DNA from: Warburgia ugandensis
Taxonomy: Eukaryota > Streptophyta > Magnoliopsida > Canellales > Canellaceae
Assembly (NCBI GenBank): GCA_035236585.1
Contig: CP141128.1
Location: 29,045,618-29,109,617 of the forward strand
DNA length: 64,000 bases
Direction: 5' to 3'
The notes under the pieces are model-generated. The model worked only from the letters and a program-made list of their open reading frames with translations, was not told where the DNA came from and did not search any database. Positions 1 through 64,000 of the stretch are shown piece by piece (positions within the stretch are counted from its first letter, which is position 1; each line of letters opens with the position of its first letter). A program made the position numbers and the translations under genes.

Positions 1-289
1 TACCCCGCACTCATAGCCAAACTATTATCTAGGACACTATGCAACAAGGGCAACAAAAGAATTCATAAATATTATTTGTAATATAGTAAGTTTAATTAGT
101 TGTAAAATAGAGTAATTAATTGTTTTCTATACTTGGACATTCTTCTAAGTGAGTCTTAGTAGTTGTACAATCTAGGTCAAATTAGCCCACGTTAACCATG
201 CTCTACAAATTTAAATTTCAAATGCATTATAGGTGAATAATAAATTATTTATCTACACATAATACATGAAATGAATAAAATCTTACTTA

Positions 290-1420
290 TTTATAATTTC
301 TATAAGGGCAATACAAATGTGCGATCCACAAGAACGTGCATGTCCAAAATGAGCAACATCCAATGTTCCCTATATAGAAAGTCATATGAGTAGTAATTAA
401 AGTTAACAATCCTTATGTATAGAATAAGTTGGTAAGAAAATAAGAAAATCAAAACTTACACATTGCTATAGGGAATCATTAAGTCCTATCTCTTAGAGCA
501 CCCAAAAAAGCCTGCTAAAATATCATCAACACGCCTCTTTATCGACCATTGCTCCTCCACTTCACAAATGATGTCGAGGTCAAGGAATTGGTAAAGTATA
601 CCTTAACCTCAAAAATGCTAGTTGCATTGTTTAAAAAACTAAATTAAAGAAATAATTATTACCTATACCATAAAAATATAATATGTAATGTCAAATATTT
701 TATAAGCAAACATGTGCATATACAACATGTAGGAGACAATGTAAGGGTGCTCAAGTTGATCCCATAGGCAAACTTGTAACAGGTCCTCAGCCATAAGTGG
801 CACTTCAACAATGTCATAGTTAAGCACTCCCTTGATTTGCACAGGATTGATTGCCCTATCTTTGTTATGAGATTGTAGATTAACTTTAGGGATCAAGACA
901 TGTTAGGTGGGACTTTCATATGATCCTTAGATAGCTGTTGTAAAAGATGTAAAAAAATTTAACTAAATAATATTAATTAATGAAGAGGACCTAATTTATG
1001 ATGAAAAAAATAAACATTTTATGCAAGTACCTATTCCATTGGTGCGACAATAGATGATGGTGCAATGGTGGGCTACCTTGATTGCGTATGTTGTTGCTGA
1101 TTAACCATATGAAGTTAATAAACAATTAAATTGAGGTCTCTAATAAAAAAATATTAATGAGCAAGATAGTATGATAAGATACGTACCGTGTACTCTATAG
1201 GAATGACTAGTGCTTCTAGCCAAGTGAAGTGATATACAATTGTCTACCCAATGGTTACAATATTTTTCATTTATAAAGGGAATGGTAGGCTAGCATCCCC
1301 ATCTAAAGCCATGGTAATGGACACACACTGTGTACGTGGTGGCATACTAATTCCCTACAAAGCAGTTGATTCATGATCATAGCATGAACCAACTTCCATG
1401 ATGTTTTGACAGGAATCAAG
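290..1420 (-). pseudogene. CACTA-like/Ulp1-like transposon coding remnant
   Basis: Three separated blocks on the minus strand read in one order like the downstream coding part of plant CACTA (En/Spm) elements. Block one (about 1340-1190) has a GDASLPFPL stretch followed by a TWLEALVIP stretch. Block two (about 910-690) is an open stretch of 77 codons with GVLNYDIVEVPLMAEDLLQV and a following HPYIVSYMLYMH. Block three (about 520-310) has LMIPYS, then after a gap EHWMLLILDM, which resembles the region around the catalytic histidine of Ulp1/C48 cysteine proteases. AT-rich gaps between blocks look like introns. Stops interrupt the reading, and I see no CACTA termini or 3-bp duplication, so this is a fragment. 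The family assignment is recalled from motif style and was not searched. Confidence 0.42.
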
Positions 1421-2129
1421 GGCTAATAGGCATTGACCCACCTACAAATTAGATATATGATAGACAGGTGGAGATAGAGAATTATTACATAAGGGAAATG
1501 AGAATTTTTAGTTTTGTCTATATCTATATACCTCCTTAGCTGGAATTTCTTTTTCAAGGGGGTTAGTTGTCCTTCATGAAGCTGTTTAGTTAGAGAATTG
1601 TAGTTAACATTTGATGGAGGCATAGGGGCATTGCAAAATTATGTGTAGGGGATTGAGAAACTATCATCAAACCTCCTTCATGTAATTGTTTAAATATATC
1701 CATTTTTCATTTTCTTAACCAATATATTATATGCCTCCATCAACAACACCAAACATCCTCCTTACCCCCTTTGGTTTGAAGCTTATAGATTGGAAGAAGC
1801 TAAAGATAAGTGTTCATGTTTCTCATATAATTTTATTGAGTTCTTGTTTAGAAATTGATATATGAACAATTTCATGATAAGATTTCCTTTAGAGAACAAT
1901 TTTGATATTTTTATCTAGTATCAATTCTAACACTTATAGTTTAAATGAGATGTTTATGAGAAATAGTATCATGATTCTTTAGGTTGATTCACAATTCCTA
2001 TGTTACTCTCTACATCTTAGATTTTGTTTAAAAAAAAACCCTTATATTTGGTAGAAATTTATCCCATCCCTATAGTTTGACAACTCTTTATACTTAGCCT
2101 ACAATAGATCTTGTATACTCCCAAGGGTT
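1421..2129. other. Unassigned AT-rich stretch
   Basis: This stretch joins the CACTA-like remnant and the LINE remnant. It holds only short open frames, the longest being 66 codons on the minus strand at 1423-1623. I recognise no domain, repeat or terminal structure. It may be non-coding parts of either neighbour. Confidence 0.3.
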
Positions 2130-3110
2130 GTGGTTTAAAATAATAAACATTGGGGCATACTTAGAAACAAAGAGAGAGAAGAACCTCTTATATGGGTAAC
2201 TAAGGTTGGAGGTTGCTCGTAAGTTGTGTGTCCAACCTTAGCAAAAGAAGACTCCACCATAGGACTTGAGAATTAAATCCATTCTCAGATGTTTTGAATT
2301 AGTGATTGGTCAAAAAATGAATTTGGCTAATCATAAATCTTGAGTGTAAATACTTATTCACATATTCTTGACAACGTTGCAACCTATCTTAATTGTAAGG
2401 TGGTATAAATCCTATTCACCAATTTAGGTCGCCCTATCTCCTCCAGCAAATCCAAAATATCACTCTAGGACCCTTTGCCAAAAGAATACCAAAAAAGCAC
2501 TCATCTGGGAAGAGAGCATATCTCTTCAAGGGTGGCAGAGTCACATGTTAAATCATCTCTATCGAACACGTAACTTTACTAAATGTCTATATTGAAGTGT
2601 CTAGCTATTGGCATCTAAAAAATTAATCAAATTCAAAGAAGATTCTTATGAAAAGTTGTAGATGATTCCAACAAATTACATCTAGTTGCATTGAAAAATG
2701 TATGCATACCAAAGAAGAACATGGGTTTGGCATTAGAAGGTTAGAGGAAATGAATATATCTCTTTTATATAAGTGATTATGGATATTTTTTAGGAATAAT
2801 GAAGGGCTTTAGTAAACTCTTATCACAAAGACATATAATTACCATAAAGTTTGGTAGGCAAAAGCAGTTGAGTGTTCTATAGGATCAAGCATATGGAAGA
2901 CAATCACCTAAAACATTGATTTTTTAAAATCTCACAACAAATTTAAATTATATAGTGGAGACAAAATCAACTTCTAGTTGGATCCCTAACTACTTAGGCT
3001 TGAAATTCCCTAGACTATATAGAGCCTCTAGTTTTCCTAATAATTTGTGACATCTAACTCAATAGACCCTTAAGAGGTGTAAAAGATTTACATTACCACC
3101 ACATGTTGTA
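2130..3110 (+). pseudogene. LINE (L1-type) reverse transcriptase remnant, C-terminal part
   Basis: The plus strand, read across several frames, carries landmarks of a plant LINE reverse transcriptase after the catalytic core. Near 2285 is LRCFELVIGQKMNL, the equivalent of the L-WFE-x-SGLKIN segment. Near 2495 is a form of the W-KRAYLSxGGRxTLIKS segment. Near 2725-2790 is GFGIRRLEEMNISLLYK, the G-LGIRRL-x-MN-x-ALL segment. Near 2885 is SIWKTIT, followed by KFKLYSGDKINF, matching the zf-RVT region. Many stops and frameshifts show an old dead copy. No endonuclease domain, poly(A) tail or target duplication is visible, so both ends are undefined. Confidence 0.75.
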
Positions 3111-3600
3111 ACTACTTAATGATGCCCTAATAATCAACTTAAAGAAGGATAACATCATTTGAACCCTTGACACCATTGGAAAATACTCTGTTAGCTCTAC
3201 ATACAACTCCTTCGACAACATGATGATCCATGGCTATAAGCCACGCATATAAGAGGTTGTTCCTAGTGCTCCTTCAACACTCTTCTTGTGGTAGATCTAG
3301 ATGTGTGCTTGAATCATAGGTAGACTTGAAAGGAATATCTAGATGTATGCTTCAACCACAGGTACACTTGCACCACTTAAATCATGATTCGGGTTTTCTC
3401 AAATCTTACATGTAACTTAGGCTCTTTGTGCTGAGTGAGATGATCAGCTCGAATTGGAGATCTGAGTAGTTGTTTCCTTCGTTAAAGGCTTGGGAACTCC
3501 GACACCAAAACCCTTCTTCTTCAGCTCGCTAAAGTGATGCATCTTCTCTAACAAGCAAGGCTACTGTCTAGTAAGAACGACTGCTCCCCACTTCTCTCTT
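3111..3600. other. Unassigned sequence between LINE remnant and simple repeats
   Basis: No domain, terminal repeat or RNA gene was recognised here. The GC content rises slightly towards 3540, and open frames are short. Confidence 0.3.
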
Positions 3601-3607
3601 TCCCCCC

Positions 3608-3648
3608 TCTTCTCCTTCTCCTTCTCCTTCTCCTTCTCCTTCTCCTTC
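3608..3648 (+). repeat. (CTTCTC)n microsatellite
   Basis: About seven tandem copies of a pyrimidine-rich hexamer are read directly in the sequence. The minus-strand poly-Arg/Lys open frame across it is a by-product of the repeat. Confidence 0.9.
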
Positions 3649-3712
3649 CCCATCTCCTCCATTTTTTTCCATCAGGTTTCCTCTCTTTGTGTGTGTCAGG
3701 TTGGGGAAAATG

Positions 3713-3945
3713 ATCACTTAAGTGGGATACTTTTAATGTCATTTGATGTAAATGACTTTAAAAGTGGGGTACTTTTAAAGTCGCTTATAGCCAACGACTT
3801 TAAAAGTGATGCACTTTTAAAGTCCTTTGTTGTAAGCAACTTTAAAAGTATCTCACTTTTAAACTCATTTGCATCAAACGACTTTAAAGTTACCCCCCTT
3901 TGAAAGTCATTTATTGTAAGTGACTTTAAAAGTTGTGGGCTCTTA
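3713..3945. repeat. Palindromic minisatellite, unit about 42 bp
   Basis: About five to six diverged units alternate GACTTTAAAAGT, a spacer of about 5 bp, ACTTTTAAAGTC, and a longer spacer such as CTTTGTTGTAAGCAA. Each unit is itself an inverted repeat, so both strands look alike. Both strands are open: a 70-codon plus frame and an 81-codon minus frame each show repeating DFKS and LLKSF motifs. I treat these open frames as products of the repeat and not as genes. Confidence 0.85.
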
Positions 3946-3949
3946 AATA

Positions 3950-4121
3950 AGTAATTCACTTTAGTTACAACAAAAAAGAAAAGTGTCTAAATAAACATTG
4001 AAGACCTCTACGCATATTTGAAAATTTCAATCCTTATACACCATTTTAGAACACTACTTAAGCCTATGTTTTGTCCTATCTGAAGACTTATTAATTTAAG
4101 GTAGAAGATAGCCTTAATGAG
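3950..4121 (+). mobile_element. Fragment resembling the Athila-like 3' non-coding region
   Basis: The segment ending at 4121 shares a run of words with 51040-51155 in the 3' region of element A, including ttttgtcctatc and gatagccttaatgag, in the same orientation. It is therefore probably part of a second, truncated copy of the same family. It is cut at 4122 by LTR fragment M1. Confidence 0.6.
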
Positions 4122-5457
4122 TGTGACAACCCAGGTTTCTGAAACACATTTTACAATAAATTTTTCAACGGCAAGGGTGTCCCCTTAGTAAAAAAATTTC
4201 GTAAAACAAAACAAGGGAAATTATTTTTTTTAAAAAACTTGTTTTGAAAACCCTAGTCACCACATCATACATAACATAAGTACAATTTATGTACAAAATA
4301 AAATTCCATTGAAGGAATATAATTTTATTAAACTTCCAAATCCATTCAGTGGTTCATAGTATAGCCCGGTATCAATACAATACCTATCCAAATTACATAA
4401 TCCAAAATTTTCAAACCTCACCATACATTAAAAACTCCTAATACAATACAATTCCTTCAAATAAAATAAATGTCCTCAAGAGGATGTATCTTGATTCATT
4501 ATTTATCCACATCTTCTTAAGTCTTTTACAGTCTTGAGCTTCTAACCTCCTCTGTATCTGAGGTATTGTAAAAATAGAAACATTTACAATACCTCAACAA
4601 GCAATGCTTGGTAGGGGATACAAAAATATACTACTTCATCAATATAAGAATACATACCTCAGTTTTTATTCCATCATGGCTATCCATTCATGAGTATTCT
4701 CCATATAAAGTATATACATTATTTATGTAGTACATGACAAATTAGTTAATGTAGTGAAGATTGCTCAAAACTTGTTCCTCCCCCTGGCTATACTTCCACT
4801 TAGGAAATCAGTATCCAACCAATCTTTATATGGGGATTTCTAGGAACTCATGTATTGGCATCTCATCATGCCATGGCATTACATTATGCCTATCATATGT
4901 GCATCATAATGCAAAATACATTAGGACTACTATGCATCAGTCTCAATCCGTACAGTGAGCCCGGATGACTGCAATCCTCCACTAATACCAACTGTGGAAT
5001 ATCAACTCCATGTCCTCATGGGGTGGACCATGGTTGTCATAGTGGGGCCTTCCCATTATTGCCCAACCTGACGTTTAGCCTCTCTTTAAGCATGGTATCC
5101 AACATATAAATTTCAAGAAGCGGGCAGCCAAATCCTCATAACTTCCCTAGCATAGCATCCCCAGTCTCTATCTTTGTGTAAAACAAAATCATAAGCCTCC
5201 ATACTTGTATGGAAAATACATTGTACATATCAGACGATGTGTTTGTTTAACTAAGGATGGAATATTTTACATACCCTATTCTTCAGGTTTCCTTAGTCTT
5301 CATATCTCATTACTTTCACCTTATTAGACTTGATCATTAGATTAGATCAATTGGATTAGATTGTGAGGTTGGATCACTCAGTTTGATCATTTGTTTAGAT
5401 CACTTAGTTGGATCACATGTGTTGGATCACTTAGTTAGATCATATGTTTTGGATCAT
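4122..5457 (-). mobile_element. M1: truncated M-family LTR, 3'-terminal part
   Basis: The plus strand starts tgtgacaacccagg, the reverse complement of an LTR 3' end, and follows the start of solo LTR M2 (11462 to about 12750) closely. Shared landmarks include the ccattcagtggttca word, the stem-loop near 4559, and a GATCACTTAGTTGGATCA-type tandem tract near 5330-5450. Similarity stops near 5457, roughly 1.3 kb into a 4.8-kb LTR. No matching 5-bp duplication is visible, because the other end is lost. Confidence 0.8.
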
Positions 5458-5478
5458 GTCTATGCTTGTCTAAAATGT

Positions 5479-5839
5479 TTCTGAGCAAAATTTTCCACAT
5501 ACAAAAAAACCAACACCCTTCATGGGGAGATCATAGACTTCCATCAAAGTGCATAGAAAGGTGGAATAAATTGCCACAGATGGCAACAATTTCAATACTT
5601 TTATTGGACACTTACACCTCAAAATAGATGGATGATTGATGTCCTTATGGAGGGGCCCTCATGATGAAAAATGAGATGGAGGCATGGGAATCTTTCAAGA
5701 CATTAGCTGAGAATTCCCAGCAATGGGACTATGCAAATAAGAAAGAGAGACAATCCCATCCTCAAAAGAGAGAAGGCCTTTATGAAATAGAAGTGACCAT
5801 AGATATGTCTTATATGATTCACACTTTGGAGGCACGTAT
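5479..5839 (+). pseudogene. Element A (Athila-like) gag, part 1
   Basis: The plus strand reads like the conserved core of Athila-type gag. A KTNTLHGEIIDF block (about 5515) is followed by NRWMIDVLMEGP near 5620-5655 and by AWESFKTLAENSQQW with ETEALE-like spacing to 5839. Two internal stops are present. The amino-terminal part of gag is missing: the sequence joins directly to LTR fragment M1. The reading continues in frame at 28948 once element P is removed, and the zinc knuckle lies there. The product would package RNA in cytoplasmic particles, but this copy is dead. Confidence 0.75.
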
Positions 5840-8617
5840 TGTAACAACCCTATATTTTATCATGGTTTAAATCGAAAAGGCAATGAAGAACTAAATTTCA
5901 TTAAAAATCAAGATCTTAGAAGTAAACATACAAAATAATTTGAATTTGACTTTGAAACCTTAAAAATTAGAATATATGCAACAAGAGCTTTCCAACGACA
6001 TTAATTTTGCACAAAACAAAGCTCAGAAATAGAAAAACCCTAAAATTTTACTAAATATTGGAGGGGGCCAAATTGATAATGGCATCCCCTCTCCACTGAT
6101 GGGCCCACGTGATGCCCAACTAGGGGGAGCTCGACGTGTGGACTCTACCCTTGGGCACTTGTCAAGCAGGGAAGAGGCCAGTGGAGCTCATCACCTCCTG
6201 TTCCTGATTTCTCTTCACCCCTCTCTCTCCCTCATTCTCTCCCTCATCATGTTTTTCCATCTCTACCTATTGCATCTCTCCTTATCTCTCTCTCAATGTC
6301 TCTTACTAGGTATCCATTTTCTATAATAGTTGGAGCCAGTTTTTCCATCACTTGCAATTGTCACCAACACATGTAAGAGTTCCACTGCACCCAGTTATCT
6401 CCTTCTTTGTTCCATCTCCCTCTCTCACTTTATCTCTCTCCCCATCATTTCCACCCATTGTTGGAAACAACAGAAAAACCAACTTAGGTTTTCCTTGTTT
6501 TTCCCTTTATTTGACACTAAAAGGGGACAAAATCACTCTAGATTTTAACAGAGTTTAGGTAAAAATGAGATCTACAAAACCCATGTTTTAATTTCCTAGA
6601 AAAATGACATTTTCAACATTGTAACATTCAATAGTGGCGACTATTTTCGAGTCATCTTCTCTCGTGATGGTGGCTAAATTTTGGTGTTGCTGACCATTTT
6701 TTGTGAAGAATAAACTGGAAAATTTTATATGGTTGAAATGCTTGTGGAATGAATTGCACATATATGACAACGAAAGTTCAATTGGAAATCATTTGACCAT
6801 TGAATTTTTTTATCTAAACGCGATGCACAAATAGTGCTAAATTTACGAATCTGGCCATTGGAAATGTGGTCAGATAGTAGATCTAGAAATCTAATGATGT
6901 GAATTGCATGTTAAAGACAATTTGGGTTAGAAACATGAGTGAATATCTTATTAAATGTACTAAAGCCAAACAGACTATTAAATTGTAGATTTGATAACTC
7001 CAGTGCTTAGATTTATGTAATTTAGACCTAAAACATCAAAATTGACTAATTGGTGTTTCAAATTGACTTTCCCAACACCCAAAGATATATGATATGAGGT
7101 TAAATGTTAGATTAGGGACAATCTATCCGTTCAAATTAGAATTTTAATGTATAAATCCATGATCAAGAGACTAAATTATGATATTTATTTCATATTTCTT
7201 AGATCACTATTTGATTGATCATAGAAGCTGTCATGTGTGACTTATGATTGTCGATCAACATCCAAATTGACCCATAATTGATTTTACTAAATCTGAGCCA
7301 TTAGATTGAGATGGGTAAATACTATTATTGCAAAGTTTTCACATATATATGTTGTACTTATGCATTGTTTTGTTAAAAACATGTAATTACTGTACTTAAA
7401 TTGTAGTTGACAAAATATTTTGAGGTTGTAAGTATATCGTTTTTATAACTAAAATTATGTGATGACCCTTATATTAAGTGTGAATGAGATTGTTAGGAGA
7501 TAGTCTTCATTTTTATTTAAACACAAAAAAATGACTATCAGGTTAATTGCATCACATGTGCTAAATGTGCATCATCCTATAAATAGGGAAAGTCTTTCAA
7601 TTTTTCTACAAAAATAATAGGATTTGATGATTAGACTTGAAATGGTAAGGTGTATAGCATGAGTTGATTTCTAACTAAATTTTGTGCATTATTTATATTT
7701 GACATCTCATTCACATTTAAATGAATTTTTTTTAAACCATGATTAGGATCTAATTATGTGATTAATGGGTGAGTAATATGTTGTTGAGAGTACAATTGTA
7801 CCTAGATTTTTCATGTATTGATTTGCCAAGGATATGTTTTAAAATAGGTACTTTTGCCTAGTGAACATTAAGGTAGGAGGGTTATAGGGATGGCCACCCA
7901 CCTTCCAAAAGTTGATATTTCGACACCAAGCCCAAGTTCCTAGATTACGAGTGTGGGACATGGGAAGGCTACACTACATGATCTGTTCTCGTCTCATGTG
8001 AGATGGTGACAAGTCTCATACAGAGCATGCGTTAATTATTTTGGCACAAGTTAATTATTTTGGCACCAGGCACATCATAGGGTCATAAATAGGCTAGACA
8101 ATAAGCATGACGATGCCTTGGATAATTTAAGATTTGATATTTTTATATCTATGATCTTAGTTTTACTTGCTAAGTATATTCCCCTATACTCAAGCCACCA
8201 ACTCCACATATAAACACAAAGAAAAGAGGCAAGAGTGTTGATGCCAGGAACTCCGAATAGTCAAGGAGAGTATAGACATTGTATGTATGATTTATACACT
8301 ATAAATGTTGTGAGATGATTAGTAGTTATGTAACTATGATAAATAGTTTAGACATGTATAAATATATTTAATGCATATCAAACTATTGGCTGTAACTAGA
8401 TAGAATTATAGGAAATGATAAGTTTTAAGTTGTCATATTTGAATATAAAAATGTTTGATTTCAGAACTCATGAATGTGTTATGAGTGGTCAGATGACACT
8501 AGGGTTTTTTTGAAAGTCTTTTCAATGAAAAATGTCTCTGCTATTTGTTTTCTAATTTTTTTTTTTTTTTAAATAGGGATCCTGCATTCCAAAATAATTC
8601 TTAAAAGGCATTTGAAA
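5840..8617 (+). repeat. P 5' LTR, main segment
   Basis: This aligns by eye with 25842 to about 28925. Shared landmarks include CACTGATGGGC-type text near 6095, a pyrimidine tract near 6220 and a TATAAATAG box at 7578-7586 (27575-27583 in the 3' copy), suggesting where transcription starts. The last 17 bp of this LTR lie at 21183-21199, beyond the nested stack. Positions 8613-8617 (tgaaa) are the target-site copy for L1. Confidence 0.85.
7578..7586 (+). promoter_or_regulatory. TATA box of P 5' LTR
   Basis: TATAAATAG is followed by GGGAAAG. The same box occurs at the matching place in the 3' LTR (27575-27583). It is a likely U3 promoter and was not tested. Confidence 0.6.
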
Positions 8618-9710
8618 TGTACCAACCCCAAATTTAGTAAATACTATTCTGGGTGTTATTATGTAAAATTAGAATTTTGGAATATATATTGGAATTTTGA
8701 CTCAGGGAAAATAAATTTTTATATAGAAATGGAATTTTGAGTGAAAACATGAATTTTTGGAAGGTACTCAAAAAATTTAGTCCAACGACATAAAGAACAC
8801 TGAAATTGGATTTTGGATGAATTTCATCACAAAATTTCACTATTCTATGATCAGGTTATGAGTTTTCAAGGGAGCCAAATTGATATTGCCACCCCCCTCA
8901 CATTGCCAACCTAACGAAATGTCAAGTCTGCTCTCTCTCTCTCTCTCTCATCTCTCCCATCTCCCTAACTAGCCACCGGCGACCTACCTATTTCCTCGGC
9001 GTACTCACTACATCAGTGCCCTAACTGTCCTCTCTCTCTCTTGGTTGGGTTTAGACCGATGGTGACAAAGGTCATCGGCCACACCTCTTCCTTCGTTCTT
9101 CTCTCTCCGACGTAGCCTGATCCTGTCGACCACATAGAAACCATTTCCAGCAACCCATGACTGGCAACTACAAATTGTCGTTTCTAGGGTGAGAGGCAAT
9201 GAGTTCATTGGTAAATCTAAGAGAGAGAGCATAGGAGTTTCTTTCATCTCTCCCTATACTTCTCTTAGGGTTTTGTTTTCCTATAAAAACTCTTGCTTTC
9301 TCCATAGCCCTGGGGTTTTATCTCCCATCTACATCTTTCCCTTCTTTTGCAGGAAGTATTTAAGAGATCAAAGCTCGGATCATTGTCAGTGTAACACACA
9401 AATCCCCTCTCTACTAGAATATTCCCTACTCCAATGGCAGTAGGAAAACCGCAAAATCAAAAACCTCCCCACCTTGTTCCTTTCCTCTTGAGCATTGCCT
9501 AAACCGGCCACTTGCAATAGCAACCGGTGAGCCTGACATGATCGATTGAGCCTAGCTCACTGGCACCCCATATGCACCTTTCCGCCCTTTGATCAAGCTG
9601 GAATGCAAACCTATTCCAAAATCCTTCTCTTGTTTCCTGTTGTCCCCTCTGTTTCTCTCTCTGATTGGACAATAGGCAATGACCATGATAGAGCTACCGA
9701 TAACCACTGT

Positions 9711-10128
9711 CTTCTACCCCAAAGTGCAGAGTTTCCTGACGATGTTATCACATCCTGTCTCACAATGCCAATAAAAATGGCATTAGGATGTTTTAGCACT
9801 CATTCATTACTTCGTGATTCCCTTGACCCTGTTCTTATAGACAAAATTCCTGGGCATCAAAATGACTGAAAAACTCTTCTTGGAGAGCTGAACTGGATCT
9901 TCATAGCAGTGATTGATACAATTATCTGGAATGTTCTTCCACATGATTTGTTTTAGAGGTTATTCAAGCAGGATCTATTGGTTGCTAGTTTGTTCCGAAA
10001 TTTCTTACTTGCTGAGTAGATTATGTGAGCTATTAATTGTTCTCCAATTTCATTTCCAGGGCTTCAACTCATCAGCACCATATGTGGGATCCCTGGGATA
10101 TGGCTACTGAAGTCTACCTTTCTCAGCT
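9711..10128 (+). pseudogene. Captured RAPTOR (TOR complex 1 scaffold) fragment
   Basis: The plus strand reads, with one small indel, as an internal block of plant RAPTOR, the substrate-recruiting subunit of the TOR kinase complex. Visible motifs in order are [34 protein letters not shown]-like text, TLLGELNWIFIAVIDTI, WNVLPHDLF, QDLLVASLFRNFLLAE and [13 protein letters not shown]. About 140 codons run with no intron, which suggests capture from a spliced transcript. Stops replace family residues after QND, DLF and LLAE. The plus orientation is the LTR sense. It is fused in frame to an ATP synthase beta piece at about 10129. Identification is from recalled family sequence and is strong, given the length and number of motifs. 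Confidence 0.92.
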
Positions 10129-10366
10129 CATGTTATTCATTGACAACATTTTTTGCTTCACCCAAGCAAATTCTAAAGTGTCTACTTTGCTTGGTCGTAT
10201 CCCATCTGCTGTTGGTTACCAACCAAATTTGGCTATTGATCTTGGAGGCTTGCAAGAATGTATTACCACCACAAAGAAAGGTTCCATTACCTCAATCTAG
10301 GCTATTTATGTGCCTACTGATGACTTGATAGATCCAACTCCTATAACCACCTTTGCCCATCTAGAT
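10129..10366 (+). pseudogene. Captured mitochondrial ATP synthase beta-subunit fragment
   Basis: The reading matches the nucleotide-binding domain of the F1 beta subunit, in the nuclear-encoded mitochondrial form: [45 protein letters not shown] and then PTTFAHLD-like text. FTQANS, DLGGLQ and TTTKKGS are the mitochondrial type; the chloroplast protein has different residues there. Two arginines are replaced by cysteine (FCF, QEC), and SVQ has become SI-stop, all explicable as C-to-T changes. The fragment covers about 78 residues of a protein of about 500 and has no intron. It continues the RAPTOR frame at 10037-10300 without a stop, giving an 87-codon chimeric open frame. Confidence 0.95.
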
Positions 10367-10485
10367 GGCAGTGACATTCATGCCGAAATTAGTTCCCCAA
10401 TGAAAATCTTACCATTCTTGGAAATAGAAAATGACATGCATTGTGAGAACCCTCCACTGATGTCTATGAAATCTTCAGACATATA
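10367..10485 (+). pseudogene. Unassigned captured segment between ATP synthase and NIPA pieces
   Basis: It continues the same frame as the ATP synthase piece for about 38 codons (SDIHAEISSPMKILPFLEIE and following) before a stop near 10486. Codon-like composition and position suggest another captured coding piece, but I do not recognise the family. Confidence 0.4.
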
Positions 10486-10668
10486 TTAGTTTACTTGGGC
10501 ATCTGTTCTTTGACGGATTCACTAACAATTATCAACATAAAGGCCATCAGTATTGCAATAAAGCTTGCAATAGAGGGAATAAGGCAAGTTGCTTATACTA
10601 AAACATGTTTAGTTCTTTTTGTTGCTATAGCAATTGTGTGCATTCTAACTCAATTGAATTACCTGAAT
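10486..10668 (+). pseudogene. Captured NIPA-type magnesium transporter fragment
   Basis: An open stretch encodes LVYLGICSLTDSLTIINIKA, then IAIKLAIEG and, after a hydrophobic segment, CILTQLNYLN. This matches two adjacent membrane segments of plant NIPA/DUF803 transporters (GICSLMGSL...VKA, ...TQLNYLNKALD). About 60 residues remain of a protein of 300-350 residues. The reading then runs into unrelated residues up to a stop at 10716, just before the L2 target site. It has the same sense as the upstream captured pieces and no intron. Confidence 0.85.
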
Positions 10669-11461
10669 AATATTGAAGCGCATGGTCGATCATGGAAAAG
10701 TGACAATTACAGCTAGTGGTGTGACACCCCAGGTTTTTCACAAAAAAATTTCTCATTTATTTTCAAAAGGTGGCATGCCTCTAATTTTAAAATTCAAAAA
10801 TAGCGGAAGATAGTTTTCTTTGAAATTCATTTTTCCAAAACCCTAGGTATCACTTCAACTCCCATACTATACATTATATAGTTTTTATAAAAGATACATA
10901 TACATTTTATGAAACATCCAATACTCATCCAGTGGTTCACATGCACATCCCCTATAATCATTATATTAAATGTCCAAGCAACATAATCCAAATCACTAAC
11001 TACACAATATAAAACTTTAAGAAAACATATACCTGAGCACGGAAGTATAGCTGTTGATCTCCTCTTACTTGTGTATGTTTTCTCCTATCTGTAAGTATCT
11101 GAGATATTATAAACATGAAACATTTACAATATCTCAGCAAGCTATGCTTGGTAGGGCTGATTTAAGAAAACATGTTAGTTATATATGCATTAAGCATTTT
11201 GCATCAATTGGAATATTCAATTATCTGCAAGCCATTGATAAAGTAGCCCTTTATAATTCGTTTTCATCATATGAATATAAAAATACTTCTTTAGAGATTA
11301 CACTTTACATAATATATATAATCCACTGGTATTTTAAATATTTATCATTATCATTTTCCATATGATACCATACTTTGCATAATAAATCTAGCCATTTATA
11401 TCCCCATAGCAAAACTTTTATAAAACTATGCCCTCCAGATACATACATTCAGGACTATATC

Positions 11462-14400
11462 TGTGACGACCTGGGTTTTTTTCTTTTGAAACACATTTTA
11501 TAATACATTTTTCAATGGCAAGGGCATCCCTTAATAAAAGAATTTCTCAAAACAAAATAGTAAAAATTCTTTTCTTTTAATACTTGTTTTGAAAACCCAA
11601 GTCACCACTTCATACGTAACATAAGTACAATTTATGTACAAAATAAAATTCTATTGAAGGAATGTAATTTTATTGAACTTCTAGAATCCATCTAGTGGTT
11701 CACAGTACAGCCCGGTATCAGTACAATACCTGTCCAAATTACATAATCCAACATTTGCAAACCTCACCATACATTAAAGACTCTTAATCCAAAACATTTC
11801 CCTCAAATAAAATAAATGTCTTCAAGAGGATGTATCTTGATTGATTATTTATCCACATCTTCTTAAGTCTTCTACAGGCTTGAGCTTCTAACCCTCCTTT
11901 GTATCTGAGGTATTGTAAACATAGAAACATTTACATTACCTTAGCAAGCTATGCTTGGTAGGGGATACAAAAACATACTACTTCATCAATATAAGAATAC
12001 ATACCTCAGTCTTTATTTCATCATGGTTATCCATTCGTGAGTATTCTCCACATAGAGTATATACATTATTTATGTAGTATGTGACAAATTAGTTAATATA
12101 GTGAATATTGCTCAAAACTTGTTCCTTCCCTTGACTATACTTCCACTTAGGAAATCAGTATCCAGCGAATCTTTATAGGGGATTTCCAGGAACTCATGTA
12201 TTGGAATCTCATCATGCCATGGCATTACATTATGCCTATCATATGTGCATCATAATGCAAAATGCATTAGGATTACTATGCACTAGTCTCAATCCATATA
12301 GCACACCTGGATGACTGCAATCCTCAACTGACACCCACTGTGGAATATCAACTCCATGTCGTCATGGGGTGGACTATGGCTATCACAGTGGGGCCTTCCC
12401 ATTATTGCCCCACCCTACGTTTAACCTCTCTTTGAGTATGGTATCCATCATATAAATTTCAGGAAGCGGGTGGCCAAGTCCTCATAACTTCCCTAACATA
12501 GCATCCCTAGTCTCTATCTCTGTGTAAAACAAAATCACAAGCCTCCATACTTGTATGGAAAATACATTGTACATATTAGACGATGTGTCTGTTTAACTAA
12601 GGCTGGAATATTTTATATACCCTATTAGATTATCAGGTTGGATCACTTAGTTTGATCATTTGGTTAGATCACTTAGTTGGATCATATATTTTGGTTCACT
12701 TAGTTGGATCATATGTTTTGGATCGCTTACTTGGATCATATGTTTTGGATCATGACTAGGGTAAGGTACTAAGCATAATTATATCATGAAGGTCTATAAT
12801 TCTAGACAAAAAATGATGTATGTATACACATGAGTCTCTAATACATCTTTGTATATCCACCTACCTCAAAGTAGTATCTTGATTCATACTTCTCAAGTGT
12901 ATTCTTCCACAATGTCCATCATGGTCTGGATTCATCCATCTATCAAACCATACGTATAAGGTTATTTCTATATTCAAGTATGTATTCCTATAAGGGATAC
13001 CCCAATCTTTCCTTGAATCATCTTTGATCAAGGGTTTGGATTCTCTATCTATGTTCTTCTATATACCCATACATAATTTCTACATATACATATGTAGTAC
13101 AATACTACATTAGTATTCTTATTGTTTTCGATCAAACAAGAACATTCAAGATCCTATGGATCTTGTTTGATCATCCTTATCTTGATTACAATTTTTATTA
13201 GGATTAGATGATTTACTACATGTTATGCTCTTATTATTATTACTCAACCAATTAATGTTTTATTGGTTGAGGGTAGCTTATTTCATCCTAAGTCTAGAAG
13301 CTCCTCTTATGTCAAATTAGTTAAGGCTTACTAGTTGAATGGTTGAACACAAAATGGTTACTTCAATCCTCATGTAAGGAGGCATTTAGACCTCACAAAC
13401 ATCAACGGAAGGTGGGGGAAGAGCGAGCCTCTATTAGAGAACCCCCTTAACCATTATGTCCATCATCCACTAGAATGACCTTAGCTCAACCTTTCATAAG
13501 GTTCCTACGAGCATTTAATCCTAAGTACTCTTTCTAATTGATTTTAATTAAATCCAGGAACTAAAATGTCATTCATGGAGTTTTATTATGCTCTTAATTT
13601 GGACCAAGGAATTTATTCCTTATATTATCCTACTAACTATGGTCCTTACTATCATTAAGTCCTTATCAGACATTCAATGTAAATGTCCTTCCATTCTAAT
13701 TTCATTTAATTACAATTTCAATGAAATTTTCATTACTTAAGCATTAAAGCATAAACAGAAAGCATAAAAAGCATAAACACTTATCATGATCCAACGGTCT
13801 TACTTGATCCTTATTCATTTTTCCTCTTTTTATGGTTTAGATCTTGATCCTTCATTTTATTTTAGATCCAACATTTATTATTGATATAATTTCATTGTTA
13901 AATCACTAATGTATCCCATCCCTTGATTTGATCTTCCTTGATCTACCCGATTAAGGAGATCTTAAGTTACTTTATCCCATTTAAGAGCATAGATCTTGAT
14001 CTAGCCCAAATCCTCATCATCCATTCCATAAATTCATATAATATTAACTTATTATATTCATAAAAACTCATTTATATTGTAAAATTATCGTTGATCAACT
14101 TGATCAAGGAGATTTCCCTTGATTTTTATAGATTTCATGACTTTTAAGGCTAGATCTATCAAGATATGCATATTAAATTACATATAACCCACTTATTTAT
14201 CTTATTATCTTATTATATCATCATCTAACTAGTTTTGAATGATCTGATCATCCTAGATCTTGTAGATCAAGGATGTTAGTATACTTATCCACCAATTTAC
14301 AGAAAATTTAATGAATTAAAATTACAATTTTATTGGTTCAGTACATTATAATTATCATAAGGAATCCATCAAAACTTTCTAATCTCAATTTGGAATTCAA

Positions 14401-16261
14401 TTGAGATCAGAATTGAGGTTTAAAACTTTCAGCCTGTTTTAAGGGCTAAATTTCACTCTTACTGTTGTTCATTATTTGATTAATCTATAAACAACAAATT
14501 TCTACCATGATCATATTTATTAAGGTTTTGGAACCTTCTGAACACATCCACTAGTTCAGATTTTCAGTTTGGGGTCATATGGGCCATGATCCAAGATCAA
14601 TGGCACAAATTTTACTAAATAAAACATGTAAATAGAATTTAAAACCCATATACAACAAGTTCAATGGATTCTAGAAGATACAAGGAATCCATATCAGGTT
14701 TTAGATCTAAAATCAAAGCCGTATCAGGCACTAAATTAAAGATTTATGTCTTCAGTTCAAAACTGAACCGCTCGGATCAAATCTGGGTTTACGGGTGCAG
14801 GGACAATCATCAGCGCTCCCTTGTTACCATCTACTTCAGGTTATAGGGTGGAGGTGACCGGCTATGGGCGAGCCGTCTAGATCTAGACCGTTGGATCACC
14901 CATGGCTAGATCTCCTCCATCCATTAAAATCAAATGCCCAGATTTCATATCCTGGGGTTTTGGGCCCCAGGAGTCCATCCAACGGCTCAGAAGTTAATCT
15001 AAGCTATGGATTGATGGGATCTCAACCATCCAAGCCGGATCTATCGTCTTCAATGGATCAACAATAGGGAGATACCATTCATGCTAGAAAACCCAAAATA
15101 CTAGTCGAAATTAAAAGAGGGGAGTGATAGTGGCCTACCTTAGCTGGTCTGGGGAGGAGGAGCTCACCAGAGAAAAAGAAAAATGGCAGAGAAATAAGAA
15201 ACCCTAGCTTTGCTAGAAATACATATAGTCTGTAAGATCTCCATTCATCAGCTAGATTTGCTAGAATTTTGTGAAGAAACTGCTAGAGATGGTAAATATT
15301 ACTGGGTTGGATTTTTTTTTTATTTTTTCGGTGATCCAGGAGGTGGATCATATGGAACCAAAGAGATTTGTAGATCACCCTTTTCCAAACATATCTAATG
15401 GTGGAGATTGTGTTTCAACGGCTGTATTTTGATGCCTAATTGAAATAGGGTTTCCAGGTGGAAACCTAGTCTCATCGGGGATGACGCGCCCTATGGTTCC
15501 ACTAAGTCTGGAGCGCCTAGTGCGTCTGTGGACACACACACAGAGTTTAAGAGAGGAGAACAAAAATAAAAAGGAATTGGGTAAGTTCGGAGCTATTTCT
15601 AGAGCTGGGATTTTAGACCATACTAGGGGACCTCGTGAAGAACATTAGGAGAAATTTTGGAATTTTTATGAGCTATTTATAGAGGTGTTTTGAATTTTCC
15701 ATGATTATTTGAAATAATTACTTTGATTTCTTTTGATTATTTAATTGTCTTAGGATTCTCACTACCAGCTCCTTCTCCACTAGCAGGTGGTAGTAGTTTC
15801 ACTAATGATGGGCTGTTTTCTAGAAGTTGGATCCCTTTGTGGATCCCTTATGAGCCCCGCGGATGTGTGAAAAGAATAATTGCCCCTTTATAGAGAAAAA
15901 CCTGTTTTATTCTCCTGGGCACGGAATTGAGTGTACTTAGTGGTGTTGGATTCGTATTTCTGAGTACATTCTAGATTTTGATGTCTGAAGTCTTGGTTAT
16001 TTTTAAAATTATCATTTTTCCCTTTTATTCATGAAAATGAAGAAAAATACAGATTTTTTTATTTGTATTCAGAAATTGTCATGCTTACAGTCATTTTGAA
16101 GGGTTCGTTGAATATGTCTTCAATTAAATATGTCTCATACCATGATTACACTTCTATGAGAAATTCATTTTTCATAACCCTAATATTCCAGCTTGATTTT
16201 CATTGAAATTCTCAATTTCAATTTTTATTTAATTTCCTTACCAAAAATTAGGGGTGTTACA
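11462..16261 (-). mobile_element. M2: complete 4.8-kb solo LTR
   Basis: On the minus strand it starts TGTAACACCCCTAATTTTTG at 16261 and ends CCCAGGTCGTCACA at 11462. Exact atatc copies flank it at 11457-11461 and 16262-16266. The inverted copy M3 (39957-44945) matches it along its length, including the gaggcatttagacctcacaa word (13379-13400 here). A TATAAATAG box reads on the minus strand at 15673-15681. No gag, pol or primer site is inside. Short open frames at 14664-15563 match nothing I know. Confidence 0.87.
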
Positions 16262-17310
16262 ATATCATATATATAGAAATAGTTAAAAGCCATACAAAGT
16301 TCTGAACATAGTCCATGGGGTTTGTAACTTCCATTCCCAGACTATACTGGGTCTCATACATATACCCCTTACTATACAGGGTTCATAAAACTCCAATCAT
16401 TGTTGGGAAAACAATATAAGGCATATCATCATGCCATATCAATAAGGCCTCTCATAGTGTCATCATATACACATGTTTCATGGGCAGAGTGCATAGCAGA
16501 TACAATAGGTCTCTTTGGGTCCTCATATCTACCTCGCTAGTGTCTTTTGGCAACCCTCAAGGATATGCACCATAGTGCATCAAATATAAGAACTATTATG
16601 CCACAGTCTTAATCTGTACAACACGCCCGGATAACTGTATAATAATCCACTAATACCAATTGTAAAAATAACAAAACTCATGTCCGCATGAGAGGGACCA
16701 TGGCTGTCACAGTGGGCGCTTTCCCATGAATGCCCCACCCGACATTTAGCCTCTCATCAGGCATGGTATCATCATATAATAAATCTCAAAGCACGGGTGG
16801 CCAAACCCTACACTCTCCTAGCATAGTATCCTCAGGCCTATGCCTGTCTAAATCAAAACTCTCAGGCATCGTGCCTGAATGTAAAATAATAATACACAGG
16901 CATCTTGCCTGTCCATAATATATATATATATATATGAATATTTCACCATAATCTTAACATCCTCACTTATTAGGTGACCGTCCACCAAGGATGTAATGTA
17001 AAATCCTAGACTCATATATCACATATAATGCAATGGTACCCATGTACCATAAACATCTTTTATCACAATAATCGTTATGATATTTTTAAGAATAGATCAT
17101 GTGTATCCAATCATGTCACAAGTATGTATCAATTATAAGCATGTCATTCATATAACATTTCAAGTTACCAATCTTTATCATTCACAAGTAATCATTCTCA
17201 TAATCACATATGTATGAAATGTACAATTTGAATAACATAATGTTTATCATAAGCAATAAGATCATGTTTAAAACATGAATCTTAATATTAAGACATGCTT
17301 TCTTAATTCT

Positions 17311-17321
17311 CCACCTACCTC
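17311..17321 (-). promoter_or_regulatory. Donor-like motif GAGGTAGGTGG in L2
   Basis: The minus strand reads GAGGTAGGTGG, a good plant 5' splice-site match (AG|GTAGGT), just after the captured GTE piece. L1 has the same motif at 19392-19402, M3 a CAGGTAGGTG at 40886-40895, E2 at 30757-30768 and 37787-37796, and E3 at 54742-54752 and 62743-62753. Confidence 0.5.
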
Positions 17322-17373
17322 ATGTGGCAAGTTCATCCATTGTCCTCTAGTTGATCGACAACATTCGCGGTCT

Positions 17374-17649
17374 CTAAGATCCATGTTTTTCTCCTTGAGC
17401 CAGTGATGAGGAAGACACATTCTTCTCATCTTGTTTGCTTTCTTTTGGTGCCTCAATAACAATTGTAACTATGTTCGATGCTTGCAAATTCTGCCCAGTT
17501 TCACCTCTAGCTTGAATTGGAAGCTCGGCCTTCCTCTTGTTCTTGCTCAAACTTTTCTTGTAATTGGTCATGAACCTATCAAGCTCCCACAATGTCTTAG
17601 CATCAAAGCTATTAATGTCCACCTCAATCTCATCATCGTGCTGACTAAG
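17374..17649 (-). pseudogene. Captured GTE (bromodomain/ET) transcription factor fragment
   Basis: An open minus-strand stretch of about 92 codons encodes the end of the ET (NET) domain of plant GTE proteins: LSQHDDEIEVDINSFD, then TLWELDRFMTNYKKSLSKNK and RKAEL. The linker that follows in GTE4-like proteins is also present (EAPKESKQDEKNVSSSS). The bromodomain itself is absent. A stop after QGEKHGS ends the reading. No intron is visible. The sense is that of L2, and the gaggtaggtgg motif lies about 55 bp downstream. GTE proteins bind acetylated chromatin; this piece alone would not. Confidence 0.9.
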
Positions 17650-18900
17650 GTACAATCCTATGGAACACTTTTCTATTGTACTTTTCCTATTTCCGTATCA
17701 TATAAGTAAGGGGCTTGCTCTATGCTCTTCATCACTTCTTACAAATGTCTACCTTCATATATCAAGAATCCAATCTCCATGTCTGCTACTTTGGTGGGAG
17801 ATTATAGCTCATCATATGTAGGAAATGCTAGCACTCAATCATCTTAGATACATATCCCACCAATAAGGAGATTTTTCTTGTTTAATGGGTATCGATTATT
17901 TCCTTGAGTGCTTCATCTTAACAAAACATATAGTACCAGTAATGCTTTCTTCAACCATAGTATGTTTTTACCCTTCTTTTTTTCACCTTTCCCATTGCCA
18001 TATCCTATAAGTACTAACCTTTCTTTCTGCTCTTTATTTCACTCCTAACTAATGTGTGCCTTCTCATTACTAGAATCGAATTTGCAGACCTAGAACAACA
18101 TAATAAGCATCACCACAATAAAACTTTACCATTTAACAATGAGGCCAAGGCTCATTCATGTAAAATGGATAGGAAAAACATATATAATTTTCTTCATGAA
18201 CTAAATATGGTTTACTGATCTTACAAGAATCAACAGGCAGAACTTGACATATTTCAAAACTTTCATTCAAGCCCATTATCAAAATGGAAAGCGTTCTCTC
18301 TACTTGCCAATCCAACAACGACAACACTCCAATTTTCTTCGACCGTTATCCAGAAATCTCTTCCATCACTGAAACCCTCTCACCATCTCTTTATGCTTCC
18401 TCCTCAGTTCTACTTTCAATTCCTTAGTTGCCTATTACCTTGCCCTTTGTTTTAATCACTGCTACAACTTCATGATTTCCCATGTTACGGGAATCATGAT
18501 CCTACATCCATGGCCACCTCTGTCCAACCTGCCTATAAGACCTCGGCCCCAGCTAGCGAGATCTTTTTCTTGACTTTTCCATGAGCCAATGCTGATGCTA
18601 CTACATGCCATACACGTATTATAATCTCGATCATTCATTTGCATCAAGATCCATAGATCTAAAATTGGGTGCTAGTGGTCTACAGCCCTAGTTTGGTCAT
18701 CGCTTCGGGATTCTTGGAACAAAACCCAATAGAGGAAAACCAAGGGATAGGGAATGGTAGATTTGTGATAGTCGTCGTACCTGTAGAAACCTGAATGGGG
18801 AAGAAAAGAATGGGGAAAGAGGAGGCTATGTGCATGGGGAGGTTGGAGAAGGTTTTCTATGTTTGAGAATAGATCATATGATCTGTTTTTGGAAAACCAC
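17650..18900 (-). other. L2 middle region, possible further captured sequence
   Basis: This part of L2 has no counterpart that I can see in L1. It includes a 65-codon minus-strand open frame at 18133-18327 (WQVERTLSILIMGLNESFEI and on) and a 61-codon one at 18462-18647. I do not recognise either. Given the GTE piece next door, they may be untranslated or coding parts of captured transcripts. Confidence 0.35.
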
Positions 18901-21182
18901 AAAGGAAGGGGATTTGGGATTGCCGAATTCTACATGTTTCTGACACCCCCCTTGTTTTCTCTATTCGGCTCATGGCAAGAGGTGGGGAAGAAAGGGAGAG
19001 AGAGAGAGAGAGAGAAACCCTCCATGTCGTCGGGTTTGCATTCTGAGGGAGGTGCCAATATCAATTTGGCCCCATCTTGGTAAGTTGTGTGTTTAGTGTT
19101 TTTTTTAATCTTTTAATTACCTTATTGCCCCTCACTTCAAAGGCCCATAACTTCTTCATACAGACTCTGTTTTCAGAGCTCTTTGGCTCGCTGGATTCTA
19201 TTTTCAGAGTACTATCTAATGGTTTTAGTTTTAGTTCTAAATTATACCTCTATAACATGATATACCACTTGAAAACTCATAACCGAATCAGAAAATAGTA
19301 AAATTTTGGGGTGAAATTCATCTATAATCTGATTTCACATATTAATGCCCAAAATAGTATCTACAAAATTTGAGGTTGTTACAAGTGGCACGAGGTAGGT
19401 GGAAATTTAAGGCAGGATGTCTAAATAATAAGATGCATGTTCTAAACCTGATCTTATTTCTGATTATAGATGTTATGAAACTAAAATGATGAAATAATGT
19501 TGATTAAAGGAATTGCATGTTATAATTGATGCTTATGACTTGTATATCATGTATATGAATTGTGAAATTATGTTTATGGTACATGAGTACCATGTTAGTA
19601 TTGATGATGTATGAGTCTAGGTTTATAGGATACATCCTTGGTGGTTATCACGAAATAAGGAGGATCTTATGCTTATGATGAGATATTCATATATATTATG
19701 GATAGGCAAGATGCTTGTATATTAGTATTTTACATACAAGTATGGTGGCTTGTGATTTTGTTTTCCATAGCCCTAAGACTAGAGATGCTATGCTAGAGAA
19801 GTTATGAGGGTTTGACCACCCACTTCGTAAAATTTATATGATGGATACCATGCCCAATGAGAGGCTAAAGGTCAAGTGGGGCAATCATGGGAAGGCTGCC
19901 ACTGTGAAAGCCATGGTCCCCCCCATGCAAACATGGATTTTGTTATTTTCACAGTTGGTATCAGTGGATTATTATGCAGTTATCTGAGTGCGTTGTACAA
20001 ATTTAGATTGTGGCATAACAGTCCTTGTGTATTTTGCATTATTATGCACATATGATAGGCATAGTACTTTGCCATGGCTGATGAGATGCCTTATATGATG
20101 ATGGCAATATGAGATGCCTTATGTGATATGGCACGATGACATGCCTTATATTGATTTACCAGTAATGGCTAGAGAATTGTAGACCCCATATAATGGGGGG
20201 CATGGGGATTATATTGATATACAAGCAGAGGCTGGATAATTATGAACACCACATGATGAGGGCTATGATTCTGAAACCCAATATAGTTTGGGAATGTAAA
20301 TTAGATGATATTGATTATATTCATAAATTTGTATGTCTTTTAACAATTTCCATACATGTGTACACATGTTATATGTATATGATTGAGGGCGTAGTTTCAT
20401 ATAAGTTTCATATGGGTGTATGAATGGGTAGAACTGTTGTGCAGAGTATGGTTCATGGAATTGGATTCGTTTATTTAGATAATAAATAATAATTAAAGAT
20501 GTTTGATAAATAAATAGATTACTTATATTTATGAAACATGTATATACATGAATAATTATGAGACATGTTAATAATTGATTTATCAATGGATTGTTAATTA
20601 TTATGAATCATGTAGATATAGTTTATAAATGGATTATTGAAATGTGAAACATATAATAAATCCAAGTCAATATAATTGTTATGAAAATGAATATTCTAAT
20701 TACTATGGAATAATTAATGTATCTTAAGATTAAATGCTTCTTAAACTCCCCTACCAAGCATAGCTTGCTGAGATATTATAAATGCCTTATATTTACAATA
20801 TCTCAAATACAGATAGATAGGCGAAGATGTACACAAGAAGAGGAATTCAGCAACCATACTTCTACGCTTAGGTATACATTTTATTAAAGCTTTTGTATTG
20901 TGAAGTTAGTCAATTGAATTTTGATATTGGATATTTAATATAATATTATAGGGGCTGTACAAGTGAACCACTGGATGGGTCCTATTTTAAGAAAGGAATA
21001 TCTATCTTCTAGAAAAGCTATATATATATGTATAGTGTGAGTATAAAGGTGACATCCGAGTTTTTCAGAAAATGAATTTCAAATAACATGTTTTCTACTA
21101 TTTTTTAATTTCTAAAAATATTGGTGCACCACCTTTCCAAAATAAGAAAATTTTCATGAAAAACCTAGGGTGTCACATGAAA

Positions 21183-21199
21183 AATCCTAGTCGTCACAG
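21183..21199 (+). repeat. P 5' LTR, terminal segment
   Basis: The last 17 bp (ending GTCGTCACA) correspond to the end of the 3' LTR (GGTCATCACA). They are separated from the main LTR segment by the L1 stack. Confidence 0.8.
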
Positions 21200-21201
21200 T
21201 T

Positions 21202-21213
21202 GGTATCAGAGCC
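21202..21213 (+). other. P primer binding site
   Basis: TGGTATCAGAGC, complementary to the 3' end of initiator tRNA-Met, lies two bases after the LTR end. Confidence 0.92.
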
Positions 21214-21243
21214 TACTTGTTCCTTTTATAGCTAGTGCTACAT

Positions 21244-22490
21244 GTCAAGAGTTAGAAACAGACAATAAGTAAGATGTGGTTGTTTTGATGTGAGTTAAGA
21301 AAGTGACTCATATAGAAATAGGTTGTGAATGTAAAATAGATGCATATGGGAAAAGAGACTACAGGGTCTGTTGGTTCTTTCACTGATACCCAAAAGAGGA
21401 GGCACATATGGTGGAGTTTATGGCGCATATGATGAAGAACTTTAAACAATATATGCAGCAATAAGAGGCCCAAGTCCAGACGGCGTCTATATTGAACATT
21501 CCTACATCAAGCACTGGTGAGGGTAGTTTAGGAGGTAGTGCTAACAAGACTGATAAATTTCTAAAATGATTTTAGAGGATGGTTCCAACATTTTCTAGCA
21601 AAGGCAGAATAGAAGCAGTAAAGGAATGGATATATCAAGTTGAGAAAGCCTTTGAAGATATGCAAATTGTAGAAGAGAAAAAGGTGAAGATTGCCACTTT
21701 CATCTTCACAAGAGAGGCTGCTTTCTAGTGGAGGACAGCACAGACAACTTATTTTCTTCAACCAAGTAATGTTTTATGGGACAACTTTCTAAAAGTATTC
21801 TATGATAAATACTTCCCTCCACATGTACAGGCAAGAATGGAGAGACAATTTTTGAATTTGCAACAAGGAGATCTTATAGTCTTATAGTATTGTGAATAAA
21901 TTTGTACAATTGAGGTAGTTGGCACTAGATATTTGTACCTCAGATAAGAAAGCCACAGAAAGATTTGTTCGGGGTTTACATTTGAGGTTGAGGAGTAAGG
22001 TTATGGGGACACAACCTACTATTATAGTGAAAGCAGTGGAAATAGCTTCCATTTTTGAAGAGGAATACTTTCATAATCAAGTAGAGCAGTGAGATAGAGA
22101 GATATAGTACTGCTTAAGGATGCTCAGGCAGGGGTAAGTGCCCTTCTTCATCTTCTTCATGGGGGTCACATAAACACTAAGGTCCATAGGCTGCCAAAGA
22201 AAGTAGAGGGAGGCCACATAGACACCAAGGACTATGGCTGCCAAACAAAGCAAAGGGTCAGAAAGGAGATAATGTCCAAGATGTAAAGGTTATCATCTTG
22301 ATTCACTTTGTTTTATACTAGGACAATAGAGACCACTGATACAATGTTATAAATGTGGTGAACAAGGACACTTTATGAATGAGTACCCTAGGAGACAAAT
22401 AGGCAGTGGGCCTAGGACAAAAAATGTTCCTCGAAATCAAGGTCGAGTATTTGTTATCACTTTTGAATAGCCCAAGGCCTTAAATGCAGT
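21244..22490 (+). pseudogene. P gag remnant
   Basis: The retrotransposon gag core is recognisable at about 21570-22060: MVPTFSSKGRIEAVKEWIYQ, EKAFEDMQIVEEKKVKIATF, W-TAQTTYF and YDKYFPPHVQARME. Two zinc knuckles follow. The first is CX2CX3HX4C (CPRCKGYHLDSLC, about 22274-22312). The second is CX2CX4H followed by Y in the last position (CYKCGEQGHFMNEY, 22344-22386). At least six stops and several frameshifts disable it. It would encode the capsid/nucleocapsid part of a continuous gag-pol. Confidence 0.8.
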
Positions 22491-25400
22491 GATTGAAGGT
22501 ACCATTTTAATTTCAGACTGACATGCTAAAGTTTTATTTGATCCAGGTTCCATGCATTCATTTATCTCTAGTATTTTTACATCTTGTGTGTGTTTACCTG
22601 TACATAATTTGGGATTTGGTTTGGATACAACTAAACCAGTAGGTGAATCAGTTAGTAGTCATGAGTTTCTCTAGGATGCACCTATTGAAATAATGGGGAA
22701 GTAGTTGAAAGATGATATCATTCTACTCGATATGATTAATTTTGATGTTATATTGGGAATGGATTGGCTAGCAACAAATTAGGCAGAGTGGACTGTCATA
22801 AGATGAAGGTCATGTTCTATGTGCTAGGATAGATAGTAATTTTATTCCAAGGGAGATTAGATACAAATGATGTTTATGTTATTTCAGCCATGAAGGCAGC
22901 AAGACATATCTCAAAAGGATGTCAAGCCTTTTTGGCAAGTGTAGTAGCAATGGATGTTAAACAACCTAAACATGAGGAGTTGGAAGTTGCTAGAGAATTT
23001 TAGGATGTTTATTCTGGAGAACTTCCAGGATTACCACTTTGGAGAGAAATTGATTTTCCCATGGAACTTATGCCAAGTACAACTCCTATTTCTAAGGCAC
23101 CATATTAGATGGCTCCAACATAATTGAAAACATATTTACATGAATTATTAGACAAGCATTTTATCAGACGTAGTGTTTCACCTTGGGAAGCACCAATTCT
23201 TTTTGTCAAAAAGAAAGATGGATCCATGCTCCTATATATTGAATATTGAATGTCAAATAATGTTATAGTAAAGAATAAGTATCCCTTGTGTTGGATTGAT
23301 GACCTCTTCGATCACGTACAATCTACAACTATTTTCTCTAAGATTGATTAAGGTCAGGATATCATCAATTGAGGATTATAGAAGAAGATATTTCTAAAAT
23401 GGCATTTAGGACTCACTATTGTCATTATGAATTCTTAGTTATGTTGTTTGGACTAACAAATGCACAATCTATGTTCGTGGACCTCATGAATAGAGTCTTT
23501 AGATAGTATTTGGATAAATTTGTCATAGTGTTTATAGATGATATTTTGATTCACTCCACAAGCAAAGCATGGCATACAGAACATTGGCACATTATATTAA
23601 GTACTCCTCAAACTCATTGATTGTTTGCTAAACTTAGCTAGTGTGAGTTCTTGTTAGAGTAGGTTAACTTTTTGGGTCATGTTATTTCCAAAAATGGAAT
23701 TGTTGTGGACCCAACAAAAGTAGATGTAGTGATGAATTGGGAAAGACTTAAATTAGTGATAGAAATTTGTAGTTTCTTAGGTTTGGCAAATTATTATAGT
23801 AAATTCATGGAAGGGTTTTCATGTATAACCTTACCATTATCTACACTAACTAGAAAGGAGACATAGTTTGTTTGGAGTGATGAATGTGAAGTGAGTTTCC
23901 AAGAATTGAAAAGGAGACTCATGTCTGCACCAATTTTGGCACTTCCTTCAGGCAGCAGAGGATTTATAACCTTTTGTGATGCATCAAATAAAGGGCTATG
24001 ATTTGTATTGATGCAACATGAAAAAGTGATTGCTTATGCTTCTTGACAATTGAAAACAGATGAGAAGAATTACTCCACTCATAATTTGGAGTTGGTAGCA
24101 ATAGTTTCGTATTAAAAATCTAGAGACATTACCTATAAGGTGAAAATTTTGAAGTTTTCATAGACCATAAAAGCCTCAAATACATTTTATCTTAGCAAGA
24201 TGTAAATATGAGCAAAGAAGACGGATGGCATATTTAAAAAGATTATGAATTCTCCATCCAGTATCACCTAGGAAGGCCAATGTGGTGGCCTATGCATTGA
24301 GTCGGATGGCTCAGGGGTTGAGAGTAGGTATGCTCTTCAGAAAGTGAAAATTACTTCAGGACATAGTTGAATGTAAACTAGAAATTCAATATAGGGGTAA
24401 AGGACAATTTATTACCAGCATAGTAGGGAAATCTACTATAGTTGAGAAGGTTCTCTAGGCTCAAAAAGAATACATAGGTTTACATGCACTAATTAGTAAA
24501 CCAGGGTTTACTTAGAGTTATGATGGATGTGTGCAATTTTGTCAAGGATTTGTAGTTCCATCAAATAAAGAGTTAAGACACGAAATCCTTTAGGAGGCAC
24601 ATTAGTCACGGTATGCCATTTACCCAGGGGAAACTAAGGTGTATCATGACTTGAAAAAAAAATTCTAGTGGAATGGAATGAAAAAGGATGTGGGAGAACG
24701 TGTGGTGAGGTGTTTAACCTACCAATAGGTAAAGGCTAAATACCAAAGGCCAACAGGAATGTTATAGTCCCTAGATCTTCCTCAATAGAAATGGGACCAC
24801 ATCATTATGGGCTTAATTAGTGGGTTACCAGGGGCGTCAAATGGACATGTCATGATTTGGGTGATTGTAGATTGATTGACAAAGTCAGCTCATTTTCTCC
24901 CTATTTGATAGAAGTAGCCCTTAGATGGCTTGGCAAAGCTATATATCAAAGAGATCGTGAGCTTACATGGCATACCTATGACAATTATTTTATACAGAGA
25001 TAGCAAATTTACCTCCAAGTTTTGGAGGAGTGTATAGGAAGGATTAAGATCTTCCTTGAGTTTCAGTATAGCATTCCACCCCTAGATAGATTGACAATCT
25101 GAAAGAAAAATATAAACAGTAGAAGATATGATGAGAGCTTGTGCAATTGCATGGAAAAGAAATTGGGATGAGAATGTTCCCCACATTGAGTTTGCATACA
25201 ATAACAGTTTTCATGCTAGCATCGGCATGGCACTATATGAACGACTATATAGAAGGCCATGTCATTCACCAACTTGTTGGAATGAGGCTGGAGAAAGATA
25301 ATTAATGCAGTCTGAATTAGTGGCGCAATGTGCAGAGAAAGTGAAAGTTATTCAAAAATGAGTTTTAATTGCATAGAGTCGATAATGGAGTTACGTAGAC

Positions 25401-25797
25401 CGAAGGAGGAGACATTTACAATTTGATATTGGTGATCACACGTCTCTAAAGCTCTCTCATATGAAGGGAATTATGAGGTTTGGTGCTAAAGGAAAATTGA
25501 GTCCTCGATTTATTGGTCCTTTTAAAATTTTGGAGAGAATTGGAGTGGTAGCATATAGATTGGCATTGCAGAAGTTGTGCTTGACCCTTCTCATGTACTT
25601 ACATATGTACTAGTAGAGCTGCAACTTGATTTGGCTTTTGAAGAAAAGGCTATTTAGATTTTGGACTAAAATAGACATTAAGTATGAAGACCATTCCATT
25701 GGTCAAAGTCCTTTAGCAACATCATTCTGTTGAGGAGGCTACTTGGGAAACTGAGGATGAAACGAAGAGAATACACACAGAGTTATTTGAATAGCAA
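22491..25797 (+). pseudogene. P protease-RT-RNase H-integrase-chromodomain remnant
   Basis: Domains run in Ty3/gypsy order. The protease site near 22536 reads FDPGSMHSFIS, so the D-T/S-G triad is broken. RT follows at 23000-23660, with VKKKDGS near 23205 and a FIDDILIHS active site near 23530. RNase H is at about 23890-24300 (CDASNKG near 23974). Integrase is at 24590-25620, with WVIVD near 24860, RDSKF near 24995 and FHPQ near 25075. The first and second catalytic aspartates read G and Y. A chromodomain-like tail (about 25690-25795) ends in AxWETEDE-type text. It carries more than 30 stops. It keeps the stretch between protease and RT that is deleted from E2. Confidence 0.85.
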
Positions 25798-25829
25798 TGT
25801 AAAAAGGTAATTTTAAGGGTGAAATTTTT

Positions 25830-25841
25830 TCTAGGGGAGAA
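25830..25841 (+). other. P polypurine tract
   Basis: CTAGGGGAGAA directly precedes the TGTAACAACCC start of the 3' LTR, the expected plus-strand primer position. Confidence 0.8.
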
Positions 25842-28800
25842 TGTAACAACCCTATAATTTATCGTAGTTTAAATTGAAAGGAGAGTGAATAATCAAATGT
25901 TATTAAAAATCAAGATCTTAAAAGTAAACTTACAAAAGACTTCAAATTCTCTTTAAACCATAACAATCAAAATGTACTTGATGAGAGCTTTCCAACAACA
26001 CCAACATTGCATGAAACAGAGGTCGAAGATAGAAGAACCCAAAATTTTACTAAATATCACTAAATTTTACTAAATAATAACAACACCCCTACTCCACTAC
26101 TGGGCGCCACATGATGGCCAACTAGGAGGAGCTTGACAAGTGGATCTCTTCACCTAGCTGCTTATCCTTCAAGGAAGAGGCCAATGAAACTCACCACTTT
26201 CTCTTCCCTATTTCTCTTCTCTCTTCTCTCTTCTCTCTTCTCTCCTCTCTCCATCTTCATCCTCTGCATCTCTTCCTCTCTCCCTCACTAGGTATCCCTT
26301 TTTTGTAACAGTTGGTGTCAATTTTTCCATCATCAGATGACTATCATCGGCATAGTTATGAGTTCCAACTTGCCAGGCTATCTCCTTCTCCTTTCTCTCC
26401 CCTCTCTCACTCTATCTCTCTCACCATCATTTCCTCCCACCATCGGCAATGACAAAAAAAACAACTTAGGTTTCCATGGATTTTTCCCTTTTTTTGGCCA
26501 CTAAATGGTGTTGAAGTGGCCCTAGATTTTAGGAGAGTGAAGGGAAAAATGAGATCCACAAAACCCATGTTTCAATTTTCTAGAAAATTGACATTTTTAA
26601 CATTGTAACAATTTCTAGTGGAAACTATTTTTTGGTCATCTTCTTTGGTGATGGTGATTGAATTCTAGTGCCGACGACCTATTTTTGGCAGTGACAAAAT
26701 GAAAAAATTTATATGGATGGAACCCTCATGGAATGAATTACGCATCTATGTCAACAAAAGTTCAATTGAAGATCATCTGACCATTGAAAATTTTATTTAA
26801 ACACTAAGCACGAATAGTGCTAGATCTACATTTCTAATTATTGAAAACACTATTAGATAGCAGATCTATGAATCTAATGATGTGAATTGCATGTTAAAGA
26901 CAATTTGGGTTAGAAATAATAAGTGAAAAGCTTGTCAAATGTAGTAAAGCATATCGAATTGTTAAATTGTAGATTTGATCACTTTAGTTCTTAGATCTAT
27001 GTAATTTAGACTAAAACATAGATCTGATTGATTGATGTATGAAATTGACTTTCCCAATGCCCAAAGATATCTTATCTAAGGTTAAATGGAAGATTAGGGA
27101 CAATCTAATAGTTCAAATTAGAATTTTAATGTATAAATCCTTGATCAAGAGACTAAATTATGATATTTATTTCATATTTCTCAAATTAATGCTTGATTGA
27201 TGATAAAATCCATGATCTGTGATTTCTAATTCTTGATTGTCGTTCAACATCCAAATTGACCCATAATTGATTTTGATGAATCTAAGACATTAGATTGAGG
27301 TATGTAAATTCTAAGATTGCTAAGTCTTCACACATATATATATATATATTGCACTTATGCATTATTTTGTTAAATAGATATAGTTACTACACAAATTATA
27401 GTTGATGAAATATTTTGAGGTTGTAAGTATAGCATCTTTATAATTTAAATTATGGAATGAAACTTATATTAATTGTGAATGAGATTATTAGGAGATAGAG
27501 TCTTCATTTTTATTTAAACATGAAATAATGACATCCACGTGGATCACATTAAATGCATTAAATGTGCATTGTCTTATAAATAGGGGAAAATTTTTAAGTT
27601 TTTCTATAAAAATATTAGGATTTTATGATTATACTTGAAATGGTAAGGTGCATAGCATGAGCTGATTTTTAACTAAATTTTGTGCATTATTTATACTTTA
27701 TATCCCATTGGAATTTAAATGAAAAAAATTATATTTCCAAAACTGTGATCAAGATCTGACTATGTGATTAGTGGGCAACTACTGTGTTGTTGAGAGTACA
27801 TTTGTACCTAGATTTTTCAAGGATTTATTTTAAAACAAGAACCTTATCCTGGTGGACACTATGATAGGAGTGTTATAGGGATGGCCACCACACCTTTTGA
27901 AAGTTGATATTCCGACACCAAGCCCAAGTGGCTAGATTTCGAGTGTGACATCATGGGAAGGATACACTATGCAATTCGTTCTTATCCCATGCGAGATGGT
28001 GATAAGTCTCACGCAATTGGTGTTAGTGTTATGGCACGCGGCGTGCCACTAGAGAGTAGTTGTTACAACATAGTGATCCATATATTCTTTTTGCTACAAT
28101 GTCCCATGATTAGGCAGATGTTGTAGTGTTGCGATGTCCCATTGTAGGTTGCTTTTTTTGAAACCACGCTAATGATAGGGTCATAGATACCCTAGCCACT
28201 AGGCATGAGGATGCCTTAATTGATTTGAGAACTGATATTTTGAAATAAATTGACAAGGACTTTCCTATATGTAATTTAAATTGAGATTTTAGTGCTTACA
28301 CTTATATTATACTTAGCTGATCTGAAACCTTTGATGGAATGTTTGAAAATAATGCAAATGATATATTGCGAATTTATATTGATAAACCTTAGGTACCATA
28401 CCTAAGGATGTTTCATTGTGTGCATGAGTGTATGGATGCAAATTTACATTGATTTAAATCTATAATCTTAGGTTTACCTACTGAGTATATTCTCCTATAC
28501 TCACCTCATCACCTCCACAGATAAATGCAAAGAAGAGAAAGGTAAGAGTGTTGAGACTAGGTGCTTCAAATAGTTAGGGAGAGTATAGATAGTGTATATA
28601 TGATTTGTACATTTATAAATGTTATGAGATGATTGAGTAGTTATCTAACTCTGATAAATAGTTTAGACATGCATAAATATTTTTAATGTATATTGAACTA
28701 TGGCTATAAGTTGACTGAATTCTAGGAAATGAAAAGTTTTAACTTGTCATATTTGAATGTAAAAATGTTTGATTCAGAATTCATGAATGTGTTTTGAGCA

Positions 28801-28942
28801 ATCAGATGCACTTGGGCCTTCTTGAAAGTATTTTCAAAGAAAAATGTTTCTGATGTTTGTTTTTTAAAAGAAAATTTTAAAATAGGGATCCTGCCTTTAA
28901 AAAATATTCTTCAAAGGCATTTGAAAAATCTGGGTCATCACA
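25842..28942 (+). repeat. P 3' LTR
   Basis: This 3.1-kb LTR starts TGTAACAACCCTATAATTTA and ends GGTCATCACA. It includes a TATAAATAG box (27575-27583), a TTCTC-rich pyrimidine tract (26213-26260), an (AT)n run near 27336 and a stem-loop TGAGTATA-6-TATACTCA at 28482-28503. A segment at about 28020-28400 is absent from the 5' LTR. Confidence 0.88.
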
Positions 28943-28947
28943 CATAT

Positions 28948-29506
28948 GGACAAGGTTGAAAGTATGTTCTAGATAATGACTCCCAAACTAGATGCCCTCA
29001 TGGCTATTAATGCATCCACAAAACCTCCGCAAGAGGTTTGTTCAATTTGTTCTAGCCCGGCACACTTAACCTTGGCTTGTCCATCTAATGGAGTGCACAA
29101 TGAATATCTTTTAGAACAAGTAAATATAGTGAATGCATATCGTAGGATGGGCCAGGCAACCTAACTTGTCATGGTCTAAGAAAAATTACTAGGGAAGTCC
29201 ATTTATGAACCCCTTGCATAAAACATTGTGAACAGTGACCTAGTTTTCAGCTTCTTTAACAACCAAGGAAACCATTAGTCGAGGACAATGTTCAATTACT
29301 ACTAAAACAAAATGAGGAGACTAACAAAGACCTGCAGCAAATTTAGAATGAGAGTTGATAGTCAGCTGATATCAATTCTCAAGTTATTTCCAAATTAGAG
29401 ATACAAATGAGCCAATTGTCACTACATTGGATGATAGAGGAAAGGGACAGTTTCCTAGTTAGCCAATTCCAAACCCTGAGGGATAGTTTGAAATAGGGTT
29501 GGGTTC
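28948..29506 (+). pseudogene. Element A gag, part 2 with zinc knuckle
   Basis: Removing P and one copy of its duplication restores the reading across the junction (LEAR to MDKVESMF). A zinc knuckle CX2CX4HX4C follows: CSICSSPAHLTLAC, about 29041-29082. Next come QVNIVNAYRRMG and, near 29385-29425, LEIQMSQLSLH, matching the SKLExQLSQL segment of Athila gag. Stops at several places show decay. E2 interrupts at 29506 with duplication ggttc. Confidence 0.8.
29502..29506 (+). repeat. Target-site duplication of E2 (left copy)
   Basis: ggttc at 29502-29506 is repeated exactly at 39146-39150, immediately outside the two LTR ends of E2. Confidence 0.95.
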
Positions 29507-32070
29507 TGTCACGACCCGAGTTTTGTATGATGCAATTTTGATAAAAAGGCGAGATCTCTTGTTTTATAAATATGAAATGCATGAAAATCTTTCTCATTTG
29601 GAAAACAACCTTTCATAAAAACCCCGAGTGTCCAAACACGTTCTCAATTTATTTAGCCATGGCAAAGTTTAAATCAATATTATTCCCAAGAAAGTGTTAG
29701 TCACAGCCCCAGCTATTAGAGAGTAACTACAATCAAGTAACATTGAAAGATAAGATAGGGGTTTACTTACTTGTACTTAGTCTGTGTCTCCCAGTACAAA
29801 CGTTCCTTGCCCTTAATTATTTACTTTGTATTTGGAAAATGTTGAGGATTGAGTGAGTATATACGATACTCAGTAGGAGCCTATCACTACTAGTTTTATA
29901 AATGCATGACATGTTTTAAAATCATATGCTCATTCAAAACATGTGTATGTTTGAATACTCGAGTTCAATATCAGTATAAGAATTCATGATCAAACTGAAA
30001 TACTCATGACTTAAAAGATCACATAATCCAAAATTGAAAGTATCATATAAATATATACATATAATAACATCATGATAAGCAATAGATGCTTCATGGAGTC
30101 CAACTCATGGATCTCTAGTATGGTATGGTCGACCAACCTCATATCATGCTATATGAAATGCACATAACTCATCAACCCATAGGGTCCACTATGCCCACGA
30201 GCTCCTCGCCATGTGGTCCTCGGGTACCTAAGGACACTCGGTCATAGCCTCCATGGGGCCTATGACACGTCGACCTAGTGCCGTGACACCAGTGGTAGCC
30301 CCCTGTACCACATGCAGTCGACGTAGGGACTTGCCTCTTTTGGGCATGGTACCCATCCACCTAATAGTGGTAGAGGCTGGGTGGCCAACCCAGACCCCTC
30401 GGCATAGCACCCACGGGCTTACTTGCCCAAATCACATAAGATTAAATAAGCCAAAACCTCTTGTTAAAACTTGTCCTCTTTGGGTCCCTCACAACTGCCT
30501 GGCCCTCGGCACTCCAGCGTCTTTTGGCAACGCTCAAGGACATGCAATCTTTGCAAGTACTTAAATCATGCAATGTATGCACTTGTTTGCAACATATATA
30601 TGTGCATCATGTATATGCAATTATTTCAAAACATGGCTGTGTACAAAGCATTTATCATGCATGCTGAACTAAGTCATGCAAATCAAGTCATATACTTAGA
30701 ACATATGTTCTCAAAATAAAAATAGTTCTTTTTAAAAGAATCTAATAGTGATAGAGCACCTACCTGGCTAGGTCGCGTTAACCCTTTTGTCCTCGTACGC
30801 TCCTGAACATGGTTTGGGTACTCAAGGTTAGTTTAGCCTATCTTTTATGGGTTTAGAGTAGTTGGGTCTTATTACTTAGGCATTAGGGGTCCATCCCTAT
30901 ACCTATGGGTGTCCTAAGGTCCTAATTGGGCCTTGGTATCCTCAGTTTCCCAAAGTTCTAGTGGCCATGCGCCACCATCCTATTCTAAGGTTCATGCCCT
31001 CCTTTGATTGGGCCTTGATTAGGGATTTTATCGTTTGGATGTGTCCGCGTCGTCGACACAGACACAATGCCTTTTGCGGCGCCTCAATCGGAGCTCTACA
31101 TCTCAAGTCATAAGCGTTTTAATGTCGTATGTACATAGAGTCTTAAAGACAAAAAAGACGGAATGCTAGGGCGCTACGTGTGCCCCAGCTTCCTTAAGTA
31201 ACCAAAAGTCGACGTTTTCCTAGCGCGCTGCGCGTCTGCAGACACGCGGTATGCTCCACCCGTATTTCTCTTTAGCCTGGACGCGCCCGTTTGGTTTTTC
31301 AAACAGAGACAACGTGGACCGTTCCGACTGGAAGGTTCCGTCGTCTGGGGGACCGGGGCGTCCTCAGGACACCCTGGTTCGACCCCTGTCGAGCCAGTGC
31401 GGCCCAGGGAACGTCCCTGGGTCCTTGGTGGCTCTCCTGGGCTCTGTTTTGCATGGTTTTTCATGCAAAAACTTAGGGAAATTGACCTTGAAACTATGGG
31501 GGAGATGGGTTTTGAGCGATCTCGGACGTACCTGGCTCGTTGCTGGATTTTTCTCCTCGTTTTCCCCTCTAGGTCACTGCTCCACAATGGGTTTTCTCCA
31601 AGGTTTTGGGCTGCCATTAGAGGCACCCAAGAGCTCTATTTATAAAGCTAAGAGAGGGTTCTGGAGGGGGCTCTCACCGCCTTTGAATGGCGGTGGAGAA
31701 ACCTCTAGAATGGCGGTGATTTCTCCTCAAATCACTGCCGTTCTAGAACCCTCTAGAGGTTGAAGACGACGGGGTGCCCGTATCAAAATGGGCCCCTGTG
31801 TTTTTTAGGTTAAGTCTTTTTTGTAAAATTTACAGTTTTGCCCCTGAACTTCAAAGGGCCATATCTTGCTCATTTTAACTCCGTTTTGGGTGATTTTAGT
31901 CTCGTTGGATTCCTTTTTCTGAGATGCATCTAATGGAACCAAATTTTGGACCAAATTTCTAGGTTCAGTCAAGGTGAATGGTGAAATGACTAAAATGCCC
32001 TTTTCTTTAAAAACTAAACTTTTCATTGCTAAACTTGGAATTTCAATATTACAAAATTGGAGTCATTACA
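29507..32070 (-). repeat. E2 3' LTR (left)
   Basis: On the minus strand it starts TGTAATGACTCC (32070) and ends CGGGTCGTGACA (29507). It includes TATAAATAG on the minus strand at 31636-31644, a CpG-rich tract at about 31030-31330, a donor-like CCAGGTAGGTGC at 30757-30768 and a stem-loop TGAGTAT-5-ATACTCA at 29854-29872. The 150- and 170-codon open frames at 31174-31763 lie on opposite strands over the same GC-rich tract and resemble no family. Confidence 0.93.
31636..31644 (-). promoter_or_regulatory. TATA box, E2 3' LTR
   Basis: TATAAATAG on the minus strand, followed by AGCTCTTGGGTGCC. The same box is at 38711-38719 in the 5' LTR, where it would drive the element. Confidence 0.65.
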
Positions 32071-32083
32071 TTCTTACCCCCTT
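32071..32083 (-). other. E2 polypurine tract
   Basis: The minus strand reads AAGGGGGTAAGAA directly before the TGTAATGACT start of the 3' LTR. Confidence 0.88.
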
Positions 32084-32119
32084 AGGGGAATTTTGCCCCC
32101 GAAATTCTACTATATACAA

Positions 32120-33949
32120 TCAAAAGATCTCGGGGTACTTTTCTCGCATTTCTGACTCTGGTTCCCAGGTCTCTTCTTCCATGTGCGCATTTCTCCACAA
32201 AACTTTGACTAAGGGTATGTCCTTGTTCCATAGCTTCTTATTCTTACGATCCTGAATCTCAACTGGTCTTGTCTCTAGTTTGAGATCCTCCGTCATCTCT
32301 GTGGGTACCTGGTCGATGACATGAGCGGGGTCAGGCACGTACCTCCTTAGCATAGACACATGGAATACGTTATGCACTTCGGATAGCTGAGGGGGTAGTG
32401 CGATCCTGTAGGCCACTTTTCCCACTTTCTCTAGGATTTCAAAAGGTCCTATGTAACGCTGACTAAGCTTGCCTTTGATACCAAACCTCATAACTCCTTT
32501 AGTGGGAGATATCTTCAGGAAAACGTGCTCTCCTATGTCGAATTCCAATGGTCTCCTCCTTCGATCAGCATAGCTCTTTTGGGAGCTTTGAGCTGTGAGG
32601 AGGCGGCTTCTTATGAGTTTGACCCTCTCGGCACATTGCTCTACTAGCTCGGACTGGAGCACCCTGGATTCTCCAACTTCACTCCAACTGGTGGGTGATC
32701 GACAGGGTCTCCCATAGAGTGCCTCGTATGGAGCCATGCCAATGCTTGACTGAAAGCTATTGTTGCACGCAAACTCGACTAGCGGTAGGTTTTCATCCCA
32801 ACTCTGCTTCCAATCAAGGGCACAAGTTCGCAACATATCTTCGACTATCTGGATTGTACGCTCTGACTGTCCATCGGTCTGTGGATGGAAGGCTGTGCTA
32901 TAGTTCAAGGAAGATCCTAAGGATTTTTGGATAGACTTCCAGAGTTGCGAAGTGAAGCGGCTATCCCTATCTGAAGTGATACTAAGGGGTATACCATGTA
33001 GACTTACTATCTCTTTGATGTATAGCTGAGATAGGCTGTCAGTGGATTGGGTATGACGTATAGGAAGGAAATGGGCTGTCTTAGTTAATCTATCAACAAT
33101 TATCCAGATCATGTCATGACCCTTAGAGGTCTTGGGTAGCCCTACGATGAAGTCCATTGTGATATGGTCCCATTTCCATTTAGGTAACTCAAGGGGTTGT
33201 AACAATCCCGCAGGTCTTTGATGTTCAGCCTTTACTTGTTGACATGTTAAACACTTTGCCCCAAATTCCCCCATGTTTCTTTTCATACCATCCCACCAAT
33301 ATTGTTTCTTTAAGTCCTGATACATCTTAGTCCCTCCTAGGTGTATTGTATACTTGGACCGATGAGCCTCTTTTAAAATTTCTTGTCTTAACTCTTCATT
33401 AGCCGGTACCACTAATCTTCCTTGCATGTAAATGCTACCATCTTCCCTTTTTGTAAATCTTGGTTTTCCTATGAAAGTTTGTATATTTAGATCTCCTTTC
33501 TGTTCTTGCTTAACTTTTTCATTCACGGCCGACTTTATTTTTAGACCTACCATAATGATCTTGTGCTTACTTATGTCTGGTTTCCATGTGATTACTTCTT
33601 GTAGTAGCTTCCATCTCTTAGTTAATAAACTTGCACACATCCCTTGGGTTTTTCTGCTTAATGCATTAGCTACCACATTAGCTTTTCCAGGGTGATAATG
33701 AATGGAGAAGTCATAGTCTTTTAAGTATTCCATCCATCTTCTTTGTCGCATGTTTAAGTCTTGTTGGGAAAAGATATATTTAAGACTCTTGTGATCTGTA
33801 AAAACTTCAAACTTTTCCCCATATAAATAATGTCTCCATATTTGCAAGGCAAAGACTATGGCTGCTAATTCCAAGTCATGGGTTGGGTAATTGACTTCAT
33901 GCTTCTTGAGTTGCTGAGAAGCATAAGCAATCACCTTCCCATGTTGCAT
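32120..33949 (-). pseudogene. E2 pol, RNase H-integrase-chromodomain open stretch (609 codons)
   Basis: This is the longest open stretch in the window. RNase H comes first, with E27 in DLELAA and D52 in FTDHKSL. The closing ADALSR motif reads ANALSR (N96), a likely inactivating change. The integrase zinc finger uses H196, H203, C233 and C236. The catalytic triad is intact: D266 (ITMDF), D327 (TSDRD) and E363 (QSERT). A GPF motif is at 501-503. The chromodomain-like end (about 578-607) reads LVKVLWRN...[11 protein letters not shown], which targets chromoviruses to chromatin. The stretch begins after a TAA at 33968 and shares its frame with the RT piece, so it is the downstream part of one polyprotein. 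Confidence 0.95.
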
Positions 33950-33967
33950 AAGTATGCAACCTAGCCC

Positions 33968-34723
33968 TTATTGTGAGGCATCGCTGTATATCTTAAATCC
34001 GCCACTTCCTGAAGGTAAGGCAAGGACAGGTGTGGTAGTCAACCTTCTTTTTAGTTCTTGGAAGCTTTCCTCACATTTATCAGTCCATTCAAATCTTGTG
34101 TCTTTCCTGGTCAGCTTTGTTAGAGGTAAAGCCATTTGTGAAAAACCTTTGATGAATCTCCTGTAATATCCGACAAGTCCTAGGAAGCTTCTTATTTCTG
34201 TGACTATCTTAGGTCTTTCCCAGTTTTGTACTGATTCAACCTTAGTAGGGTCAACTGCTATGCCATCTTGAGAAATAATGTGTCCTAAGAAATTAACCTT
34301 TTCCAGCCAAAACTCACACTTACTGAATTTTGCATATAGCTTGTGTGGTCGTAGGGTGCTTAATGTTATCCTTAGATGTTCCATATGGTCTTCAGGAGTT
34401 TCAGAATATATTAAGATATCATCCACAAACACTATGATGAATTTATCTAAGTACTCCTTGAACACCCTATTCATGAGGTCCATAAACGCGGCTGGAGCAT
34501 TAGTCAAACCAAAGGACATCACTCTGAATTCATAATGGCCGTATCGAGTCCTGAAGGCTGTCTTGGGGATATCTTCTTCTCTAACTTGAAGTTGATGGTA
34601 CCCTGATCATAGATCAATCTTAGAGAAGACTCTAGTTGACTGAAGCTGATCGAAAAGATTATCAATTCGGGGAAGAGGGTACTTATTTTTAATGGTGACC
34701 CTATTCAGCATCCGATAGTCTAC
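33968..34723 (-). pseudogene. E2 pol, reverse transcriptase segment
   Basis: The open part (34522-33968, 184 codons) contains the RT active site FVDDILIYS at residues 32-40, preceded by [11 protein letters not shown], then the thumb/connection ([22 protein letters not shown]) and the start of RNase H (KIYSDAS). Upstream, RT fingers and palm motifs continue in the same frame from 34723 but are cut by TGA at 34607-34609 (family residue arginine). TAA at 33968 cuts it from RNase H. Both stops fit single C-to-T changes from CGA and CAA. Confidence 0.93.
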
Positions 34724-34993
34724 TCACAATCTCATGGAGCCATCCTTTTTCTTAACAAAAAGGACTAGAGCTCCCCATGGAGACATGCTAGGTCGTATGA
34801 ACCCTTTGTCAAGTAGTTCCTGTAACTGGGTCTTCAGTTCTCTTAGTTCTGCAGGAGCCATTCGGTAAGGAGTTTTGGAAATGGGGGAAGTACCGGGTAT
34901 AAGGTCAATGATGAACTCAATTTCCCTTGGTGGAGGTAGACCTGGTAAGTCCTTAGGGAACACGTCAGGAAATTCTCGGACAACCTCGAGCAA
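34724..34993 (-). pseudogene. E2 pol, RT amino-terminal segment
   Basis: The open stretch reads [49 protein letters not shown] and KKKDGSMRL, the RT fingers region of Ty3/gypsy. It ends at a TGA (34724) where the family has cysteine (MRLC-DYR). It is in the same frame as downstream pol but one frame off from gag-protease, because of the deletion near 34990. Confidence 0.92.
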
Positions 34994-35216
34994 TGTGTTT
35001 AACTGCTTTCATGGCAGAAATAACACACGCTCCAGAATAATCCTTTCTTCCTTGGAGGGTGAAAGTGTCTCTATTAGGTAGGGTAAAAGTGACACGCTTC
35101 TGACGGCAATCAACAAAGGCTTGATGAAAGGCTAGCCAGTCCATACCTAGGATGATGTCGAAGTCATTCATATCTAAGTGGATAAGGTTGGCATGTATCA
35201 AATGGTCCTTAATCAA
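34965..35216 (-). pseudogene. E2 protease, C-terminal segment
   Basis: The reading LIHLDMNDFDIILGMDWL is the flap-distal part of the aspartic protease, with the conserved ILGMDWL. It is in frame with the gag stretch upstream, separated only by the TAG at 35229. After VKHIARG the frame is lost: P keeps about 20 further codons here before EFxDV, so E2 has a deletion. Confidence 0.9.
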
Positions 35217-35228
35217 AATGGGGACATC

Positions 35229-36455
35229 CTAGAGATAAGAATAAGTGGGGAGTGCCTTGCCTACAGGAGTCATGACTTTTAGAGTGATGTCTAGGTCCTG
35301 TGGTATAATGTCCAAGGATGATGCAAATTCTCGGGATATGAAAGAATGAGTGGAGCCTGTATCAAATAGAACTTTAGCAGGTGTATCATAGATAGAAAGA
35401 ATACCTTCAACAACTGCATTTGAAGCTTGGGCTTGACTGGAAATGAGGGCAAAGACACGTCCTTGGCTTTTTGGAACTTGATCTTCTTTACGCTCTTGTA
35501 CTTTCCTTTTTGGATAGTTACTAGGAAAATGTCCTAATTCTCCACAACTATAACAAGTGATGTTGAAAGTGGGACATGGTTTGCCTGGATGATTTCTGTT
35601 ACACCTAGGGCATGCCTTCCAATCTGGTCTTCTTCCTTTGTTTTCAAACGGCATCTTGAAAGGTGGCCTAGGTCCAGATGACTGAAAGGGTCTCTTTCCT
35701 TTGTTCTTCATGGTGTTGATGTTCTTAGTTTCTCTTATTGCCCGGTTCCTTTGATAATCTTTTTCATATAGGGAGGCCATCTCTACTGCTTTGGCTACTG
35801 TGGAAGGTTGGAAACCTAGAACTCTGTTCCTGACTCCTGGGTTGAGTCCATCTACAAATCTTTCGGCCGCATCTTCCTCATCAGCACAAGCACGGGGTGC
35901 AAATCTTCGAAGGCTGATGAATCTACTTTCATACTGTTGGACAGTCATATTTCCTTGTTCTAAGTCCATAAATTCCTTTTCCTTCTTTTTCCTTATATGT
36001 TTAGGATAATATTTGTCATTAAAGACCTTTTTAAACTCTTCCCATCCTATTGTTTCTTGCTGATCAAAATAAGTTCTTTCTGCTGTTTCCCACCAAAAGG
36101 TAGCCGCTCCTCTAAACACAAAGGAGGCCATGGGTACTTTTCTTTCTTCAACTATGTTCATGGCCTTAAATATCTTTTCAATATCAATTAACCATTTTTC
36201 AGCTGTAGATGCTTCATCTTCTCTTATGAATGTGGGAGCTAGTTTCTGAAACCTTTCTAACTGAACCTCAGTCCTATCTATTGTTTTATCAGGGGAAGGA
36301 TCTCGGGGGGTAGGAGTTTGGCTTTGACTATTCATGTATTGTCCCATGTTCTGTAAGAATTGTTGGAATAACTCAGCCATCTCGTTGCCCGACCCAGTGG
36401 AGTCCACTGGTGGGGCTTCAGGTCTTGGAGCATTGCTTCCCTTCTTCCTAGGCAT
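35229..36455 (-). pseudogene. E2 gag and protease start (408 codons)
   Basis: The start codon at 36455 lies 129 bp after the primer site and opens MPRKKGSNAPRPEAPP. Residues 68-215 are the retrotransposon gag core (F-KLAPTFI, W-ETAERTYF, YYPKHIRKKKEKEF, FVDGL). Two zinc knuckles follow: CX2CX3HX4C at 282-294, and CX2CX4H with tyrosine as fourth ligand position (C301, C304, H309, Y314). The protease active site D365-T-G is intact. TAG at 35229-35231 ends the stretch early; the frame continues downstream. Confidence 0.93.
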
Positions 36456-36583
36456 CTATAAGCACAAGGCAATTCACCAAATCTCAGTTTTTGTGTTATC
36501 CTATTAACCCTTACTCTTTCATGGATGAAACTTGATTATAAGTTATTCTCCTCATAACTAGGCTGTGAGTAATGTTAAACCGT

Positions 36584-36595
36584 GCTCTGATACCA
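36584..36595 (-). other. E2 primer binding site
   Basis: The minus strand reads TGGTATCAGAGC, matching initiator tRNA-Met, two bases after the end of the 5' LTR at 36598. Confidence 0.93.
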
Positions 36596-36597
36596 AC

Positions 36598-39145
36598 TAT
36601 CACGACCCGGGTTTTGTATGATGCAATTTTGATAAAAAGGTGAGATCTCTTGTTTTATAAATATGAAATGCATGAAAATCTTTCTCATTTGGAAAACAAC
36701 CTTTCATAAAAACCCCGAGTGTCCAAACATGTTCTCAATTTATTTAGCCATGGCAAAGTTTAAATCAATATTATTCCCAAGAAAGTGTTAGTCACATTGA
36801 CTATTAGAGAGTAACTACAATCAAGTAACATTGAAAGATAAGATAGGGGTTTACTTACTTGTACTTAGTCTGTGTTTCCTAGTACAAACATTCCTTGCCC
36901 TTAAGTATTTACTTTGTATCTGAAAAATGTTGAGGATTGGGTGAGTATATACTATATTCAGTAAGAGCCTATCACCACTAGTTTTATAAATGCATGAGAT
37001 GTTTTAAAATCATATGCTCATTCAAAACATGTGTATGTTTGAATACTCGAGTTCAATATCAGTATAAGAATTCATGATCAAAATGAAATACTCATGACTT
37101 AAAAGATCACATAATCCAAAATTGAAAGTATCATATATATATATGATAACATCATGATATGCAATAGATGCTTCATGGAGTCCAACTCGTGGATCTCTAG
37201 TATGGTATGGTCGACCAACCTCATATCATGCTATATGAAATGCACATAACTCATCAAACTATAGGGTCCACTATGCCCACGACCTCCTTGCCGTGTGGTC
37301 CTCGGGTACCTGAGGACACTCGGTCATAGCCTCCACGGGGCCTATGATACGTCGACCCAGTGCTGTGACACTAGTGGTAGCCCCCTGTACCTAATAGTGG
37401 TAGAGGCCAAGTGGCCAACCCAGACCCCTCAGCATAGCACCCACGGGCTTACTTGCCCAAATCACATAAGATTAAATAAGCCAAAACCTCTTGTTAAAAC
37501 TTGTCCTCTTTGGGTCCCTCACAACTGCCTCGCCCTCGACACTCCAGCGTCTTTTGGCAACCCTCAAGGACATGCAATCTTTGCAAGTACTTAAATCATG
37601 CAATGTATGCACTTGTTTGGAACACATATATGTGCATAATGTATATGCAATTATTTCAAAACATGACTATGTACAAAGCATTTATCATGCATGTTGAACT
37701 AAGTCATGCAAATCAAGTCATATATTTAGAACATATGTTCTCAAAATAATAATAGATCTTTTTAAAGGAATCTAATAGTGATAGAGCACCTACCTAGCTA
37801 GGTCGCGTTAACCCTTTTGTCCTCGTACACTCCTGAACATGTTTTGGGGACGCAAGGTTAGTTTAGCCTATCTTTTATGGGTTTAGAGTAGTTGGGTCTT
37901 ATTAATTAGGCATTAGGGGTCCATCCCTATGCCTATGGGTGTCCTAAGGTCCTAATTGGGCCTTGGTATCCTCAATTTTCCAAAGTTCTAGTGGCCACGC
38001 GCCACCATCCTATTCTAAGGGTCATGCCCTCCTTTGATTGGGCCTTGATCAAGGATTTTATGGTTTAGATGTGTCCACGTCATCGACACAGACACAACAC
38101 CTTTTGCGGTGCCTCAATCGGAGCTCTAGATCTCAAGTTATAAGCGTTTTAGTGTCGTATGTACATAGTCTTAAAGACAAAAAAGACGGAATGCTAGGGC
38201 GCTGCGCGTCTGTGACGTGTGCTCTTGGTTCCTTAAGTAACCAAAAGTCGACGTTCTGCTAGCACGCTGTGCGTCTGTGGCGTGCACCTCAGCGGGCACG
38301 TCTGCAGACGCGCGGTATGCTCTGCCCGTCTTTCTCTTTAGCGGGCGCGTCCAGGGACACGCCCGTTTGGTTTTTCAAATAGAGACGATGTGGAACATTC
38401 CGACTAGAATGTTCCGTCATCTGGGGGACTGGGGCATCCTCAGGACACCCTGGTTTGACCCTTGTCGAACCAGTGTGGCCCAGGGAACGTCCCTGGGTCC
38501 TTGGTGGCTCTCCTGGGCTCTGTTTTGCATGGTTTTTCATGCAAAAACTTAGGGAAATTGACCTTGGAACTATGGGGGGATGGGTTTTGAGTGATCTCGG
38601 ACGTACCTGGCTCGTTGCTGGGTTTTTCTCCTCATTTTTCCCTCTAGGTCACTGCTCCACGATGGGTTTTCTCCATGGTTTTGGGCTGCCACTAGAGGCA
38701 CTCAAGAGCTCTATTTATAGAGCTAAGAGAGGGTTCTTGAGGGGGCTCTCACTGCCTTTGAATGGCGGTGGAGAAACCTCTAGAATGGCGGTGATTTCTC
38801 CTCAAATCACCACCGTACTAGAACCCACTAGAGGTTGAAGACGACGGGGTGCCCGTATCAAAACGGGCCCCTGTGTTTTTCAGGTTAAGTCGTTTTTGTA
38901 AAATTTACAGTTTTGCCCCTGAACTTCAAAGGGCCATATCTTGCTCATTTTAACTCCGTTTTGGGTGATTTTGGTCTTGTTGGATTCCTTTTTCCGAGAT
39001 GCATCTAATGGAACCACTTTTTGGACCAAATTTGTAGGTTCATTCAAGGTGAATGGTGAAATGACTAAAATGCCATTTTCTTTAAAAACTGAACTTTTCA
39101 TTGCTAAACTTGGAATTTCAATATTACAAAATTGGATTCATTACA
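36598..39145 (-). repeat. E2 5' LTR (right)
   Basis: This is the partner of 29507-32070. Relative to it, a 52-bp piece (30310-30361) is missing at about 37393, with ACC at both deletion ends. The GC-rich tract at 38200-38350 carries extra GCGTCTG-type units. The LTR end next to the primer site reads ...TGATA and not ...TGACA. TATAAATAG is at 38711-38719. Confidence 0.92.
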
Positions 39146-39150
39146 GGTTC

Positions 39151-39202
39151 AAATTCACAAAGACCTGAAGTGCAAGAAATGTCAATAATTGCACTTAAGA
39201 GT
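39151..39202 (+). pseudogene. Element A gag, part 3
   Basis: Just after the E2 duplication the plus strand reads NSQRPEVQEMSIIALKS, equivalent to the Athila segment ending in TLRSG. It is cut at 39203 by I4, and the reading resumes at 46338 (DKTRKIQRRMNQ). Confidence 0.6.
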
Positions 39203-42200
39203 TGCTATTAGGTTGGTAATAAAGTAGGACATGATATGGCTTTAATATTACTTGCAAGTGCACGTGTCAATATAGTAATTTGCATGTGAGAGAGGTCCAA
39301 CCCACAAGTAATCTCACAGTTTTGTGGGTTGATTGAATCTTATTTAAATTATCTATCCTAATGAAAAGAGATTGTTTTTGTCCTATTCTAACAAGGAAAC
39401 ATTAACATGCATGAAATTAGAAACTTTCTAAACTAAATGCAATCAATTCAAACAATACCTGACCAAAACATAAACATGACCTAACATGAAACTACTAAAA
39501 TAAACTGCAAAACTTGAGAAACAAAGACAAGATGATGCATGATCTTAGGAGCTATGTACATGAATCATGGAATGGATTTTTTCATGAAATAAAAGATGGG
39601 AAATGGAAAGCTTGATGCATATGTGGCTAAGAGGAAATGAGTGCATAAACTACATAAGAAACATGGATTAAATAAACATGATAGGCAAGAATTAAATCTA
39701 TGAATAATCCATGGAAAGTTAGCATTGAACATGACCCAAACATTGAATTTATTGAATGGAGAATGATTACAAATGTGGTGCACATCTTCCAAGGGATGTG
39801 CACACCTTAAAACAACCAAATAGAACTCCTTCAAACTTCTTCAATACAACCCAACAACTAATTCCTAAGATAGCATGTATATAATTCAAGGAATAACCAA
39901 GGATAAAGACAGGAAAAGGATGGAATAGAAAACAAGGGATTCAAGAAGATTTAAGGTGCAATAACCCCAATTTTTGTAAATTGATTGAGAAAATCAATTT
40001 AGTTTAAAATTTCAAAAATTTTGGGCTGGAATATTAGGTTATTAAAAATTCTCTTGTTATAGAGATTAAAACATGATTTAAAACTTCAAAATTATGAAGG
40101 TACTCGAAAAGCCGATTAAAATGACACTAAGTGCGCTCAATTCCGAGTTAAAATGAAAAATCTCTAATTTTCTTCATTTTCATAAATAAAAGGATAAAAT
40201 GGTAAATTTACCCATAACCGAGATGTAAGTCAATATTTAAAATGCACTCAAAAATACAATTCCAATGCCACTAAGTACTTTCAATTCCAAGTTTGGGAGA
40301 ATAAAATGTATTTTTCTCCATAAAAGGGCAAAATGGTCCTTTCACACCTCTATGGGGCCCACAAATGAATCCAATGGCTAGAAAATATATAATGAGTGGT
40401 CAAACCACTACTAGATGATAGTGGAGAAGGAGGTGGTAGTGGAGGATCCAATGTTAATTTAATATTCAGAAGAATTGAAACATAATTATTATAAGTAATT
40501 ATGAAAAATTCAAAAACATCTATAAATACACCCCAAAAAATCCTCCAAAAATTTTCATTAAAATTTTGTAAAAAATATCTTGCTTCCCCTAAAAAACCAA
40601 ATCTAGATTCATTTCCAAAATCTCTCTTCCTTCACTTTCTCTCTCCTCTCTCTAAATTGGAACAGGAGACTTAAATTCAATTGGGAACTCTGTTACAAAT
40701 CAAATATCACAAATCTAATCATTAATATTGTCTTTGACTACCTTATCTACAAAACCCCAAAATAAATTTCAAGATCCAACGGTGCAATCAATGGGAAAAC
40801 ACAAAACAAGCGGTTATCGGGTGATCTTATTATCAACAAGATATTTCTTTAAAATTGGGCTATAAAACCTATGTTTTTCTCCAATCAGGTAGGTGAAAAT
40901 CTTTTCATTCTTATTTCATGTTAGTTTATATAATTTTTATTTTTTTGAAATTAAGTTTAGGTTGAAAATTATAAAAATCAAGTAAGGATAAAAAAACCTT
41001 TATTTCTATATGATGAAGGGCTCAAATGGAAAATCTGAGCTATCCATTTGATCCAAAAGGGTCCAAAACCTTTAGGGTAGAATTTTCAAGAAATTTCATC
41101 AAGTTTTGAGCCCTTGATTGGACTGTCCAAAACAGACTATTCGATCTTCTTTATAAGATCCGGCTCTAGGGACGCCATAGCGAGACGCAGCACAGAAAAG
41201 AGCCCTATGGGAGTATCTCTATGTACGATAACATCCCAACGGAACATCCACGCAATAGCGCAAGTCCCGATCAGTGTGTTTCTGCAATCAGGACCATCCA
41301 TTCCATTGGGCCCATATAAAATATGGACCCTTAGAACGATTGTGAAATTCTTTCTTAATTGTGGAGCCATCTGAACTCCAAATCAAGATTGGAAAGAAGC
41401 TATGAAAATCTTATAATGTCTATTTTCTTCTAAAATCATAAAATTGATAAAAATATTCAAGAAATATTCTATTTTGAGGAAATAAGTTTCCAATTTTATG
41501 ATCTTCAAGATCTGAGATGATCAGATCTTGGGGGTGTGATTTAATGATGAAATAATGTTGAAATAAAGTGATACCTATGATTTATTTTGATAGATCTAAG
41601 ATATATTAAGAGATCTACCCTATATGATAGAAAAACCCTAAAAATACAAAGGGACCCATTTAATCAATGAGATCAAACATGATCAAAACCATTGGATGGG
41701 TTGTATTAATGGGATTATAATGAAATATACTTAGATCATGGATTAAATGTGACAAAAACAAGTGGATATGATGTTTGGATCTTAATGGAGTAAAAGTCCT
41801 ACATGTAATTAAAACCCTTGATCTAAAGCAAAAGATGTAAGATCTAATGGTTGGATCATAAGTAAAAGCTTCTAAATCTTAATTTAATTAGTTTATTTGT
41901 CTTTTATTTGAGATAGAATGGTAAATGTGATTTAAGTTATAAATTAGGAAGCATGATACTGTAATTCTTAAATTTTGGCATGTTATGCTCTAAAAGTCTT
42001 AGATTGTTATAGTAGGTTTGTAAATTTAATTATCTTATGGCCATGATAGTTTGAATTTAAGATTTAAGCATGATTCCATTAGACTACTAGTCAAATTTCA
42101 TGTATTTCAAAACTTAGGATCATGCTAGCTTAAGTATAGTTTTATTCCATTAGGTTAAGTTACATTCATAGGAAGTATGTTAGTATAAATAGTTGTTAAA

Positions 42201-42927
42201 TTTATATTGGATTTGTACTTTAAAGTTTATGATTTAATTGTTATCAAATTTTATTAGTAGATTCAATTGTTAAGTAGTTATTCAGATATAATGAGCATAA
42301 ATCACCAAAAATGTAAACTAATGGAATATAGAGATTCATGGACAATTAAGATGAGTGAATGACTTTGACTTAATATTAGTAAGGGCTATAGTTAGTAGGA
42401 CAATATAAAGATTATCAAATCCTTGGCCCAAACTAGGAGAATAATAAACTCCATGAATGACATTTTAAATATTCATGGATTTAATTAAAATCAATTAGAA
42501 AGGGTACTTAGGGTTTAAATGCTCATAGGAACCTTATGAAAGGTTGAGCTAAGGTCACTCTATTAAATGTTGAACATGGTGGTTAAGGGATTTTCTAATA
42601 GAGCCTCGCTCTTTCCTTACCTTTCTTTGATGTTTGTGAGGTCTAAATGCCTCCTTACATGAGGATTAAAGTAACTACTATGTGTTTAGCCTAGCTAGTA
42701 AGCCTTAGTCAATTGAAAATAAGAGGAGCTATCTAGACATAGGATGAAATAAGCTATCTTCAACTAGTAAAACATTAACTGGTTGAATAATAATAATAAG
42801 AGCATAAAAGGTTAGTAAATTATCCAACCCTAATAAAAATTGTAAGTAAGATAAGGATGATCAAATAAGATCCATGGGATCTTGAATGATCAAGAACAAT
42901 AAAAGAAATACATACTTTTTTGTGTAT

Positions 42928-42952
42928 GATATATATATATATATATATATAT
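42928..42952. repeat. (AT)n microsatellite in M3
   Basis: An uninterrupted run of AT dinucleotides; similar shorter runs are at 16918-16936 and 45354-45374. Confidence 0.85.
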
Positions 42953-44470
42953 CTTGCAATTTAGATAAAATAGAATAGAAGATCTAAACCATTAATAAAA
43001 AATGATTCAACGAAGAGAACTAAGATCATCCTCCTTAGGGATGATCAAATAACTGAACTTAGATCAAAGAAGAACTAGATGATAGAAGATCTAAGCCCTT
43101 AATCTTTATCAACAAGTAGAAATTATTAATCAAAGGATCTATGAGAGATGAAAATCAAATAAAGGAATACATAAACACTTAGAGTAGAAAATACTTAGAT
43201 ATGAAAGATTAGAAGATCATTCTAACCATCAGATCTATTGATCAATAGGATAGACACTATCTAAGGAAGATATATCATGCTAGGACAAAATATCTAGATC
43301 CTTTATATCAAAGGACAAGATTAAACAAAGAATATAAATAGGATAAACAATATGGGATTATTCAGATTATATAAATATTGACAATATGTATGGATTTACA
43401 TATTACATATGTCAGTCAAGATCATGGAAGATCTGAAGAGATGGATCACTACTTGAAGGTAGGAGGATTTTATGAATGCATCTACATGAGAAATAAATGT
43501 TGAATACATGATCTTATGTCTCAAAATGTTGACAATTGCAATGTAAATACTTGTCTTAAATCCATTGAAAACCCTTATGATCCAACCAAAACACATATGA
43601 ATGGTTAAGTTAGAATTGAGGAAAACCCTAAGTGAATATGGACTAGAAGGTATTCAGCCCTAGATAAATAGTGGAATTGTCTAATAATTATAAAAATCAA
43701 CACATGGGAATCATTCATATAGAATGGTGATCCCTAAATTTATATGAACATGGGTATCATTCATTGTAAATGATGATCCCTATGTCTGAAGTAAAATCCT
43801 ATCCTCACTATAAGAATACCAAAATATGAGGATGATGATATAAATAGACAGGACATTTGATAAGTAAAAGAATACTTTATATAAAAGCAAGGAGGATTGT
43901 GGTTTTTGTTTTAAAAAGATGTATGCATGGGGATACTATGCTAGGAGGGTTACGAGGGTTTGGCCACCCACACTTCGAAATGTGATATATATGATGATAC
44001 CATGCCTAAAGAGAGGTAAAATGTCGGGTGGCTCAATTATGGGAAGGCCACTACTATGACGGTCTATCTCCCCATATACACATGACATAGATGATTTTCC
44101 ACATTTGGTGTCTGTGGAACATGAAAGCAGTTATCTGAACAAGCTAGTACGGATCAGATTACAGCATAGTAGTCCTTTGAGTATTTTGCATTATGATGAT
44201 TGGCATAATGAGATGCCAATACTGCCCAAATAAGGGAGTATTTTCCCAACAGAGTCTGCATGTTTTATCAACTTAGTATGGTTGAGTGTGATGATACTGC
44301 CCAAATGAGGGAGTATTTTCCAATAGAGTTTGGATGATTGATTAACACAGTGTCTTTGAGTGTGACTATTAATGTTTGAGATATTAACTATTTTTCACGG
44401 TTTTGATCGTATATATATCTATACGAGATATACAATATGTATGTGTAAGGATGTACATTCCCCTACCAAG

Positions 44471-44518
44471 CATAGCTTGCTGAGATATTGTAAATGTTTG
44501 AATGTTTACAATATCTCA
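44471..44518 (+). other. Double stem-loop conserved in LTR 3' regions (M3 copy)
   Basis: CAAGCATAGCTTG (5-bp arms) is followed directly by TGAGATATTGTAAA, a 10-base loop and TTTACAATATCTCA (14-bp perfect arms, 44481-44494 with 44505-44518). Equivalent structures are at 4559-4596 (M1), 11100-11136 (L2) and 20769-20805 (L1). Confidence 0.75.
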
Positions 44519-46337
44519 GATATAGAGAAGGAGAATTAGGAGCTCAAGACTTAAGAAGACTTGGAAGAATAATCAATTAGGGTATATCCCTTGAACACAT
44601 GTATTTTTATTTGATAGTATTATATTGTACTGGGAGTTTTTATTGTATGGTCAGCTTTGAAATTTGGATTATGTAATTTGGTCAAGTATTATACTGATAC
44701 CCGGACTGTACTGTGAACCATTGAATGGATTCTAGAATTTAATAAAAGTATATTCCTTCAATGGAATTTTATCTTGTACAAAATTCTACTTATGTTATGT
44801 ATGAAGTGGTGACTTGGGTTTTATAAAACAAGTTCTAAAGAAAAGAATTTTTACTACTTTGTTTTGTGAATAATTTTTACTACTAAGGGTGCCCTGCCTT
44901 TGAAAAATGTATTACAAATGTGTTACAAAAACCTGGGTCATCACATAAGGAACAAATAACTTGATCCAAGGACTGCAATCCCTAGGTTGTCACAATAAGA
45001 GAGTTGTGGCCCTTAGAATACAAGGATATGAGGCACAAAACTAAACTAGAACAAGTAGGGAAAACAAAGGAATCAAAACTAGAATTTAATGCATGGAATT
45101 AAGAAACAAAACAAAATGACAGTGAATGCAAATAACCGAGGACCAACTTGAAAATTGAAGTGCAAAAAAACCAAATGAAATGATAGCAAGAAGGAGGCAT
45201 GCTTCACTAAAGAAAGGAGGCTTGAAGGCTGCTATAAGGGGAGAATATATTGAAAACCTATGGGCTTGTCATGGTTGGTGGTGTTAGCTTTATAGGAGGG
45301 AGACATCCTCCCCCTCTCTAAGTTGTTATTTTGTGGAATGCCCTAAGTGTGATATATATATATATATATATATAATTGGGTTGCTCCTTTTAAACTTAAT
45401 AATACGTGATCGTAAGTTTAAGAATTAAGGGATGAAATTCCATGAAACTTAGGAAGTGATGACTTAGGAACGTACCAAACCACAGAATTCTACAAGGTAA
45501 AATCATTAATCACCTTGGGAATTTGACTTCAAAGTCTTATGGATGAGGGGGCATGGTAAAGAGTGGACCATGAGATTGGCTTAGAAGGTGGTTCACTTAG
45601 GGAAAGACTTCAACAGGATGGGACTTAGAAAGAGATAAGAATGGAAGTCATGAGTTGGATTTAGAAAGTGGCAAGTGGTTAGAAATATTGGATGTCCAAG
45701 GTGGGAGGTGCCATCTTTTTAGGAGATGCATCTCCCCCTTTGTAAAAATCATGGAATGCTTTGGATGTGTGCACTTTAGAATGGTTGGTGGGACCAAAGT
45801 GCACTTTAGCATGGATAATTGCTTCAGAAAGTCCTTCAATTGTGTGACTCAATGTGGCATGTCTTGAATGGTTCATTTTGCTTGGCTTGAGTGGCTGATT
45901 CCCTTGGCTTCAAATCTTGCCTTGCTTTTATGAAAATTTTTAGGACTGCTACAACACAATAGAACATGATTTTTTTTATGGACCATTTCAAGTCTCCACC
46001 CCCAAATCGTGGCAGCGGTGTACCTCCCTTGCACCTTCAGCAAGCTAACCATGTAGCTTGACTTGAGAAAAACTCTATGAAGCACAATATAGGCTGTTGC
46101 TTCATCTTCTCACTTTCTACAAAAGAGTAAAAACCCTAAATAAATCCTAGAAAATTATGATGATTCACATACGAACTCTAGATTAGCTTCTAAACCTACC
46201 AAATATCAAACTTTTGAATTAGTAACTTAGAAATACATGTGTTGTGAAATTTTGAAAAAGTTATGGAATAATACTTATAATTTATAATACATGGACTATT
46301 AATTGGATAATTTTTATGTAAAACTAATCACTTATCA

Positions 46338-47030
46338 TGATAAGACAAGGAAAATTCAGAGGAGAATGAACCAACTACGACAAAGGGGAAAGAAAAAAGA
46401 TAGAAACCTCCAACTCCATCTGAGCTTGTAGTGAAGACACCTTATGTGCCTAAAGTCCCATTCCCTCAACTTTAAATAAGGTAAAGAATGGAACTAATTT
46501 TCATGAAATAATGGATTTATTTAAGCATGTGCTAATCAATATCCCATTACTTAATGTTATTAAAGAAATTCCTGCTTTTGCCAAATTTCTCAAGGAGCTC
46601 TACCACCTGTTGTGTTATTGGAGACCATGTCATTGATATGGCTCTATTAGATTTAGGGACCAATGTAAATTTGTTTCCATATTCAGTCTATGAGCAACCA
46701 AGCTTGGTGACCTTAAACGAACTAATGCCACTTTACAATTAGCAGACATATCAATAAAAATTTCATAGGCTATGGTGAGGATGTTTTAATACAAGTAGAC
46801 TAGTTTTATTTGCCTACAGATTTTATTGTCCTGGATACCCAGCATGTATCATACAACAGTAGTCAAATCCTGGTAATTCTTGGATGTCCATTTTTATCAT
46901 TGTTCAATGCCATCATCAACTATGGAAACAATGTGATGAAATTATCCTTTAGCAACACAAAAGTCAAGTTCAATGTTTTAAATGACGACATTAACATCTA
47001 GACATAGATGATTCCGATGGAGTCAATTTA
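46338..47030 (+). pseudogene. Element A gag end and protease
   Basis: Near 46500-46600 the reading FHEIMDLFKHVLINIPLLNV, then FAKFLKEL, is the closing gag segment of Athila-type elements. The protease follows at 46600-46990: VIGDHVIDMALLDLGTNVNL contains the D-L-G active-site form usual in Athila, then TDFIVLD and VILGCPFLSLFNAI, the second conserved protease block. Frameshifts and stops disrupt it. Confidence 0.8.
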
Positions 47031-47399
47031 ATTGAAGGTCTAATTCAAGATGCTATTCCACCATCATCTATTCTAGATCCACTTGAGACATGTCTAACAT
47101 AGTTTAAATGTGATTTTGATATCGACAAGTCCATAGATAAGGGAAATAATCATTTTAGATGCTTCATCAATGATGGATACGTCCAAATGGGGACCTCAAG
47201 TACAACCTCTTCTTCCTTCAAATTTTGTCCCTGTGCCTTTAGTAGAAAACCATGCACCTTGGTCCTTAAGCTATTACCTAAATATTTGAATTATTCCTAC
47301 CTACGACCTGGTGAATCCTCATTTGTAATCATAACCTCAGATATAGATCAGGAACCAGAAGGAGAGCTCCTTGATATTCTTAAAGAGCATAAATATCAT

Positions 47400-50129
47400 T
47401 AGGATGGACCATAGCGGACATTAAAGGAATTTGGCCTTGCTATGTGTATGCATAGAGTTCACCTAGAAGAAAATGCTAAATCATCTAGGAAACCATATAG
47501 GAGACTAAACCCTAATATGAAAGAGGTAGTTAGAGATCAAGTGCTAAAACTCTTAGATGTTGGTGTTATCTAACCTATTTCTAATAGCACTTGGGTCAGC
47601 CTAGTTTAGGTTGTACCCAAGAAATCTGAAGTCATGGTAATCCATAATGACAAGAGTGAGTTGGTCCCCACTCGCATGTCCACCTAATGGAGAGTTTGTA
47701 TAGAATACTGAAAATTGAACTTGACCACAAGGAATGACCTATCCTCTTCCCTTCATTGGCCAAATGCTAGAATGATTAGCTGGTCACAAATATTATTATT
47801 TACTAGATGGATACTCTATCTATAACAAAATCTCTATAACACCTAAAGATTAGGAGAAGACTAACTTCACTTGCCCTTTTGGGACCTTCACTTACTGTCG
47901 AATGCCTTTTAGACTTTGTAATGTTGCAGCTACTTTTGAAAGGTGTATGTTGAGCATATTTTATGATATGTGGAGAGGTTTTTGGAGGTGTTTATAGATG
48001 ATTTTTCAATATGGATCATTTGATGAATGCCAACACCTCTTAAAGTTAGTCCTTGTTAGATTTAGGAAAAGAACTTAGTGCTAAACTAGGAGAAATGTCA
48101 TTTTATGGTACAAAATGGCATTGTTTTAGGCAATATTATATCATATAATGGTGTAGAAGTAGACAAAGCGAAAGTGGATTTAATCTCTAAACATCCCCCT
48201 GCAAGGATGGTGAAGAAAATTCTATCATTTTTAGGCCATGCTGGTTTCTATAGGAGATTCATCAAATATTAGTTCAATTTCAAAGCCGTTATGTTTTTAC
48301 TTATGAAGGAGGTAACATTTTTACTTTAATGATAACTTTATAAAAGCATTTGAGCACATAAAGGCTGAACTCACTTTTGCGCCTATAATTTGACCACCAG
48401 ATTGGAGTGCACCATTTGAAATAATATGTGATGCTTCGAACTATGTGATTGGTGCTACGTTGGGGCAACATATTAGTAAACTCCCCCATGTGATATAGTA
48501 TGCTAGCAAGACACTAAATTATTCCCAACTCAATTATTCCTCTACAGAAAAAGAGTTTTCGGTAGTTGTATTTTCCTTACATCAATTTAGATTTTACTTA
48601 CTAAGATTTAAGGCCATTGTCTATTTAGACCATGCAACATTTGAATACCTTCTTTCCAATAAGGATTCCAAACATACTCTAATCCAATGGATGTTGTTGA
48701 TATAGGAGTTCGGTTTGGTAATTCGAGATACAAAGGGTTTCAAAAATGTTGTAGCCAACCACTTATCTAGGTTAGTTGTAGAGTCTACTAGTTAGAATGT
48801 GCCTATAATAAAAACCTTCCCATGTGAACAATTATTGCACATTTTCTAGTTGCCTTGGTATGCAAATATGGCCAATTATTTTGTTAGGGGTCAAATGGCT
48901 AACCACTACTCTAAATAGGATAGAAAAGGATTTATTACCAAGTTTAAGCATTTTTCCTTGGACAATCCGTACTTGATTAGGTGACTAGGAGATGCATACC
49001 AAATAATGAACATCATAAAATCATTTTCCTTTATCATGACAATGCATGCGGGGGCCACTATAGTTCTAGAAAGATAACTATAAAGATTTTGTACGGTAGT
49101 TTTCATTGGCCCACCATTCCAAGGATTCACATGCTTATTATGTAGCACGTGCTAGATGTCAATAGCTAGGGAGTATAAGTAAGAGGAATATTATGCCCTT
49201 GAACGTCATTTTGGTCACTGAGCCTTTTAATGTTTCGGGCATTCATTTTATGGCACCTTTCCCAATTTTGTTGGTTATTTGTACATCCTTGTGGACTTGA
49301 CTAGGTGTCAAAATGGGTAGAAGTGATACCATGTAAGACCGGTGACCACAAGGTACTAGTCAAGTTTTTAAAGGAAAATATACTTGCATGCTTTGGTACA
49401 CCATGGCCCATAATTATTGATAGGGGAAAACACTTTTGTCGCAAAGTGTTTGAGAACTTGATGAAGAAATGTGGTGTTACCCATAGGATTGCTACCCCTT
49501 ATCATCCTTGGACTAGTGGACAAGTAGAAGTATCAAATAGGGAGATAAAGAGAATCATAGAAAAGATACTCAATCCAAATTGGAGAGACTAATCTTTAAG
49601 ACTTAGTAATGCTTTATAGTCCTACTATACTACATAAAAAACCCCTATAAGCATGCCAACCTACTTCCCAGTCTATGAAAAAGTTTGTCATCTCCTAGTA
49701 GAACTTGAGCATAAAGCATATTGGGACATTAAAAAGCTCAATTTTGACTAGATAATGTTGGGACCTATAGGAAGCTCCAACATAATGAGTTTGATGAACT
49801 TAAGATGGATTCATATGAGTCCACCAAGATATGCAAAGATAGCATGAAAAGGCATAATGATAAACATGTTTTGCAAAAATTTCTTCACCATAGGACAAAA
49901 GGTCCTTTTGTACAACTTTATGTTGCACCTATTTCTAAGCAAACTTCATTCTTGATGGACCAAACCCTAAATTGTACATCATGTTTACCCTCATGGGGCC
50001 ATCAAGATAGAAAAGGACGGGGAGATTTCCAATGTAAATCAACAAAGGTTGAAAACCTATTTAGAGTTGGTAAACCCTGAAGTAGAAGAAATCTTACTAG
50101 AGAAATTAGTCTACCAAGACCCACCTTAG
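47400..50129 (+). pseudogene. Element A RT-RNase H-integrase remnant
   Basis: RT motifs: MLERLAGHKYYYLLDGYS near 47765, FTCPFGTFTYCRMPF near 47870 and the active site FLEVFIDDFSIW near 47980, the FMDDFS type of Athila. RNase H: ICDASNYVIGATLGQ near 48425. Integrase core: an open 95-codon stretch at 49305-49592 (KWVEVIPCKTGDHK, IIIDRGKHFC, ATPYHPWTSGQVEVSNREIK), which keeps the second Asp and the Glu of the DDE triad. It ends with VYPHGAIKIEKDGEI and QRLKTYLE before a stop at about 50129. Many stops throughout. Confidence 0.85.
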
Positions 50130-51740
50130 CATGTCCCAAGACACCTGCATCCATCGTAAGATCTGCATTCATCACAGAATTGTATGTCTGGCAAAAGATG
50201 CTAAACTTAGCACTCACTAGGAGTCAACCCAATGTTTTTCTTAGAGAGTCTCATTGTTCTATAGTACCCATTCATTATATAGAATCCTATTTTTTAGAAC
50301 ATTGGGGACAATGTTTAGTTCAGGTTGGGGTGTAGATATACGTGAGATTTCTGAGTTTTCTTGTATTTTTTTAAATTTATTTTGAGTTTTTATGGCCAAA
50401 GTTCCTTTACTTTCATGAGAATTGGATTTTTTGAAGCTTAGTATTTCTCCTACTTTAACTTCTTAATAGAAATGTATATGTTTAATTTTTCATTTTATTC
50501 ATGTCCTAAAGTATTTTATGAAAGTTAAATCTTAAAATATTCTTATACATAGTACATAGTCCAGACTAATATATATGACTTAGAGACTTTGAGGAAAATC
50601 AGCAGAGACTTATAACTAGGTGAGTATTAGTGATTAAAATTCCATAATTTCTTTAGTGTACATAAACTTTGAAAATATCCCAGTATCTTTGTTTTGGTCA
50701 ATTACCAAGAAATAATAGGAGGACTAACTTTGTTTTCTAAACATTTGTCAAATTTGATAGACTTTAAGAAACCTAGGAAATGATATAGGCCATCCTTGTT
50801 ATACCTCAAAGACATAAATCCTACCCAATATATTATACCACTAGTTAGACCCTTTACATCTACTTTAACCCAAGAAACCCAATTACAATATCCATTACCT
50901 ATCATTCAAAAATGAGTGTAAATGGTAGAAAAATGACAAAAATCTAAGAATTGAAAAACATTAAAATGTCTATAAAAAAACCAAAAACAAAAGTTATCAA
51001 ATGAAGAGAGAGGGAAAATAGAAAATATATTCGCTTCAATACACCCAAAAGAAAAGTAGACCAATTATTGAAAACCACCACTCAAGTTCGAAATTTTGTC
51101 CTATCCAAAGATTTGTTGATCTCAAGGTGGACGATAGCCTTAATGAGTATATAAATCGGAAGGAATTAAGGTCAACTAACCATGCTGGTCTTGGTAATGG
51201 CATATGTTCTTAGGGATCACATTTCTTGTCTCATTTGTACTTATAAGATTATGTGAACTATTAGTATCTTTGGATCTAGTCACATAGTGAGAGAACTTTA
51301 TTTGACCCTTTTCTTAGAGGGCTTTATTTCTGAGTGTATACCGGTGAGGATTTGAGGTCAAAACATCATTCCAGTGGAGTATAAGCATATCTATTTAGAA
51401 GTGTAGATTATGTAGCCTATACACACACGACACTCCGATATATAACTGTAGTAAAATGGCTTTGGTATGTGGGTAACTTTAGAATTTCTCATTCATCTTT
51501 ATTAAGTTGCTAAAGCTAGTAGAGTACTAATGGATGATAATTCTCTGAGATAAAATACACTTAGCCTTATTGAATTTTGTGGGTATATTCATTGTAAACA
51601 CTCACAAGGCTTAAATCATTGACTAGGGGTTTAAGGGCTTGTTTCATATGCTAAATGCAATTGTGAGTACCTACAAAAACATCAACCAATTTTGTTTTGA
51701 TGATTTTATACTTGTTTTGTCCAAGACTAGCAAAATACTA
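50130..51740 (+). other. Element A 3' non-coding region
   Basis: No env-like frame is recognisable between pol and the 3' LTR. The stretch is AT-rich with short frames only. Positions 51040-51155 have a relative at 3950-4121. Text near 50180-50330 (AKDAKLST, then CLVQVG) matches what I recall of Athila 3' regions. Confidence 0.6.
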
Positions 51741-51749
51741 GTTGGGGGT
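51741..51749 (+). other. Element A polypurine tract
   Basis: GTTGGGGGT directly precedes the TGTGATAAATATTC start of the LTR. The exact LTR start could be 51750 or 51752. Confidence 0.7.
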
Positions 51750-53273
51750 TGTGATAAATATTCAATTTTTTACCCAATTAGCAATTCATGTGTTATATAT
51801 TATACGAATTATTCAAAAAAATTTCAAAAATTTACAACACAGGCATTTCTGAGCTAATTATTCAAAAGTTTAATATTTTGTAGGTTCAAAGCTAATCTTG
51901 AGTATGTTAATTATCAAAATTTTCTAAGATTTAGTTAAATTATTATTTTTTTTATCTTTTGTAGGTATTGAGATGATGATCTAATGGCCGAGATTGATCA
52001 AGATGGGTGATTAAGGATCAACTTGGATGGTTAGGGCTTAAATTTCAACATATCAAAGATCAATCAAGGTTCACTGTCATCTTATGGTAGGTAGTTGAAT
52101 TCAATAAAGTGATTGAAAGAGTTCAAGATAACTAGCCTTGGCCCATGCAATTCCACTACCTTTGCATGAGAATCCAAGCCATGAAAGCCAAATGAGCTAA
52201 GCAATTCAAGCCATGAAGCCAAGGGACTCAGGCATTGAAGGCCCTAAGCATGGAGCCATCAAAGTGAGCCATTTAAGTCATGTTTGCTAAGTCAACAGGG
52301 AGCCACACAGTTGGAGGAAATTCAAGAAATTATCCACTTTCCAACATTGTGAATTGAAGAAGATTATCTAGAGGAACATTAAATTGTCAATGGGAAGATA
52401 TGCATGCAAGGTGGACCAATAGGAAAAAAAGCCTTAAGTTTTAAACTTTTTTCTTTTCTTTTCTCTCTCCCTATCTTTGCATATTTACCTCTCTTTTCTC
52501 TCTCTTTTCACACTTCCATGTGAAACACATCTTAAGGAAGGGAGTTCCATGCACCATTCCTTGAAAAGTGGCTCCTCCCCTTAGATGTTGTACATTCTAA
52601 TTCCATCTCTTTCCACCTTTCCACCTCATCTCCTTTCCACTCACCTTTCTAGTTTCCTACATTCCTAGAACCTTCCTAAAGTCCTACTTCCAATTCCCTT
52701 CCTAAGTTACATATCCTATACAACACCTTTCCCCGTTCACTTCAATCCTTTGTTATCTCACCTAGGATATATCTAGCAAATTTTATCTTTCATAAAGGAG
52801 GAGATCATCTATAAGAAGGCAGCACTACAACACATACTCCATAAGGAATACCATGCCACTCTACTTGGGTGGTTTTCTATGCCGCATCAAGCTCTCCACA
52901 CCTCCTACCTTGGCTTCCATCCTTGGTATTCCATGTCTCCTTCATGCTTCAGCACACTCCTTGCTCTTCGTCCTTTAGCTTTTGCACTTCTTTTCGGGTT
53001 GGTTCTTCATGTTCCTTTACTTTCCTTTTTGCATGCCTTGCTTCTTACTTCCATGTGCATAGTTCTAGCTTACTTTTTAAATTGTTCAAGGCTTTCTCAA
53101 CTTCTTTTTGCTTAGTTTACATGATTCAAAGTCTCTTCTCTCTTCTAGTGATAGTTAAGAGAAAGGTAGCCATGAATCATCTTTGTTTCCCTCTCTATTT
53201 TGGATTATTGTTGCTCTCTTATTGAATTTGTTTCCTTCATCTTGCACCCTATCCTTCATTATCTCTTCTTATT
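51750..53273 (+). repeat. Element A 3' LTR, 5' portion
   Basis: It is related to the minus-strand sequence of I4, as described there. E3 cuts it at 53274, and its remainder should lie beyond the right edge of the window. The 118-codon frame at 52869-53225 is low-complexity, pyrimidine-rich LTR sequence; I do not consider it a gene. Confidence 0.7.
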
Positions 53274-56200
53274 TGTAACACCCCAGGTTTTTACAACATT
53301 TTTTTTTAATAATAATTGTTGTAGTTCGGATCCAAAAATCAAAAAATTGTATTCAATTATTTTATTAGAATACTAATATCAAATCCAACGTCAAAATCAA
53401 TAGTGCCTTTATTTTAAAAACAATAGATATCCAAAAACATAAAAAAGTGGCCTAGGGTCTATCCATCATAACATTCCACCATACTTAAAGTAATGTCCAT
53501 CATATGTCTAACTACTAAAATCAAATCCATACAATGAAAGTATACAATCCATAAAGTAAGTTCAATTTGTAGGCCTTCTAATAACTCACATCAAGCTATC
53601 TATCAGTCAAATCAAAGTGATCCCCACTACTATCACTGTCTCTCTACGGTCTTGCCCTTCCTGTTGTCGTACTCAAGATCTAGGGCATTGTAAAACAAAG
53701 TAATGCATTAGCAAGCTATTGCTGTGTAAGTACATATACATTTAATGTAATGATAAGGGAAACCAAAATCAAATAACAATATGGATATAATGTGTAGATC
53801 AATCATCCATGAAATTATAATTATCATAAGTAATACCAATATAATCTTAAAACATCATATATGATAAAACAAGCATCTCATGGATTGAAAACATGATAAT
53901 CTAGAGAATGTAAAACATGATATGATCCAAAATCAATGAGCATACAATCACAATAGGGCACTCCAAGGTACGTGGGTCCCACGAGGGTCTCATACACTCA
54001 TATAACAGATCATCAGTACTCATATCAAACCTCTGAGTGTCATCACACCTAGGCATACAATAACATTACCATGCTCCTCATGTAAGCATACAGAACAAGA
54101 GCATGGATCGTCATACCGTAGTGGCAGCCCCTCTAGGGTCTCAACTATTGCTACTCCCTTTCGACACCATAACAGGAGACTTAATGTCCACCCCCATTGA
54201 AAGGCCTGGATCTATAGTGTGCACTATCCATGTTACCAAACCCCTACCAAAAGCCATCGGTGGGTAGGTGTCTATCATATCACAATTTCAGACGATGGGT
54301 GGCTGGCCCTACTCCCTCCTAGCATAACATTCATCAGATGAGAGCACTCGTCACAAATCATAAAACATGAAAATCACGTATCACATAAAACCAAGAGCAC
54401 TCATGGCTCGCAATCCCCAAGGCATGACCCTCATCCCAAGGTTAGCCTCTCAAAGGACTATCCACCAAGCCTCCACTGTCATCCTTATGAAAACTCATCA
54501 GTTTCAGTGGTGCAATAAAGAAAGATAATTACTAATCATATATAAGATACGCGGTATTAATCTCATAAAACAATCGATCATAAACCCATTCAATACATTA
54601 TTGAAATCAAATATCGATTATAGCATAAAACTTTGAGTTTCACAAATCATAGACTAAATAAACAAGTGCAAATGAATCAAAATCAACCATGATACTATGA
54701 TAATGCAAGGTTTTAGAAATCAAACATAACATTAAATGTCGTCACCTACCTCAATGAGGGATAGCCCAATTCAAGCATGTAAATCTCTTAGTTCACATAC
54801 TCAGATGTACTTGTCAGTATCAGAGTACCATTTTTGCGTCATTTATTGTCCCTTAACAAATTTCATCCTATGCTTTTCTCGTAATTTCTACCCATTTATG
54901 TATAAATATATATAATCATTTCCCAAATCTAGATCTTAGCATTAATCAACCATCTAGATCATTTGATTCATCTTTATGTACATGTTTATCTAGAGATTGA
55001 CATATATCTCTGTAATTACACATAGATCTGAGAGTTAGATACCTTTTTGATCAGGCACTCTTAAGACACCTGATCAGATCAATGATCAAGATCACTTCTT
55101 CTAAAAAATTGCTAGAGATCCAATCTTCTAATCCCCTAGATCATCTCATATTTGACACATGCAATTCATTGCTAAGGCCTGATTATCCATTGATCAGCTT
55201 AATCTAAGTTATTAAATAATATTTTACGATTTGACTAATTTAAAAGTGGTCAAATGTAGGTTTTCAAGTCAAATCTAGGTCTATGTCATTAAGGCAATCG
55301 TAACAAATGTTTCCAATCATGATTTGGACGTCTATAGCTCTCAAAATAAAGCTTTTAGTGAAAAGACTTCATAAATTAATATAGGGGTCGGGCGATGTTT
55401 GCACTGATTTACACTGGTGACACAGTTTACACTGGTTTATACCAGTGTAAACCGGGATCCCCAAGATGCCCGCTCCCAGAACGGGCCACGGGATGAACCA
55501 CATGCATCCTGGTCGCCGGGATGCTCCTCCACGTGCATCCCGATCGCCAAGACGCTAAGCATTTCGGCTTTCTATGATAGCACGCAAAAATGCCCATGCA
55601 CATGCATGCACACGACGGTGCACACCTATGCATTCATCTACGTTTGGGCATCTCGATCGGCGTCCTAGCATCAGTGACAGGACACCAATGCGGTTGCTGT
55701 CACAGGAGACAACGATCAGACTCCAGTCATCTCTGGTGACTCCCAAAGTGCTCAAAATTTGTGATTTTTACACTCTTTTGTTTGGAATTTCATGTACATT
55801 CATTTTTTGACACTCCTTTTGATTATTTTGCCAAAAACTAAGGTTTTTTCTCAATTTCTCTCATGTTCCTAAAGTTTTCCTATGTACTATTTTTCTTGAT
55901 TTTTGGAGTCACCAGCCGTTAGATTTTCCTAATTTTTAAAGGGTTTGTTCTTAGGTTCATTATGCACAGGATGAGCAATCTAATCATTGATTTGATACTA
56001 TTTCATCAATTTATTCCCACGACTACAGTAGGGTACATAGAGTCCCTGGGAGAATGATGAACCCTCGTCATTTTTCGGCACCAATATACACTATAAATAG
56101 AAGGGGGAAAAAGGGAGGAGACCTACCTCAATCAGTCAGACTGTCGTTGACACTACTAGAGAGGATTTTTTTCAAGCTTTTTCAGTGCTACAATTCGGCT

Positions 56201-56593
56201 AGGGATCTTTAGAAAATCCTAATCTCTAGAGACAAGAGGGTTTGGATGGAGTGGTTGAACAAGAAGGTGGTGAATTTTATCACTGGTGCTCCCTCTTTCT
56301 CAGTCATCGACCTATTTTTCCGGAAAAGGAGTTAGAGATGATAGGGGAAGGTGTTGTTATAAAAAACAGCCCCTGTACTTTGGGCCTCTTAAAATTACTA
56401 AAATGCCCTTTCATCTTTAGCGGTTCATAACTTCTCCATCTGAGCTCCATTTTCTACATTCTTTATACCGTTCAATTTTTATCAACGCGTACTTTCTAGT
56501 TTTTGTGTTTTCAAAACCAAATTCTATGCATAAAATTTTAATTAATTTATTTATTTTATTACTAATTAAGGATTAAAAATTGAGGATATTACA
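53274..56593 (-). repeat. E3 3' LTR
   Basis: On the minus strand it starts TGTAATATCC (56593) and ends CCTGGGGTGTTACA (53274), 3320 bp. It aligns with 61259-64000. It includes a donor-like GAGGTAGGTGA at 54742-54752, a GTGGCTGGCCC module near 54300 and a 12-bp inverted repeat at 55425-55452. The first 100 bp at the low-coordinate end differ from the 5' LTR. Confidence 0.9.
55425..55452. repeat. 12-bp inverted repeat in E3 LTR
   Basis: GTTTACACTGGT, TTAT, ACCAGTGTAAAC: perfect arms with a 4-base loop, preceded by a third TTTACACTGGT at 55408. The partner LTR has a decayed version near 63370-63405. Confidence 0.8.
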
Positions 56594-56606
56594 TCCTTCC
56601 CACCTT
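56594..56606 (-). other. E3 polypurine tract
   Basis: The minus strand reads AAGGTGGGAAGGA directly before the TGTAATATCC start of the 3' LTR. Confidence 0.85.
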
Positions 56607-56649
56607 ATAAAAATTTCGTCCTTGAAATTTTGGTATATACCTCTAGTAA

Positions 56650-59250
56650 ATAATTTTGAGTGGATCCTCCTCATCTCCTCTTTTATCTCCCATGTGGCCT
56701 CTTGTAATGAGTGATGCTACCAAAGGACTTTGACTAATGAAATAGTTTTAGTCCTCAACTCCTTGACTTTTGTATCCAGTACACACACAGGTCTCTCCTC
56801 AAATGTCATATCAGGCTGTAACTTTGCTGGGATCTACTCCAACAAGATTGATGGATCTCGCAAGTACTTCATCAGCATAGATACATGGAAGACGTCATGT
56901 ACATTTGCCAACTATGGTGGTAAGGCTAGCTGACATGCTCCTGACCCAACTCTGTGTAAAATCTCAAAAGGCCCAATGTACATGGGGTTAAGTTTGCCTT
57001 TATTCCCAAACCTCATCACTCCTTTAATAGGAGAAACCATTAAGAATACATGCTCACCTTTAGAGAACTCTAGGTCATTCCGCCTCTTGTCAACATAACT
57101 CTTCTGGCAGTTGTGAGCTATCAACAATCTCTATCGAATAAGTCAAACTTTCTCTGCACACTCTTCCACCAACTCGAACTTCACTATGTGTCTCTCTCCT
57201 ACATCACTCCAACATAAGGGTGACCGACAAGGCCTACCATAAAATGCCTCGTATGGAGCCATGCCAATACTTACGTGATAATTTTTATTATAGGAAAACT
57301 CTAGCAGTGGTAAATGATCCTCCCAGCTGCCCTTCTAATCCATAACACAAGCCCGTAGCATATCCTTAATTGTCTAAATGGTCCTCTCGATCTGACCATC
57401 TGTCTGAGGGTGGAATGCCATGCAGAATTTCAACCTCGATCATAAAGCCTCTTGCACGCTCTTTTAGTACTTCGAGGCAAATTGAGTGTCTCAATAAGAT
57501 ATAATCTTCAAAGAAACTCCATGTAGACTTACAATCTCCTTGACATACAATTTCCCTAGGCTATCCACTGTTTGATTTTGCTTGATAGGAAGGAAATGAG
57601 TGGACTTGGTCAATCTGTCCACAATGACCCATATCATGTCATGCCCGCTAACAATCCTTGAAAGGGCCACAATGAAATCCATGGTAATATGCTCCCACTT
57701 CCACTCAAGAAGATCCAATGTCTGTAAGTAGTCCTGATGGTCGCTGATGCTTTGCTTTGACCTGCTGACGGGTCAAACACTTTACTACACACTCTCCAAC
57801 ATCTTTCTTCATTCTGTTCCACCAAAAATGTCTCTTGAGGTCAGATACATCTTCGTACCTTCAGGATGGATTATATACTAGGACTGGTGTGCCTCTTGAA
57901 GTAACTCACACTTCAAATCCTCATCTGCCAATACTACCAACCTACCCTTGAATCTGACTCCTCCATCCAGTCCTCTCATAAAATCTGTCCTATCTGCTAG
58001 ATCCTGTGTCTCTTTATCCTTGCCCTGTGCCTCTAAAATCCTAGCAAAGAACTTTGACCAAGTCGACAAATTGGCAATCATTACTCCAGACTTCCTACTT
58101 AAGGCATCTACAGCGACGTTAGCCTTCCCTGAGTGGTACTGTATGGTGAAGTCGAAGTCCTTGAAATATTCCATCCATCTACGCTGCCTCATGTTCAAAT
58201 CACTCTGAGTAAAGAAGTACTTGAGGCTCTTATGATCAGTGAATACTTCAAACTTCTTGCCATATATATAATGTCCCTAGGACTTTAACGCAAATACCAC
58301 TGCTGCTAACTCTAGATCATGTGTTGGGTAATTTACCTCATGTGTCTTAAGCTGTCTCGACTCATAGGCAATTACCTTTCCATGTTGCATCAACACTACT
58401 CCTAATCCTTTATTCGAGGCATCGCAATAAACTACATAACCTCCTACACCTGATGGTAATGTCAACACTAGGGTAGTAGTAAGTCTCCTCTTGAACTCTT
58501 AGAAGCTCTCCTCGCATGCATCGGTCCAAACAAACTAAGTGTCTTTTAGGGTCAGGGTAGTTAAAGGTAACACAATCTCCATGAATCCCTCGATGAACCG
58601 ACGATAATATCCTGTCAAACCAATAAAACTGTGTATCTCTATCACTATCTTCGGCCTCTCCCAATGTAGCACTGCCTCAACGTTCACCAGGTCTACAGCC
58701 ACTCCATCCTTAGATACCACATGGCCTAAGAATTGCACCTGAACTGACAAAAAATCACACTTACTGAACATGCCAAACAACTGATGTCGATGAAGTGTGT
58801 CGAATATCGTGTGGAGATTCTCCCTGTGTGCCTCATGACTAGGCAAGTAAATTAAGATATCATCAACAAAGGCAATCACGAACTTATCCAAGTAAGCTCA
58901 GAAGACATGGTTCATTAGGTCCATGAACACTGCAAGTGCGTTTGTCAATCCAAACGGCATCACTAAAAACTCATAGTGGCCATAGCGCCTCCTAAAAGTA
59001 GTCTTTGAGATATCCTCCTCTAACCCTCAACTAATGATATCTTGATCTTAGGCCTATCTTGGAGAATATTTGTTCTAATTGGAGTTGATAAAAAAGATCA
59101 TCTATGTGTGGCACAGTGTATCAGTTCTTTAGAGTGACACTATTTAGCAACCGATAGTCAATGCATAGTCTTAGTGATCCGTCCTTTTTCTTCACAAAAA
59201 GGACTGGTGCTCCCCATGGTGATCCGCTCGGCCTGATGAAGCCCTTATCT
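56650..59250 (-). pseudogene. E3 pol: RT, RNase H, integrase, chromodomain
   Basis: From high to low coordinates: RT (KKKDGS near 59190; FVDDILIYL near 58860 in a 118-codon stretch); RNase H (CDASNKGLG near 58430, TDHKSL near 58235, VDALSRKS near 58105); integrase (ITMDFIVAL and WVIVDRLTKS near 57690-57620, HPQTDGQIERT near 57400); SYVDKRRNDLEF and FNKGKLNP-like text in a 71-codon piece ending with GPFEIL (about 56970); and a chromodomain-like tail (LVKVLW...EATWEIKEEM, about 56750-56660). The second catalytic Asp of integrase reads Y followed by a stop. More than ten stops break the frame. Confidence 0.88.
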
Positions 59251-59264
59251 AATAACTCATGCAA

Positions 59265-61121
59265 CTATACTTTAGGCTCTCTCAACTCTGCTAGGGCCAT
59301 TCTGTATTGTGCCTTAGAGATAGGTGATGGACCTGGCACTAAGTCAATGGTAAAGGCAATCTTTCTACTCGGCAGAAATCCTAGAAACTCCTTAGGGAAA
59401 ACATCTGCAAACTCACAGACAAAATCAATATTGTCAATATGTGCTTGCTTCCTGTCCTCAACAGTCATATAAGAAAGAAACACTCTGCACCTTGATGAAT
59501 AAAATTGTCATGCTTTCATAGCAGATATAATGCATGTAGTTATTAGGATTTTTATTCCCTAGAACAATATTTCTGATTGCCCAGGAATATGAAAAATGAC
59601 CTGCTTCTTTTGGCAGTCTACAATAGCCCAGTAGCTAGTTAACCAATCCATCCCAAATATAATATCGTAGTCAACCATGTCTAATAAAATAAAGTCAGAA
59701 TCCATCCTCATGCCTGATATCTCCATAGGTATCTTTAAGAGATACTTAGTAGTCTCTACTGTCTCTTCCACGGGTGTCATAATATCCAACCTAGATGCTA
59801 ATTTATGCACACACAGATCAAGGCAAGATGCAAAAATACATGAAGTAAAAGAATGAGTGGACCCTATTTCAAAGAGGGCCCTGGCATGTTAGTCTGAGAC
59901 TAGCAGAGTACCTTTGACGACCTGGTGTGATGCTTATGTCTGCCCTGATGTGATACTAAACACTCGTCCCTGACTATACGGCGCGGTAGCTGTCGCTACA
60001 CCCATCTCGGTTTGCTTCTCCCTCTATCCCTTAGGATAGTCTTTAATGAAATGTCCCACTTCTCCACAGTTAAAGCAGCTGTATGGCTGTCTTTGGAAAG
60101 GTGGTTGGTGCTATCATTGTTGTTGGGCCTGACTTTGATGCTGTGGCCTGTCGAATCTATTACACCCTCGCCCAGAGTGCCAACCCTTACACCTGTCGCA
60201 TCTCTTCTTCTATGTGTCTCTCTTAGGCTTAGTCGGTGGCTAGTAACCTGATGCTTTATGTGCTTGCATAGCACTGAAAGGTCTCTTGCCCTTAGTGGGC
60301 TAGTACGCACTCTCTCTAGTCCTAAGAGAATTCTTCTTTAGCATGGAGGCCATGTCAACTGCATCCTGCACAGTAGTGAGTCATGAAGTAATCACCAGAT
60401 CTCTCAGCCAAGGTGTCAATCCATCCATTGCCTCCTTATCTGAGGCAAGTGCATCAGGAGCAAACCTCCTTAGTTAGGTAAATCGGTTCATGTATTGCTG
60501 AACTGTCATGTCTCTCTGCTCCAGGGTAGCAAATTCTTTCTTCAGTGATTGCAATGCATGAGGTGGAAAGTATTGAGTATTAAAAGCCTGCTTAAAGGCC
60601 TCCCATGTCATCATCTCTATAGGATCTAGTCACGTAAGTGTAAAAGTCTGCCACCAAAAGCCTGCCTCACCCTGTAGTAAGTAGGCAGCTACCCGGACTT
60701 GATCCTCTGGTGCAATCTTCATCACGTCAAATGTCCTCTCTACCTCAAATAACCATGGCTCAACCTCCTCAGTATCCCTGTCACCATAGAAGGGTGGCAC
60801 CATCTTTTGCAATCATTCTAATAGTTTATCTGTCTTCTTAGAATCACTTGTAGCATCACCCTCAATGGTCTTAGGTGCTGGTGGTGCCTGCATTTGATGT
60901 GTAGAATGAATAGATGAACCCACTGGTGCCATTGGAGGTGGTGTCGCAGGGTTAGGGTTCATGACCAGAATCGTAGTCCTAATATTCTACTGTATGAGGG
61001 GTATCAACCATAACATCACCCTATTCACTAACTTAGCATTGCAATCCCCTTGATTAGAGGACTCAGCAGGTGGGGCGACTAGCATAGCAGGGGTGGACCT
61101 TGTCCTTCTTCGAGGAGCCAT
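59265..61121 (-). pseudogene. E3 gag and protease remnant
   Basis: Starting at ATG 61121 (MAPRRRTRSTPAML), the gag core is seen at 60830-60300: MVPPFYGDRDTEEVEPWLFE, AAYLLQGEAGFWW, FPPHALQSLKKEF and TVQQY. Zinc knuckle one is CX2CX3HX4C near 60200-60160. Knuckle two, near 60080-60035, reads CFNCGEVGHFIKDY, again with tyrosine at the fourth position. The protease site reads FEIGSTHSF near 59860, so the catalytic Asp is lost; the later DIIFGMDWL block is at about 59660. Stops are frequent. Confidence 0.85.
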
Positions 61122-61244
61122 CTGTCAAGTATTTAAATATCACTGAGGGTAAGTTCCTCTTTCCTAGTTCCTCTTTAAATACAATTTATGGATTGTCACC
61201 TACATATGAGTGGACATTTGTAAGGATTATGATGGAATAGACTG

Positions 61245-61256
61245 GCTCTGATACCA
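61245..61256 (-). other. E3 primer binding site
   Basis: The minus strand reads TGGTATCAGAGC two bases after the 5' LTR end at 61259, matching initiator tRNA-Met. Confidence 0.93.
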
Positions 61257-61258
61257 AC

Positions 61259-64000
61259 TATAACACCCCAAGTTTTTTCGGGTGTTATCTCCCTTTTTCA
61301 AAACATCACAACCATGATTAAAAGATAATTATAAGTACGCAACAATAATTTTAAGATGACACTAATATCAAATCCAACATCAAAATCAATAGTGCCTTTA
61401 TTTTAAAAATAATAGATATCCAAAAACATAAAAATGTGACCCAAGGTCTATCCATCATAACATTCCACCATACTTAAAGCAATGTCCATCATATGTCTAA
61501 CTGTTAGAATCAAATCCATATAATGAAAGTATACAGTTCATAAAGTAAGTTCAATTCGTAGGCCTCCTAATAACTATCATCGAGCTATCTATCAGTCAAA
61601 TCAAAGTTAGCCCCACTACTATCACTATCTCTCTATGGTCTTGCCCATCCTACTGTCATGCTCGAGATCTAAGGTATTGCAAAACAAAGCAATGCCTCAG
61701 CAAGCTATTGCTTGTGTAGGTAAATAGACATTTAATGTAATGATAAGGGAAACCAAAATTGGATAACAATATGGATATAGTGTGTAGATCAATTATCCAT
61801 GAAATTATAATTATCATAAGCAATACCAATATAATCTTAAAACATCATATACGATAAAACATGCATCTCATTGATTTAAAACATGATAATCTCAAGAATA
61901 TAAAGCATGATATGATCCAAAATCAATGAGCATACAATCATAATAGGGCACTCCAATGTATGTGGGTCCCACAAGTGTCCCATACACTCATATAACAGAT
62001 CATCAGTATTGATATCAAACCTCTGAGTGTCGTCACACCCAAGCATACAATAACATTTTCATTCTCCTCATGCAAGCATATAGAACTAGAGTATAGATCG
62101 TCATGCCACAGTGGCAACCCCTCCAAGGTCTTAACCACTACCGATCCCCATCAACACCATAACGGGAGACTTAATGTCTATCCTCATGGAAAGGCTCGGA
62201 CCAGTAGTGTGGACTATCCATGTTACCAAGCCCTTATCGGAAGCCATCTGTGGGCAGGTGTCTATCATATCACAATCACATCACAATTTTAGAGGGTGGG
62301 TGGCCGTCCTACTCCCTCCTAACATGACATCCATCGGGTGAGAGCACTTGTCATAAATCATAAAACACGAAAATCACGTATCACTTAAAACCAAGAGCAC
62401 TCATGGCTCACAATCCCCAAGGAATGCCCCTCATCTCTAGGTTAGCCTCTCAAAGGACTGGCCACCAAACCTCCACGGTCATGCTTATGATAACCCATCA
62501 GTTTCAATGGTGCAATATAGAAAGATAATTACTAATCATATATAAGATGCATGGTATTAATCTCATAAAACAATCAATCATAAACCCATTCAATACATTA
62601 TTGAAATCAAATATCAATCATAGCATAAAACTTTGTGTTTCACAAATCACGGACTAAATAAACAAGAGCAAATGAATTACAATCAACCACGATACTCTGA
62701 TAATGCAAGGTTTTAGAAATCAAAACATAGCATTAAATGTCACCACCTACCTCAATGAGGGATAACCCAAATCAAGCGTGTAATCCCCTTAGTTCGCATG
62801 CTCAAATGTACCTGTCAATATCACAGTACCTTTTTTGTGTCATTTATTGTCCCTCAATAAATTTCATCCTATGCCTTTCTCCCAATTTATACCTATTTTC
62901 ATATGAATTTATATAATGATCTCCCAGATCTAGATCATGGTCTTAATCAACCGTCTAGATCATTTGATTCATCTTTATGTACATGTTTATCTAGAGATTG
63001 GCATATATCTTTGTAATTACACATCAATCTGAGAGTCAGATCCCTCTTTGATCAGGCACTCCTAAGACACTTGATCAAATCATTGGTCAAGATCACTTCT
63101 TCTAAAAAATTCCTGGAGATCCAATCTTCTAATCCCCTAGATCATCTCATATTTGACACATGCAATCCATTTCTAAGGTCTAATTATCCATTGATCAGCT
63201 TGATTTAAGTTATTGAATAATATTTTATGATTTGACTCTATGTCATCAAAACAATTGCAACAGATGTTTTCGATCATGATTTAGATCTCTATAGCTCCCA
63301 AAATAAAGCTTTTAGTGAAATGACTTCATAAATTAATATATTAATTTATAGGGGTCAGGCAGTGTTTGCACCAATTTACACCAGCAACACGATTTACACC
63401 AGTTTATATATCCCCAAGACACCCCACTCCCAAAACACGCCGCGAAATGCACTGCATGCATCTTTGTCACCGAGACGCTCCTCCGCATGCATCCTAGTCG
63501 CCAAGATACCGAGCATTCCATCTTTCTGTGACACTACGCAAAAATGTCCTCGTGTACGTGCACGCAATGGTGTGCACCTGCACATTGTTTGCATTTGGGC
63601 ATCCTGCTCAGTGTCCTGGCGTCAGTGACAGGGAACCAATGTAGTTTCCATTGTCAAAGATGACGACCAGACTCCGATCATCACTAGTGACTCCCAGAGT
63701 TCCTGAAAATTGCAATTTTTATACCCTTCTGTTCGAAATTTTATATGCATTCATTTTTTGATATTCCTTTCGATTGATTCTGCCAAAAACTAAGGTTTTT
63801 TCTTGATTTTTCTTACGTTCCTAAAATTCTCCTACGTGCTATTTTGATTGATTTTTGAAGTCACCAACCATTGGATTTTCCTAAATTTTAAAGGGTTTGT
63901 TCTTGGGTTCATTACGCACAAGATAAACAATTCGATCATTGATTTGACACTATTTCCTCAACTTATTTACATGATTACAATAGGGTACATAGAGTCCTTG
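61259..64000 (-). repeat. E3 5' LTR, incomplete at window edge
   Basis: It matches 53274 to about 56060, with steady divergence. The end next to the primer site reads ...GTTATA, where the 3' LTR has ...GTTACA. From the partner length, about 0.6 kb should lie beyond the window. Confidence 0.88.

Follow-up and report, generated by a model that had tools for sequence, protein, structure and literature searches.

How pieces of plant nuclear genes come to lie side by side inside a long terminal repeat (LTR) is the question raised by a locus in the genome of Warburgia ugandensis, within a stretch of 64,000 nucleotides hereafter called the window (contig CP141128.1 of assembly GCA_035236585.1). Fragments of RAPTOR, mitochondrial ATP synthase beta and a NIPA magnesium transporter, ordered 5' to 3' and all in LTR sense (+), form a cargo that occupies the middle of the LTR L1 (9693-10671). 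The reading that we favor, at a probability of roughly 0.83, is that this cargo was built into the LTR by template switching to spliced host mRNAs during reverse transcription and was then spread. The parents and copies of the cargo were sought in the genome assembly from which the window is taken, of 1.12 Gb in 14 contigs.

Self-comparison of the window and searches for LTR ends place L1, a solo LTR on the + strand, at 8618-21177, limits longer than the first-pass annotation had implied, with TGAAA at either flank, which bears out its claim of exact 5-bp target duplications; the probability that two random 5-mers of the window agree is 0.0016. The termini are of the TG...CA form (TGTACC...TCACA in L1, with TCATA ending some other copies), and the sense of the LTR was fixed by three two-LTR elements in the window, which agree in their PBS sequence and resemble one another at the LTR ends. 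L1 belongs to a long-LTR, Ty3/gypsy-type family that is probably non-autonomous. L2 is inserted within L1, and L3 within L2 (Table 1); the 5' part of L2 is homologous to the first 332 bases of L1, while homology between the middles of L1 and L2 was considered and rejected, no match being found between them. L1 is itself inserted in an LTR, B1, at a point 21 bp short of its end, and since the sister LTR B2 reads GGCATTTGAAAAATC where B1 holds L1, the empty site of L1 is visible. A candidate TATA box lies in L1 at 9282, a position that is not constant among other copies. The old element B (5840-28942), whose LTRs are just 77% identical over 2.2 kb and whose flanks are CGTAT and CATAT, still keeps PBS-like and purine-tract sequences.

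Table 1. Coordinates of the L1 locus, its cargo and related features in the window
Feature	Position	Strand	Remarks
L1 solo LTR, 5' part including cargo	8618..10719	+	starts TGTACCAACCCC
L1 solo LTR, 3' part	19389..21177	+	ends CCTAGGGTGTCACA; collinear with L2 3' part
L1 target site duplication, left copy	8613..8617	+	TGAAA
L1 target site duplication, right copy	21178..21182	+	TGAAA
RAPTOR piece, spliced copy	9693..10135	+	one frameshift near 10064, four in-frame stops
Two shared bases holding the RAPTOR to ATP-beta switch	10136..10137	+	
Mitochondrial ATP synthase beta piece, spliced copy	10138..10367	+	one stop
109-nt cargo segment between ATP-beta and NIPA	10368..10476	+	common to other copies (8 shown)
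NIPA magnesium transporter piece	10477..10671	+	PF05653 E 2e-14; PDB NIPA2 E 3.6e-4
AGGTAGGTG motif where L1/L2 homology resumes after cargo	19393..19401	+	
L2, solo LTR nested in L1	10720..19383	-	duplication AGTGG
L3, LTR-like element nested in L2	11462..16261	-	duplication ATATC
GTE4 piece (NET domain) in L2, L2 sense	17380..17649	-	PF17035 E 1.3e-5
AGGTAGGTG motif in L2, 60 bases 3' of GTE4 piece	17312..17320	-	
LTR B1, host of L1	5840..8617, continues 21178-21198, then GTTGGTATCAGAGCC	+	
LTR B2, sister of B1	25842..28942	+	L1 site unfilled

All three identifications that had been proposed from the letters alone are backed by strong protein matches. The RAPTOR piece aligns with Arabidopsis RAPTOR1 (5wbi), residues 281-404, over 9693-10064 (E 3.8e-51) and with residues 406-428 over 10064-10132 (E 4.8e-07); the ATP synthase beta piece matches Pfam PF00006 (E 3.5e-17) and beta chains (best E 2.8e-37). 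The fragments had been described as lying head to tail in LTR sense; all three do have that sense, but NIPA begins 109 nt beyond ATP-beta. Likewise, the chimeric open frame reported at 10037-10300 does share one codon phase between RAPTOR and ATP-beta, but it starts with TTG, and its first in-frame ATG is at 10082. A protein search with the 87-aa chimeric frame returned 929 proteins; the ATP-beta domain is present in all of the 120 listed among these, and no RAPTOR part was found in the 35 proteins inspected among the 120 matches listed. Up to E 0.1, no Pfam domain was matched by the antisense frames of the first part of L1 and the larger part of L2, a protein search with the other frame of L2 gave no match, and nothing rose above the curated Pfam cut-offs in the sense frames of L3, F4, F44, B1 and B2 or of one LTR each of two other elements.

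The parent loci indicate how the pieces were acquired. At the parent RAPTOR locus on C14, three exons match window positions 9792-9945, 9945-10087 and 10086-10147 at 89-92% identity; gaps of about 905 and 77 bp lie between them, across both of which L1 is contiguous. A splice acceptor, CTTTTTCAG, stands immediately 5' of the first matching exon, which suggests a further closed intron; the part of the L1 RAPTOR piece upstream of that exon has no match within the 2.8 kb of this locus that was fetched. Arabidopsis RAPTOR1B is given 23 exons in an excerpt of PMC1131892. In the two ATP-beta loci, on C12 (92%) and C11 (90%), an intron (gtaagc...cag) lies at the FTQ/ANS codons, where it is closed in L1; the open reading frames P0134 and P0225 read through an intron at these codons. 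The RAPTOR and ATP-beta pieces were therefore copied from spliced RNA, with four intron positions closed, the first of them (in RAPTOR) judged from the splice acceptor, and the mapping of parental exon junctions that the first-pass annotation proposed as a check comes out in its favor.

The joint between the two pieces can be located almost to the base, the last diagnostic base of RAPTOR being 10135 and the first of ATP-beta 10138. Here the parents show imperfect microhomology (RAPTOR TTATTgATTGACgAC against ATP-beta TCTTcATTGACaAC), so that the joint lies in a short stretch of partial agreement of the kind that a template switch by reverse transcriptase would leave. The fusion is in phase because the parents share codons at the switch, and selection is not needed to account for it. 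In six copies, L024-L029, about 59 bp are missing at the joint between two CTGAAGT repeats (slightly more in L024), a loss that represents a second jump or slippage. A comparison of the joint with viral contigs gave no match; a phage contig with a single motif match was set aside as chance.

The joint is found again in LTRs elsewhere in the genome, a search that the first-pass annotation had proposed. A 264-base junction query gave 37 genome matches, of which 12, including L1, cover at least 256 bases; the fusion is thus not unique to L1, since 11 further places match at least 256 of the 264 bases across the joint. Twenty of the matching places were read and proved to be 18 cargo copies and 2 ATP-beta loci. 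Of the 18 copies, 14 allowed the 3' LTR end to be located, and eight allowed both ends. Five of these eight (L014, L016, L017, L019 and L020) have exact 5-bp duplications, in a search that allowed five end shifts and in which chance 5-mer pairs also arose at other starts; L025 has one mismatch, L015 has no duplication, and in L012 the LTR is followed by the PBS instead. Two of the 14 copies with a placed 3' end adjoin a PBS, the LTR running into GTTGGTATCAGAGCC in L012 and into a variant of it in L029. A second LTR was sought in the 8 kb beyond each of these two without any match to L1, and none of the 18 cargo copies could be shown to belong to a RAPTOR/ATP-beta element with two LTRs. The copies are about 10% apart pairwise (18 sequences, with L1 in and L024 out, form 153 pairs whose identity averages 0.898), and the pairwise identities show no split between the two junction classes, the pattern of a star-like burst. 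One copy retains part of Raptor_N, the RAPTOR N-terminal CASPase-like domain (L026:4289-4474), and since it keeps more of RAPTOR, the piece in L1 is a shortened version of a longer original capture. Beside the cargo copy in L016, further LTR remains of the L1 family occupy positions 1-757, with an LTR end at 757; a further AGGTAGGTG is found beside the copy in L014, at 1968.

A second capture, in L2, shows where such cargo resides in a complete element. The GTE4 piece (PF17035, 25.7 bits against a cut-off of 24.5) is 77% identical to a GTE4-like protein of Tasmannia lanceolata; in the best 120 of 593 protein matches, two T. lanceolata proteins come first, followed by Liquidambar, Aristolochia and Magnolia, a ranking that may point to a magnoliid as host. 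All four identified pieces, three in L1 and GTE4 in L2, are in LTR sense. The GTE4 piece has at least 40 genome matches including L2 (40 of 73 candidates were scored), and among these are three same-strand pairs spaced 6.6, 8.3 and 10.9 kb apart, the edges of which were read in two. Both are elements with two LTRs: one, on C6, is 9,931 bp long with GATAT at both flanks and LTRs 94.9% identical over 3,014 bp, and the other, on C8, is 12,243 bp long with ATAAA at both flanks and LTRs 90.8% identical over 3,946 bp. In each, the first LTR is followed by a PBS, the second is preceded by a purine tract, and both contain GTE4. No gag or pol domains were found in the internal edges read of the two elements, and the sole integrase match, in L037, falls outside the C6 element; both are probably non-autonomous. 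The claim that the cargo lies in the LTR itself is upheld by the both-ended copies with duplications, by the LTRs that abut a PBS and by the presence of GTE4 in both LTRs. The companion claim, that each copy carries its cargo twice, holds for GTE4 in the C6 and C8 elements; for the RAPTOR cargo, the observations consist of the two LTRs abutting a PBS, with no two-LTR element found. GTE4 is accordingly a case of LTR-internal, twice-carried cargo, and the same arrangement is strongly supported for L1. Immediately upstream of the GTE4 piece, at 17680-18081 on the minus strand, about 97 bp are duplicated in the middle of L2 (72% identical).

We infer that the cargo was captured within the LTR and not transferred into it later. 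A reverse transcriptase copying the LTR part of the element RNA would have switched to spliced host mRNAs, in the minus-strand order NIPA, the 10368-10476 segment, ATP synthase beta and RAPTOR, and would then have returned to the element RNA, so that the fusion became built into the LTR; LTR synthesis would have placed the cargo in both LTRs, transposition would have spread it, and mobilization would presumably have depended on an autonomous relative, for which the element at 29507-39145 is a candidate. Alternatively, a LINE could have made a chimeric retropseudogene by template jumps, which was inserted into an LTR that subsequently amplified it. Tripartite LINE-made fusions exist in the fungus Magnaporthe grisea (excerpt of PMC2104539), and spliced pieces are compatible with any reverse transcriptase. 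Such an insertion is recognized by a duplication of 7-20 bp and an A-tail at the cargo edges. Direct repeats of at least 7 bp are absent from the cargo edges of L1, L012 and L017, although old repeats could have decayed; the 3' edges of L012 and L017 lack an A-tail, the A-run being at most 3; and a second, different capture, that of GTE4, ends close to the same LTR motif. We therefore regard the LINE route as improbable. The two findings on which the first-pass annotation had staked its interpretation, strong protein matches and the failure to find a separate insertion with its own ends, both went its way.

A considerably less probable proposal is that the chimera encodes a functional fused protein under selection, for which the shared codon phase of RAPTOR and ATP-beta and the many cargo copies could be adduced. 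Differences between copies and parents were counted over three parent exons, for which 18, 19 and 8 copies of the 19 (with L1) were compared; they fall at codon positions 1:2:3 in the proportions 91:90:45, 78:75:58 and 37:42:21 per exon and 206:207:124 in total, without a third-position excess; 356 of the 537 differences are C>T or G>A, which would be expected for methylated, silent DNA. The observed/expected ratio of CpG is 0.20 in the cargo, 0.24 in the 3' part of L1 and 0.34 in the window. In L1, 16 of 85 RAPTOR sites conserved between distant eukaryotes are changed, as are 13 of 72 conserved ATP-beta sites (one of which, 10130, precedes the refined joint), and stops and a frameshift interrupt the frame. 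Judged by these substitution patterns, the cargo copies appear to be under no protein constraint, and attaching interest to the joint being in frame was thus too strong a claim, its phase following from the codons shared at the switch.

The possibility that the LTR limits were misread and that the cargo sits in the internal region, as in Bs1 and as holds for the soybean TRIM GmaRetroS15, the one published case covered for which the position is stated (excerpt of PMC4717578), has very little left to it, being contradicted by the cargo LTRs of L012 and L029 that abut a PBS, by the five copies with both termini and exact 5-bp duplications and by GTE4 in both long repeats of two elements with PBS and purine tract between them. 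A set of fragments that all face one way is typical of Helitrons, but a Helitron or other DNA transposon carrying the pieces within L1, to which their common orientation and a CTAG at 10713-10716 might point, is hardly credible, since the RAPTOR and ATP-beta pieces are spliced where captured genomic DNA with introns and its own termini would be looked for, folding of the 3' edge is no better than in shuffles (z 0.98), edge repeats are absent and the dispersed copies have LTR ends.

Within the template-switching reading, the edge at which the captured pieces end deserves attention. Compared with an expectation of 0.29, the window has 8 occurrences of the motif AGGTAGGTG, always in LTR sense: in L1, L2 and L3, in both LTRs of two full elements and in one further LTR-like copy; it is absent from B1, B2 and the truncated copy at 4122-5839. 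An exact AGGTAGGTG directly follows the cargo in 10 of the 18 genomic cargo copies, and three of the four GTE4 LTRs read have AGGTAGGT at the corresponding place. The likeness of L1 and L2 just upstream of the motif is marginal, being reached by 11 of 2000 shuffles. The motif resembles the consensus of a 5' splice site and might act as one. We tentatively suggest, with more doubt than confidence, that the LTR middle ending at AGGTAGGTG may be a recurrent slot, which related LTR families have independently filled with different host mRNAs, in transcript sense in the cases seen. The fillings seen are RAPTOR/ATP-beta/10368-10476 segment/NIPA and GTE4. A capture slot in the LTR would mean that each element carries the cargo twice, and if the suggestion is right, solo LTRs would leave the genome dotted with sense-oriented pieces of genes central to growth and energy, from which small RNAs directed against the parent genes could arise.

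Gene capture by LTR retrotransposons is already known; the available parts of the papers searched describe none within the LTR itself. The captured pieces of Bs1 of maize are said to lie between the LTRs; several host gene pieces without introns are present here too, for RAPTOR and ATP-beta, but the cargo is within the LTRs, and GTE4 in both. Bs1 is described as an LTR element in which transduced pieces of three host genes form a chimeric gene (excerpt of PMC13317346). The soybean TRIM GmaRetroS15 similarly contains exon-only fragments of three host genes, and TRIMs with cargo show 5-bp duplications and are mostly present in several copies, but the fragments of GmaRetroS15 are internal and the elements measure 1.2-1.4 kb (excerpt of PMC4717578), as compared with cargo LTRs of 3.3-4.2 kb and elements of 9.9 and 12.2 kb here. 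The 5-bp duplication of LTR retrotransposons is found at L1, L2, L3, five of the eight both-ended copies and the elements on C6 (GATAT) and C8 (ATAAA); two LTRs with PBS and polypurine tract are found in the C6 and C8 GTE4 elements, and an LTR with PBS alone in the RAPTOR family. In BARE-2 of barley, abnormal template switching also brought foreign sequence into the LTR, the piece being derived from the retrotransposon Wis-2 and not from host mRNAs (excerpt of PMC13317346). The M. grisea retropseudogenes likewise consist of several transcripts fused directly by template jumps, but they involve LINE machinery and 14-bp repeats and lie outside any LTR (excerpt of PMC2104539). Surveys count host genes in plant LTR retrotransposons without stating, in the excerpts covered, their placement in the LTR (PMC2774510, PMC3726574), and a maize survey, likewise in excerpt, records none in which a single element combines pieces of two or more standard nuclear genes (PMC2774510). 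The literature searched comprised the available parts of open-licence papers (PMC13317346, PMC2774510, PMC3726574, PMC7264820, PMC6317226, PMC12477314, PMC3414828, PMC8547701, PMC3281118, PMC4717578 and PMC2104539), in which no LTR with captured host genes was found. Capture in the LTR would link the event to the part of reverse transcription in which the LTR is templated, double the cargo per element and leave cargo in solo LTRs; screens limited to between-LTR regions or to full-length elements could miss it. A single assembly contains the parents, the joint and copies by the dozen, which makes template switching testable base by base.

The putative autonomous relative, on the minus strand at 29507-39145, is a Ty3/gypsy element with LTRs 90.6% identical, GGTTC at both ends, long open pieces of gag and pol, and matches to gag, protease, RT, RNase H and integrase in three open frames; a Chromo match below threshold (20.2 bits against a cut-off of 25.1) might hint at the integrase chromodomain that marks Tekay/Del chromoviruses. 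It shares with the cargo LTRs the PBS GTTGGTATCAGAGC, a related LTR 5' part, the AGGTAGGTG motif and a 5-bp duplication, and differs from them in that no Pfam match was obtained for the sense frames of its first LTR and that it carries gag, RT and integrase pieces. Its LTR middles (30232-31763 and 38289-38838) are G+C-rich, with overlapping open frames on both strands. Elsewhere in the window, direct and inverted self-repeats of about 80-200 bp overlap at 3720-3933. A hairpin motif, CAAGC-NNN-GCTTG, is conserved in LTR 3' parts at 20755, 11138, 11945, 4598 and 44467, where it might serve as an RNA signal; at 20755 and 44467 a second inverted repeat, seen by eye, adjoins it.
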